Source: Leuctra nigra (lineage: Eukaryota; Arthropoda; Insecta; Plecoptera; Leuctridae). From it: a DNA stretch of 64,000 nt. The translations under genes and the position numbers were made by a program. Numbering within the stretch: position 1 is the stretch's first letter; the number at the start of each line of letters is the position of its first letter. A model generated the notes under the pieces. That model was not told the DNA's origin, made no database searches, and saw only the letters and a program-made list of their open reading frames with translations. The DNA lies in contig OW203763.1 of the NCBI GenBank assembly GCA_934045905.1, positions 35,911,017 to 35,975,016 on the forward strand. The letters run 5' to 3'. Positions 1 to 64,000 of the stretch are shown one piece after another.

Positions 1-1269
1 GTTTTGATCAAGTTAAAATTTGGCATGGTGATCAAGACCAACATTATCTCATATTCTACACATTTTTAAACCAATCGGTCAAGTACTTATTTACAGACTT
101 GTTGCCGTTTTTAGAGTATACAAGTGTTGTCAAAGAGATTTTTGGAAAAAGTAGGTAAGTCACGCCGCATGGATCTGTTATTCAGTTTGTCCAGAACCAG
201 AGTGTATGGAAATGGAAAGCTGCAAAGATAATCGGATCATATCGTATCGATCGAGTATCGTGTTTGGCTGGAGGTTTTGCACGTATCTGTGCTCGCTCAT
301 CAACGCATTACACTGAGCGTTTTCGAAGTTATTATCTTATTGTATAAGCCTATTATTGAACAGGCTCATGCTTCCAGACTTATAAATGCAAGTGCCCAGA
401 GTCAATTGGATTCCTTCCATAGATTATTAGCACACGGTCTTGTGGTGTTGCGGACTGACATCCGCAAATATCTTTTTGAGGCAGCTTCTTTTGAGCATGA
501 GACATGTAAATGGCGAGAGGCATTGATTGCATTTGAAACAGGCAGTGAATTCCAAGAAAACACAGCCCATCATAGAGGTGTCTGTCACAGTCTTATTGTT
601 CCGCGCCATTGTCACTCTATACATTCATAGTTATGCTTATGGTTTGTGTATCTCAACCCCAATGCAATTTGGTTGATCAACTTGGTACCAAGTTTATTGA
701 TCAAGTTGAAGTTGATCAAGCATCAAGTTGCTAGTGTGGATTGGGCTTTAGATGTAGTTACGTCAAGAGGTTTCTGCGACTTGATATTGTATTGATGAAT
801 GAATGAAGTATAATAAGAAACTTTGATCATGATGGTTATTTCTTGATGATGAGAGGATGTATAGTCTCCTCTGAATGTCCTGATAAAACTTACCCCCTAT
901 CGCGACTATCATTCTTAAATAGTAAATACACTACAGAGGGGTGATTTGCAAGACTGGCTTTTATCACAAAATATTATATCGGTGGCTGTATACATGCTTG
1001 CACATGCTGGAAGGTGTTATCGTGGTCAAGTTTCTCTCCTCTCTCAGATCATTACAATATGGTACCAATATCATAGGTCTTCACACTGTATCGTTAAATA
1101 AAAGAGAAACCCATCCACTTAACACAAGTTATATTGCATTCCATAATACATTCGGTTTTTCAAGCTTATTAGGTGCATGTAATTGTAAATGTTTCGGTAT
1201 CAAAAGAGATAATTAGTTACAAAGTAATGAGACCTTCAATATCAACAAAAAACATCAAATTAAAAAATG

Positions 1270-1348
1270 TGGCAGCGGTGAGATTCGAACCCACGCCCTT
1301 TCGGACTGGTGCCTAAAACCAGCGCCTTAACCGCTCGGCCACGCTACC
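1270..1348 (-). tRNA. tRNA-Leu (anticodon UAG), copy A
   Basis: The reverse complement folds as a 79 nt type II tRNA. It has a 7 bp acceptor stem (GGTAGCG/CGCTGCC), D arm GCC-GGC, anticodon loop TTTAGGC giving UAG, a short extra arm CCGAAAGG and the T loop TTCGAAT. There is no intron. A run of six A on the plus strand (1262-1267) gives a Pol III T-run terminator just past the 3' end. Here the T stem has one G-U pair (CTCAC) where copies B and C have CCCAC. It is probably functional. Confidence 0.93.
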
Positions 1349-2480
1349 TTGCAGACATTGCTACGTTTGAATACAATACGTCTCTGGTCTCATCTGTCCA
1401 GTTGGCGCCAAATATGAACATCCTTTCTTGGTTTAGTTAGTTTCATGGGTAATGTAGTACATACATACTGCCATTGTGATACCTACTTTTAGTTTCATTC
1501 CTTATTATTTTGTATAACACAGAAACATGTCAATTGGTTATTTATAAATCATAGATAAATAAGATCTCATCCAAAAGGATTTTGATACATGAGTTTCACG
1601 AAATAAGTGTACATTTTTTTTGTTATCAAGAATTTCAAAACCCCACATCTCTCAAAAAAAGGGAGATGAAAACAATGTTTGGAGTAATTGTTTTGGTCCT
1701 TCGCCCTTGTAGTTTTTACTGGCTCGTGCTTTAACTGATTGGAGAGAATAAGTACAGTTTTATTTCATAACACGTAATGCCCAGTATAGGAACATGACCA
1801 TCAACACACATAACTAACACGCAGACATGGGCAAAATACTCTGTTTCAATGTATTTGGAATACAAGATACTGATACTTTTAATTTGGGTATCTAAAATAC
1901 AAGATACAAGATACATTTTAGAGATGTATTTAAAATACAAGATACAAGATAGTATCTTTAGATACTTAAAAAAAGATACATTTAAAGATCCTTTTTTGAG
2001 CGAGCGAAGCGAGCGTCTCCTTTTGGCTCTTTTGGCACAGACCTCTGTTTTTTTTGTGTGTTTTTTTTTCTGCTGCCTGACGATATACAAGTCACAGTTT
2101 TTCTTCGATCGATCTGAAATTTTGCACACATGTGGAGACAACCTTTTCTGTTTGCAGACCCCAAAATTTTTTGAAATCCATTCTTTGACTAAAATTTAAA
2201 TAAACATCTCCTGATGGTAGGTTGAAAAATGACAATGTCTTCGATAAAACTGATCAAACTCATATTTTGGCTATACAGGTCAGAGTTTTTCTTTGATCGA
2301 GCTGAAATTTTGCACACATGTAGAGACAACCTTTTCTGTTTCAAGAACCTAATTTTTTTGAAATCCATTCGTTGGTTAAAATTTAAATAAATATCTCCTG
2401 ATAGGAGATATGATAGGAGATATGATATGATAGGAGATATGATAGGAGATATGATAGGAGATAGGAGATCTCCTGATAGG

Positions 2481-3139
2481 AGATAGGGACGAAGATTTTC
2501 CGATGTGCTGTAAGTTAATCATCTATCAGATGTATTTCATCCCTATACTAACTTACGGAGCAGTAACTTGGACAATCGGAGGAAAAGAAGAAACTCAAAT
2601 ACAATCATCAGAGATGAAATTTCTTAGAAGTATGAAGCGAGTAACAAAGTTAGATAAGATCAGAAGTACTAAGATAAGAAAGGAATTGGGAGTAGAAAGA
2701 TTGTGCTTTAAGATTGGTAGAGGGCGTTTGAAATGGTTTGGGAATATCAAAAGGATGGACATGGAGAGAATACCTCGGAAAGAGTTTGAAAAGTTGGAGC
2801 AGGGAAAGAGGCAAAGAGGGAGACCGAGAGCGAGGTGGCGTGGTTTAGTTGAAGAAGATGTCGAAGTGAGAGGCGAAAAATGGGAGATGGTGAATAAAGA
2901 TGAATGGTGGTTAAATAGAGACTTGTGGCGGGCATTGGTAGATAGAGAAGAAGATGAAGTGGAAGAAGAGGAAGAGGAAGTGGAAGAAGATGAAGCTAAC
3001 GCAGAAGTTGAAGAAACGTCAGGCCCGGCCAGCCGGTTTCAATAATTAGTTTAATAGGCTCTTGCATTTGTGTGGGTAGGTTTTCCTACCTCCTTTACCC
3101 ATTGTATTTTGGAAAAGGATAATAAAGATTATTATTATT
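2481..3139 (+). mobile_element. 5'-truncated non-LTR retrotransposon nested in the hAT element
   Basis: A roughly 0.66 kb insert ends in an (ATT)n tail after AATAAAG. It is bounded by ATCTCCTGATAGG on both sides (2468-2480 and 3140-3152), which is read as the target-site duplication. The uninterrupted hAT module elsewhere in the same element (2205-2225) supports this. Just upstream, 2395-2480 is a local expansion of GATAGGAGATAT that grew from the same target sequence. Only the far 3' end of ORF2 remains. Confidence 0.8.
2503..3045 (+). pseudogene. C-terminal fragment of LINE endonuclease-reverse transcriptase
   Basis: The 180-codon ORF starts at or near the 5' truncation, so the start codon is not meaningful. 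It encodes the region beyond the reverse transcriptase palm that is common in arthropod non-LTR elements. The features are ILTYGAVTW, then a basic stretch with RLKWFGNIKRM, then GKRQRGRPRARW. A very acidic tail of E and D residues follows before the stop. No palm or endonuclease motif is left, so it cannot act in retrotransposition. The RTE-like assignment rests on this C-terminal pattern alone and the clade is uncertain. Confidence 0.8.
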
Positions 3140-3989
3140 ATCTCCTGATAGGCTGAAAAATGAAAACGGTCTTCGATAATTCTGATCAAACTCATATTTC
3201 ATTTTCTTGATCGATTCAATACGGCAACGTGTATTATTTGATGCTTGTTTGAAATCAAGCAAGAGATCAAGCTATCTTTGAAATTCTAGGCGCATAAAAA
3301 TGTATCTTGTATTTTAAATCTTCAAAAAAGATACAAAATACTTTAGAAATGGGTATTTAAAATACAAGATACAGATACATTTGGCTCATGTATTTAAAAT
3401 ACTAGATACAAGATACAAATGTATCTAAGATACGTATCTTAAGATACAAGTATCTAGATACTGCCCATGTCTGCTAACACGGTTTCCAGTCAACCAAGTC
3501 CTCGGTATTTCTTTCCAAATATTAATGTATGATACACTCCACAAAACATTAAAGGGTATATGAAGTAATCAGTGTCTGAAAATGATTGATAATAGTAATC
3601 TAGCTCTAGTAGGCGAGCACTCATTTCATTGATAATAAGAAGGATCAATTGTAAAGGAACATCACTACCAGTCATTCAATTGTATTCATATGTTTTTCCG
3701 AGTGTACCTACATAAATACAACATGAGGTAATAATGTTATTGTCAACTAATAAGTTGATCCAAAGGTAATTGTAGAAGGTAATATATTAATATTTGTTAT
3801 TATGTGATGTCCGTTTTCCCAGGTATTACCACGTTCTTGCAGTATCCAAGTATTTATTCAGTTATAATTGCACACTGACTTGAACACGTTGCCAGCAAGC
3901 AATACTCTTGCTGCAGCATTGACACGGAATGGGGACAGATCTCAATTATCTTTGAAATGAGTTGGTTTGAAGCACAGCCTTCTCGACAG

Positions 3990-4275
3990 TCACTTCGTTC
4001 TCTGGGGGCGTGTTTTTCTATTGGATCCGAGCACCTCCGAGCGATCGGAAACCACGAAAATCGTTTTTCTATTGGATCCGAGCGCTCGCGCAACCGTTTT
4101 TATATTGCAGAGCAGAGCATTCAGAGGAGATCTGTCAGCTCCGGATGAAAAGGCGAGGCAACGAGATCACTGCTGATCACTGCCTTCTACAGAACAGAGA
4201 TTCCATCAGTTTCTGAATAGTGAGCTGTGATATTTAACCTGAATTGATAAAATGTCAGGTGACAGTAAGTTTTTA
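3990..4275 (+). promoter_or_regulatory. Promoter-like 5' region of the TIR element
   Basis: The block TTTCTATTGGATCCGAGC occurs twice, each copy containing an inverted CCAAT box. A TTTTTATATT stretch follows, then about 30 bp later GCATTCAGAGG, then an ATG at 4251 (MSGD) running straight into a GTAAGT donor. The same layout is present in copy B near 26820-27100. The reading as promoter plus first exon is inference. A long intron to the acceptor TTAATTACAG near 5335 would be needed, and no known protein is recovered. Confidence 0.3.
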
Positions 4276-4613
4276 GGTATTATTATTTTTAAATTACTGC
4301 TTACTATTTAGTTCATTGCATTTTCTGAGTTATATTATATTTCAAAAACTTTCATTTAATTGTAAATGATTTAATACTACCCTACCTAGCATTTTTCTAA
4401 TACAATTTACATACGTTATTGCCTATACCTACAAATTTACCTACAAATTTAGGTAAAATTTAGGCAAATTTAGGTTAGGTATGGTCCAGCTTCCTATAAG
4501 CGTCCTTTGTAGGTACTACCTACCTAGGCTTACCTACCATTGACATGTTCTGCACTTATGATTCTTGCAATGACATTGACATACACCTATAATTAATTAC
4601 ATACTAGCCAAAC

Positions 4614-4762
4614 AAGGGGTCATTCCTGTACCTACGTTTTTAGTCTTTTGGCTATCGTTCGTACATTATAAATTTTGTTAACATTAGAATGCTAACTTAA
4701 CGTCCATAACAATCCATAACAATAAGAGAGTGAAAGTGTGTATAGGTACAGGAATTACCTCC
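4614..4762. mobile_element. Short MITE, AGGGGTCATTCCTGT family
   Basis: This is an inverted pair: the left end AGGGGTCATTCCTGTACCTA and a right end reading as its complement (TAGGTACAGGAATTACCTCC) with small changes. The inner part (CGTTTTTAGTCTTTTGGCTA) matches the start of the 1.4 kb foldback at 39214. The same MITE sits in copy B near 27445-27595. No clear target duplication was found. Confidence 0.6.
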
Positions 4763-6034
4763 CAAGTCACTATCCATTGGTACAATCATTCAGCATACCT
4801 CAAGAATAGCACAAATGGTGAGGTTCTGAAGTGGGTGTGTGGCATTGTGTGCTCTTACCTATACCATGGTCTCAAACACACTCACACATGGTCACAAAAC
4901 TCGTCTGCCACTGGGACAAAATTTGAATTTTTTTAAAAGTTACACAATACCTATAGGTACACTTGAACCAATAAAAACGGTTTTCGAAAGAAACAGATTA
5001 GCTGAAAAAGATTTGATAGTATCATCCGGTAAAGTCTATACTAGCACCTCACCTACCTCTAGTATATGAGCTCTGATTTCACTGAAAATAACAAGATTAG
5101 ATTCTCAAAGAACCTGACCAGCAGCCAATACGTTTTGCTCAAATACCGTTTTTAGTTGTGCCAAGTGTACCATCTTTAAATAAAAGCAGCGGCATCGCAA
5201 TCAGCATTTCGTTCTAAATATATTCTAGATGAGTTTTCTGGAGTTTGTTGATATCAGCATTCAGCATTGGTATTTTACTTGATTGGATTGCTTAATATAT
5301 TCATACTAATGACATATCTTTATATTTAATTACAGCACCAAAGAATCTGAAAGCAATAGTGATTGCTCTGGGTCGAACGACATCGCGGGACCGTCACATC
5401 TCCAGGCTCTGCGCAACGCGAATGCTTTGGCCTATCAGTTATTAAAGAGAATCCATAACGTGATATTGTATCTACTTCTGTTACCATGTCTAAAATAATA
5501 AAATAGAAGAACATTTTGTTTAAAACTTTCTTTATTTCCCATTAATATTAAATCATTTTTGAATGCGAAGATTTGCTTTAAAAATCAATGTATATTTACG
5601 ATATTGGATATTTGGATAAGATATTTACCACTTGATATAATATTTATCAGTAGAGTTGTCTAGAGTTCCATGATATTAAATAAAATATATGTACAAAGCT
5701 ATACTTGGATGGGATCTGAAACATTCTCTTGAAAATGAGGGACCACAGACTTTGGCTATTCTAACCTCGAAAGTTGTATGTATGTATGTATGTTTTATTG
5801 ATCCGCTTTGTGATACAATGCACGGTGGCAGAACATATAATAATGTGATAATATTATCTCACATAATAACATGATAACAATAATTATAATACATGCGTCT
5901 CGACATTAAAAATCTAGTGTAGAATGAGAATGAGATGAGTGATATGTGATGAGTACAAACAATAATAATATGGATTCATGCTGCACCTTCTCAAGAAAAT
6001 CAATCTTAGTTGAGTAATGACATTAATTATTAAT

Positions 6035-6095
6035 CATGATGGCATCATGATCATGATCATCATGATCATGAATCAGGATCATGATTGCAGGGTCC
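6035..6095. repeat. Palindromic ATCATGATC simple repeat
   Basis: Repeats of ATCATGATC and GATCATGAT give a locally self-complementary stretch inside the TIR element. Copy B (32038-32095) differs in repeat number, as expected of slippage. Confidence 0.7.
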
Positions 6096-6601
6096 AGTCG
6101 AAAATGAGACTTGAATTGCTGGTAATTCATTCGAGGAACAACATCCTTAGCAAAATAATAGTAATTCAATGGCCTGTCGTCAATTTCGACGTCGAAAAAT
6201 AATTAATTAGCATGAAATGAAATAAGGGCAAGTTTTATCGTGTAGGCCACATTTAAAATTCCCGCATATTCCAAACCAAGGTCCACCAATCTCCATGCGT
6301 AGAAAACCTAGCGGAGATTCATGAACCTTGGCTCTAAGCGGTTGCTCCATATCGTATTTTTACTATCCAGACATCTGTTAGATCTGTGACGTCGGAGCTC
6401 TCGCTCCGTCTGATCTACGGATCAGATTAAAAAACACGCTACAGCTACCCAGAGAACGAAGTGACTGTCGAGAAGGCTGTGGTTTGAAGATTACTCGTTG
6501 GATAACTCAAGGTCAAGATGCTTACAAATGCATCCAACATCCAACAATTTGATTATAGCTCCCAACAAAATCCCATACCTTCATTTACGTACTAAACGTT
6601 A

Positions 6602-7097
6602 TAGTCGGGCTGCTAAGTCCAAAAATTCGGGGTTTAGTGATAAAAGCGTGGATTTTGGATATGTTGTAGTGTAGAGAAATAAAAACTATTCGATTTGACT
6701 CGAGGTGGTTTTTCATAACTACCCCCGTTCGGGGGTGGCAAAGGTTCACAATTTTGGGGATGATTTCATATAAATATTAATTCAAATGAATTGTACAAAT
6801 GTAATATATCAAATTAACGTGCGATAAATTGTAAAAAGGTTCAAATAATATATACAAAAATTAATATTGAACAAAATGTGTAGGGGGGTGGTAAATTTTT
6901 ACCCTTTGCCTCAAATTTACTATCTGTCACATTTATGGAGCGATTTCAAGTTTTAAGCATTCAATCGATAGATAAAATTACATAGATTCATGTAATGATA
7001 TTTGTTTTTGATTTGCAACGACCTACCCCCGCTAGGGGTGGCAAGAGTTCAAATTTAGGGGGTTGATTTCATTTTAATGTTAATTTATAATAAATAG
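6602..7097. repeat. Two diverged tandem modules shared by A and B, absent from C
   Basis: Two about 300 bp modules share CTACCCCCG..GGGGGTGGCAA, GGTTCA and TGATTTCAT...ATTAAT. The first is near 6720-6790 and the second near 7020-7085. The same stretch is in copy B (about 32622-33118). In copy C the corresponding position holds 2.7 kb of unrelated, MITE-rich DNA (46326-49004). No ORF of note. Confidence 0.6.
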
Positions 7098-7229
7098 TCA
7101 AACAATAAGACCACAGGCTGTAATAATATTACTGTTGTCTTGATATTAGTAGATTGGAAGGTAATTTTGTTCAGTCACCAAAATACGACCTTCCTGTGAT
7201 TTCACTATAACGTCGAAGCTATAATTTTG

Positions 7230-7473
7230 TACTATCCAGAGAGAGAAGGGTGGAAGTCCATATTCTCGATTTTGCGTTGCACACTTTTGGAATGATGTAA
7301 TCAAGTTCTATCAATTGCCATTTGACTGATGTCAACAAGCAGTTATAATGAAGTATTCTCTTACACAATGACACCCGATGTCACCATTACAAATATGAAG
7401 GCAGAATAACTGGTTTATGAGCTCACCTTTAGAATAATTGCAATGGAATTCCGCCCTTCTACCTCAGAAGTAC
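7230..7473. mobile_element. MITE, GAGGTAGAAGG inverted-repeat family
   Basis: The ends are an imperfect inverted pair built on TACTTCTGAGGTAGAAGG...CCTTCTACCTCAGAAGTA. Further copies are at 33243-33487 (B), 49168-49390 (C), 54541-54745 (minus orientation, ECT2 intron) and 56709-56903 (ECT2 intron). The shared core contains GAAGTATTCTCTTACA and a TGACA..TGTCA stretch. Copies outside the duplication show that it is a dispersed family. Confidence 0.7.
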
Positions 7474-7690
7474 AGAATTATATGATACTAGACATAACAT
7501 TTAGATGTTAATAATAGCATAATAATAGCCATAAGGGTGGAGATGATTTTAGACATTTTCATAAGGGCGAGGGGAGTAAAACCATATTTAGGGCATGTAT
7601 ACAACAAATATACAAAACAGTACATGAAGCATCGGGCTCTAATAATCTAAAAATGAAAAACGGGTCAAACTATTCCACAAATACTCACAC

Positions 7691-8315
7691 CACCGCGTAG
7701 AGAACAGCTATCTTCACACTATTAAATTTAAGGTGAGATCAGATGGGCTTGAGACGTGAAACAGGCTCCAATGCTAAATATGGCCAGGTCTATAGAGTGG
7801 ATTAGCTGCGGCTACCAGCCGTTCGCAGCGCTCTCTAAGCACCATGGTTGGTGTTAGAAAATCGAACTAATCTGAATTTTAGCGGGTTAATTCAAAATCA
7901 AATGTATAAATTAGAACTTAAACAACTTGGATAACGATCAGATGAAATCAAAAGGGTTGATATCAGTGTAAAAATGTGTTTAGTTTATTGATTGTAATAA
8001 TTAACATGTAATACAAGCATTTTCACTTACTTATTATTCACCAAACAGCAAATAACCTAAAAGACGGCATTTGACAGCTCGCGCCATTGACTATCACTCA
8101 AGAAATAAAATAACTGCTTACAATAGTTCCGTGATCGCCACCAGCGAACTTAGCGCTGCGATCGGCTAGGGTGCAGACTGACCAAGGGTCGATTTTATAG
8201 CATTTTTTTCTGCGTATTCCACCCGTAGTCCGTATTCACGGGAGCCAATGGTAGATCATTGAAGTGTTCACACCGTAAGCTTAATAGTGTGAAGATAGAT
8301 GTTCTCTACGCGGTG
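7691..8315. mobile_element. TIR element with 7 bp target duplication (copy A)
   Basis: The roughly 35 bp inverted ends begin CACCGCGTAGAGAACA and run on through CTTCACACTATTAA with two mismatches. They are flanked by CTCACAC on each side (7684-7690, 8316-8322). Copy C has the empty site with a single CTCACAC (about 49680). It is 625 bp with no transposase. A 7 bp duplication is unusual and is compatible with P- or Dada-like elements among others, so the superfamily is left open. Confidence 0.85.
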
Positions 8316-8806
8316 CTCACACATAAGCAGGAAAATGTTGTGGCCGAGCGAGGATCCCGGTGGAGTGAGAGCACTGGAGGTTCAACGTCCTCGTGGTGGT
8401 ATTTAGCTGCAAATCTACTTTATTGTGTGAACACTCCTTGGAGCACAGTAGGTATTCTGCTCTGCTGCCGAGTATACAAGCGCAGGGTTAATGAACCAGT
8501 GAGCTTCCTTATACTGTGGTGCAGTTCACAAAGATGTTACACCCAACCAGGAGTGATTCCAGCTTGGATGAAACACTGCATTGCCGGTGCTCTAAAAGTT
8601 GAAGACATTCTTGTGGGTCCAAACACGAAGAAAATATGTGCATTTACTTGTGGTATAGAGACGGACGAGTAGCAAATAGTATTCGTATTTGGGATATATT
8701 TTAATAGAATGAACAGTGAAGAGATGAAACACCCTTTCATCCAGCAGGCCCGGGTTTAATTCTGAATTATTTAATAGATTCCGTTGGCGTGAATTAATGT
8801 TAATTT

Positions 8807-9073
8807 ATGTGTGGCAACGCTCTGAACTTGTTTTCCGGAGGCCCGGGTTCGATTCCCGCGGCCGTCCTTCCTGACTGGGTTTTTTTTCGTGGCGTTCCCT
8901 CAGTCGACAGGCAAATGTTGGGAAGGTACCCTACTAATAGACAACGACCGCCTCCTTCCCACCTACCATCCTTACCTTCTCTTCACCATCATCTACCAAT
9001 CATCATCATAATCATTCATCCGTCGCAAATAGCCTCGCTGCAGAACAGTGCGACGTTAAACCCCAGACAAATG
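8807..9073 (+). mobile_element. tRNA-derived SINE (A box lost), copy A
   Basis: It contains a perfect Pol III B box, GGGTTCGATTCCC, then a unique body with CAT-rich repeats and a 3' end GTGCGACGTTAAACCCCAG. The better preserved copy at 50256-50521 has an A box (TTGGTTGAGTGCTC) at the right distance upstream. Here and in copy B that part is replaced by TGTGGCAACGCTCTG, so this head is probably dead as a promoter. Confidence 0.7.
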
Positions 9074-9434
9074 TTTTATTTACATTATATCATGGCTCGG
9101 GCTCTACATCGGTTTGATTAGCTGTCAAAAACAAATTAACGTAGACTCTGTTTCGTGGAAAAATGTGTTACACTGAGAGAAATTGTCATGAAAAGTATAT
9201 TGAAACATATGTTTTGCATGCCGCTGGCATCGTTCTGCTGTCTAGAAGTAGTGACCATCCTGCTGCTAGGTTGCATTGCATTAAGTATGCACGAATTTTT
9301 GACATTTTAGACATCTAGATGCCATTTACTAGACATGCAGAAGTGTTGAATTACTTGAAAAGTTGCATCTTCAATTTTCAACTCTGCAAGTTTATTAAAA
9401 TGTTGAAGTGATTCAAGAATGTCATGTCCATGGT

Positions 9435-9772
9435 GTAACAGTGCAGCACATTTGAATCTGAAATGTTGCATCCTGGTCTAGAATTACTGCACCCATAGAT
9501 TAAGAATGATGCACATTTGGATCTGGAATGTTGCATCCTAGTCTAGAATTACTGCACCCATAGATTAAGAATGATGCACATTTGGATCTGGAATGTTGCA
9601 TCCCAGTCTAGAATTACTGCACCCATAAATTAAGAATGATGCACATTTGGATCTGGAATGTTGCATCCTAGTCTAGAATTACTGCACCCATAGATTAAGA
9701 ATGATGCACATTTGGATCTGGAATGTTGCATCCTAGTCTAGAATTACTGCAAGATTAAGAATGATGCATCCC
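9435..9772. repeat. 65 bp tandem satellite (about 5 units), copy A
   Basis: The 65 bp unit runs from GCATCCTAGTCTAGAATTAC through GCACCCATAGATTAAGAATG to GGATCTGGAATGTT. Four nearly identical units are followed by a shortened one. The same array is in copy B (35449-35786). It is not in copy C, which diverges just before this point. Confidence 0.9.
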
Positions 9773-10278
9773 AGCTTAGGAGGGATGGTTTCTAGGAACT
9801 ACAAAGAAATTTACAATGTGTGTATTAGAAAATTACAAAAACTTTTTAATTAAGTATTCATGTCATTCAATACACAAAAGAAAACGCTTGCAATTATCAA
9901 AAAATGTAGCACATTGTCCACAAACGAACAATTATGTGGTTGCATCATTGTAAAGACATGTTGAACTTGTGTACTGACCATAATTAAAATAAGACATAAT
10001 GGGCAATTAGAAAACACATTAAGATGATACCTACGAATGTATATAAGGTATGTTCAGCAATTGTTTTCTGAGAGTAAGTAATTGATTAACAGAGGTATAC
10101 TTCTGATCATGTACTGTTTATACGTTGTAAATTAAATGCTGAATCCCAGGTCCATAACATTTTGCTCTTTGCTTGGTTCTAAGCTTAAAGTGTGTGAATG
10201 GCTTTGAAACATAGATCGACAGCCCTGGTCGCATCACTTTCCTTGTAGAGGACATTGTTTATGTTTATGCAGATATAT

Positions 10279-10734
10279 CAGTGTCGGACTGGGGCAAAAT
10301 TTCTTACCGGGCAACACAGTGCCGGACTGGCTCGTCAGGGGCCTCGGCGGCTATTGTTACTATTTAAAAGTTTTTGGGAGAAAGCAGCCCACCAGCCTGC
10401 CCCGCAGGGCGATTTTTGGATTATTATAACTTTAACATGGAATGTAAAAAAATTTGGTGATTTTAAAAGTTCATTATTTCACAAGAAAAACATTACAGAA
10501 AGGCCTGCTAATTTAGCCCCGCAGGGCGCTTTTTGATTTTCTGTTATTCTTAAATTGATTTTGGGATATGAAAACTTGAATTTTTTCATAATGAGGCCAA
10601 CAGAAAGTGAAGTTGAATGTACCCAAATTCAGCCCCGCAGGGATTATTTTAAATTTCAGACACTTTTAAAACAATTTTGCGATTATAAAAAAAGTGTATT
10701 AAATTTGAGCGAAGAAGCTAACAACGAATTGAAA
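10279..10734. mobile_element. Left halves of two nested hAT elements, truncated
   Basis: The outer left end CAGTGTCGGACTGGGGC starts at 10279 after AGATATAT. The inner left end CAGTGCCGGACTGGC starts at 10317 after GGGCAACA. Both match the complete nested pair in copy B (36292-38873 and 36330-37459). Three CCCCGCAGGG modules remain. Both right ends are missing because the palindrome at 10735 takes over. Confidence 0.85.
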
Positions 10735-11363
10735 GGGGGTCCCGGTTGTACTTTTTTATTTTGACATTCTCACAAGTTTTAATTCTGCCTTTAAGGCCGA
10801 TGCACAATTGGCGCAGACGGACAATACGGATGATGTTTAGGTATGACAAATTCACTCTGCTGTTCACAATTCGGACGCGGACGGACGACACAGACGTCAA
10901 ACACACCTAAACATTGTGTCCATAGGCCATCTGCGTCAATTGTGCATCGGCCTTAACCATAGAGTTTTTTTTTAAGTTGCCCAGCTTTAATTTTTGCAGG
11001 TTCGAATTTGTCTACTCATAGAGATTTTTACTTAGGCTGCCCAGTAGTAGCCCTGCCAGTAGTAGTTTAAAAATCTCTATGAGTAGACAAATTCGAACCT
11101 GCAAAAATTAAAGCTGGGCAACTTAAAAAAAAACTCTATGGTTAAGGCCGATGCACAATTGACGCAGATGGCCTATGGACACGATGTTTAGGTGTGTGTG
11201 ACGTCTGTGTCGTCCGTCCGCGTCCGAATTGTGAACAGCAGAGTGAATTTGTCATACCTAAACATCATCCGTATTGTCCGTCTGCGCCAATTGTGCATCG
11301 GCCTTAAAGGCAGAATTAAAACTTGTGAGAATGTCAAAATAAAAAAGTACAACCGGGACCCCC
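10735..11363. repeat. Near-perfect 629 bp palindrome
   Basis: The left arm from GGGGGTCCCGGTTGTAC (10735) matches the reverse complement of the right arm ending at 11363. About 300 bp per arm shows only about two mismatches in the part compared; the spacer is about 40 bp (around 11032-11070). Each arm contains one copy of a TTAA-flanked MITE. The high identity suggests a recent inverted duplication or ongoing arm-to-arm gene conversion. It sits exactly where copy A stops matching copy B. Confidence 0.93.
10794..10954. mobile_element. TTAA-flanked MITE, left arm (partner in right arm 11145-11305)
   Basis: The inverted ends GGCCGATGCACAATTG / CAATTGTGCATCGGCC are flanked by TTAA on both sides. 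This pattern fits piggyBac-like elements, although TTAA is itself a palindrome so other groups are possible. The second copy is the mirror image in the other palindrome arm and must have been copied with it. Confidence 0.65.
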
Positions 11364-14300
11364 TCGCACCATTGTCCAGGGCTCTACCTACTGCTAGCAG
11401 GATGGGTTGTTTACCGAATATAATTCCGTGACTGTACATTGTAGACTGAGCAAAACATGTAGCAATTGAAGCCGTGACAACCGTAATGCGGCATGCAGCG
11501 TTTCCTCCCACGGCCAAAAACTCCACGGTTTCAACTCCCGCTTACTGCAGGGTACGGCTTGAGCTTTCTACACTATACGTCTTCGGGATTCCACCTTCAA
11601 TCTTGGGCCTTCACTTCAGTGATGTTGGCTGGCCGGTCCTGACACCTCAATTACACTCTTCTTCTTTTTCTAATATACTGCCGTGTTACACGTCATAAGA
11701 AATGTAAATGCAATTTTTGCAGTTTTTCAGGTTACCTACATCACTTTATGGGTTAATATTTTCTCCTCTTTCCAAAGCAGTATGAAATTTGAGAAACAGT
11801 AAAGAAAAGCAATGTATCGGCCAGTATTAAGCTAAAAACAACGCAAGAACTAGATAATTTGTCAAGAAAAAGTGAGAAACAGTAAAGCCAACAACGTATC
11901 AATAGTAAGTAGACAAGGAAAATGCAAGGCACACAAAAATATATTACAGAATGTTGGTCAGTACACAATTTTAGCTTAAAAAAACATTTTTTTAAATTTA
12001 CGAAAAGTTCAAAAACAGCTCTCGGAATATTTTTTCTCAACAATCTGGTTGATACGTTGCTTATATCCGTAACATGGCAGTAGAGATAAAAATTCTAAAG
12101 AATTAGCTTTTGTAGAATATTCCTGAGAATGTCACAAAATGTGTGCCATTTATTTACCCATACTTTGAAATTATAATGGAGATCTGTTGACAATTATATT
12201 TATTCATGTTTCTTTTATGCATGCTGAGAGCACCATACTTTGAACTGGACTGTAGAAAGTCGAATATTTATTTATGTGAGTTAGAGTTATTTGACACTTT
12301 TGGCCTTGAACTCTTTTTTCTATTTTTTGTCGAAACAGATCACAGGTCATTGCTCAAATTGTGCTAAAATTTCATTTAAACTGTTGGTCTTTGAATTCCA
12401 CTGATTGGTTAAGTTATTAAAAATTATAAAAAAAATAAATAAATTAGGTACTTTTGATTGGTTGAAAATTCCAAATGTGTGGAAAAGGTAAGCTGAAACT
12501 TTGAAGGTCACCAACACATCAAAGTGCACTCACAAATCTCACTTGTCAACACAATTACAAAAAGCCTATTACATTATTACCTCTAGCGATTGAATGATAA
12601 AAGAATATTATACATTGAATTGAACACTTAACAGGCCAAAATTTTCATAACTTTGCTTACTTTTCAATCATTGACAATGAGTTTTAATTCTGTGGGTGGT
12701 TACTTGTGCCAACTTTTGATACCTACTCAATACATTTCGAGCCTGTTATAATTTTATTGTAATACCTATTAATAATAATCTTTATCCCAGTTCCAAGAAC
12801 TGGTGATTTTTAATATAAAATTATGCATTGTGGAATAAAATAAAGGGATCATCGAGGAAACTGGGGAAGATAGTAATATAACAGACCAAAGTTAAATTGA
12901 TGGAAGTATGTTTATTTAAAATGCATAGATATTGCATAGGTTAAGGACCTAATGAGATTTTTATATATTAAATTTATAACAATGCAATTTGTAATATATT
13001 ATTTTTAAAGCTAGGTATCGAAAAAAAAAATAGAAGAATCATGAATTGAAAGATGAGATATGGCTTATATGATATTATGGTGAAACCAGGGGAATGTACC
13101 TGAAAACCTGAAACCAAAACCGTATTACTTTTTTGTCTTAACCTGAATCATTATGGTTTGGGTCTTTGTGAACCCAAACCTGAATCCAAACTAATACTTT
13201 TTCGAGATTTTTATTGGTTTGCTTCAACCTCCACTAAAAATATTGACAAAACATGACTTGTGTCCCAAATTCGTTTTTATGCGAGTTAAAATAAAAAATC
13301 TTCCTGCGGGGCAAACAGGATGTCCGACAACCCAATTTTGCACCTTCCCCCCCAACCCATTTCACAGAATAGTTAACCTTTCCCTTAGTCCCTTGGATGG
13401 GACCTTTAAGTAAGTTACATAATTTTATTGGAAACATAATTTTTTTTAAATAAAATAATACGTATTTCTAAAAAAAAAAGCCCAGAACCCTACCAAAAGA
13501 CTTGATTTTTCTGATGAAAATTTGTGTATCTGTTTCCTAAAACCTGGGTTCAAAATGAAAATTTATTGGTTTTAAACTTGAACATGTATAAACGTACACT
13601 GATTATTCTTAGCGTGGCCGTGAACCTGTACCCATATTTTTTTTTGCCTTAACCCCAACTCATAAACCCGAAACCTTGTGTTGATAGAAAATGTAGTTTT
13701 AGTAATTTTAAATATTTTTTAAATTTTTATTTAGGCGAGATTATTGATGAAGATTTTTTTGTCTCATTTTCATAATAAAAAACAAAGAATGAATGTTATG
13801 AATGTACGTAGCAAGTTTGCTAGGTAGCAATTGAATCAAAATGAAATATGTGGATTTTTTTTGTATTAACTGCTATGTAAATAAGACTTGATCACTGGCA
13901 AGGTGACACTAATATCTCAGTCATTCAAGATAATGGATTGTTTGATTGCTCATGAAATAGAAATTCAACAGACTGATATTTAACATGAATATAAAAGTTG
14001 TGAAATAAAAGAAGTTCAATGATTCTAAAAGCTATGTGCTTTAACAGCGATAATATTGGAAGAACATCCTAGTATTCACTCTTCTAGTATGTCCCATGAT
14101 AATGTGGCAGTAGAAAGATATTGTTTAAATCAAATTACATTCAAAGTCTTGATCCAATACTGTTTAGGTTCAATTCCTTGTTCTACTTGGATAAGTAGGA
14201 CAGTTTTAAGTATTGTAGGAGTTACTGGACATCTGGTAATAAACAAAATAAACATTGTACTCGAAGATTCCATTGCCATGTTATCATGGAATAGACTATC

Positions 14301-15106
14301 GCTTTGGAAAAAACGCCAAAAAACCGCAGCAGGATGTGTGAGGCATTCTCTTCCAATGCACATTGCTTTGCAAATGAATTTGAGATTTAATATGACTTAG
14401 ATTTGAATAATGACAAAATATTTGTATCTACCCGAGATCAAAAGAACAAATGCAGCTACTGCACTGGCCTACTGGCCTTTGTGAATTCATATAATTAATG
14501 AGCAGATGTCATTATTAATTCTTATATAATAAACTAGTATATAATAAACTATATCCTGTTAATTAATTATATTTAATAAAATTCAATTGTGAATTTAAAT
14601 CAGTCTTAGGTCTTTTAAAGTAAATTAAATTAAATTTTTTATTTGATTTGATGATGATGAATGATGATGAAATGATGATGAAAAATCAAAGAACTAATAA
14701 GCATGTGCAAACAACTGCTTTAACAAGGTTTAGAAGTAGAAGAAGTTTTTAGTAATAAGAACAAAATCATAATTAAAACCCAGTAAGAGCTGAAAACAAG
14801 GAGATTTACGTATACAATGCTATGAGGTATCCTTGTATGACTTGGACACAAGAAAGGAACATAGTGAAGAAGTTAAATTGGAAGATGTATAAATTTAATT
14901 GGGAAGTAACTAGTAAAGAAAGAGGTCAGACAAATGGAAGTGAGACACTATATGATACAATTTGAATACTGATAAGTATGATGGTTAAGCTGAAAGATAT
15001 TTCGCAAGGGCAAAAAAGGAAGCCTCTAAGTAGTGGGAAGGAACCAGTGAGAGCAGTAAACTTAATAATGCATGCATACTATAGTCAAAAATTTACCAAC
15101 AGCAGT
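11364..15106. other. AT-rich non-coding stretch
   Basis: No convincing gene was seen. Points of note: a short exon-like minus-strand reading at about 11364-11526 (FLAVGGNAACRITVVTASIA), of unknown nature, that runs into the palindrome; a degenerate AACCTGAAACC-rich zone at 13085-13680; within it one GCCCCGCAGG-type module on the minus strand (CTGCGGGGCAAACAGG at about 13310); a weak inverted pair CCATGATAATGTGGCA / TGCCATGTTATCATGG (14092-14295); and a GATGAT microsatellite near 14645. Confidence 0.6.
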
Positions 15107-15112
15107 CTACCA

Positions 15113-15493
15113 AATTCGCGTTTTCGGGGTGACCAGATGGCAGCACTTTCCAGGCCGCTATAACCGCCATGACACTGCGCAGTAACGCGCATTGGTTTGT
15201 TTACGTTGTTTGCTGTCATGGCGTCATGGCGGTATCGAAATGTCAGTGAAGGTGGAATAACTTGTGAGTTGTGTTGTTTACGTTATTACTTTGTTATTAT
15301 TTCATTTTATCATTTCCACCAGATTCCTTACCATAATTGTGGTTTATTTCCGAAGATAATAAATACTGCATTTCTGATCAAAATGACATTGATAACATCA
15401 ATAACATTGGCGGCCGAAACGAAAACGACTCGAGTCTATAGCAGTTATACTTTCTCACACTAGAGTGTGCACCCTTTGCTCGAAAACGCGAAT
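15113..15493. mobile_element. Possible small TIR element
   Basis: ATTCGCGTTTTCG at the left meets its complement CGAAAACGCGAAT at the right, about 380 bp apart. Within it is a second inverted pair (ACCGCCATGACA / TGTCATGG..ATGGCGGT, 15166-15236). No certain target duplication is seen. It lies just downstream of the large transposase ORF but does not pair with anything upstream of that gene. Confidence 0.45.
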
Positions 15494-15826
15494 ATAAGCT
15501 ACATTACTCCTCATGCATCACTAAAACTTAACAATACTTGCATTACCAGAAAAATATTGCACTTATTGATATAAAATTACAGTATATATTAAATTGTTTA
15601 AGGAGGGCATTCAAAGTCTACAGCACTATTGTAAGAGAGAGAGACACATCGCTGATGGTGTAATTGATGGCACCTGATACATTTAACAACAGCACTATCA
15701 TGGACGCTACAGCACGCTATATGCCCCGACACAAGTCTTCGTGACTTATTGGGGTATATATATCAAACAAATATGTAAACACTGTGTGAACACACTCTCT
15801 GTACCATTTTGAAAAATAAAAATAAA

Positions 15827-18800
15827 TCAAATCAAATGTGGATCAGCTGCCAGAACTGGGCCCGAACAAGTAACACATTTTGTTTTTGAGTATCTGTGAT
15901 TTTGTAAACAATTTTTTGCCAATGTCTGGTATATTTTTTTCCTATAATGACTTGTATTAATATTATCAGTAAGGGGTTTATCATTCAATATACAAGACAT
16001 ATAGTAGCAAAGAAATACCACACAGCTCATTGCATCAGACTGTAGCGCATGTGGAGGGCAGAGGATTTGCCAAGACTCAGAATTACCTAAACGTTGATTA
16101 AAAAACACCTTCAGTAAACGAATATACTCTAAGGTATAACTATTTCCAACTGTATGACTACTACTTAACGAGTCATAAACTTCCAGAACACGACTGCTGG
16201 GTTTGCAAACAATTAGAATCCAGTGTATATTGGAAACATTTGTAGGAATTAAAACTACTCTCGCAGCAGAAATATCAATTCCACTCAATATGTTTGTGCC
16301 ATCACAACCATGTTCCAGTGCCCATTGATTAAATGCTGTAAAGTACCTAATGTTGTCCAAAGGATTGTGATGATTACAAATTTCATACGTGTAACCGAAA
16401 ATGATCATATTAGAAAGCCAACCTGTTTTAAAATCTGCATCGTTCCTTTGGAGGGCTGCCATGTCGTTAGCATTTACCTCTGGTTCCAAGGACTTGAGGT
16501 CAGAAAAAGCTATATGCACGTGGCCTTGGGTTACTGCATGGTAAGCAGTAAAATGTAATAAAATCTCAAGTAGAGCAACATAATTTAACTCTGGTGTGAA
16601 TGGCTTAATCCGGCTACTATATGTGTGAACAGCGGTGGAATTAAATCTCTTATATGACGGCATTACAGGGGGAGGTCCTAATTTTGAAACTACAGTGGAT
16701 TGCTTAGCCCGAGGAACAGTTACTGTACTTTTGGGGGCAATTGACATATTATTGGCTTTTACAATGTTCGTAATATCATCCAACACAGATGTTTGTTTAA
16801 TATTCGAGTCCCCTGAATGCGTGGAATTTATTGCTAACAGTGACGCCCTCATACCTTTTTTGTCGTCAAATGAAGGGTTTTGTAAAGCAGATGTAGATGG
16901 TTTTCTAATTGCTGTAGTACGGCGAAATTTATGCTTTGACTGCAGTTCGAATTTTTTACTTGTAAAAACTTTTAACGTGGGACTCATTGGTTTAAGGTAT
17001 CTCAATTTGGTAGCAGCAATACCTCTGCACTGAGAAACAAGAGAACTTAATGTTTTCTCTACATTGTGCATTAAAAGTTTGCTAATGGATTCATCATTAA
17101 TGAAGCCTCTTAGTTCCTCAATGTGTTCGATACATTTTGCACGAGATCTTGGCAAATCATCAATGAGAGATTCAGTATAATTATTAATTGGATTTGTAAT
17201 GATAGGAAACGATGAATTAGAGTCCACATGATCACTACAGACAACGTTCAAGGATGCGGGGACTGGTACTTTATTTAGTTTTCTGTTTCTAAATGAATGT
17301 ATTTTATGGATATGCTTGCAGATGCCACTCAAATCAGGACATGAGCAATGGTACATGTGACCACAAAGAACTATACAAGTGTTTTCTAAACATATTTCAA
17401 AGCAAAAATCAAAATTACAACTATCTCTTTCAACTGTTACAAAATAAATAACTTCACAATTAGTCTTGTTTTGAGACAAAACTTTCCAGGAAAAACCGCT
17501 AACATCTACCTGAGAAATATTGTCATCAGGAATGTGCACCCCGCGGATGTGACGTTTACCAAAAGACGCAGGGACATCAGACTTAGCTTCATTGGTTAGA
17601 ATTCTTTTTTTATTTTCTAAGTATCTATCCCTCTCCATTTCAAATAATACTTTTAATAAAACATCTACCCTAGCATTTTGCTTTCGTTGGAAGAATTGAG
17701 TTTTTAATTTATTGTGAAATGACTCACAGTACATGTTAGTATGCGTATTTGAATGAGGGAAATTTCTATGACAGTATGCCCAAACTTCTGGTCTATTTGA
17801 ATAATATGTGACAAAATAATCTACAAAACCAGGACACAAATGCTTGAATTTATTTATAAAATTATTCAAAAGAGTATCAAACTGATAAACATTCCGCTCT
17901 TTCAAAATAACTTCTAAGGCAGTGAAGACGTCCCTCTGTAAGCTTTGATCATGAATGTGAAGACCAATGTTTTTTTGCCAAGCGCGTTTAACATGCCACA
18001 CACAGAGAAAGTGGTGCCTTGCTTTTTCACCAAAGGCATTCTTAACAGATTGCCATCCTCTTTGGTCATCATCTGTCATAAGGACATTGATATCGATACC
18101 ATCGGGGCATCGTGAAGCAATGTTTGAAAAGCATGAAGTTAATGTTGCGGTTTTGTCGTCATTGGTAATGAAGTGAGCAACCGGGTAACCGTAACCGAAT
18201 TCATCAGGAACAACAAATGTATACAAGTAATAGCCATATTGAGTAGTGCTATAGGTTGAATCCAAACATAAAATCTTCACTGAACCCTGCTTCATCATTT
18301 CTAACTGTTCTTTAGTTTGAATACCTACAACAAATAAATCTTTACTATACGGCAAATTATCTAAATCCGTATTACCTACAACGGTGTCTCCTCCCATTGG
18401 TTTATATACAATGATGGAGTCGTCTTTCTGTTCTAATTTACCTTGAATAAAAACTGCAACCGATGTAGCATCATCGGCTAAACGTCCCTTTGCTTTCAAT
18501 GCACTGTCAAACTGATTCAAGTACCTCATGGATACTTGATGAATTTTTTTTGGAAATAGCGTACCATCTCTCTTGTCCAGAAGACCAGCATCTTCCTGCA
18601 TATCTAGTTTGATTTTACGTTTTGACACACCATCATTTAATTTGCCCTCAATAAAGGATCGAGTATCCTCTTGATATTGACGATATTTTACATTTTCAAA
18701 TTTTAAATCATGGGTATGGGACTTTATATATTCTACATTAAGAACACCATTATTTATTGCCACTAGCATTCGAGCTGGGCAGTCAAAATCAGGAACTTGA

Positions 18801-20875
18801 CCTTTTGTCCATTTCTGTGAAGTGAGCCTGTAGTGATCATTTTTCATCCTATGAGTTTTATTTTCAACATCGAATTGACATGTATAGTAAGTGTGTGCTG
18901 TATCGCCACGATTTGAACTACTTGAATTTGTAAAACTAGAGAATTTTTTGATTTCCTCCTCTGCCTTCCACTTTTTAAATAAGGCCATGTTAGGAAATGT
19001 AAGGTGCTCACTTTCAAATATGTATCCATGAACACTTGCCAAATGGTTAATCATCGCGACTTTGTGATAGAATGTATTATTGCAAACATCGACTAGACAT
19101 TTAGTTCGAGCCGGTCCATGTCTGTCCTTCTCTCCACAGGTTGTTAAATGTCTGGAATAAGCATGCCTATTTGCATATAATTTGTTGCAAGCACTACATT
19201 CTCGAGGATAAACTATTTTCCCTCCCGCACAAACTCTTGTACTAAAAGCTAAATCTTGAAGAGAATTATTGCTATCATCAACACGGTGCTTGACAACTAA
19301 TGTGGGCAATGTGACAGAACAGCCTGGAGGAGACTGGTTGCCAGGGGAACAAGACAGAGCAACCTTTACACTGGCACCTTCCTTGGGGATCGGTGAGTGT
19401 CTCGGGAGCTGTGAATGGCGAGGGAAAGAAACAAACCGAGAAACTTGCGGCTTCCTCTTGCGAGGTACAAGGACAGTAGAGTGCATGCAAGAAGAAAAGC
19501 CATCACAATAGCTGTCACCAAGAACACTAAACTTATTAACACTCTCAAACATCATTTGTGGTCGGGCTCCATTCAAGACATGCACCGAGGGAACTTTCAT
19601 GTGGGGGACATGCACCGAGTGGACATTCATGTGGGGGACATGCACCGAGGGTACTTTCATGCGGGGGACATGCACCGAGGGGACATTCATGTGGGGGACA
19701 TGCACCGAGGGGACATTCACGGAGGTAACTTTCATGCGGGGGACATGCACCGAGGGGACATTCATGTGGGGGACATGCACCGAGGGGACATTCACGGAGG
19801 TAACTTTCATGCGGGGGACATGCACCGAGGGGACATTCATGTGGGGGACATGCACCGAGGGAACTTTCATGCGGGGGACATGCACCGAGGGGACATTCAT
19901 GTGGGGGACATTCACCGAGGGAACTTTCATGCGGGGGATATGCACCGAGGGAACTTTCATGCGGGGGACATGCACCGAGGGGACATTCATGTGGGGGACA
20001 TGCACCGAGGGAACATTCATGCGGGGGACATGCACCGAGGGGACATTCATGTGGGGGACATGCACCGAGGGAACATTCATGCGGGGGACATGCACCGGAG
20101 GAGGCAGAAGAAAAGTAAAGCCTGGAGGAGGCAGAATACAAGGGAAGCCTGGAGGAGGGACAGAAACATCAAGAGGGGGGACAGATACATCAAGAGGAGG
20201 GACAGATACATCAAGAGGGGAGACAGTAACATCAAGAGAGGGGACAGAAACATCAAGAGAGGGGACAACAAAATGAGGGGACCTCAGGACAGGAAAGTCT
20301 ACATTCAGTGAAAAGCTTGGCATAGAAGGTAGGACAGAAGAACATGAAGTAACAAACTTGTCATACACAGACCTAATATACTCAAACCCTGTGGTAGAGA
20401 GGTGCAGGCCATCGCCTCCGATGTGGTCTCGAGCGAGGAATGTGTGCCACTGGTCGCACAGCTCGACTTCCCACGCGCTGCACCTCCGACGCAGCTCGGT
20501 GTTCAGCTGCTTCGCCTTGTTGTTAAAGTCCTCCGCTTCCCTGATGCGGTCTGCCCGTGCCTTCCGGTGGTCAAACTCATTCACGTGGCGCGGCAAAACT
20601 GTGCAAATCACAATCCGTATCAGGGGATTTGCCTGCCTCGTTTCGCAAATGAGGGACTCAAATTCCCTAAGGATGCAGTGGATGGATTGGAATTCGTTAG
20701 ACACATTGTTTGTGCCGACATGGAAGATGACGGCACGGTAGTAGGGGACGATGCGCACGGCGTGCTCCTTAATGTGACAGATGTGCCCGCCAGGGAATGA
20801 CTGCACTGCGAGAGTGTCGCCATTCCAGTCGGACACATATTTCACCTGCGAGTCACCGATTACAATCAGGGACAT
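15827..20875 (-). CDS. MULE-type transposase fused to SGNH hydrolase and Ulp1-like protease
   Basis: A single uninterrupted 1,682-residue ORF. In order: SGNH/GDSL hydrolase (about 1-180; GDSQ with S9, GTNN 54-57, D155..H158); a low-complexity linker of 7- and 10-residue repeats (about 205-435); a C2HC/C2H2 finger pair (C560 to about 615); a FLYWCH/WRKY-GCM1-like finger (C666, C699, H720-x-H722); a MULE DDE core (D872 in CLDST, D935-937 in MTDDD, C958-x2-H961, E1051 in YCESFHNK); a SWIM finger (C1177-x-C1179-x6-C1186-x-H1188); and a Ulp1/C48-type protease with H1551, D1568, Q1612 and C1618. The start is the only ATG ahead of the SGNH motif. MULE-Ulp1 fusions are known in plants; the SGNH domain in front is unusual. 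No terminal inverted repeat could be matched across the gene, so transposon versus domesticated gene is unresolved. All catalytic residues are intact. Confidence 0.9.
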   Translation of the reverse strand: MSLIVIGDSQVKYVSDWNGDTLAVQSFPGGHICHIKEHAVRIVPYYRAVIFHVGTNNVSNEFQSIHCILREFESLICETRQANPLIRIVICTVLPRHVNEFDHRKARADRIREAEDFNNKAKQLNTELRRRCSAWEVELCDQWHTFLARDHIGGDGLHLSTTGFEYIRSVYDKFVTSCSSVLPSMPSFSLNVDFPVLRSPHFVVPSLDVSVPSLDVTVSPLDVSVPPLDVSVPPLDVSVPPPGFPCILPPPGFTFLLPPPVHVPRMNVPSVHVPHMNVPSVHVPRMNVPSVHVPHMNVPSVHVPRMKVPSVHIPRMKVPSVNVPHMNVPSVHVPRMKVPSVHVPHMNVPSVHVPRMKVTSVNVPSVHVPHMNVPSVHVPRMKVTSVNVPSVHVPHMNVPSVHVPRMKVPSVHVPHMNVHSVHVPHMKVPSVHVLNGARPQMMFESVNKFSVLGDSYCDGFSSCMHSTVLVPRKRKPQVSRFVSFPRHSQLPRHSPIPKEGASVKVALSCSPGNQSPPGCSVTLPTLVVKHRVDDSNNSLQDLAFSTRVCAGGKIVYPRECSACNKLYANRHAYSRHLTTCGEKDRHGPARTKCLVDVCNNTFYHKVAMINHLASVHGYIFESEHLTFPNMALFKKWKAEEEIKKFSSFTNSSSSNRGDTAHTYYTCQFDVENKTHRMKNDHYRLTSQKWTKGQVPDFDCPARMLVAINNGVLNVEYIKSHTHDLKFENVKYRQYQEDTRSFIEGKLNDGVSKRKIKLDMQEDAGLLDKRDGTLFPKKIHQVSMRYLNQFDSALKAKGRLADDATSVAVFIQGKLEQKDDSIIVYKPMGGDTVVGNTDLDNLPYSKDLFVVGIQTKEQLEMMKQGSVKILCLDSTYSTTQYGYYLYTFVVPDEFGYGYPVAHFITNDDKTATLTSCFSNIASRCPDGIDINVLMTDDDQRGWQSVKNAFGEKARHHFLCVWHVKRAWQKNIGLHIHDQSLQRDVFTALEVILKERNVYQFDTLLNNFINKFKHLCPGFVDYFVTYYSNRPEVWAYCHRNFPHSNTHTNMYCESFHNKLKTQFFQRKQNARVDVLLKVLFEMERDRYLENKKRILTNEAKSDVPASFGKRHIRGVHIPDDNISQVDVSGFSWKVLSQNKTNCEVIYFVTVERDSCNFDFCFEICLENTCIVLCGHMYHCSCPDLSGICKHIHKIHSFRNRKLNKVPVPASLNVVCSDHVDSNSSFPIITNPINNYTESLIDDLPRSRAKCIEHIEELRGFINDESISKLLMHNVEKTLSSLVSQCRGIAATKLRYLKPMSPTLKVFTSKKFELQSKHKFRRTTAIRKPSTSALQNPSFDDKKGMRASLLAINSTHSGDSNIKQTSVLDDITNIVKANNMSIAPKSTVTVPRAKQSTVVSKLGPPPVMPSYKRFNSTAVHTYSSRIKPFTPELNYVALLEILLHFTAYHAVTQGHVHIAFSDLKSLEPEVNANDMAALQRNDADFKTGWLSNMIIFGYTYEICNHHNPLDNIRYFTAFNQWALEHGCDGTNILSGIDISAARVVLIPTNVSNIHWILIVCKPSSRVLEVYDSLSSSHTVGNSYTLEYIRLLKVFFNQRLGNSESWQILCPPHALQSDAMSCVVFLCYYMSCILNDKPLTDNINTSHYRKKIYQTLAKNCLQNHRYSKTKCVTCSGPVLAADPHLI
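19578..20097. repeat. 30 bp coding minisatellite within the transposase ORF
   Basis: About 16 units of 30 bp (GGGGGACATGCACCGAGGGG plus ACATTCATGT on the plus strand) encode a ten-residue motif such as VPSVHVPHMN on the minus strand. Two extra 15 bp half-units occur near 19718 and 19787. Every step is a multiple of 3, so the host frame is kept and three other frames also stay open. This explains the long false ORFs here. It is a hydrophobic/His-rich flexible linker, probably length-variable between individuals. Confidence 0.92.
20157..20275. repeat. 21 bp coding repeat (VSVPPLD units)
   Basis: About five 21 bp units (GGGACAGATACATCAAGAGG and variants) encode a seven-residue proline-rich motif between the SGNH domain and the 30 bp minisatellite. 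Confidence 0.8.
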
Positions 20876-21056
20876 GACAGAAAATAGGAGAAAATATTAG
20901 AAATTGAAAACTAAACTGGCCTGATCACTCTGATGTCTCCCAAACACTCCTAGCAGTACAGCTCAGGTAGGCAGGAGAAGCTGTTAAAATTAATGCACAT
21001 CAAAAGACTGGAACATTGTGAGAATGTGTGGTATAATAAGGAATAGTAGTCTGTTC
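20876..21056. promoter_or_regulatory. Upstream region of the large ORF
   Basis: About 180 bp separate the start codon at 20875 from a MITE at 21057. No TATA box or clear terminal inverted repeat of the transposase gene was found. If a promoter exists it lies here or within the MITE. Confidence 0.25.
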
Positions 21057-21212
21057 GTCGGGGTGTTCTAACCTGCTCAGATCACACCAGAAGTCATCAC
21101 GAAACAGTTTACTTATACTTATCCGTCGAGTTTTGATTCATAATCCTTGCACCTAACATATTCAGTGACGTACTTCCACTTGCTCGGAGCAGGTTAGAAC
21201 ACCCCGACAAAC
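21057..21212. mobile_element. Small MITE with 22 bp inverted ends
   Basis: GTCGGGGTGTTCTAACCTGC at the left is mirrored by GCAGGTTAGAACACCCCGAC at the right; the pair continues a few bases less perfectly (TGTTCGTC / GACAAACA). No ORF and no certain target duplication. Confidence 0.8.
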
Positions 21213-21399
21213 AATCCTGCACGACATAGAAAAATGTCTATTTCCCAGCCTCAATCCTCCGTAGATTGGTTTATCTACCTAGAGAGTAAAGGTTCAGAGT
21301 CAGCCGTCTTGCCATGGAAATATCAAGGAATTTCGTGGCCCCCTGGTGCCCCCCCCAGCGAAATGTTTGAACATCAATTAAGCTGTACCATTTTTAGCT

Positions 21400-22345
21400 A
21401 GGTACCACTAGGAAAACGCTCTGTGTAACGCGTTGATGAGCGAGCACGGACAGGCGCAACACCTCGAACCGAAATTATGTCTATCGAAAATATCATTAAA
21501 AGCCAATAATTCTTTAATTTGTCAGACTCAAGTATAAAAATCTCAAAATTGTCCTAAAACATTAGTCCCAATAACCATGTAAAGCTTGAACCTTTTGAAC
21601 CTTTCTGATTGAACTGTTCCTCGTTAATATTCAAAAATCACAGGATCTCTTAAAAAAAATAGACCTGGGACCACTCATATGATAAAAGTGTGTGTACTTA
21701 CACAATATTAGATCGATCTGTTGAATGGTCATATCAGTTTCATACATTTGAAAGTTTCTACTCTAACTAGGTACCTTGGAACTATAAAGAGTCGAAGTAG
21801 CCGTGATCAACATTTTCGAGATATTTGACAGCCAACACGCAAAATGTCCGTAAAACGTCAATAACTTTTGGATTTAAACATAGATTAGTCTGAAAATTGT
21901 CAAAAATGCAGATAATGTTAGTCCCAATGACCATGCAAAGTTTTAAGTTGATCAGTCATACGGTTCAAGTTTAAATTTAAAAAATTACATAAAAGATTTT
22001 TTTAAATTTTAACCAATGGGAGGATTTGGCTGAAACTTTGTAAGATTGGGTACAATGTTGGTCGCCATGACTTGTCAAAATTTCAAATTGATCGGAACTA
22101 CCAATCAAAAGATATTTTTTTTTAAATTTGAACCAATCACATGAGCCCGTTCAAAAACGATCCCAGGGACCGCATAGATTACGTTAGTATATGTGCAAAA
22201 TTTCAGATCGATTGGTTGTGCCGTTTGACCTGGGCAGTGAACACAAAAAAAACAACAAAAAAACAAAAAAAAACAAAAAAAACAAACACACAGAGAAAGT
22301 GCCGTAAGAGTACCGTGGTGACGCTCGCTACGCTCGCTCAATAAA
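21400..22345 (-). repeat. Diverged inverted copy of the GAGCGAGCG repeat family
   Basis: On the minus strand this reads like the segment at 24060-24625. It has the GAGCGAGCG-rich start, the GATYGATCTGAAATTTTGCACA module, a CATGGTNAT..ACCAANAT module, and CGAGCACGGACAGGCGCAAC matching the GTGCTCGCTCATCAACGC block of the duplication. The short module is repeated three or four times in this copy. The same modules occur inside the hAT at 1822-3473. No function is assigned. Confidence 0.65.
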
Positions 22346-23597
22346 TATGGCAGAAATTAGTGAATTTAATGTTACTTTTAGCGGCCTCAAGTTTTTCAAG
22401 TTAGTAATTCGAGTTTTGTAATCACACCAACAATTGCCTCATCTAGTGCAGCATGTGCACAACATTTTCATATATTATACTAAGATTAAAGACATACTTA
22501 CAACAGAATGTGTAAGGATATACTCAGATTGGCCATACTATCCAGTCATACTATTCTACTCTGGAGGCCAATTCTTGAGTTTTCACGTTTTGGAACCATA
22601 CGTTTTCTTGTACTATACAACTTGAAACAATTGACAACTATTGCTTAGCCTTCAACTTTTATACTTTTTAAACAAAGACAACATACCTACCTACCTACCT
22701 ACCTACATGGTTTCAAAACGTTAATCTCAAGAATTGGCCCCCTGTTATTTGGTAAATTGACAGTAGGTACCTGTACCTACCTACCTACCTACCTACCTTA
22801 TTATATTCTACTTACTAGTTACACTCAAATCATAAAACAGTATTTGAAAGAAATGGATTGTCTGAAAAAGATGTGAAGCATCATCCGATGAAGTCTATGC
22901 TTACTCGTCATCTAGGTACCTCTAGTGGGTACTAGGTAGGTGAACTCTGATTTCATTGATAATAACAAGGATTGATTGTCAAGGAATCTGGCCAGCAGCC
23001 AATCTGTTTCATTCAAATACGTTTTATGATTTGTTGGGTGTAGGTAAGTACCCACCTACCTACGTAGGTAACTATCCAGTAGGTATACTGAGATACGGTG
23101 TACCTACCTACCTAGGTACCTAGGTATGTTTTTGAAGGTTTCAATATTTTGTTATTATCCCCACACCACAATATGAAAATATATTGATACAGATTAAACT
23201 TACTGTAAGGTCTTTCCGCTCATTTTATGCGATTTGACACTACCTAGCAAGGTGGTACAGGTTATGTATCCTAGTGTTTCTCGAACATTTTATCAATTTG
23301 AAGTTATATTTGCTACTAGGTATTATTAACATTGCGTACCTTGTTACGGAGACACGATATACGACACGTAGACACACAATATAAACGCAGATGAACCTGT
23401 AGTAGCTCAATACTTACCCATGGGTTATTTGAAAAAGGTTAGAACGCGGCAAGACGACGAAAAATCGACCATGGCGCCACCCCACGGACACACGGACATT
23501 TTTGTTACTACAAAATGTTACCCATCTCGGCCCAACGAAGCTACCAAGCGGCCAACCGCTATCCGCCATCTGGCGGAGATCGAGTGGACCTTGATAG
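22346..23597. other. Non-coding, CCTA-rich, with an interspersed repeat
   Basis: No gene was seen. Arrays of CCTA/TAGG occur at about 22685-22707, 22775-22800 and 23040-23130. The part 22840-23050 is a diverged match to 4958-5170 (GAAAGAAA..GGATT, CATTGATAATAACAAGGATT, CCAGCAGCCAAT). The same repeat core reappears near 3610-3690, 48400-48530 and 54325-54430. Confidence 0.55.
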
Positions 23598-24059
23598 AAC
23601 TAGAAGTAGAACGAAGTGACTGTCTAGAAGGCTGTGGATGAGAGAAGCTCGCGATTTAGTCCTGTCTGCTACCGCTAGGCGCGCTAGGGCCAAGGGTTAT
23701 AATAATATTATGTTATTGTATGAGGGGTAGGGGGCTAAATTAAGCAGCTCAAAATTAAAGATCAAAATAATGGATTCAGTAGTCAAATATTACGACAATA
23801 ATATTCTGAACAAAAGTTTTTCGATTGCTAGCAACACAAATTTTGTAAAATTGTTTCATTGTGTTTAACACTCCACAGTGGTTTTGTCATGATCGTAAAT
23901 ATATATAGAAGTTTCAAAATGTATACTATCGAGGGGGTCCGCGGCAGTGGAGTCAAACCCTAGTACTTTTCGAAACTATTCCGGGGATGATTCACTTTAC
24001 ATGGGTCATTCTTAGGGTAGTTCGTCCTTCAACTCTCACTGCCAATTCGACCCTCTTTT

Positions 24060-24260
24060 TATCTTTTTGAGTGCGTGAGCGAGCGACTCCTCGTGGCCCT
24101 CATATCTCTTACTGCATTTTTTTTCTTCGATTGATTTGAAACTTTGTACATTTGCGGACCATCTCTAGGCGTTGCAGACCCTTATGTTTTTGTAATCCTT
24201 TGGTTGGTTCAAATTCAATTTGAATTTGTCAAATCCAATTGGTAAACATTAAAAAAAAAT
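24060..24260. repeat. GAGCGAGCG-module repeat at the left end of copy B
   Basis: GTGCGTGAGCGAGCGACTCC is followed by TTCTTCGATTGATTTGAAAC, then GTACATTTGCGGACCATCTC and CAAATTCAATTTGAATTTG. The paralogue at 43737-43950 is nearly identical. Diverged relatives lie at 1995-2400 inside a hAT and inverted at 22100-22340. Confidence 0.6.
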
Positions 24261-25462
24261 CCGAATGGTCGAAAATCAAAATGTTTTTATCAAGTTAAAA
24301 TTTAGCATGGTGATCAAGACCAACATTATCTCATATTCTACACATTTTCAAACCAATCGGTCAAGTACTTATTTACAGACTTGTTGCCGTTTTTGGAGTA
24401 TACAAGTGTTGTCAAAGAGATTTTTGGAAAAAGTAGGTAAGTCACGCCGCATGGATCTGTTATTCAGTTTGTCCAGAACCAGAGTGTGTGGAAATGGAAA
24501 GTTGTAAAGATAATCGGATCATATCGTATCGATCGAGAATCGTGTTTGGCTGGAGGTGTTGCACGTATCTGTGCTCGCTCATCAACGCATTACACTGAGC
24601 GTTTTCCTAGTTATTATCTTTTTGTATAAGCCTATTATTGAACAGGCTCATGCATCCAGACTTATAAATTTCAAGTGCCCAGAGTCAATTGGATTCCTTC
24701 CATAGATTATTAGCACACTGTCTTGTGGTGTTGCGGACTGACATCCGCAAATATCTTTTTGAGGCAGCTTCTTTTGAGCAGGAGACATGTAAATGGGGAG
24801 AGGCATTGATGCATTTGAAACAGGCAGTGAATTCCAAGAAAACACAGCCCATCATAGAGGTGTCTGTCACAGTCTTATTGTTCCGCGCCATTGTCACTCT
24901 ATACATTCATAGTTATGCTTATGGTTTGTGTATCTCAACCCCAATGCAATTTGGTTGATCAACTTGGTACCAAGTTTATTGATCAAGTTGAAGTTGATCA
25001 AGCATCAAGTTGCTAGTGTGGATTGGGCTTTAGATGTAGTTACGTCAAGAGGTTTCTGCGACTTGATATTGTATTTATGAATGAAGTATAATAAGAAACT
25101 TTGATCATGATGGTTATTTCTTGATGATGAGAGGATTTATAGTCACCTGGCTTTTATCACAAAATATTATATCGGTGGCTGTATACATACTTGCACATGC
25201 TGGAAGGTGTTATCGTGGTCAAGTTTCTCTCCCCTCTAAGATCATTATAATCTGGTACCAATATCATAGGTCTTCACATTGTATCGTTAAATAAAAGAGA
25301 AAACCATCCACTTAACACAAGTAATATTGCATTCCATAATACATTCGGTGTTTCAAGCTTATTAGATGCATGTAATTGTAAATGTTTCGGTATCAAAAGA
25401 GATAATTAGTTACAAAGTAATGAGACCTTCAATATCAACAAAAAACATCAAATTAAAAAATG

Positions 25463-25541
25463 TGGCAGCGGTGGGATTCGAACCCACGCCCTTTCGGACT
25501 GGTGCCTAAAATCAGCGCCCTAACCGCTCGGCCACGCTACC
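25463..25541 (-). tRNA. tRNA-Leu (UAG), copy B, possibly weakened
   Basis: Same 79 nt fold and TTTAGGC anticodon loop as copies A and C, with a perfect T stem. There are two changes: an A-C mismatch in the anticodon stem (CTGAT opposite ACCAG) and TTAGGGC in place of TTAAGGC in the D arm. The Pol III T-run follows. It may be a drifting copy with reduced function. Confidence 0.85.
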
Positions 25542-26361
25542 TTGCTTACATTGCGACGTTTGAATACAATACGTCTCATCTGTCCAATTGGCGCCAAATA
25601 TGAACATTCTTTCTAGGTTTAGTTAGTTTCATGGGTAATGTAGTACATACATACTGCCATTGTGATACCTACTTTTAGTTTCATTCCTTATTATTTTGTA
25701 TAACACAGAAGCATGTCAATTGGTTATTTATAAATCATAGATAAATAAGATCTCACTCAAAAGGATTTTGATACATGAGTTTCACGAAATGAGTGTACAT
25801 TTTTTTTGTTATCAAGAATTTCAAAACCCCACATCTCTCAAAAAAAGGGAGATGAAAACAATGTTTGGAATAATTGTTTTGGTCCTTCGCCCTTGTAGTT
25901 TTTACTGGCTCGTGCTTTAACTGATTGGAGAGAATAAGTACAGTTTTATTTCATAACACGTAATGCCCAGTATAGGAACATGACCATCAACACACATAAC
26001 TAACACGGTTTCCAGTCAACCAAGTCCTCGGTATTTCTTTCCAAATATTAATGTATGATACACTCCACAAAACATTAAAGGGTATATGAAGTAATCAGTG
26101 TCTGAAAATGATTGATAATAGTAATCTAGCTCTAGTAGGCGAGCACTCATTTCATTGATAATAAGAAGGATCAATTGTAAAGGAACATCACTACCAGTCA
26201 TTCAATTGTATTCATATGTTTTTCCGAGTGTACCTACATAAATACAACATGAGGTAATAATGTTATTGTCAACTAATAAGTTGATCCAAAGGTAATTGTA
26301 GAAGGTAACATATTAATATTTGTTATTATGTGATGTCCGTTTTCCCAGGTATTACCACGTT

Positions 26362-26658
26362 CAGTGGCGGCTATTTGGCTTTACAACAGGTGTTCAATTA
26401 CATAGAAGGACGTAGAAAAAAGTACTCTAAGAGGAGAGCCCCCAGCAGATGCGGGGCCGGGGCGCATAACCCCTTTTATTTTATTTTTTTTATTTTTAGA
26501 TTGAAATTGATGCATTTTTACGTCTTTTGGAGAGCAAAATGATTAGACAAAATATTTTACTTCCTATACTTCCTGGATTAGGGAGCACTTTTAAATAATT
26601 TTCTTGGATGATCAGGTGTGCAATTGTCACACCTTGCACACTGTAATAGCCGCCACTG
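26362..26658. mobile_element. 297 bp hAT MITE, insertion only in copy B
   Basis: The ends CAGTGGCGGCTAT / ATAGCCGCCACTG are flanked by an exact 8 bp ACCACGTT (26354-26361, 26659-26666). The empty site with one ACCACGTT is in copy A near 3826-3833. No coding sequence. A clean case of insertion after the A/B duplication. Confidence 0.95.
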
Positions 26659-28805
26659 ACCACGTTCTTGCAGTATCCAAGTATTTATTCAGTTATAATT
26701 GCACACTGACTTGAACACGTTGCCAGCAAGCAATACTCTTGCTGCAGCATTGACACGGAATGGGGACAGATCTCAATTATCTTTGAAATGAGTTGGTTTG
26801 AAGCACAGCCTTCTCGACAGTCACTTCGTTCTCTGGGGGCGTGTTTTTCTATTGGATCCGAGCACCTCCGAGCGATCGGAAACCACGAAAATCGTTTTTC
26901 TATTGGATCCGAGCGCTCGCGCAACCGTTTTTATATTGCAGAGCAGAGCATTCAGAGGAGATCTGTCAGCTCCGGATGAAAAGGCGAGGCAACGAGATCA
27001 CTGCTGATCACTGCCTTCTACAGAACAGAGATTCCATCAGTTTCTGAATAGTGAGCTGTGATATTTAACCTGAATTGATAAAATGTCAGGTGACAGTAAG
27101 TTTTTAGGCATTATTATTTTTAAATTACTGCTTACTATTTAGTTCATTGCATTTTCTGAGTTATATTATATTTCAAAAACTTTCATTTAATTGTAAATGA
27201 TTTAATACTACCCTACCTAGCATTTTTCTAATACAATTTACATACGTTATTGCCTATACCTACAAATTTACCTACAAATTTAGGTAAAATTTAGGCAAAT
27301 TTAGGTTAGGTATGGTCCAGCTTCCTATAAGCGTCCTTTGTAGGTACTACCTACCTAGGCTTACCTACCATTGACATGTTCTGCACTTATGATTCTTGCA
27401 ATGACATTGACATACACCTATAATTAATTACATACTAGCCAAACAAGGGGTCATTCCTGTACCTACGTTTTTAGTCTTTTGGCTATCGTTCGTACATTAT
27501 AAATTTTGTTAACATTAGAATGCTAACTTAACGTCCATAACAATCCATAACAATAAGAGAGTGAAAGTGTGTATAGGTACAGGAATTACCTCCCAAGTCA
27601 CTATCCATTGGTACAATCATTCAGCATACCTAAAGAATAGCACAAATGGTGAGGTTCTGAAGTGGGTGTGTGGGATTGTGTGCTCTTACCATACCATGGT
27701 CTCAAACACACTCACACATGGTCACAAAACTCGTCTGCCACTGGGACAAAATTTGAATTTTTTTAAAAGTTACACAATACCTATAGGTACACTTGAACCA
27801 ATAAAAACGGTTTTCGAAAGAAACAGATTAGCTGAAAAAGATTTGATAGTATCATCCGGTAAAGTCTATACTAGCACCTCACCTACCTCTAGTATATGAG
27901 CTCTGATTTCACTGAAAATAACAAGATTAGATTCTCAAAGAACCTGACCAGCAGCCAATACGTTTTGCTCAAATACCGTTTTTAGTTGTGCCAAGTGTAC
28001 CATCTTTAAATAAAAGCAGCGGCATCGCAATCAGCATTTCGTTCTAAATATATTCTAGATGAGTTTTCTGGAGTTTGTTGATATCCAGCATTCAGCATTG
28101 GTATTTTACTTGATTGGATTGCTTAATATATTCATACTAATGACATATCTTTATATTTAATTACAGCACCAAAGAATCTGAAAGCAATAGTGATTGCTCT
28201 GGGTCGAACGACATCGCGGGACCGTCACATCTCCAGGCTCTGCGCAACGCGAATGCTTTGGCCTATCAGTTATTAAAGAGAATCCATAACGTGATATTGT
28301 ATCTACTTCTGTTACCATGTCTAAAATAATAAAATAGAAGAACATTTTGTTTAAAACTTTCTTTATTTCCCATTAATATTAAATCATTTTTGAATGCGAA
28401 GATTTGCTTTAAAAATCAATGTATATTTACGATATTGGATATTTGGATAAGATATTTACCACTTGATATAATATTTATCAGTAGAGTTGTCTAGAGTTCC
28501 ATGATATTAAATAAAATATATGTACAAAGCTATACTTGGATGGGATCTGAAACATTCTCTTGAAAATGAGGGACCACAGACTTTGGCTATTCTAACCTCG
28601 AAAGTTGTATGTATGTATGTATGTTTTATTGATCCGCTTTGTGATACAATGCACGGTGGCAGAACATATAATAATGTGATAATATTATCTCACATAATAA
28701 CATGATAACAATAATTATAATACATGCGTCTCGACATTAAAAATCTAGTGTAGAATGAGAATGAATGAGAATGAGATGAGTGATATGTGATGAGTACAAA
28801 CAATA

Positions 28806-31800
28806 ATAGAGTCAACAAACATTTGTAACTATAACCTTAAAAGTAATTTCAGTAGAGTAACACATAAACATGGGGGGTCAGCTATATTTGTAAATAATAA
28901 ATTAACACAAGACGTAAAAGCTAGAAATGATATAAATAATCTAAGTAAAGAAATAGACATTGAACTAGCAGCTATAGAATTAAACTATGCGAACAACACA
29001 CGGAACTTAGTAGTGATCTCCACTTATAGATCCCCATTAGGAGATTTAAATCATTTTATGGCCACTTTGGAACACATTCTAGAAAAAATTACTTCAGAAA
29101 ATAAAGATGTTGTCCTAACTGGCGACTTTAATATAAATACTTCTACAAAATCAAGGGAGAGTGAAAATCTAATAAACTTAATTGCTGCATATAATTTAAA
29201 ATTAACAATACAAGGGCCAACTAGGATCGATTCTAGATTCAATACGGCCAAGACAATAGACAACATAGCGACCAATCTACCCAGCTATATGTTCTCTACT
29301 GAGGTTACAGAAAACAATCTCTCAGACCACACGGCTCAAATTATTTCAATAAAACTAAAATCAAAATTTAATCCTCCAAGCAAAACAATTAACATTCGAA
29401 AATTGAATAAAGAAAATACGGATAATTTTAAAGACATGCTTAAACACACATCCTGGGAGGAAATGTATAAACTCGATGATCCAAATGAAAAATACAACAT
29501 GTTCTCATCAATCCTTAGTGAAAGTTTTGATCAATGTTATCCAGTAAAACGTGTGAAAATAAACCATAAATTTATAAAGCAAGAATGGATTTCACCAGGA
29601 ATTAAAAATTCGGCAAAGAACCTAAAATTTCTTTATCAGCTACAGCTTCACTACAAAACTGAAAAATTAATAACAAAATACAAACTCTATAAAAAAATTT
29701 ACAAAAAAACTATAAAAGCAGCAAAACGACTGATAATAAACAAAAAAATAAAGGAGAAATCAGGTATTGATAGAACAAAAACCATATGGGAGATAGTGAA
29801 AAGGCACACTAATAAGTCAAAGATTCAACAAAACAAAAACATTGTCATAAATCATGAAAACCAAACTATCAAAGATCCCATAAAAATTGCTAATATTTTA
29901 AATAAAGACTTCGCTAACATAGCCCAAAACCTTGATGTAAATTCTTCAGAAAATGCGTTTAATAGGCATTTAACTAAAGCAAAGCGACCCGTAAATTCAT
30001 TTTTCATGGACAGTACATGCGATACAGAAATAATTCAAATTACATCAAAGCTAAAAAACAAAAGGTCAGCTGGAGTAGACAACCTCCCAACTTATATATT
30101 AAAGAAAATTGTTACGAATATCTCTCTACCGCTAGCACATATTTTTAACGACTGTATTGATAAGGGAACCTTTCCAAAAAAACTAAAAATAGGTAAAATC
30201 ACACCGTTGTTTAAGAAAGGGGATAGAAATAAGTCGGAAAACTATCGACCGATATCAATTCTACCCAGTATATCAAAATTTTTGAAAAATTAATTCACAC
30301 TAGAATAATAACATACCTTGAGAGAGAAAAACTTCTTACAGAAAGCCAGAGCGGATTTCGGAAAAATAAATCGACGACTAACACAATAGATAACTTCATT
30401 CAAAACACTATAAAGGGATTAGAGGATGGTGAACAAACCATTGGAGTTTTTTGCGACCTGGCAAAGGCCTTTGACAGTATTAACCATAAAATACTATTAA
30501 GTAAACTGGAATATTACGGAGTCAGAGGACCTGCCCTAGATCTACTCAAATCATATATGCAAGATAGGGTGCAACAAGTTGAAATTACACATATGAATGA
30601 AAAGAGAGAGGAAATAAAACATTTATCAAATCCAGAACCTATAATAAATGGTGTTCCACAAGGTTCAATCCTAGGTCCACTTTTATTTATAATTTACATT
30701 AATGACCTCCCCGACACAATTGTAGCTTCAGAAATCTACGCAGATGACACAAATATTACAATTACAGGCAAAACCAAGCTAAATCTTGAAGAAAATGCAA
30801 AATGTACTCTGTCAAATGCAACAAAATGGTTTTATGATAATCATCTGCTAATTCAAGAAACAAAAACAAATTATATGCATTTCAAATTAAAAAATGTAAT
30901 AAATGAAACACCATTAAAAATTGTTATGTCAAATAAAAACGAAACTAGTTATCTAAGGGGAGTTGAGCAAACTAAATTTTTAGGAATCATTATCGATAAA
31001 AACCTAAACTGGAAAAGTCACTGCCAAAAATTGCTAAGTAAACTCAACTCGGCATATTTCTCTTTAAAAACCATCGTAAATTTAACAAACACTAAAACGG
31101 CGAAATTAGTATATTATGCAAATATCGAATCACATATACGGTATGGGATTCAGTTCTGGGGCAACTCAACTGATGCATCCAAAATATTTATACTTCAAAG
31201 AAAAGCAATTCGGGCTCTATTTGGACTCAAATACAAAAATAACACTTACATCAAGCCAGATTGCAAACAACATTTTGTAAAACATAAAATTTTAACGATG
31301 CCTTGCTTATACATTCTAGAGTCGATACTTGCAATTAGGTCCCAAGAAGAATTAATACAAAACAACAGTGATATTCATAAATACAACACCCGACAGAAAA
31401 ATAACTTTCATGTAGATAGGCACAGGTCAACATGTACTCAAAAAAACTCTCTATTTTTCAAAACAAAAATGTATAATGCCCTGCCTAAAAATTTAAGAGA
31501 TATACAAAAATACTCGCTGTTCAAAAAGCAAGTGAAAGAACTGTTAGTAAGTAAGGTATATTATTCGGTAGATGAGTTCCTGCTAGACAAATAAAAATAA
31601 ACATATGTTTAATAATAACAACAATAATATTATTGTCATTATTTTATTATTATTATTAAAATTATTAATTATTAATATTATTGTGTACCTGTCTAATTTC
31701 ATTTTTTGACATTGAATCTCGTGAATGTGTAATAAATAATACTATGTAACTAGATTTAAAATATAACTGTAGCATGTAGATGTTAATTTTTTTTTTTTTT

Positions 31801-31972
31801 TTAATTGCAATGCTATTAAATATGTACTAGGTTACTAGATTTAGTTCGATGTAACCTTTCCACATACTCCACTGAATGGTGTCGACCATAGGAGTCCTTT
31901 CAAATGTACGTACCTCTTTAAAATGTACTCATTGAATATGGAAATAAAACTGAACTGAACTGAACTGAACTA
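28806..31972 (+). mobile_element. Non-LTR retrotransposon (CR1/L2/Jockey-like), 5'-truncated
   Basis: A 3.17 kb insert absent from copy A at the matching site (CAAACAATAATAATATGG near 5960). It ends AATAAAACTGAACTGAACTG, a short CTGAA-repeat tail rather than a plain poly(A). The 5' end is cut within the endonuclease domain. No clear target duplication; about one base of target was lost. The 3' untranslated part after 31594 is AT-rich. Confidence 0.92.
28826..31594 (+). pseudogene. LINE ORF2: apurinic endonuclease plus reverse transcriptase, one frameshift
   Basis: It reads openly from the truncated 5' end. The endonuclease part has STYRSP, LTGDFNIN and the late SDHTAQI motif (to about 29390). 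The reverse transcriptase follows from about 29990: SAGVDNLP, NYRPISILP, QSGFRKNKST, CDLAKAFDSINHKIL, GVPQGSILGPLLF and YADD. A single base lost in an A run near 30280 breaks the frame (stop at 30291-30293); reading resumes in the next frame to 31594. With only one lesion in 2.8 kb the copy is young. The missing 5' part and frameshift make it inactive. Confidence 0.92.
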
Positions 31973-33704
31973 TGGATTCATGCTGCACCTTCTCAAGAAA
32001 ATCAATCTTAGTTGAGTAATGACATTAATTATTAATCATGATGGCATCATGATCATGATGGCATCATGATCATCATGATCATGAATCATGATCATGATTG
32101 CAGGGTCCAGTCGAAAATGAGACTTGAATTGCTGGTAATTCATTCGAGGAACAACATCCTTAGCAAAATAATAGTAATTCAATGGCCTGTCGTCAATTTC
32201 GACGTCGAAAAATAATTAATTAGCATGAAATGAAATAAGGGCAAGTTTTATCGTGTAGGCCACATTTAAAATTCCCGCATATTCCAAACCAAGGTCCACC
32301 AATCTCCATGCGTAGAAAACCTAGCGGAGATTCATGAACCTTGGCTCTAAGCGGTTGCTCCATATCGTATTTTTACTATCCAGACATCTGTTAGATCTGT
32401 GACGTCGGAGCTCTCGCTCCGTCTGATCTACGGATCAGATTAAAAAACACGCTACAGCTACCCAGAGAACGAAGTGACTGTCGAGAAGGCTGTGGTTTGA
32501 AGATTACTCGTTGGATAACTCAAGGTCAAGATGCTTACAAATGCATCCAACATCCAACAATTTGATTATAGCTCCCAACAAAATCCCATACCTTCATTTA
32601 CGTACTAAACGTTATAGTCGGGCTGCTAAGTCCAAAAATTCGGGGTTTAGTGATAAAAGCGTGGATTTTGGATATGTTGTAGTGTAGAGAAATAAAAACT
32701 ATTCGATTTGACTCGAGGTGGTTTTTCATAACTACCCCCGTTCGGGGGTGGCAAAGGTTCACAATTTTGGGGATGATTTCATATAAATATTAATTCAAAT
32801 GAATTGTACAAATGTAATATATCAAATTAACGTGCGATAAATTGTAAAAAGGTTCAAATAATATATACAAAAATTAAAATTGAACAAAATGTGTAGGGGG
32901 GTGGTAAATTTTTACCCTTTGCCTCAAATTTACTATCTGTCACATTTATGGAGCGATTTCAAGTTTTAAGCATTCAATCGATAGATAAAATTACATAGAT
33001 TCATGTAATGATATTTGTTTTTGATTTGCAACGACCTACCCCCGCTAGGGGGTGGCAAGAGTTCAAATTTAGGGGGTTGATTTCATTTTAATGTTAATTT
33101 ATAATAAATAGTCAAACAATAAGACCACAGGCTGTAATAATATTACTGTTGTCTTGATATTAGTAGATTGGAAGGTAATTTTGTTCAGTCACCAAAATAC
33201 GACCTTCCTGTGATTTCACTATAACGTCGAAGCTATAATTTTGTACTATCCAGAGAGAGAAGGGTGGAAGTCCATATTCTCGATTTTGCGTTGCACACTT
33301 TTGGAATGATGTAATCAAGTTCTATCAATTGCCATTTGACTGATGTCAACAAGCAGTTATAATGAAGTATTCTCTTACACAATGACACCCGATGTCACCA
33401 TTACAAATATGAAGGCAGAATAACTGGTTTATGAGCTCACCTTTAGAATAATTGCAATGGAATTCCGCCCTTCTACCTCAGAAGTACAGAATTATATGAT
33501 ACTAGACATAACATTTAGATGTTAATAATAGCATAATAATAGCCATAAGGGTGGAGATGATTTTAGACATTTTCATAAGGGCGAGGGGAGTAAAACCATA
33601 TTTAGGGCATGTATACAACAAATATACAAAACAGTACATGAAGCATCGGGCTCTAATAATCTAAAAATGAAAAACGGGTCAAACTATTCCACAAATACTC
33701 ACAC

Positions 33705-34328
33705 CACCGCGTAGAGAACAGCTATCTTCACACTATTAAATTTAAGGTGAGGTCAGATGGGCTTGAGACGTGAAACAGGCTCCAATGCTAAATATGGCCA
33801 GGTCTATAGAGTGGATTAGCTGCGGCTACCAGCCGTTCGCAGCGCTCTCTAAGCACCATGGTTGGTGTTAGAAAATCGAACTAATCTGAATTTTAGCGGG
33901 TTAATTCAAAATCAAATGTATAAATTAGAACTTAAACAACTTGGATAACGATCAGATGAAATCAAAAGGGTTGATATCAGTGTAAAAATGTGTTTAGTTT
34001 ATTGATTGTAATAATTAACATGTAATACAAGCATTTTCACTTACTTATTATTCACCAAACAGCAAATAACCTAAAAGACGGCATTTGACAGCTCGCGCCA
34101 TTGACTATCACTCAAGAAATAAAATAACTGCTTACAATAGTTCCGGGATCGCCACCAGCGAACTTAGCGCTGCGATCGGCTAGGGTGCAGACTGACCAAG
34201 GGTCGATTTATAGCATTTTTTTCTGCGTATTCCACCCGTAGTCCGTATTCACGGGAGCCAATGGTAGATCATTGAAGTATTCACACCGTAAGCTTAAAAG
34301 TGTGAAGATAGATGTTCTCTACGCGGTG
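33705..34328. mobile_element. TIR element with CTCACAC duplication (copy B)
   Basis: Copy B counterpart of 7691-8315, with the same inverted ends (CACCGCGTAGAGAACA) and the same flanking CTCACAC. It is 624 bp with a few point changes, so it was inserted before A and B separated. Confidence 0.85.
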
Positions 34329-34819
34329 CTCACACATAAGCAGGAAAATGTTGTGGCCGAGCGAGGATCCCGGTGGAGTGAGAGCACTGGAGGTTCAACG
34401 TCCTCGTGGTGGTATTTAGCTGCAAATCCACTTTATTGTGTGAACACTCCTTGGAGCACAGTAGGTATTCTGCTCTGCTGCCGAGTATACAAGCGCAGGG
34501 TTAATGAACCAGTGAGCTTCCTTATACTGTGGTGCAGTTCACAAAGATGTTACACCCAACCAGGAGTGATTCCAGCTTGGATGAAACACTGCATTGCCGG
34601 TGCTCTAAAAGTTGAAGACATTCTTGTGGGTCCAAACACGAAGAAAATATGTGCATTTACTTGTGGTATAGAGACGGACGAGTAGCAAATAGTATTCGTA
34701 TTTGGGATATATTTTAATAGAATGAACAGTGAAGAGATGAAACACCCTTTCATCCAGCAGGCCCGGGTTTAATTCTGAATTATTTAATAGATTCCGTTGG
34801 CGTGAATTAATGTTAATTT

Positions 34820-35086
34820 ATGTGTGGCAACGCTCTGAACTTGTTTTCCGGAGGCCCGGGTTCGATTCCCGCGGCCGTCCTTCCTGACTGGGTTTTTTTT
34901 CGTGGCGTTCCCTCAGTCGACAGGCAAATGTTGGGAAGGTACCCTACTAATAGACAACGACCGCCTCCTTCCCACCTACCATCCTTACCTTCTCTTCACC
35001 ATCATCTACCAATCATCATCATAATCATTCATCCGTCGCAAATAGCCTCGCTGCAGAACAGTGCGACGTTAAACCCCAGACAAATG
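34820..35086 (+). mobile_element. tRNA-derived SINE (A box lost), copy B
   Basis: Identical in layout to 8807-9073: intact B box GGGTTCGATTCCC, body and GACGTTAAACCCC end, with the same loss of the A-box region. The loss therefore predates the A/B split. Confidence 0.7.
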
Positions 35087-35448
35087 TTTTATTTACATTA
35101 TATCATGGCTCGGGCTCTACATCGGTTTGATTAGCTGTCAAAAACAAATTAACGTAGACTCTGTTTCGTGGAAAAATGTGTTACACTGAGAGAAATTGTC
35201 ATGAAAAGTATATTGAAACATATGTTTTGCATGCCGCTGGCATCGTTCTGCTGTCTAGAAGTAGTGACCATCCTGCTGCTAGGTTGCATTGCATTAAGTA
35301 TGCACGAATTTTTGACATTTAAGACATCTAGATGCCATTTACTAGACATGCAGAAGTGTTGAATTACTTGAAAAGTTGCATCTTCAATTTTCAACTCTGC
35401 AAGTTTATTAAAATGTTGAAGTGATTCAAGAATGTCATGTCCATGGTG

Positions 35449-35786
35449 TAACAGTGCAGCACATTTGAATCTGAAATGTTGCATCCTGGTCTAGAATTAC
35501 TGCACCCATAGATTAAGAATGATGCACATTTGGATCTGGAATGTTGCATCCTAGTCTAGAATTACTGCACCCATAGATTAAGAATGATGCACATTTGGAT
35601 CTGGAATGTTGCATCCCAGTCTAGAATTACTGCACCCATAAATTAAGAATGATGCACATTTGGATCTGGAATGTTGCATCCTAGTCTAGAATTACTGCAC
35701 CCATAGATTAAGAATGATGCACATTTGGATCTGGAATGTTGCATCCTAGTCTAGAATTACTGCAAGATTAAGAATGATGCATCCCA
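35449..35786. repeat. 65 bp tandem satellite, copy B
   Basis: Same unit number and order as 9435-9772, including the shortened last unit. The array has not changed length since the duplication. Confidence 0.9.
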
Positions 35787-36291
35787 GCTTAGGAGGGATG
35801 GTTTCTAGGAACTACAAAGAAATTTACAATGTGTGTATTAGAAAATTACAAAAACTTTTTAATTAAGTATTCATGTCATTCAATACACAAAAGAAAACGC
35901 TTGCAATTATCAAAAAATGTAGCACATTGTCCACAAACGAACAATTATGTGGTTGCATCATTGTAAAGACATGTTGAACTTGTGTACTGACCATAATTAA
36001 AATAAGACATAATGGGCAATTAGAAAACACATTAAGATGATACCTACGAATGTATATAAGGTATGTTCAGCAATTGTTTTCTGAGAGTAAGTAATTGATT
36101 AACAGAGGTATACTTCTGATCATGTACTGTTTATACGTTGTAAATTAAATGCTGAATCCCAGGTCCATAACATTTTGCTCTTTGCTGGGTACTAAGCTTA
36201 AAGTGTGTGAATGGCTTTGAAACATAGATCGACAGCCCTGGTCGCATCACTTTCCTTGTAGAGGACATTGTTTATGTTTATGCAGATATAT

Positions 36292-38873
36292 CAGTGTCGG
36301 ACTGGGGCAAAATTTCTTACCGGGCAACACAGTGCCGGACTGGCTCGTCAGGGGCCTCGGCGGCTATTGTTACTATTTAAAAGTTTTTGGGAGAAAGCAG
36401 CCCACCAGCCTGCCCCGCAGGGCGATTTTTGGATTATTATAACTTTAACATGGAATGTAAAAACAATTTGGTGATTTTAAAAGTTCATTATTTCACAAGA
36501 AAAACATTACAGAAAGGCCTGCTAATTTAGCCCCGCAGGGCGCTTTTTGATTTTCTGTTATTCTTAAATTGATTTTGGGATATGAAAACTTGAATTTTTT
36601 CATAATGAGGCCAACAGAAAGTGAAGTTGAATGTACCCAAATTCAGCCCCGCAGGGATTATTTTAAATTTCAGACACTTTTAAAACAATTTTGTGATTAT
36701 AAAAAAAGTGTATTAAATTTGAGCGAAGAAGCTAACAACGAATTGAAATTAAAGAAGTGACCCAGCCTGCCCCGCAGGGCGATTTATGACAATTTTTATT
36801 TATTAGAGCGATTTGGGATCTAAAAATGTGTATTTGGCTCCAAATGTCAAACATAATTAGTTAACGGAAGATGCGACAAACCTGCCCCGCAGGGCTTTCT
36901 TTGGATATTTGTTTATTTCCAAACGATTTTGGGATTGTATTCGTGTATTTGACTTCAAAATGCCCAAATAGGCCCCCGCCAGCCCCGCAGGGCGCTTTTG
37001 AACTTTTATAATTTTTAGTTCATACTAAGAGGCCCCCAGACTGGCGAGCAGGGCGTTTTTTTAGATTTTTGTTAATTTTCAATTGATTTAGGGATTGCAA
37101 AATCGTGTACCTAAATGGCTTCAAAATGCTCAACATGCTGTTATTGGAAGAATAATTTAAATAGAAAAGGCCCCCAGCCTGCCCAGAAGAGCACTTTTTG
37201 AACTTTTGTAATTTTTAAATCGTTTTTGGGATTGTGTGTTAATTTTGCTGCAAAATGTTCACCATAAAGTTAATGGAAGATGGGTTTACTTACATAGAAG
37301 AGGCCCCCAACCTGCCACGCAGGGCGCTCTTTTACTTCTGGTATCTTAAAATGAATTTTTTGATTATAAAAATGTATGTTATACACAATCTAGGGGCCTC
37401 AATAGCCAGGGGCCTCGGCGGCGATCGCCGCCTAGCCGCCAGGGGCCAGTCCGGCCCTGGGGCAACAGATTAGAAACCGGCCCACGGTAAGAAAGCGGCC
37501 CATTTTCAGAATGAACTTTTTTGGCAAAACTATGCTACAAGCCAGTGGCAGGCGCGTAGGAACTTTATTTGGAATGGGGGTTAAAAACTTAAAATTATCG
37601 TTGATCAATGAATGTAAGGAAAAGGTAGTGCGCCGCCACAAGGGGAACCCATGGTAGCCCCGCAGGGCACTTTTTGAATTTTTGATATAAAATAATCGAA
37701 TTTGAAGCTATTTTGGCATTCTATTCAAATAAATTTAGAATGTGTGATATGCATTATCCGTGGAAACTTTAGACAAATGGGATATAATCTGTAACTATTT
37801 GTCTTAGGGCTGGGCATTTTTTGAGTTTTTGATCAAAAGAATCGAATTTGAAGGTATTTTGCATCCATTTCAAAGAAATTTAAAATGTGTGATATGCAAT
37901 ATTCTGGGGAAAACTTTAGACAAAATGCAATATAATCTGCAATTTTTTTTATTTTAATAAATCCCTAATGGCCCCGCAGGGCATTTGTGTGTTTTTGATA
38001 CAAAAGAATCGCATTTAAAGCTATTTTGGCATCAATTTCAAAGAAATTTAAAATTTGAGATATGCACTATCCTGTGGAAACTTTAGACAAATGTGATATA
38101 ATCTGAAAATATTTGTGTTATAGAAACCCAATTTGCCCCGCAGGGAATTTTTTGAGTTTTTGATCCAAAAGAATCGAATTTGAAGCTATGTTGGCATTAA
38201 TGTCAAAGAAATTTAAAATTGGGATATGCATTATCATGGGGAAACTTTAGACAAATGTGATATACTAATCTGATATTTGCCTTATATAAACCAAATTGGC
38301 CCCGCAGGGCATTTTTTTGAATTTTTGATATAAAAGAATCGAATTTGAAGCTATTTTGGCATCAATTTCAAAGAAATTTAAAAACGTGTGATATGCAATA
38401 TTCTTGGGAAAACTTTAGACAAAATGCAATATAATCTGCAAATTTTGTTATTTTATCAAATCCCCAAAGGCCCTGGCAGGGATTTTTTTTTAATTTCGAG
38501 TAAAAGATTATGGATTATGAATCGATGTTTTAATTCTTTTGAAGAAGTTTGCAATAAGCAACACAACAGCAATGATCAAAATCTGTGCCAATGTGTTTTG
38601 TATCAAATAGTTCGTATTATTATTAAATTGTATTCATTTGTGAGTTTTCCTTCCGTTCCCACCAAAAATACTCTAAGATAAGAACACCTTGCAATTGAAG
38701 TAGATGGTGTGCTTAATGGAATGTGATCTACGTAACATTATAATTCTAGACTATGAATTAAGTAGAGATACTTTATGGAAGTCGACACCGGCCCTTTTCT
38801 ACAGGTCGATCGGCCCATTTTGAACTGGCCCACCGGGCAATGCCCGGTTGCCCGGCGGCCCAGTCCAACACTG
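36292..38873. mobile_element. Outer hAT element with 165 bp CCCCGCAGGG repeats
   Basis: The ends CAGTGTCGGACTGGG / CCCAGTCCAACACTG are flanked by an exact 8 bp AGATATAT (36284-36291, 38874-38881). After removing the nested insert, the body is an array of five to six units of about 165 bp (cores at about 37655, 37803, 37970, 38133, 38298, 38470). Each has the core GGCCCCGCAGGGCAT, then AAAAGAATCGAATTTGAAGC, ATTTCAAAGAAATTTAAAA and ACTTTAGACAAATG. No transposase. The array may be subterminal transposase-binding repeats that have expanded; that is inference. Confidence 0.95.
36330..37459. mobile_element. Inner nested hAT element with about 120 bp CCCCGCAGGG repeats
   Basis: The ends CAGTGCCGGACTGGC / GCCAGTCCGGCCCTG are flanked by an exact 8 bp GGGCAACA (36322-36329, 37460-37467). 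It lies inside the outer element just 38 bp from its left end. About nine modules (cores near 36413, 36530, 36645, 36769, 36884, 36980, 37313 plus two decayed) share CAGCCTGCCCCGCAGGGCG with GATTTTGGGATTGTAAAA. The flanking unit sequence is unlike that of the outer element; only the core and ends are shared. No transposase. Confidence 0.95.
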
Positions 38874-38881
38874 AGATATAT

Positions 38882-39213
38882 GCTGCGTCGAGTGCTGATA
38901 GATTTCCAACGAGGATTGGAACTGCTTTTCCTCGAGATTTTAGTTTACTTATGATTGTATCTAAATTGTCTAAAAATATGGATGGATGATTTCGGATTGG
39001 AATTTGGACAAGGAGTTTTGATCACAGATGATTCTAACATAGGTACATAATCAAAGATGTAGAAATAGTTTCGTTTCAATTGATTTTTGATTTATTGTTG
39101 TTTTTCCCTGCTTGAAGCTGAAGTCGATTTACAATTAAATGATTAAAATATTTAGAAAATAAACTTTTCATTGAATTTAGTTGTTGAAAATGTACCTACT
39201 TTTAACTAGAGAT
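38882..39213. other. Short spacer, no gene seen
   Basis: AT-rich sequence continuing the host flank of the hAT insertion (TGCTGCGTCGAGTGCTGATA onward). Nothing recognisable. Confidence 0.5.
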
Positions 39214-40592
39214 CAGGGGTGGCATTCCTGTGCGTTTTTAGTCTGTTAGCTACCGTATCGTAAATTTGGTTGACTCCAATGCTAAAGTCCATAACAACGG
39301 TTGCTACTCTCTTAGTGTAGTCAAGATGTCTTATATAATGGCAAATTAGTGCGTTTATGATACCTTTTGTGAAAATTTGTACCCTTACTAATTCGAGTAT
39401 GAGGAATCCAAAAATCAATGGCACCAACCTGAGAATTTAATACTCTCTGCGTAATTAGCATAAGTAGCATAATTAATAAACATGGATAAAATAATATATA
39501 ATTTTATAATATGGTCTTTATGGGTATCCATCGAAAGCTCGTCATGTCTACAATCCATATAAATCATAAAAAATTAATTTTTTTCATTCACATAATAATT
39601 AACCGCATAATTAATTATTTTATAAAAATCGCCATTCAACAAAAAGCTTAAATGACCCCCTCAGATTTTGATAAAACTTGGTAGGATTGGTCACAAGCCC
39701 AAAGTAAAACAAACGTATTTTTTGGTTTGTCCATTTATTGAGTACTTTTGGATTTCCAGGCCCTCAAAAATCGAAAAATCGAATTTGATGAAAATTTTGT
39801 GTTTAGTTCCTAATTAGCATAATTAATTATAAATTGATTGGTCACAATCCCAAATTAAAACATACGTGTTTTTTGGTTTGTCCATTTATTGAGTACTTTT
39901 GGATTTCCAGGCCCTCAAAAATCGAAAAATCGAATTTTGATCAAAATTTTGTGTTAAGTTTCTAATAAGCATAATTAATTATAATTAATTATCTATCTAT
40001 AACTAATTAGCATAATTTATTTTATTAATTATGCTAATTAGGAACTAAACACAAAATTTTGATAAAAATTCGATTTTTCGATTTTTGAGGGCCTGGAAAT
40101 CCAAAAGTACTCAATAAATGGACAAACCAAAAAATACGTATGGTTTTCTTTGGGCTTGTGACCAATCCTACCAAGTTTTTTTAAAATCGGAGAGGGTCAT
40201 TTTAAGCTTTTTGCTGAATAACGATTTTTAAAAAATAACTAATTATACGATTAATTATTATGTGAATGAAAAAATTGAAATTTTTATGATTTATATGGAT
40301 TGTTGACATGACGAGCTTTTGATGGATACACATAAAGACCATATTATAAAATTTTATATTATTTTATCTATGTTTATTAATTATGCTAATTATGCTAATT
40401 ACGCAGAAAGTATTAATTTCTCAGGTTGGTGCCATTGATTTTTGGATTCCTCATACTCGATTTAGTAAGGGTATTAATTTTCACGAAAGGTATCACAAAT
40501 GCACTAATTTTAGACATCTTTACTCCACTATCTTAAAATTTCCGATAAGAGAGTGAAAATGCTTACAGGAATCACCCCCCCCCCCCCCCCCC
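39214..40592. mobile_element. 1.4 kb foldback element
   Basis: Two inverted arms of about 600 bp. Left AGGGGTGGCATTCCTGTGCG is mirrored by ACAGGAATCACCCCCC at the right. Inner landmarks are mirrored too, for example AATCAATGGCACCAACCT / AGGTTGGTGCCATTGATT and AAGCTTAAATGACCCCCT / AGAGGGTCATTTTAAGC. The left arm also holds a direct duplication (39660-39830 and 39835-39965). The centre is AT-rich. The end sequence belongs to the same family as the 150 bp MITE at 4614. No ORF. Confidence 0.85.
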
Positions 40593-41336
40593 AGACTTTG
40601 ACTATGTACAATGCTTCTAAGAATTCACAGAAGAATCGACTCAGCTCCTACAGATAGCTAAATAAGTGCACTTATAAATAGTTGCAGATAAATAGTTGCA
40701 CCTATGGTCGGGGACAGGCAAAGATGAACCCGCGCTAGGATGGGCCGGCCAATACCTGGCAATGCATCTTTGCCTGTCACCGATTCTACGAATTATGATA
40801 GCAAGACTCTCTTGATGATAGTGAAGTTATTAATGATTTTAATAATTGAATGAGTTATTCAAGAAAGGGCCCTACATAATGCTTTTGAATATTGAATTGA
40901 ATTACTTGAGGATTCGCGTCAGTTTTTCAGTGCTCTGTTAAACCCAGTAGTTAAGCCGGTCTTTCAATAGTCTGCTAAACCATTAGTTAAGTTTAAAACG
41001 GTCATTCGAGGATTGTCATTGGTTGTTGCCATGGCAATATAGTCCTAACTGACTGTTTAAAAGTTAGGGCATTGAAAAAAAACTGGCCTAAGTGGTAGAG
41101 ATAGGTAGGTAATTCAAAGAATGCCAATTAGGGAGTGTTCAATTTTTTTAAATTTAGTAGCGCATTGAAAACCTAGCCTTTAATATAACATGCACAGCTA
41201 TACTTACCCTTGACTATGAAGGTTAGGATTCCTAAATGAATGGGTTTCGAAATGGTCAGCGCAAATGAGATTAGATTTGTAAAGCTGCTCTGGACCATGT
41301 TTTTCCAGCACAACAACCAAACCCAAGCGTCGGGAG
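40593..41336. other. Non-coding spacer
   Basis: No gene found. A short stretch at 40705-40790 (GGACAGGCAAAGATGAACCC, CAATGCATCTTTGCCTGTCA) forms a small inverted pair of about 18 bp that could be a MITE end. It reaches into the hAT target at 41329. Confidence 0.4.
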
Positions 41337-41652
41337 CAGTGGTCGAATAAGGGGGGGGGGGGATGGTATCCCCTCCATGGGGAATATATTGATGGTTCCA
41401 TCCCCCCCATGGCTAATTTGTCCACTTCACCATCCCCCCATGAGAGATTAAAAAACAGAACTAAGTAATGTAATTTACTTCAAAATAATACAATTTTCAG
41501 AGAATGTGTCTATTTAGCTTCATAGACGCCATTCGTCGAGATGAAAATAGGCTTAAAATTACGTCAAAATCGCGTAGAAAAGCACAAAATTAATTTCTGA
41601 AATTAAATTTTTTTCCGTAACTGTGCGCCTCGCACCAGCATGTGCCTAGGGG

Positions 41653-42362
41653 TAAGGTGACCATACGTACCGGTTTTACCGGTACAGTACCGTTTTTAAT
41701 GCTCTTGTCCCGGTGTCCCGAGAACCTTTGCGAAACGGCTCATTTGTCCCGGTTTTGAAATTGCCGCTTAAAATGTCCCGCCCGGTAGTTCACTCTAACG
41801 GCGCTAGATGGAACTTTTGTCTACAGCGGTCACATCTAAGATGCGTAAAAGAAGATGCGCACGGATTTCGATTTCGTTGAAAGTTAAGATGGCGTGTGTT
41901 AAGTTGGTTTAGCCGGTTTGTGTTCCTGTCATTCATCTGTCTGTGATATTATTGTTACTTGTTAGAACTTTTACTTATGGCTCCTCGGAGGAAGTGCAAA
42001 TTTAACGAAGACTTAAAGAAAGAGTTTGTGTTTATGAAAAAGGTTAAAAACTGATAATGACCACGAAATAAAGTGCATGGTCTGCGAGACAATACTGTCA
42101 ATAGCTCACGGCGGTAGGTCGGACATCAATGACCACATAAAAACTCCATCATCCAACCACAAGATCTAGATTTTTTCACGTTAGTTTACCTACTTTCCTG
42201 AAAATAACTATACTTTTAAAGTGATTTTAAGCCATAATTGAGTGATGCATTTCAAAAAATTCGCTGCGCGGCATTTTTCTGGGGGGCAAGCCCCCCAGAC
42301 CCTTCTTTGTATCACTCGGAAACTTTGTCCCGGTTTGACTCCTCTCGAATATGGTCACCTTA
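41653..42362 (+). mobile_element. hAT element, inner member of second nest
   Basis: The ends TAAGGTGACCATA / TATGGTCACCTTA are flanked by an exact 8 bp CCTAGGGG (41645-41652, 42363-42370). It is 710 bp and internally deleted. It keeps a 5' region and the first part of a transposase reading frame, then jumps to 3' terminal sequence containing GGGGGGCAAGCCCCCC. Confidence 0.95.
41977..42169 (+). pseudogene. hAT transposase N-terminus with BED-type zinc finger, frameshifted
   Basis: The ATG at 41977 opens MAPRRKCKFNEDLKKEF, stops after 25 codons, then continues in the next frame. That frame has the BED-like finger IKCMVCETILSIAHGGRSD followed by DHIKTPSSNHK and a stop. The C-x2-C and paired H spacing fits the DNA-binding BED domain that opens many hAT transposases. 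The catalytic RNase H-like part is missing. It supports the hAT call for the host element and shows a recently deleted autonomous ancestor. Confidence 0.75.
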
Positions 42363-42870
42363 CCTAGGGGCCGTCACCCATTGACCTCATGCAACTGTTT
42401 CTTTTTGTAACAATACAATTGTGTAATATTTGTACAGTAGGGGGGAGGGTGATAGGGGAAGGGCTTGCCTCCCCCCCCTCCCCCAGATGTCTGAAAAAAT
42501 AAAATTTTGACTGTTTAAGTAAACTGTGCATTTTGTAAACAAAATGACCTCAAAACGTCTTAAAACTGATTTTATAGTGCCAAAAAACTAAAAAACTGCC
42601 ATGCGAGTAAGGGTTTTTGGCCTTGGGGCATGCCTTCCACACCTTATTGGAGTGAAAACTGTAAAAAAACAAAATACACATCAGAACGTCTCAAAATTGA
42701 TTTCAGAGTGTCAAAATCCAAAAACCACCCTGCGGGGCAACGTGGCGGCCCGCCCCCACACCCTAACCTTAACGCGTGGCAAGTTTTGTTCCTTCACTTG
42801 CCCCCCTGGCAGAATTTTCTGCCAGTAGGTACACCATCCCCCCATGGACTGACTTCCAATTTGACCACTG

Positions 42871-43252
42871 GTCGGGAGGCAATGACCCACTTCTTACACC
42901 TGAAACAGTAATTTAATAGCGTCATATTCAAGATGCGAACTTCCATAATACTATGGCAAGAAAAGAGTGATGTCAACTTACAAGTCCTTCTCCTTGGGGA
43001 AACTAAACAGAGATCTTGAAGCTTTCTGTTCTTGCAGGAGTACGTACACCGCACATATCTTGCCCTCCTGGCAGCCCCCCATTTTAATTTACACTTACAA
43101 TAAGTAATTTATTGTAATAGATACAGTAACAACCAAAAACACACTTAATTATACAATAAAAGATGAAAATGTAACAACAAAAACCACAATTTCGATGATG
43201 ACAGCAAAATTCGATGACAGAATCAGCTGACAGCAGCTGTGATGCGAGCACA
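42871..43252. other. Spacer up to copy C
   Basis: Host flank of the hAT insertion followed by AT-rich sequence. No gene was identified. Confidence 0.4.
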
Positions 43253-43312
43253 GCCTTCTCGACAGTCCCACAGAACTAGAAGTAGAACGAAGTGACTGTC
43301 TAGAAGGCTGTG
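43253..43312. mobile_element. 60 bp remnant of the CACAGCCTTCTCGAC TIR element
   Basis: The left end CACAGCCTTCTCGACAGTC and right end ACTGTCTAGAAGGCTGTG lie about 20 bp apart. They are flanked by GATGCGAG and GATGAGAG, a 7 of 8 match expected of an old target duplication. This is an internally deleted relative of 3973-6481. The start of homology between copies B and C (AGAACTAGAAGTAG) falls inside it. Confidence 0.75.
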
Positions 43313-45247
43313 GATGAGAGAAGCTCGCGATTTAGTCCTGTCTGCTACCGCTAGGCGCGCTAGGGCCAAGGGTTATAATAATATGTTATTGTATGAGGGG
43401 TAGGGGGCTAAATTAAGCAGCTCAAAATTAAAGATCAAAATAATGGATTCAGTAGTCAAATATTGTGACAATAATATTCTGAACAAAAGTTTTTCGATTG
43501 CTAGCAACACAAATTTTGTAAAATTGTTTCATTGTGTTTAACACTCCACAGTGGTTTTGTCATGATCGTAAATATATATAGAAGTTTCAAAATGTATACT
43601 ATCGAGGGGGTCCGCGGCAGTGGAGTCAAACCCTAGTACTTTTCGAAACTATTCCGGGGATGATTCACTTTACATGGGTCATTCTTAGGGTAGTTCGTCC
43701 TTCAACTCTCACTGCCAATTCGACCCTCTTTTTATCTTTTTGAGTGCGTGAGCGAGCGACTCCTCGTGGCCCTCATATCTCTTACTGCATTTTTTTTCTT
43801 CGATTGCTTTGAAACTTTGTACATTTGCGGACCATCTCTAGGCGTTGCAGACCCTAATATTTTTGTAATCCTTTGGTTGGTTCAAATTCAATTTGAATTT
43901 GTCAAATCCAATTCCAATTCCAGTTCAAATCCAATTGGTAAACATTAAAAAAAAATCCGAATGGTCGAAAATCAAAATGTTTTGATCAAGTTAAAATTTG
44001 GCATGGTGATCAAGACCAACATTATCTCATATTCTACACATTTTTAAACCAATCGGTCAAGTACTTATTTACAGACTTGTTGCCGTTTTTAGAGTATACA
44101 AGTGTTGTCAAAGAGATTTTTGGAAAAAGTAGGTAAGTCACGCCGCATAGATCTGTTATTCAGTTTGTCCAGAACCAGAGTGTATGGAAATGGAAAGCTG
44201 CAAAGATAATCGGATCATATCGTATCGATCGAGTATCGTGTTTGGCTGGAGGTTTTGCACGTATCTGTGCTCGCTCATCAACGCATTACACTGAGCGTTT
44301 TCGAAGTTATTATCTTATTGTATAAGCCTATTATTGAACAGGCTCATGCTTCCAGACTTATAAATGCAAGTGCCCAGAGTCAATTGGATTCCTTCCATAG
44401 ATTATTAGCACACGGTCTTGTGGTGTTGCGGACTGACATCCGCAAATATCTTTTTGAGGCAGCTTCTTTTGAGCATGAGACATGTAAATGGGGAGAGGCA
44501 TTGATTGCATTTGAAACAGGCAGTGAATTCCAAGAAAACACAGCCCATCATAGAGGTGTCTGTCACAGTCTTATTGTTCCGCGCCATTGTCACTCTATAC
44601 ATTCATAGTTATGCTTATGGTTTGTGTATCTCAACCCCAATGCAATTTGGTTGATCAACTTGGTACCAAGTTTATTGATCAAGTTGAAGTTGATCAAGCA
44701 TCAAGTTGCTAGTGTGGATTGGGCTTTAGATGTAGTTACGTCAAGAGGTTTCTGCGACTTGATATTGTATTGATGAATGAATGAAGTATAATAAGAAACT
44801 TTGATCATGATGGTTATTTCTTGATGATGAGAGGATGTATAGTCACCTCTGAATGTCCTGATAAAACTTACCCCCTATCGCGACTATCATTCTTAAATAG
44901 TAAATACACTACAGTGGGGCGATTTGCAAGACTGGCTTTTATCACAAAATATTATATCGGTGGCTGTATACATACTTGCACATGCTGGAAGGTGTTATCG
45001 TGGTCAAGTTTCTCTCCCCTCTAAGATCATTATAATCTGGTACCAATATCATAGGTCTTCACATTGTATCGTTAAATAAAAGAGAAACCCATCCACTTAA
45101 CACAAGTTATATTGCATTCCATAATACATTCGGTTTTTCAAGCTTATTAGGTGCATGTAATTGTAAATGTTTCGGTATCAAAAGAGATAATTAGTTACAA
45201 AGTAATGAGACCTTCAATATCAACAAAAAACAACAAATTAAAAAATG

Positions 45248-45326
45248 TGGCAGCGGTGGGATTCGAACCCACGCCCTTTCGGACTGGTGCCTAAAACCAG
45301 CGCCTTAACCGCTCGGCCACGCTACC
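45248..45326 (-). tRNA. tRNA-Leu (UAG), copy C
   Basis: The best preserved of the three. Anticodon and T stems are fully paired (CTGGT/ACCAG and GTGGG/CCCAC), the D arm reads TTAAGGC, and the anticodon is UAG. A T-run terminator follows on the minus strand. Most likely functional. Confidence 0.95.
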
Positions 45327-46371
45327 TTGCAGACATTGCTACGTTTGAATACAATACGTCTCTGGTCTCATCTGTCCAGTTGGCGCCAAATATGAACATC
45401 CTTTCTTGGTTTAGTTAGTTTCATGGGTAATGTAGTACATACATACTGCCATTGTGATACCTACTTTTAGTTTCATTCCTTATTATTTTGTATAACACAG
45501 AAACATGTCAATTGGTTATTTATAAATCATAGATAAAATAAGATGCAAATTATTGTGATCGCTCATCCAAAAGGATTTTGATACATGAGTCACAAAATGA
45601 GTGTAACATTTTTTTAGGTTATCAAGAATTTGAAAACCCCACATCTCCAAAAAAAAGGGAGATTAAAACATTGTTTGGAGTTTGTTTTGGTCCTTCGCCC
45701 TTGTAGTTTGTACTGTCTCGTGCTTTAACTGATTGGAGAGAATAAGTACAGTTTTATTTCATAACACGTAATGCCCAGTATAGGAACATGACTATCAACA
45801 CACATAACTAACACGGTTTCCAGTCAACCAAGTCCTCGGTATTTCTTTTCAAATATTAATGTATGGTATACACTCCACAAAACATTTAAAGGATATATGA
45901 AGTAATCAGTGTCTGAAAATGATTGCTAATAGTAATCTAGCTCTAGTAGGCGAGCACTCATTTCATTGATAATAACAAGGATCATTGTAAAGGAACATCA
46001 CTACCAGTATTCATATGTTTTGCCGAGTGTACCTACATAAAATACAACATGAGTTAATAATGTTATTGTCAACTAATAAGTTGACCCGAAGGTTTGTAGA
46101 ATTGCACAGATTGCACACTGACTTGAACACGTTGCCAGCAATATATACTCTTGCTAGCATGGACACGGAATGGGGACAAATCTCATTTGCCTTTGAAATT
46201 AGTTGGTTTGAAGATTACTCGTTGGATAACTCAAGGTCAAGATGCTTACAAATGCATCCAACATCCAACAATTTGATTATAGCTCCCAACAAAATCCCAT
46301 ACCTTCATTTACGTACTAAACGTTAATGGAATCCTTCTTTTTAGGATAAGTAGTAGCTTGACCAATAGGTA

Positions 46372-46613
46372 CCAGCAGCGCGATCGTGTAAGCTTCACTT
46401 CCGAGTTAGGCGATCGTCTAATCTCGTCCATCGTCCATCTCCTAGATGCTGAGTGTGTAAATAACTTTAGAGATGGAGTACTACACCTCTAGCCAGAGTT
46501 AGACGGACTACATCTCTAAAGTGATTTACACTTTCAGCATTTAGGAGATGGACGATGGACGAGATTAGACGATGCTCATCTAACTCGGATGTGAAGCTTA
46601 CACAATCGCGCTG
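46372..46613. mobile_element. MITE with about 70 bp inverted ends
   Basis: CAGCGCGATCGTGTAAGCTT at the left is mirrored by AAGCTTACACAATCGCGCTG at the right; the pair continues through TCTAATCTCGTCCATCGTCC. About 240 bp, no ORF. CAG follows or precedes each end, too short to call a duplication with confidence. In copy C only. Confidence 0.8.
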
Positions 46614-46730
46614 CAGGTATTGTCAATGTTTACTGCATATTATATTGTTGTCATAATCAATGCATTCCAGCCATCACTCCTATGTTGAATTTCTACAAAC
46701 CTCGTATATCTGCAAATAACATCATGCTCT

Positions 46731-47034
46731 GGACCCTTACCTAATATCGCCAACTGATAGCACGGTGCTATACATATCTCAAAAACCCGTAGTAGCACCG
46801 ACCTTGAACTCTGAACCATCAGAGCACCAATGTTTGGCGGTATTAGGTAAGGGTCCTGGAGTAAAACTCCGGGGGCTTACCTAATATCCATTTAGGATTT
46901 GACTTCAGTGGTGGAATAGCATTGTTCTTCTAGTCCAAGGCTAGTCCCGCAATGTTATTGATATAGCTATGACCGGGACTTCAAATAACCGGACTAGTGG
47001 TTTGTGATATTAAATGAGGGTCCAGGGTTTTGCA
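46731..47034. mobile_element. MITE cluster, GGACCCTTACCTAATATC family
   Basis: GGACCCTTACCTAATATCGCC (46735-) is mirrored by GGCGGTATTAGGTAAGGGTCC (to about 46856), giving a 120 bp MITE. A third related end (GATATTAAATGAGGGTCCAG) near 47010-47030 suggests a larger outer unit. Copy C only. Confidence 0.65.
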
Positions 47035-47394
47035 TCTTATAAGACAAGATTGTTGCAATGATATGGTGACATTTCTTTCCCCACACGGTGGTTGCGCGGC
47101 ATTGCAAAACAATACCTAGATTTGTAGTCACTAATTTGACAATCATATTGTCGGCAGCGCCAGCTTAAGATGTAAATAATTGTTGTTATAGTATGGCAGA
47201 AACAAAGAAACAAAACGGTACAAATTTAGTACTCGTCCAGCCATATAGACATTTCCTAAACAATACTTGGTAAAGTTATTGGTGTTAATAATTTGCATTG
47301 CCCTCTTTTGTACATATTTCTGATTAAATTATGTATCTGGCACATAGCTGGATACTAAATAATTGTAAAAAAAACACAATATGAAAACAAAAAT

Positions 47395-47467
47395 GTTGAG
47401 ATGCGGGATTTGAACCTGAGACCTTGGACGTGCGAAGCCCACGCTCTACCCCTGAGCTACATTCCCC
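47395..47467 (-). tRNA. tRNA-Ala-like sequence (anticodon CGC), probably a pseudogene
   Basis: The reverse complement reads GGGGAATGTAGCTCAGGGGT, then AGAGC, an anticodon arm TGGGC-TTCGCAC-GTCCA and TCAGGTTCAAATCCCGC. The D and anticodon arms pair and the loop gives CGC (Ala). The acceptor stem has an extra base and the T stem has two mismatches, so a decayed gene or the head of a SINE is more likely than an active tRNA. Confidence 0.5.
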
Positions 47468-47811
47468 GTGTAAGCAGAAAGAAGTATTGAAGACTCAAGT
47501 AGGTCTTGGTCTCAAGGTCTTAGAATTCGCGACTACGGCACGAGTTTAACTTTTGGAACACTGCTTGGGGTCCGATAGCCGCCGCTAGAGGCCGCCGCAA
47601 TCCCCATCTGCCGACCGATGTAGTACAACCAAACCATTTGCGCGCAGGTGTGGATGAAGGTGTGGATATTTCATGTCCAAGGGTCTCGGCTAGCATCCCT
47701 CGTCTCTCATCTTTAGCAATGGGTTTAGCGGAGTGGATATGCATCTGTGGATATGGATATGAGTGGAAGGAGTGGATATGCGAAATTAAACGTTTTTGAA
47801 CAAGTATGTGT

Positions 47812-47921
47812 ACAGTGGTGAAATAAAGTCCCTGTTATTCTGCCTCTCTCTGACTCATAACATAAACATGTTTTTATATGGAGCAGAGAGAGACAACCAG
47901 CACAGCTACTTTATTCCACGC
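47812..47921. mobile_element. MITE related to the TA-flanked MITE at 49480
   Basis: The core CATAACATAAACATGTTTTT with GGAGCAGAGAGAG is the reverse complement of the core at 49510-49565. The outer parts (GTGGTGAAATAAAG / CTTTATTCCAC) form weak inverted ends. Borders are uncertain. Confidence 0.5.
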
Positions 47922-48399
47922 TTGTACGTAGGTCATTTAGTCATCGAAACTAATCAATTCCATAGCGCAATCGCCATGCTTTGTCCTTCAACATACTGCG
48001 AGATCGAAACTACGAGATCCACATGTGTTGGACAGATACAGCAGCGGAAACTGCTGTGAAACACTCGTTATCAGCATAGTACATACACCCGCGGTCAATT
48101 CTAAGTCTTTTCAAAACTTGATTATCGATGAATATACAGAGGTAAATGCAGATTTCGAGCATGTGGGTTTGGAGGTTTTGATTATAAGAACAAACCAACT
48201 ACCCAATGCCAAATAATTATTTCTCCATTCATCAACAAATTCTAATGGAAATTCGAGCTCCAACGTAGCAGTTTACCGCCAATTATTCCGACCGTGGGTG
48301 TATGTACACTTGTCCAAACAAAAATTGAACGTTAAATAAATCTGATAGGCTGATAAATGTAAGATCGCACCATCAGAAGTCAGTCTAAGCGATCTCATT

Positions 48400-48530
48400 G
48401 TCTCAATCTAGTAGGTGACCTCACATTTCAATGATAATAACAAGCTTTGATTGGTTATGGTCATGACCAGCAGTCATTCAAATTTGGCCAACATTCCATT
48501 TTTGTTTGGCCGAGTGTACCTACCGTATCT
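48400..48530. repeat. Dispersed repeat, AATGATAATAACAAG family
   Basis: The core runs CTAGTAGGTGACCTCACATT, AATGATAATAACAAG, GACCAGCAGTCATTCAAATT, CGAGTGTACCTACC. Relatives: 3610-3700, 5068-5190, 22940-23050, 45950-46040 and 54325-54430 (ECT2 intron). No inverted ends found; element type unknown. Confidence 0.55.
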
Positions 48531-48714
48531 AGTCAAAAGCAATAGGCGAGCAGATTCCTATAGTCTACGATCTCTCGGAAGCTGGAAAATTGGGACAATT
48601 GTGAAATTGGCCGATCGGTTACATGGAATGGCATGGAACTATTATTAACCATCACTCTCTGTGTGTCCTCTCATGAATCAAACGCAATGACACCGTAACG
48701 ATCAGGTATAATCA

Positions 48715-48838
48715 GCAGGGTCCTATTCTTTAACTTTCACATTCCCGACTCTGCTGGAATCCGATTCGGTTAGTACAATGTTAATCCATATGGCGATGAA
48801 TCGGTTTCTGGCCAAGTCGGGAATGTTAATGTTATACA
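48715..48838. mobile_element. MITE, ACATTCCCGACT inverted ends
   Basis: TTTCACATTCCCGACTCTGC and GGAATCCGATTC at the left are mirrored by GAATCGGTTTC and AAGTCGGGAATGTTAATG at the right. About 120 bp, copy C only. Confidence 0.6.
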
Positions 48839-48844
48839 ATTGGT

Positions 48845-48976
48845 CCCAGGATCCTTACCGAATATCCCACTTGTTTGGTGCTACGATGACCAAGATGAAG
48901 GTCGGTGCTACTAGGCACTAGTATGATTGTAGCAACCTGCTAGCAAAATGTGCGACTTTAGACCAAGGATCCTGGG
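48845..48976. mobile_element. MITE, CCCAGGATCCTTACC ends
   Basis: CCCAGGATCCTTACC at the left and ACCAAGGATCCTGGG at the right. The left end continues GAATATCCCAC, resembling the 46731 family. Copy C only. Confidence 0.6.
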
Positions 48977-49113
48977 TAGTGAGCCAGCAGTGTCATGAAC
49001 TTCAAACAATAAGACCACAGGCTGTAATAATATTACTGTTGTCTTGAAATTAGTAGAAGAGAAGGTAATTTTGTTCAGTCACCAAAATACGACCTTACTG
49101 TGATTTCACTATA

Positions 49114-49145
49114 AGCATAGAGGTAAGAAGGCTTACCTCTATGCT
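49114..49145. repeat. 32 bp perfect hairpin insertion in copy C
   Basis: AGCATAGAGGTAAG and its complement CTTACCTCTATGCT flank a 4 bp loop. It is inserted at a TATA present in copies A and B (near 7207). It may be a deletion relic of a TA-targeting MITE. Confidence 0.6.
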
Positions 49146-49479
49146 ATAAGGTAAAGCTATAATTTTGTACTACCTCCAGAGGTAGAAGGCTGGAAGTCCA
49201 TATTCTCGATTTTGCGTTGCACACTTTTGGAATGATGTAATCAAGTTCTATCAATTGACATTTATTTGACTGATGTCAACAAGCAGTTATAATGAAGTAT
49301 TCTCTTACACAATGACACCCATGTCACTATTACAAATATGAGGCAGAATAACTGGTTTATGAGCTCACCCTCTACTACCTCAGAAGTACAGAATTATATT
49401 ATACTAGACGTAACCTTTGGAGATGATTTTAGACATTTTCATGAGGGTGAGGGGAGTAAAACCATATTTAGGGCATGTA

Positions 49480-49592
49480 TAGTCAAGGAAACTAGATGGT
49501 TCATACTCTATCTCTCTATGCTCCATATAAAAACATGTTTATGTTATGGGTCAGAGAGAAGCAGAGTATGAAACATCTAGTTTCCCTGACTG
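49480..49592. mobile_element. 113 bp Tc1/mariner-like MITE, copy C only
   Basis: The ends TAGTCAAGGAAACTAGATG / CATCTAGTTTCCCTGACTG carry the CAGTCA start usual in this group, with a TA duplication on each side. The empty site CATGTATACAACAAAT is in A (near 7595) and B. Inverted ends extend about 40 bp. Confidence 0.82.
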
Positions 49593-50255
49593 TACAACAA
49601 ATATACAAAACATTACTAATATGAAGCATCGGGCTCTAATAATCTGAAAATGAAAAACGGGTCAAACTATTTCACAAATACTCACACATAATCAGGAAAA
49701 TGTTGTAGCCGAGCGAGGATCCCGGTGGAGTGAGAGCACTAGAGGTTCAACGTCCTCATGGAGGTATTTAGCTGCACATCCACTTTATAGTGTGAATACT
49801 CCTTGGAGCACAGTAGGTATTCTGCTCTGCTGCCGAGTATACAAGCGCAGGGTTAATGAACCAGCGAACTTCTTGGCGATGATGTTCCTTTTCTTTAGTC
49901 GTGCTACACAGAGTGTGTACAGTGTCTATAGTGTGGTGCAGTTCACAAAGATGTTACAGCCAACCAGGAGTAATTCCAGCTTGGAGGAAAACACCGCATT
50001 GCCGATGCTCTAAAAGTTGAAGACATTCTTGTGGGTCCAAACACGAAGAAAAATGTGCCATTATCCCTTTACTTGTAGTATAGAGACGAACGAGTAGCAA
50101 AGTATTGGTATTTGGGATATATTTTAATAAAATTAACAGTGAAGAGATGAAACACCCTTTCATCCAGCAGGCCCGGGTTTGATTCTGAATTATTTAATAG
50201 ATTCCGTTGGCGTGAGTTAATGTTAATTAATGTGAATTAATTAATGTTTTACGGA

Positions 50256-50521
50256 ACAGGTTGGTTGAGTGCTCTGAACTTGTATTCCGGAGGCCCGGGT
50301 TCGATTCCCGCGGCCGTCCTTCCTGACTGGGTTTTTTTCGTGGTTTTCCCTCAGTCGACAGGCAAATGCTGGGAAGGTATCCTACTAATAGACAACGACC
50401 GCCTCCTTCCCACCTACCATCCTTACCTTCTCTTCACCATCATCTCCCAATCATCATCATAATCATTCATCCGTCGCAAATAGCCTCGCTGCAGAACAGT
50501 GCGACGTTAAACCCCAGACAA
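50256..50521 (+). mobile_element. tRNA-derived SINE with A and B boxes, copy C
   Basis: The head has A box TTGGTTGAGTGCTC (50261-) and B box GGGTTCGATTCCC, about 45 bp apart. The body and GTGCGACGTTAAACCCCAG end follow. The tRNA-like head fits a Pol III promoter. The parental tRNA was not identified. Confidence 0.72.
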
Positions 50522-50621
50522 ATGTTTTATTTACATTATATCATGGCTCGGGCTCTACATCGGTTTGATTAGCTGTCAAAAACAAATTAACGTAGACTCT
50601 GTTTCGTGGACAAATGTGTAA

Positions 50622-51144
50622 GTAACTAATCTGCAGAACGCCTGGGAATGTGCATAATATTATTTTGTGGTACAACATGTAGGCGTTTACTTTGCTCAAC
50701 GTGTGCATCTATGATAGCATCAACGTCTGCATGATTGAGTAACGACTTCTATGTCGAATTGTCAATAAATAATCTTTTGACAGTAAAAGCTGCTTCGAGT
50801 ATGGTATTGAAAGAAAGTTTGAAAAGAATAAGTGTGTATATGTAATGATGTCAAACAAGGGCCTAATAATTGGAAACACCAAAAAGGGATGCACAAAATG
50901 TGAGTTGTGCAAGCTATCGCAAAAAGCAACTGAAACCATCAACACTTAATCGTTGGCGCCTAAATCAATAGTAATAGCAATGACCTCATCAATCCCTAAC
51001 ATAATTGGCATGCTAATTCGCATTTTCTTACCTATGTTTTCCAACGATGACCAATAGTTTCTACCACTATACTGACCTTGTTCCGATAGACTAGAGCACT
51101 ATCACTGCACCATTGAATATCACATTCTTTATTCTAAGCAACTA
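50622..51144. other. Non-coding spacer
   Basis: Sequence after the end of copy C homology. No gene or clear repeat seen. Confidence 0.4.
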
Positions 51145-51152
51145 CTCTTCCC

Positions 51153-51740
51153 CAGGGTGCGAATTGATGGGGGGATAGGGGGGATTTCCCCCCCCCCCCC
51201 TCTGGTTTTCTCATCCCCGGCTCTGTTTCCCAATAAAGCATCCCAGGGGGGGATAGATTTTCCCCCACCTCTGTAAAATGTTGACTTTTAATCTACAAAA
51301 CAACAGATATTACCTACCTACTTTTTTCTGAATTAAATGTAAAATTATAAAAATAAATTGTCACACAAAACAACTGTCAAATAAATTGCCTTTATTATCA
51401 AATCAATTCTACCTATTTGATAAGATGTATTTTACTTGCCCACCACTTCCAATTTCCTTTAAATTAAAGGCAATTCATCTTTTATAATGCCATTTGTTGT
51501 GATCAAAAAGGGCTTCAAACATTGTTCAAATCGCTTAGAAATGCACCAAATCCAATCTTGAAATTCACAATTTCCCGGGGCTATGCGTCCCGGACCCGCA
51601 TGGTGCTGGGGGGCCCTCCCCCCAGCCTCCCATTGTATTCGTAGGCAATCGTATTTTTCGCCTTTGCTATATTTCCCAACATTCTCGTAATTTTTATATT
51701 TCCTATCCCCCCCTCTGAAAATTGAACAATTCGCACCCTG
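51153..51740. mobile_element. hAT element, CAGGGTGCGAATTG ends
   Basis: CAGGGTGCGAATTG and its complement CAATTCGCACCCTG are flanked by CTCTTCCC (51145-51152) and TTCTTCCC (51741-51748), 7 of 8 identical. Homopolymer G and C runs lie inside the left end (51170-51202) and GGGGGGCCCTCCCCCC near 51609. 588 bp, no transposase. Confidence 0.88.
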
Positions 51741-51748
51741 TTCTTCCC

Positions 51749-52190
51749 ACAGTGTTTGTAACACCGCAAATGAAGAATTCATCCCAATGTAATATTACCT
51801 AGTACCGCGGCTCAAAATAAAACTAAGAGTGTACTACATTATTTTTTAACTGGTCAGACCATGCCAAGTAACTATCGAAAGTGCTAAGAAATAGTAGTGA
51901 ATTTATAGTTCTATGATAAGTTATTTTGCAGTTTGTCAAATGGAAACATTGAGAAACTTGCATTTATTTAAATAGATGAACCACAATTTTTTGCCAATAT
52001 TAATACGTGAATTCTATTATAAATTACCACCTAGTTTAAAGCACGTGTGCACCAACCCCAATGACCTCTCACTTTCCTGGAGGTCCTCAAGAGATATTTT
52101 AAAGAAGCAGTTGTCGCAGGTCACATTTCATCAACATTCATCATCGAAGGAGGGGAGCTAGCCCATTGCAAAATTACAAATACAATTGAC
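51749..52190. other. Spacer and probable 3' end of the ECT2-like gene
   Basis: No ORF of note. TTTATTTATT at 52194-52203 gives AATAAA on the minus strand, a possible poly(A) signal about 180 bp past the alternative stop at 52373. Confidence 0.45.
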
Positions 52191-52372
52191 TACATTTATT
52201 TATTGTCAAAATTAAAACCATTTAAGCTTATTACAATGCATCTTAAAAACTTGTTCGAATACATAAAAACATTGCATCATTGTTAAAGATAATACTTAGT
52301 TGAAATCCCATTCATTTTATAAATTATTTAATATCACGTATGTAATAAAATGTCAATTGTACGAGTAGCGAT

Positions 52373-52416
52373 TTACAGCTGCTCGGTCAGTCTTGTTGTG
52401 GGATTTTCTTCATCGT
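52373..52416 (-). CDS. Possible alternative last exon of the ECT2-like gene
   Basis: The acceptor CTTATGTTTTACAG is followed by 44 nt reading DEENPTTRLTEQL and a TAA. The reading is protein-like and a poly(A) signal follows. It needs a phase-1 donor in the 52815-52956 exon, and only weak GT sites are there. Either an alternative C-terminus or a chance exon. Confidence 0.4.
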
Positions 52417-52814
52417 CTGTAAAACATAAGGAAAATGTCAACACTTCAAATCACGTCTAAAACTAGTATACCTTCTGATGCTCATGGAATAGATTGGAAT
52501 AGATGAGCGGCTAATATATTAGAAGAATTCCCTACTCGGAATCAATCGAACTATTCAGAATAAAACCTTGAATGTTTTAAAGTTTTTACATTAATTAGTT
52601 TTGTTATCTCCACTACCTAACACACAATGCTTTATAGTAGCAATACTTTTTGATTTGGTTGTTCTAGTTTCTTTCGGTATTGCGACTGACATTTGACCCC
52701 TTCAATCAACTAAGATGTCAGGAATGCAGCTTTGTTGTAAATCTAATTATTACAATGCAGCACATCATTGCATTACTTCGTCAACTTATGATGACACTTA
52801 CATCAATCGTTGAA

Positions 52815-55800
52815 TTATGAATTGATTTCACTGAATCGGGAAGAACTCAAAAATCTGTTGTTCTCGACGCCATAAAGTTGTACATTTAGACGTTTAGGAC
52901 CCATTTTATGAAGTCCCATAGCTTTTCCAATGCGGTATAAAATCTTACGAGTTGATCTAGAACAAAACGTAACACATTAAAACAAATTTCGTTTAATTCG
53001 ATCAATTATATTTAGTTAATTTTTATTTACCTTGCAGCTTTGGTGAAAAAGGCACGATTCCAAATACTACGTCCCTGGATTCCTACTTCCACCGCAGTTG
53101 TACGAGAGACATTTTTCTGGAATAAAATGTTATATTGAATTCCAGTTTCAATAGCAGTGACTCACTCACTCTAGTAATGAGATACTTACAACTTTCAGAT
53201 GCGTGATCAAATTCTCCAGCATCTCGACTTTGCTGTATGCATTATTGCCGACCAATTGCAAAGAAGATGTCACCTCCATTTCCCCGGTACGAATACGGAT
53301 TGAAAATGCATTTGTCACAGCTGAAATTCACAAACTGCAATATTTTACATACAATTACATATACAAATATATTGATCGACGTTCTCTTGATCAATATAAA
53401 CAATACATTATTGAAAAATATCACTCCTTATTTTTAATCAAGCTTACATTGATCGATTTTAGTCAATTGCTTTTTAAAAGGAGCAGATATGATTATGAAG
53501 CAACATAAATTAACTTAAATACGGTGAAATTTTATTTTACAAACTAAATGCATTATATTCTAAATAATACTTGACATCTCATTTTTAACACTTTTAGGGA
53601 AGTTCATTGTACAATCTGAAACCAGAAAATACCAATGATTTGGCTTCGCATTCTTTTACATTGGACTTGGACACATTGGACTCTTGACTTTTATTCTATT
53701 ATAGACCGATCAACGAGTCCCATAAATATAGTTTTCAACCCTTCACAATGTATCATAAAAAATATAGAGGTATTGCACGTACCGGTGCTCGCTTACCATA
53801 GCGTTACTTATAGATTATATTCTTACTTGAGCAGTCTTCAATGTTGAATATTCGTGTTACATCTTTAAGAAGAACTCTCCTCAAATACTTGTACGGTTTT
53901 CCGTGTGTTTCTTGTAAAAGTTGTTGTGGAGTCGCCACGTCTTCTAAATCGATGACCTTGGAGCGGACTTTGCACACCTAAATCAAAACAATACGCGTTA
54001 ATAAACAACTCAATTACATAAGAAATATTATTAAACTCTTATCATGTTCACGTTACCTCGATTGTGTCGACCAGTGAGAGGGCATCGCCCTTATTGCTCT
54101 GGCTTTTGATGACACAGAAGACCAAGTGATCTCCTATCTTGCTCAATCCCTTTTTGTTCAACTCGATCGCTTCAAATTGCATTACTAATTTGCATCCAGG
54201 CAAGAGTGGCTATAAATAATACAAATGGTAGTTCAATAAATAACAGCACAGTTAGGTACACTTGGCACAATTAAAAGTGATTGCTCAATAAATCTGATCA
54301 ACTGAAAAATATTAGTCTCCTTGTCTCAATCTAGTAGGTGACCTCACATTTTATTTTAATGATAATAACAAGCACGGATTGTTACCGAGCATGACGAGCA
54401 GTCGTTCAAATTTGTTAACCAATCATTTTTTTTATTTGACAAAATGTGCAAAATACTTGTAACAACTCTGTAACATATGAGGGAAAGTGAAAAATCAGTA
54501 TAAAAACGCTCCAATTCTAAGGTTTTTCAATTAATTTAAAAGCTCTCAACCTCAGAAGTAAAAGGCCGGAAATACATTACAATGATTCTTGAGGTCCGCG
54601 CAAAACCATTATTATAAAATGGTGACAGGAGTCATTGTGTAAGAGAATACTTCAATATAACTGCATTTGCTGACATCATGTCAAATGGGAATTGAATTCA
54701 TTACATATAGTTCCAAAAGTGTGGCATTTAAAATCGAGAAAATAGACTTACCGGGCAGTTCAAAATCATATTATAAACCGTAAATATATTGCACGAATCC
54801 TCTAAATTCGTTATGTCCTTATCGATTCCATCTGAAACTGCGTTCATCTTATCCAGGACTATTTCCAGAGCGTCGTGGTCAGGATGGTATTCAGCTGTGT
54901 GCTCTCTCAGTTCTAAAACACAGTCAAATGTCACATTATTTGTCGATTCGCGATTGCGAAATGACTCAACATGTCAAGCAATTACCTTGCAATGTCAGGA
55001 TAATCGTTTTCAATCTTTGTACAGGACGATTCAGAATATCCTGGAGGGTTAAACTTTCCGGAACCCGATTGAAGGTAAGGATCTTGTAATGCTCATGATG
55101 ACAGCTATAGAGGAACTCCTGGAAATATGGCGTCGACTCCAATGGTGTCACAGAAAGCGTCCCTGCAGGGAGTTTGTACACGTTGAAACATTTCGGATAA
55201 TGTTTCTGAAATTCTGAACACTGAAACAGTAAATAGATAACGTTAGTTTGATACATGAAGTATTCGAAGTGTAATCCACATAATAGGGTATTGTGTCATA
55301 TGAGAATCCAACTAAAGGGTTGTAGGTAATTGCTTTGGTTGTGTAATACATAGATTGCGATGAGACAGGGTTTCATCTCTTTAAATTTCGTGAAGATAGA
55401 TAAAGGTTTGGTGTCAAAAGAAAAGAATATTAAACGAAAAGCTATGATGGTTTCCTTGGCTAAAACCCTGTTGACCAGTGAACACTCAATTAAATTTCAG
55501 CTATCATTTAAATGTCATACAAAGTTGATTTTAATCTGATCTTTAAGGATTATATTGCTACATATTAAGAGAGGAAATCCACTAAAACACATGTTATTAT
55601 ATCTTAAATAAAAATTACTACAAATTAGAGAAAGGATGGAGAAGGATACGGTGGTGCAAGAGAATGAAGAACGAAGGTGAAAGTGGTACGCGCATATGAG
55701 AAGGATGGACACGAACAGGTGGCCACAGAGGATGTGGGAGTGGGTGCCACCTGGACGGCGGTTTAGAGGGCGTCCGGCCAAGGAATGGCACTCGTCAACG

Positions 55801-58800
55801 GGAAGAGGACGAATGGAGGGACAAGGATTCCTGACGTCTGTAAATCACTCGCAAAATATATATAGGAGAGAGATGTAGGAGAGATAAAAATTATCTCACC
55901 TTTGAGGCTGTGCATAAAAGACGTCCCTCTAAAAATTTGTTATTTTGACCCCCCCCCCTCCCACCACCTTGCTGCGAAATTTATCAGAATTTATTGTTAT
56001 TAGATATATTTCAGGTCCTGACACATCAACTGAAAATGCTTTAAAATATCTATATCAAAACGTGACGTTCCACTGGCTCCAGACCCCACCCCTCTGAAGA
56101 GTGGCGTCTTTTATGCACAGCCCGTTTAGCAACATTTCAGTGATGGTCTGTGAGAGGGGAGTATTTGAGACTTACAAACTTGAAGAACAATCCACCAATA
56201 AGAGTAGTCTCAGTCAAATCTTTCCCCAACGATTCGTACTGTTTTGACAAATTGGAATGTAGTTTGTGAATCGACCGAATGTTAACGAACATATTCTTGA
56301 TGACCTCGTGCGTTAACAGCGAGGAGTTCGAAGGTTTGCAATTCGGATGTGGCCAAGAGATGTGTTTCGTGTGAGGGCCATTTACAGAGAAAGCAAGTCC
56401 TATAGAGCAGGTAGCACTAGGTGGTGCTCTTGGCATGTTCCACTTGATCATCGCAAGGAGTTCAGACAACATGGCAAGATAATTCTTCTCTGTCGCGAAG
56501 AAATCTTTAATTACTCGAGTTCGAATCCCGATGACACCTCTCACCCCAAGAACCGCATCTAGGAACACAGCAGTTGTTTTAGAAAGCAAAATAAAATTAT
56601 ATTTAAGTAAGTGAACAATGTATTAAACTCCTACCTTCAACAGATAAATACAATGGTTCTTCGCGATGTGTATCCTGAAAACATTTCTTCATTAGTGTCA
56701 TACTTTATGTACTTTAGAGGTAGAAGGCCAGATGTTCATTTCTTCGATTTCATTTTCTAGTACAGACATTGAAGTATTCTCTTACAATAATGACAGGTGT
56801 CACTGTTACAAATATGATTAGATGAAGTCAGCTAGTTCCTGGTTTTTGATCTCAACTCAAGAATCATTGCACTGGACATCGGGCTTTCTACCTCCGAGAT
56901 ACAGATTGTTACTTCAAATGGTTGTTCTTACGTAATATATCCCATGCTTCTTGTCATCAGGACAAATCCCATTACGAATCGAATCCCATACCCACTCTTC
57001 ATCGACCACGTATTTGTTTTCAAAAATGTCGAACACTTCTTTACGATTTCTGGAATTCAAAACCTGCATATCGCCGATTATTAAACATCCCATTTATTTC
57101 TGTTGACTAATTGAACTAAATCCAACGGAACATACCACGTGTGTCAGCAATGGATCATTGCGTGGGACTCCCTCGCCTCCATGGTTGTCGACGGCGTCGT
57201 ACAGTCGGATGGAGTACACGTTCAAGAACCCGAGGAAGCACAGATACTTGCCGGCGAACACCTTATGGCGGTCAAGAGTGTACTGCATCTACAAACCAAT
57301 CCGAACAATAGAATACACAGTCTTATGTTGATAGCAAAATAAGACATCATTGTTGCTAGAAATATACGTTTGAAAATAGATAACTGGGCATGTTCATTCC
57401 AAATTGAAAAGTTGTCAAAAGTTGTCAAGAACTGGCTCTAGCTATTCTTAAGGAGCAATACGAAATGGCCGCTGCTGATGTTATTTTCTCAAATATATTT
57501 TTAAGATTTCATTCTCATTGCACAATGTTCAACCAATTCCAAGTAGTAAGTGTATACAAAGCACTTAGTTATTTCTTATTGATTTTTTTGTCTTATCAAA
57601 CACAAACTAAAGGTCCTTGCCACTTTATTTATATTTTCTTAGTATTTTAGTAGGAATAACTATATTGTTGGTGAAAATGTGTATTGGAATGTCTAGGCGC
57701 ATTATAAAAATAAATCTTTAAATCTAAACATCTGGAGTAACAACCTCATGAAAACAGCTCTAATGCCGGATTCTTCATCCCGGGTCTTTTGCTGCGCACA
57801 GCGTCTTCCAAACTGTACAGAACAATAATGCAGTACTCCTTTGTTACATTTAGTCCCATTGAAGAGAACACATCAGTCCAAATCTGCTTCAAAAGCTGCA
57901 AACTTGCTGAGCTTTCTGGAGTCACGGAATTAGCTTTCTTACAAGACGAAGACATAGTCACGTGATATGGTGTGAAGACACTGTTAACATTTTGGTATTT
58001 GGAGTTGTGGTTTCTCCATTCCAAGCTTTTGACAAAATTTGATTTTCGCATTTGAGCTCTGAATAAAGAAAACAACGTGTGTTACACTTACAGCCGACTG
58101 GGAATAGTTCCAATCAGAAAACTGATTCCTGTTCCCAACACTTCAAGATCAACATCCACACTACTCCCACTTCCCTGCCTCAGCCCGTTCACTCCTACAA
58201 GAGGATGACATACCAACTCAAATGCTGATGCATCAATGCTGCGATGCCGCTGTCGCCAACATTGTCGCACCCATGCCTGCGCCATGATCGGGATGCCAAG
58301 CTCCTTAGCCTCCCTGGTCGTCGTCGACTTCTTCAGAGCAACCACGTGGGTGACATCGCAATGGACCTCATCTTCCACATCGCCTCCCATGTGGCGAATC
58401 AGCGTCATCAGTTTGTCCCTGACCTGAAACAATTCACAAATCAAGATCCACACATCGATGTGCTCAGACATCCTAATTGAACATCATAATTAATAATAAA
58501 ATTGACATCCTAATTGAAACTCCTGTTTCAATCGACTCTATCATGAAGATGGTAGAAATATGCCTCTCTTCTAATTACTTTCAATTTGAAAATGTGTTCT
58601 ATAAACAGAAATCAGGTTTGGCTATGGGGAATTGTTTATCTAGTCTATGGATGACATTGGAGATGAGATTATGAAAATGGTAGGAATAAAAAAACTCAAA
58701 TTATGGACACGATATGTAGATGCTGTTTTCGTGATTTGGGAAGGAGAAGAAGATACCATTGCTAAATTTCTAGATACGATTAATAACCTAAGGCCAACAA

Positions 58801-60635
58801 TAAAATGTACAATGGAAAAAGAAGTTGGAGGAAGTATACCATTTTTAGATTTTAAAGTCACAAGAAACATGAACAAGATTGAAACAGAAGTTTATCGAAA
58901 GGCAACACATACAAACCAATACATACATCACCTTTCTAACCACCATCGAGTTTTCAAGGAAGGTACAATGAAATGCCTTATTAATCGAGCGGGAACCCAC
59001 AGTACCACAGTGGAAAATAAGCAAAAAGAATTAGAATTTTTACACGATGTATTCAAGAAAAATGGATATCCGGAAAGATTCATAAACCGAGTGTTTTCGA
59101 AAAACATAAACAAGAATATTCAAAAAGGAGAACCATTTAACACTATTTCGATACCGTATTTTCATAAATTGTCAGATCAAATAAAAAGAATTTTGGAAAT
59201 AGTGAACATTAGAACAACTTTCAATTCAGGGAAAACACTCAAGACTTTATTAATGAATGTAAAACCTAATAATGAAACACAGAAAGACAAAGCGTGGGTG
59301 TACACCATAGGTTGTGAGTGTGAAGGTGTCTACGTAGGGGAAACCAAAAGACCAGTAAATGTGAGAATAAAGGAACACAAGTCTAACTTAAAGAACAAAC
59401 GAATGAACCCAATGGATAGCCAGGTGAAATCATTGCTTGTAGAGCACTCGATGGAACAACAACATAATATGGAATGGGACAATATTGGAAAGATGTGGAA
59501 GGAGGAACGATGGGGAAGAAGACGGTTTAAGGAGGCGGCGACAATGGCAGTGATAAGAGAAAGGATCAAAGTGATAAGTCAACCAAGCTTTGAATTGAAC
59601 AACATTTGGACAGAGACATTACGAGAACAAGTGAATAGAAGATGGGAGAAAATTAAGAAGAATATGCAGTAAAGTAGTTAATAAGTTTCCATATGTAGTC
59701 AGAAATTAGTTCATTACAAGTAGGTCGAGTCCAACAGTTGGTTGTTGGTTTTTATATTTTACCTTGTGGGTTCTTTGTGAAATGTTTTGATTTTTTGTAA
59801 GCTTGTTGGATAGTGTTTTTTAATTGTTAGTTGTTTGTTTTTACCTGTCAAACTCCTGATGAAGCCCACTGGAAAGAGGGCGAAATATAGAGATTTAAAA
59901 TAAAAATCGTTTGTGAAACGTTCATAAGAGTGTATTTAATGTAATCCTAATTAGTGTTGCAAATTAGAGCTATTTCATCATGTTCTATCATCAAGGAAAC
60001 ACATTTGTACTTTCATATTAATGAAGTTTCACTCTATAAGCTCAATGCAGGAACACCATTTACATCATAAAAGATGGGATCAATTGGTGTTTATAGAGAA
60101 CTCAGCATGTAGGTCACTTTGCGTCTTTGAAAGATAACGATAATGATTGGGAGAAGATGGTGATTGGAAAATGATGCTAGAAGAAAAGAGTTAAGTAAAA
60201 AGTAAAATCCTGGGGTGTGATTCTATTGAAACATACTTACTTAATAAGATAGGACTTTTATGTCATTGACAACACGGAAACTTGTTTGACCCGATGCACC
60301 GTCGACAATGATCAACATGTTCTTGCATGTTGGCAAGAGTTTGATGGCCCATTCAAAATGTAGCATGCTCCTTCAATGCTACTACATTGATGTTCACAAT
60401 GGTTTCATCAAAGAGGTTCTAGTAGCCTACCTGTTGTCTCCTTGCTTTCATACAGTAAAACTTTAAATTAACAAAGATTTCAGAAGAATCAAAACTTTTT
60501 AAATTATGTAAAATGCATTAGTTTAATTAATTGTCTCACCTGATAACTAAATCCACATAGGACTATTCTCATATTCTTCATGGCAAGGGTATACACTGGA
60601 TAGTACACCATTGTATAATTATACTTCTCGGTCAG
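52815..60635 (-). CDS. ECT2/pebble-like Rho guanine-nucleotide exchange factor (13 exons, 5' part missing)
   Basis: Exons on the minus strand: 60540-60635, 58199-58423, 57136-57288, 56932-57063, 56635-56674, 56176-56558, 54986-55220, 54752-54912, 54057-54209, 53827-53977, 53190-53320, 53031-53116 and 52815-52956. All junctions but one have clear GT/AG sites, phases agree throughout, and the sum is 2,088 nt (695 codons plus stop). Order: two BRCT domains, a DH domain and a PH-like domain with a basic tail, the ECT2/pebble layout. ECT2 activates RhoA at the cell equator in cytokinesis; its BRCT pair binds the centralspindlin partner. The protein is divergent and about 200 residues shorter than vertebrate ECT2, because the first exons were not found. 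Symbol left empty since a paralogue cannot be excluded. Confidence 0.85.
53031..54209 (-). CDS. PH-like domain and C-terminal exons of the ECT2-like gene
   Basis: Four exons (54057-54209, 53827-53977, 53190-53320, 53031-53116). They begin PLLPGCKLVMQFEAIEL, then GDHLVFCVIKSQ (the FLFND position of ECT2), then YLRRVLLKDVTRIFNIED, then NAFSIRIRTGE and a helix EMLENLITHLK. Spacing follows the PH region of ECT2, which binds lipids and helps membrane targeting. It leads into KAARSTRKIL.., matching the basic tail of ECT2. One intron (53764-53810) holds a short match to the GTGCTCGC repeat. Confidence 0.8.
54541..54745 (-). mobile_element. GAGGTAGAAGG-family MITE in an ECT2 intron
   Basis: Reverse-complement match to 7230-7473: TGTCATTGTGTAAGAGAATAC, AACTGC..TTGCTGACATCA, TTCCAAAAGTGTG and AAAATCGAG in the same order. 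It sits between exons 54752-54912 and 54057-54209. Confidence 0.65.
54752..56558 (-). CDS. DH (RhoGEF) domain exons of the ECT2-like gene
   Basis: Exons 56176-56558, 54986-55220 and 54752-54912. CR1-like helix: RTRVIKDFFATEKNYLAML. Middle: LLTHEVIKNMFVNIRSIHKL. CR3: DILNRPVQRLKTIILTLQEL, the hallmark RPVQRL of Dbl-family exchange factors. It ends in a helix to NIFTVYNMILNCP, as in ECT2 before the PH domain. About 38 residues after IKWNM (PRAPPSATC... to KPSNSS) have no counterpart in the usual DH fold. They may be a lineage insertion or a small unspliced intron of 114 nt without good splice sites. Confidence 0.85.
55636..55880 (+). pseudogene. LINE ORF2 C-terminal scrap in an ECT2 intron
   Basis: Plus-strand reading has WYAHMRRMDTNRWPQRMW and PPGRRFRGRPAKEW, the RNA/DNA-binding tail motif of non-LTR ORF2 (compare 2503-3045). 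It is broken by a stop at its start. No tail or target duplication recognised. Confidence 0.7.
55906..56122. mobile_element. 217 bp MITE, GGCTGTGCATAAAAGACG ends
   Basis: A perfect 18 bp inverted pair with GACCCCCCCCC and ACCCCACCCC runs inside. Between exons 54986-55220 and 56176-56558. No sure target duplication. Confidence 0.8.
56635..58423 (-). CDS. BRCT-pair exons of the ECT2-like gene
   Basis: BRCT-1 continues through 58199-58423: LMTLIRHMGGDVEDEVHCDVTH, then GIPIMAQAWVRQCW. BRCT-2 spans 57136-57288 (FAGKYLCFLGF, HGG, DPLLTHV) and 56932-57063 (FENKYVVDEEWVWDSI). A 40 nt exon (56635-56674) links to the DH domain. The donor after 58199 (GTAGGA) is chosen because it joins in phase to the next BRCT. 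The ORF also runs on to 58092 with a good GTAAGT donor, in phase with an open stretch 57750-58058 of unknown similarity; this alternative cannot be excluded. Confidence 0.8.
56709..56903 (+). mobile_element. GAGGTAGAAGG-family MITE in an ECT2 intron
   Basis: The ends TACTTTAGAGGTAGAAGG / CTTTCTACCTCCGAGATA surround GAAGTATTCTCTTACAATAA and TGACAGGTGTCAC, as in 7230-7473. Between exons 56635-56674 and 56932-57063. Confidence 0.65.
58480..59943 (+). mobile_element. Penelope-like retroelement, 5'-truncated, in an ECT2 intron
   Basis: An insert opposite in strand to the gene, flanked by ATCCTAATT (58470-58478, again 58507-58515, and 59944-59952), likely the target duplication with a small 5' rearrangement. 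The body holds the end of the reverse transcriptase, a GIY-YIG endonuclease and about 270 bp of 3' untranslated sequence. Confidence 0.85.
58505..59672 (+). pseudogene. Penelope-like reverse transcriptase/GIY-YIG endonuclease
   Basis: The first frame has the template-grip motif QKSGLAMGNCLSS (to about 58640); a frameshift leads into the 341-codon frame from 58647. There RYVDAVFVIWE (residues 22-32) is the palm motif, normally YVDD; the second Asp is Ala here, which should abolish polymerase activity. GSIPFLDFKVTR follows. Near residues 217-255 the GIY-YIG part reads WVYTIG...GVYVGETKRP and RIKEHK. Known Penelope elements have this RT plus GIY-YIG order. Truncation, frameshift and the YVDA change make it dead. 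Confidence 0.9.
59954..60539. other. Intron sequence, nothing recognised
   Basis: Part of the intron between exons 60540-60635 and 58199-58423. Minus-strand reading near 60245-60350 (LLPTCKNMLIIVDGASG) is open but has no good splice sites. Confidence 0.4.
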
Positions 60636-60747
60636 CTACAATTTGTTTGAATGCCGTCGGCCCTAATATTGTTCAGAATCTGAAATGGATACAAGTGCAA
60701 TGATTTACTTTCCACATAAACATGGGGCATGGTGAGTTCAGAAGTTG

Positions 60748-60990
60748 TACATGTCATTACATGTACACTCCATGGACACTGAAATTGGTCCGCGGTCAAT
60801 GTTCAACTGACACTACGGCTAGTATTTTATTTTAATGTAATTTTTTGGCACAAAGACCGGATGGCTAGTGTGAGTTTAGGGCCTAAAAATTACTTTAAAT
60901 AAATAATAAGTACTAGCCTAGGAGTCGAGTGCATATTGACTGCGGACCATTTTCCATGTCCAGGAGAGTACATGTCATTACATGTAATTT
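60748..60990. mobile_element. MITE with about 75 bp inverted ends
   Basis: ACATGTCATTACATGTACAC, TGGTCCGCGGTCAAT and GGCTAGTA at the left are mirrored by TACTAGCC, ATTGACTGCGGACCA and ACATGTCATTACATGTAAT. The outermost 18 bp is itself nearly palindromic. Confidence 0.7.
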
Positions 60991-61342
60991 CTTCCCCTTC
61001 ATTCCGAAGATCGTGTCAATGACCAAGAGAGCTCATTGACCTTTCACCTGACGAGAATCGAAGTTTGGCTCTGAATATCCTGACAATTCTTCACCCGTAC
61101 AGCCAAGCTGGATTCGTTGCCGATCATAACGTTTATGTGAACACAAGGAATTGATGGAATAGTGGTTTCTGTCAAAGGAGTATACTGGTTACGATTCACT
61201 CACAAAACAACGATCACATTCCCAATCCCACTCATTTTCAAGGTTTGAATGGCAAAGCTGGACTAATTAATTGCATATATTTTAACACCAACCAATTCAG
61301 AAACAAGATCTATCCCCCCCCCCCCCCCCCCCGGCACACGTC
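60991..61342. other. Non-coding, ends in a C homopolymer
   Basis: No gene recognised. A run of about 20 C at 61313-61332 marks the end. Confidence 0.4.
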
Positions 61343-61555
61343 TTGAAGGAAAGTTTGCTTGGTCTAGCTCACCCCCTCTACCTACATCAATGCGATCTCC
61401 ACGTGGTCAACGCACCTGCGGCTACATGTGACCTTGAAGAAGAAAATTTAATTCGTCTTACTCCAACAGAGTTTGCTGACTATACTTTCGTGTCAGTAAC
61501 ATCGTCGATGTACAATCGGCCTACTATTCAATTGCCATATACGAAATTGGAGTAA
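61343..61555 (+). other. Unassigned open stretch, possible exon or element fragment
   Basis: 71 codons open after the C run, with a protein-like reading (TCDLEEENLIRLTPTEFADY, then SSMYNRPTIQLPYTKLE). It ends GGAGTAAGC, which could be a donor. No ATG start, no family recognised. Confidence 0.25.
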
Positions 61556-61811
61556 GCACGCTCAAAGTGGTAGTGTTATGAGAACACAATCGCACAATTT
61601 TTGGAATGCCCGGCGTAAGCTGGGCAAATAAAATGGTAAACGTAACATGAAGAATTCTCTTTGAAGAATTCTTTGATTGAACATATTTACATCAAAGGCC
61701 GTAACACTGGTTTCACCGGTAAAATCTTTGTTGACATCTCTGTTCTCTGGTGATTGCTGATTGAAGATTTACCAAGTAAATCAGCAAAGACCTAAATATT
61801 GGCTTCTTTAC

Positions 61812-62599
61812 CAGGGACCCGAACCTTTATTAATAAAGGTTCCGGTTCCGGTTCCACAATTTTACTTTATAAAGGTTCGGGTTCCGGTTCCGGTTCTTAA
61901 ACAAATAATCTTAAAGGTTCGGTTCCGGTTCCGGATCCTGCATAAAGGTTCCGGGTTCCGGTTCCGGTTCTCAAATTTTAAATCAAACTAGATTATAACA
62001 CTTCAGTATTATGTCAAATTTAATGGAATTTTTGAATTTGGATTTTGTCATATTATGAATGAAGCACTGGTGTAGTGTCTGTAATATGCGTACAGAAGTC
62101 ACAGGATGGTGCGCAGACTAAATCTCAGAGTCAGAAGAGACAGTGGCGGCAATTTTCTCCATAAGACGGCGTAAACATTCATTTTGCCAGAGCTTCATAA
62201 TTGTCAGCAAAGCAGTTCTCATCGCAAAAAAATTGAAAACTCGAGCACCATTTAAAAATGAAGGATTTTCAAGAATTAAAAAAGTCTACAAAAAATACTA
62301 ATAGAAATGTTATCAAAAAATATTTTTTTTACAACTTTGCGAAAAATATTCTTTGAAAATATCATAATATTAAAATCCAAAATATAAAAAATTAAATCGT
62401 ACATGTTTCTTTTATTAAAAGAAGGAACCTTAAAGAACCTTTAAGAACCTTTAAGAACCTAATTGATTATAAAGGTTCGGGTTCAGGTTCCGGTTCTTGG
62501 GGAAAAAAGTATAACGGTTCCGGTTCCGGTTCTGGACCCAAAATAATAAAGGTTCATACCGGTTCTAGGTTCCGGTTCCGGTTCCGGTTTGGGTCCCTG
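61812..62599. mobile_element. hAT element built of GGTTCCGGTTCC arrays
   Basis: The ends CAGGGACCCGAACC / GGTTTGGGTCCCTG are flanked by an exact 8 bp TTCTTTAC (61804-61811, 62600-62607). Inside both ends are arrays of AAAGGTTCGGGTTCCGGTTC; between them is AT-rich DNA. 788 bp, no transposase. The hexamer arrays are on the same strand at both ends. Confidence 0.93.
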
Positions 62600-62794
62600 T
62601 TCTTTACTATCACGAGCCGTCTGAACGATTTGGTCTAAAGAAACCCATTATTAACCATTGGAATAGAAAGAGAAAATACTCTATACTTGTTTATTGGATC
62701 CATTTAATTACACTAATTTTAACTGCGGTTTATGCACTAAAGGTCTTGGCTATTATTTCAAGGCGAATGAACAATTCAACCAGCAAGGCTGATT

Positions 62795-62945
62795 GAGGCG
62801 ACGAGGTGACAAATACAAAGTAGGTTTAAAAGTACAACTAAATATATTATGAACAACTCCAACCAACGAGAGTCTCATTATATCTATGGTACAACCTTCT
62901 CTCCCCACAGTAACTCTCTGCTATTTCCAAAGCATTAGGCGCCAG
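62795..62945. repeat. Inverted partner of 63590-63670, split by a 70 bp insert
   Basis: GAGGCGACGAGGT, CAAAGTAGGTTTAAAAGTAC, CTTCTCTCC and CAGTAACTCT follow the reverse complement of 63590-63670. A 70 bp insert starting TAAATATATTATGAACAAC interrupts it. The pair encloses about 650 bp. Confidence 0.6.
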
Positions 62946-62964
62946 GAAAGTTCAACGCGTCCAC

Positions 62965-63345
62965 AGGGAGGGGCAAGGGGGGTGCTTGACCCCCCCCCCC
63001 CCTGGATGTCAGGAAAACATAAGATTTTTCTGGTGTTTTACACGTAGTTTCATTTTGTTCCCAAAATAACTAAAGTAAACTGATTTCAAAGTGTCAAAAA
63101 ACCAAAACATGCCTTGCGGCGCAGGTTTGAACATGTCTCTCAGCACCCCAAAAGTGCAAAATTTAAAAAATATTGAATATTTCAACAAAATACACCTCAT
63201 AACATCTCAAACTTGATTTAAAAGTGTCCAAAAACCAAAAAACGCTCTGCGGGGCAGGATGGGGGGCGCGCCCCCACACCCCTTGACCCTTAAAATATTA
63301 TTTTCCTTGCCTTGCCCCCACCTGGCAGAAATCCTGCGGACGCCC
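62965..63345. mobile_element. Diverged GCCCCGCAGG-module element
   Basis: GCGTCCACAGGGAGGGGCAAGG (62959-) and a right end CCTTGCCCCCACCTGGCAG..CTGCGGACGC form imperfect inverted ends. Two modules (near 63110 and 63245) have CTGCGGGGCAGG after AAAGTGTCCAAAAACCAAAA, as in 42660-42745. No clean target duplication. Confidence 0.55.
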
Positions 63346-63355
63346 ATACATATTA

Positions 63356-63532
63356 AGCTGGGCCCACCGTTATTTACTCGATATAGAACTTTTTGCGTTT
63401 TGCGTTTTCCGTTTTCTTTCTTACGACCAATCACAAGTCTGCCGTGAGTAGCTTAAAGAAACTTAATAGAAATATGTGAATAGAATAGAAAGTGAATTGA
63501 AAAAATCGGAAAACGCAAATGTGGACCCGGCT
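63356..63532. mobile_element. 177 bp MITE with TTA duplication (PIF/Harbinger-like)
   Basis: AGCTGGGCCCACC at the left and GTGGACCCGGCT at the right with TTTGCGTTTTCC-type inner repeats, flanked by TTA on both sides. A 3 bp TWA target and GGGCC-like ends are usual for PIF/Harbinger. Confidence 0.6.
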
Positions 63533-63734
63533 TTACTCAGCGTCTAGAATCGAGCTGATCAAGTTTCCAAGGGCCTTGGTTCGGCTCCTTGAAAGCTTGG
63601 GAGAAGAGTTACTGTTATGGGAGAGAAGGTTGTACTTTTAAGCCTACTTTGTAACCTCGTCGCCTCCATCGGTCTGATGCTTGAAGTCCAGCAGGCAAAA
63701 CGTCGCTGTTAAAATCAATGTAAATAGTAAATAC

Positions 63735-63775
63735 CTGGCGTTTGTGATGATCTTGAAGAAAGGCCCTTCAAGTTC
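63735..63775 (-). CDS. Candidate upstream exon of the ECT2-like gene
   Basis: 41 nt between a CTCCAG acceptor and a GTATTT donor, reading ELEGPFFKIITNA plus two bases. It resembles the stretch before the first BRCT of ECT2, but is short and its phase does not fit exon 60540-60635 directly. Tentative. Confidence 0.25.
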
Positions 63776-64000
63776 CTGGAGAATATAGAGTGAGTCGAAA
63801 GTGGTATTTCAAATAACTGCAACAGAAATTTAAAATTACTTCCTCAAGTTTTATAGTATCTCCTAAAACTTAGCATTATCATCGTATACTGACATCAAAA
63901 ACAAATACAAACATGAACGAATATCTCTCGTTGTTTAAATTTGATGTTCATTTTACATCGTTATACTGATTTTTCACTGTGTTTCTTGCCACAGTGTTTA
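63776..64000. other. Window end, no feature
   Basis: AT-rich sequence; earlier exons of the minus-strand ECT2-like gene may lie beyond the window. Confidence 0.3.

What the first reader, a model, noticed from the sequence alone, without database searches (positions are those of the whole stretch)
15827..20875. Five-part transposase: SGNH hydrolase + zinc fingers + MULE DDE + SWIM + Ulp1 protease in one intact ORF
Seen: one open frame of 1,682 codons with each catalytic set complete (S9/D155/H158; D872/D935-937/E1051; H1551/D1568/Q1612/C1618) and three zinc-binding motifs. Known: some plant MULEs carry a Ulp1-like protease, and esterase domains occur in ORF1 of some CR1/L2 retroelements. An SGNH domain at the front of a MULE transposase with Ulp1 at the back is, as far as I know, not a described architecture. 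Inference: the protease could remove SUMO-like marks from host silencing factors, and the hydrolase could act on lipid or an acylated protein.
Basis: partly seen in the sequence, partly recalled or inferred. Interest (0 to 1): 0.88.

Follow-up and report, generated by a model that had tools for sequence, protein, structure and literature searches.

The report
Jumping gene with esterase and protease
This is a large Mutator-type jumping gene whose single long protein carries, besides its DNA-cutting enzyme, an esterase-like part at the front and a SUMO-protease-like part at the back, a combination that two separate families in the same genome share.

Summary
One minus-strand ORF (20875 to 15827, 1,682 codons) encodes SGNH hydrolase, repeat-rich linker, zinc fingers, MULE DDE domain, SWIM motif and Ulp1/C48 protease; every residue listed is where stated. 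It is not an accidental join: six places in this genome carry the SGNH module at 97% or more, and a second family, 49% identical in SGNH and 51% in the DDE core, has the same domain order. Comparison of copies shows a real MULE of about 13.1 kb with imperfect 30-bp terminal repeats and 9-bp target duplications in 3 of 3 other copies compared. The window copy spans 10734-23545, keeps one end and has lost the other to an inverted duplication. Ulp1 in animal MULEs is already published (PMC2836005), and SGNH esterases are known from retroelements (PMC3905857) and beside Helitrons (PMC4021074). SGNH fused to a DDE transposase turned up in none of my searches. What SGNH and Ulp1 do is inferred; this family's Ulp1 nucleophile context (SCVVF) is atypical. 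New variant of a known kind.

The parts
10734..23545 (-). The MULE (family 1), window copy; its left end is rearranged and lacks about 575 bp including the terminal repeat
   Evidence: Homology to copies on contigs C7, C4 and C1 stops at 23545 in all of them with different flanks; other copies run on past the window's left breakpoint to a common end
15827..20875 (-). Transposase ORF, 1,682 aa plus stop
20351..20875 (-). SGNH hydrolase domain, residues 1-175 (S9, G29, N56, D155, H158)
   Evidence: Pfam 36.8 bits alone; 4c1b esterase 5e-8; model and fold match
19466..20320 (-). Pro/Val-rich linker, residues 186-470, mostly in-frame tandem repeats (30-bp array 19577-20097)
19028..19204 (-). Two C2H2/C2HC-type zinc fingers, residues 558-616
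   Evidence: zf-met 22.3 bits for the first; positions
18710..18880 (-). C..C..HxH motif (C666, C699, H720, H722), WRKY/FLYWCH-like by eye
   Evidence: positions; name recalled, no family hit
17696..18343 (-). MULE DDE (RNase H-like) core, residues 845-1060: D872, D935-937, E1051, with CxxH 958-961
17312..17347 (-). SWIM motif CxCx6CxH, residues 1177-1188
   Evidence: motif only; identical ligands in family 2
15881..16558 (-). Ulp1/C48 protease domain, residues 1440-1665 (H1551, D1568, Q1612, C1618)
   Evidence: Pfam 34.5 bits alone; SENP1 2.6e-8
23516..23545 (-). Intact terminal repeat at the 5' side of the ORF (GGTAGCTTCGTTGGGCCGAGATGGGTAACA read inwards)
   Evidence: Same sequence at the same end of C7, C4 and C1 copies; core found once in the window
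10734..11364 (.). 297-bp arms, 99% complementary, 37 bp apart: inverted duplication that replaces the other end of the element

Best explanation
A composite Mutator-superfamily (MULE) DNA transposon. Shown: one ORF codes for SGNH - repeat linker - zinc fingers - DDE - SWIM - Ulp1; the element has imperfect 30-bp terminal repeats, makes 9-bp target duplications, lies at several places of the genome, and a second family has the same protein order. Inferred from the families: the DDE core cuts at the terminal repeats and joins the element to a target with a 9-bp stagger, and the zinc fingers and SWIM part hold the ends. Inferred, likely: the Ulp1 domain trims SUMO or a similar tag from host factors or from the transposase itself, so that it escapes silencing or degradation. 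Inferred, uncertain: the SGNH domain, closest among solved structures to the esterase of a LINE ORF1 protein, is an active esterase that binds or splits lipid or removes an acyl group, placing the complex at a membrane such as the nuclear envelope. The repeat linker lets front and back parts work at a distance. The window copy cannot move from its own two ends (one is lost) but could still supply transposase.
For: Domains and residues. Terminal repeats 21 of 30 positions alike, 19 of 20 in the core; 9-bp direct repeats at C7 (GTGTTTTAG), C4 (TTCAACGAT), C1 (CTCAAATAA), 3 of 3 compared. Six places with the SGNH module at 97-100%, four of them also listed with the Ulp1-side match at 97-100% where covered by the main row. 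Recent movement: C13 and C7 copies both keep an open frame (1,682 and 1,675 aa) and differ by about 12 changes in 1,397 codons outside the linker. Family 2: SGNH 44.2 bits, MULE 54.7, C48 39.6 in one copy scanned; 10 of 10 family-2 SGNH rows have a transposase/Ulp1 row on the same strand within about 7 kb. SGNH (83 of 170 identical) is as conserved between families as the DDE core (186 of 366), more than Ulp1 (73 of 218). Family 2 copies C8b and C8a: 6 synonymous, 4 non-synonymous changes in 1,336 codons, dN/dS 0.18. SGNH profile: LINE ZfL2-1 esterase 4c1b 1.1e-16, next 2hsj 3.5e-10.
Against: No transcript or protein data. No relative of residues 545-1682 in the 5.8-billion-protein set at 1e-3, of the Ulp1 part, in viral contigs or GTDB genomes; these sets may hold few eukaryotes. 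Family 1's Ulp1 has SCVVF where SENP1 and SENP5 have DCG[MV]F and its two best copies differ there by 4.5 non-synonymous and 0.5 synonymous changes (tiny counts), so the protease may be decaying in this family; family 2 has NCGVF. Family 1 dN/dS between C13 and C7 is 0.65, not informative. One of two residues said to mark transposon esterases is not kept (C91 for S228). SGNH and linker DNA is far richer in G+C (GC3 0.67 against about 0.3), which alone would suggest a late join; family 2 shows it only weakly (GC3 0.43).
Confidence: 0.85

Rival explanations
1. A domesticated host gene: a former MULE transposase kept by the host, with SGNH and Ulp1 added, no longer mobile.
For: The window copy lacks one terminal repeat yet its ORF is intact; MULE-derived host genes are common (recalled).
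Against: Other copies have both ends, 9-bp target duplications and unrelated flanks; near-identical multi-copy families, some copies broken by stops and insertions.
Confidence: 0.05
2. SGNH is passive cargo: a captured gene fragment fused in frame that does nothing for the element, like the gene pieces in plant Pack-MULEs.
For: MULEs often capture genes; SGNH and linker differ in base composition from the rest.
Against: SGNH is 83 of 170 identical between the two families with all catalytic residues kept, as conserved as the DDE core; both families keep it at the very N-terminus, and so does the metagenomic relative P0002, though what follows in P0002 is unknown.
Confidence: 0.15
3. SGNH and Ulp1 act on the element's own protein: Ulp1-type protease and linker serve to release domains, so the ORF is a polyprotein cut into an esterase and a transposase.
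For: Very long, low-complexity linker (285 aa here, over 1,000 aa in family 2) between SGNH and transposase.
Against: No cleavage site recognised; C48 enzymes normally cut after a Gly-Gly of ubiquitin-like proteins (recalled) and none is present as a domain here; nothing tested.
Confidence: 0.12

Closest known systems
Animal and plant MULEs with a Ulp1 domain (hydra, lancelet, Arabidopsis, melon, rice; PMC2836005, passages; Kaonashi/VANDAL, PMC13317346, passages)
   Same: MULE transposon with a C48 domain; in animals reported in Mutator transposases
   Different: No SGNH domain is mentioned in the passages seen; plant Ulp1 is described there as one of several genes of non-TIR MULEs, not as the end of this single protein
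Esterase-type ORF1 proteins of CR1/L2, RTEX and Penelope-like elements, ZfL2-1 (PMC3905857, passages)
   Same: SGNH fold with S/G/N/D/H set; H191 kept as H52; nearest solved structure to the window's SGNH
   Different: Those are retroelements with a coiled coil in front of the esterase; here SGNH starts at residue 1 of a DDE transposase; S228 is C91 in family 1 (S in family 2, T in P0002)
texim SGNH genes near fish Helitrons (PMC4021074, passages) and GDSL esterases of rotifer Terminons (PMC6431247, passages)
   Same: SGNH/GDSL enzyme travelling with a mobile element
   Different: Separate genes beside a rolling-circle or reverse-transcribing element, not fused to a transposase
Ginger1 transposons (PMC2836005, passages)
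   Same: C-terminal Ulp1 and PHD after a DDE transposase; family 2 here also ends in a weak PHD match (20.3 bits, cut-off 24)
   Different: Ginger uses a Gypsy-integrase-like DDE; this one matches MULE models
Phantom, Ghost and Spectre MULE clades of arthropods (PMC6446971, passages and section 5)
   Same: 8-10 bp target duplications, SWIM or C2H2 fingers; minisatellite after the ORF in aphid Phantom, and family 2 has a tandem array downstream of its ORF
   Different: No SGNH or Ulp1 listed for them in the table seen; clade membership not tested here

Membership tests
MULE (Mutator superfamily) | MULE-type DDE RNase H-like domain | tested here: met
   PF10551 42.4 and PF21056 57.3 bits on residues 660-1130; D872, D935, E1051
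MULE (Mutator superfamily) | Target duplication of 8-11 bp | tested here: met
   9 bp in 3 of 3 other copies compared; not findable for the window copy, whose left end is lost
MULE (Mutator superfamily) | Terminal inverted repeats | tested here: met
   Imperfect, 21 of 30, outermost bases differ; the window copy has one end only
MULE (Mutator superfamily) | SWIM zinc motif C-terminal to DDE | tested here: met
   CxCx6CxH at 1177-1188 by motif; no Pfam match
Phantom / Ghost / Spectre clades | Placement in a transposase tree with those sequences | not tested
   No reference sequences fetched
SGNH hydrolase | Ser, Gly, Asn and Asp-x-x-His blocks | tested here: met
   S9, G29, N56, D155, H158; same in family 2 and P0002
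SGNH hydrolase | SGNH fold | tested here: met
Transposon-type esterase of LINEs | H191 (ZfL2-1 numbering) | tested here: met
   H52
Transposon-type esterase of LINEs | S228 (ZfL2-1 numbering) | tested here: not met
   C91 here; S in family 2, T in P0002
Transposon-type esterase of LINEs | Coiled coil in front of the esterase | tested here: not met
   SGNH begins at residue 1
Ulp1/C48 protease | C48 profile with His, Asp, Gln, Cys | tested here: met
   34.5 bits, cut-off 20.7; H1551, D1568, Q1612, C1618
Ulp1/C48 protease | DCG context of the nucleophile as in SENP1/SENP5 | tested here: not met
   SCVVF in family 1; NCGVF in family 2
Ulp1/C48 protease | deSUMOylating activity | not testable with these tools
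   needs an assay
Ginger1 | Gypsy-integrase-like DDE with GPY/F motif | not tested
   Pfam gave MULE models; no integrase family passed its cut-off (rve_3 12.5 bits, cut-off 26.5)

The most novel reading that the evidence does not exclude
A DNA transposon has independently gained what LINE ORF1 proteins have: a membrane-acting esterase, fused to its transposase and kept by selection in at least two families, working with a deSUMOylase in the same protein. The esterase would bring the transposase or the excised element to a membrane (nuclear envelope or vesicle), helping germ-line access or passage between cells, while Ulp1 lifts SUMO-based silencing. That would make membrane handling a general need of mobile DNA, not of retroelements alone.
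Probability: 0.15. Interest if true: 0.85.

Novelty: new variant of a known kind. Interest (0 to 1): 0.62.

Why it matters
SGNH esterases have been seen in several unrelated retroelements and beside Helitrons, and their purpose is an open question. Finding one fused to a cut-and-paste transposase, as well conserved as the DDE core between two families, says that the need it serves is not tied to an RNA intermediate. Because several copies with open frames exist in one genome, the role of esterase and protease in transposition can be tested directly with catalytic mutants.

Tried and rejected
Assembly join or separate genes: rejected. Recent capture of SGNH, suggested by its high G+C: weakened, because family 2 has a related SGNH at the same place with only slightly raised GC3.

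Finding ends inside the window alone failed: TSD-plus-TIR search gave two chance-like pairs and a TIR search gave only A+T-rich matches. Two small inverted repeats beside the ORF (21052-21213; 15115/15492) were considered as element ends and rejected after the copies were compared. I first read 10734 as the edge of a segmental duplication and then as the element's end; comparison of copies showed a rearranged end.

Homologue searches without result: proteins; viral contigs; GTDB. One hit, P0002. The Ulp1 model failed and was not used for a fold search. Global alignment misaligned SGNH between families (24 of 131); I replaced it with a module alignment (83 of 170). dN/dS counts are too small to lean on. 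Family 2's right end was not found. Counts of terminal repeats genome-wide did not complete.

Full report
What was claimed and what is there. The finding is confirmed. On the minus strand an ATG-started frame runs from 20875 to 15827, 1,682 codons. Pfam supports MULE/ZSWIM RNase H-like, C48 and, when the part is scanned alone, GDSL/SGNH and one zf-met finger above their cut-offs; in the whole protein GDSL is just below its cut-off (30.2 against 32.9). SWIM and the third zinc motif are motif readings. The SGNH model (pLDDT 64.6) matches SGNH hydrolases; the Ulp1 model failed, so that domain rests on sequence.

It is a transposon, and larger than the ORF. The window lies in a 536-Mb genome (G000, contig C13). 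With residues 1126-1682 as query, 21 rows came back: four places at 97-100% in their main rows (C13, C7, C4, C1) and a divergent group at 33-37%. I compared flanks of the C7, C4 and C1 copies with the window. All four share one end, window 23545, with different DNA outside it. The three other copies share a second end about 575 bp beyond the window's left breakpoint. In those three, 9-bp direct repeats flank the element: GTGTTTTAG, TTCAACGAT, CTCAAATAA (read from the printed ends). The ends are imperfect inverted repeats, 21 of 30 alike with a core of 19 of 20. Length is 13,120 bp in C7 and about 13,005 in C4; C1 is stretched to 22.8 kb by inserted DNA. These are MULE features (PMC6446971, table seen in passages: target duplications of 8-11 bp).

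The window copy. Its right end is complete. Its left end is replaced by an inverted copy of internal sequence (arms 10734-11030 and 11068-11364) and the terminal-repeat core occurs only once in the window. So the ORF is intact but the copy has one usable end. The C7 copy has both ends and an open frame of 1,675 aa, and differs from the window ORF by about 12 changes in 1,397 codons outside the linker (3.5 synonymous, 8.5 not). The C4 copy has three stops and frame changes; C1 is split by insertions. Movement is therefore recent.

A second family with the same architecture. The divergent group (family 2) reads SGNH, a linker of over 1,000 residues of repeats, zinc fingers, MULE, SWIM motif, C48 and a weak PHD (20.3 bits, cut-off 24). 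I read four copies: 2,421, 2,436, 2,421 and 2,313 aa from ATG, and domain-scanned one, without most of its linker. A search with the window's SGNH gave 21 rows: seven rows at six places of family 1, ten of family 2 at 49% in open frames of 1,871-2,480 codons, one partial 75% match on C3 and three weak ones. All ten family-2 rows have a row on the same strand within about 7 kb; of the six family-1 places, four do, and two (C7:24.19 Mb, C1:54.97 Mb) do not, though both carry family-1 flanking sequence. Only best candidates are scored, so counts are lower bounds. The 5' end of family 2 resembles that of family 1 (19 of 30 positions; random 30-mer pairs reached 17 or more in 0.07% and 20 or more in 0.001%). 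Its right end was not found.

Conservation. Module by module between families: DDE core 186 of 366 identical, SGNH 83 of 170, zinc region 84 of 196, SWIM region 46 of 127, Ulp1 73 of 218, the stretch between SWIM and Ulp1 43 of 165. SGNH is thus kept as well as the DDE core. Synonymous sites are saturated, so this points to selection on SGNH, though no formal test across species was possible. Against a uniform picture: SGNH and linker DNA of family 1 is rich in G+C (GC3 0.67 against about 0.3). Because family 2 has the same fusion with GC3 0.43, the join predates the split and composition is not evidence of a late capture.

Where the SGNH comes from. A three-sequence profile (families 1 and 2 and P0002, a 245-aa metagenome protein 41% identical to the window's SGNH) finds the ZfL2-1 LINE esterase (4c1b) at 1.1e-16, the next at 3.5e-10. 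Schneider and colleagues name two residues seen only in transposon esterases, H191 and S228, and an esterase preceded by a coiled coil (PMC3905857, passages). H191 is kept; S228 is C91 in family 1, S in family 2, T in P0002; there is no coiled coil in front. So it works like, and is probably related to, that group, but I do not file it as a member.

How it probably works. Shown: domains, ends, target duplications, copies. Inferred from the MULE family: cut-and-paste by the DDE core, with zinc fingers and SWIM part in end binding. Inferred, less sure: Ulp1 removes SUMO-like tags from host factors or the transposase. For family 1 there is a warning: SCVVF instead of DCG[MV]F at the nucleophile, while family 2 has NCGVF. 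Least sure: SGNH as a lipid- or acyl-directed esterase; [quoted passage not shown]

What is known. Ulp1 in Mutator transposons of hydra and lancelet as well as plants is in print (PMC2836005). SGNH/GDSL is known in CR1/L2, RTEX and Penelope-like elements, Terminons (PMC6431247) and beside fish Helitrons (PMC4021074). Ten searches of an open-licence library listed no paper that I recognised as describing SGNH fused to a DDE transposase; I read passages of nine papers and one full section of one of them, not every paper listed, and Repbase, Dfam and subscription papers were out of reach.

Verdict. Real, not ordinary, but inside a known kind: a MULE with a new N-terminal esterase module and a known C-terminal one, present as two families in one genome.

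Noticed in passing
window 1-10734 and 24283-36748, 43272-46325: Large segmental duplication at 97-99.7% identity around the element, with a partial third copy; the element's broken left end lies exactly at a duplication edge, as if break repair had made both.
   Followed up: partly
window 28808-31971: Non-LTR retroelement (endonuclease and reverse transcriptase) inserted in one duplicate only; the empty site is seen at 5967/5969.
   Followed up: partly
window 15116-15490 and about 15691-15836: Two short insertions present in the window copy and absent from the C7, C4 and C1 copies; the second abuts or overlaps the last codons of the ORF.
   Followed up: no
window 21401-22340: Stretch present in the window and largely in C7, absent from C4 and from L030: a further insertion or deletion inside the element.
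   Followed up: no
window 19415-20311 (+): Long open frames on the opposite strand are a by-product of tandem repeats whose unit is a multiple of three.
   Followed up: yes
L019 10531-12099: Family 2 has a tandem array (unit about 82 bp) downstream of the ORF, recalling the minisatellite reported after aphid Phantom transposases.
   Followed up: no
window 1269-1348, 25462-25541, 45247-45326: Three tRNA-Leu copies (minus strand) carried by the segmental duplication, and one tRNA-Ala at 47395-47466.
   Followed up: no
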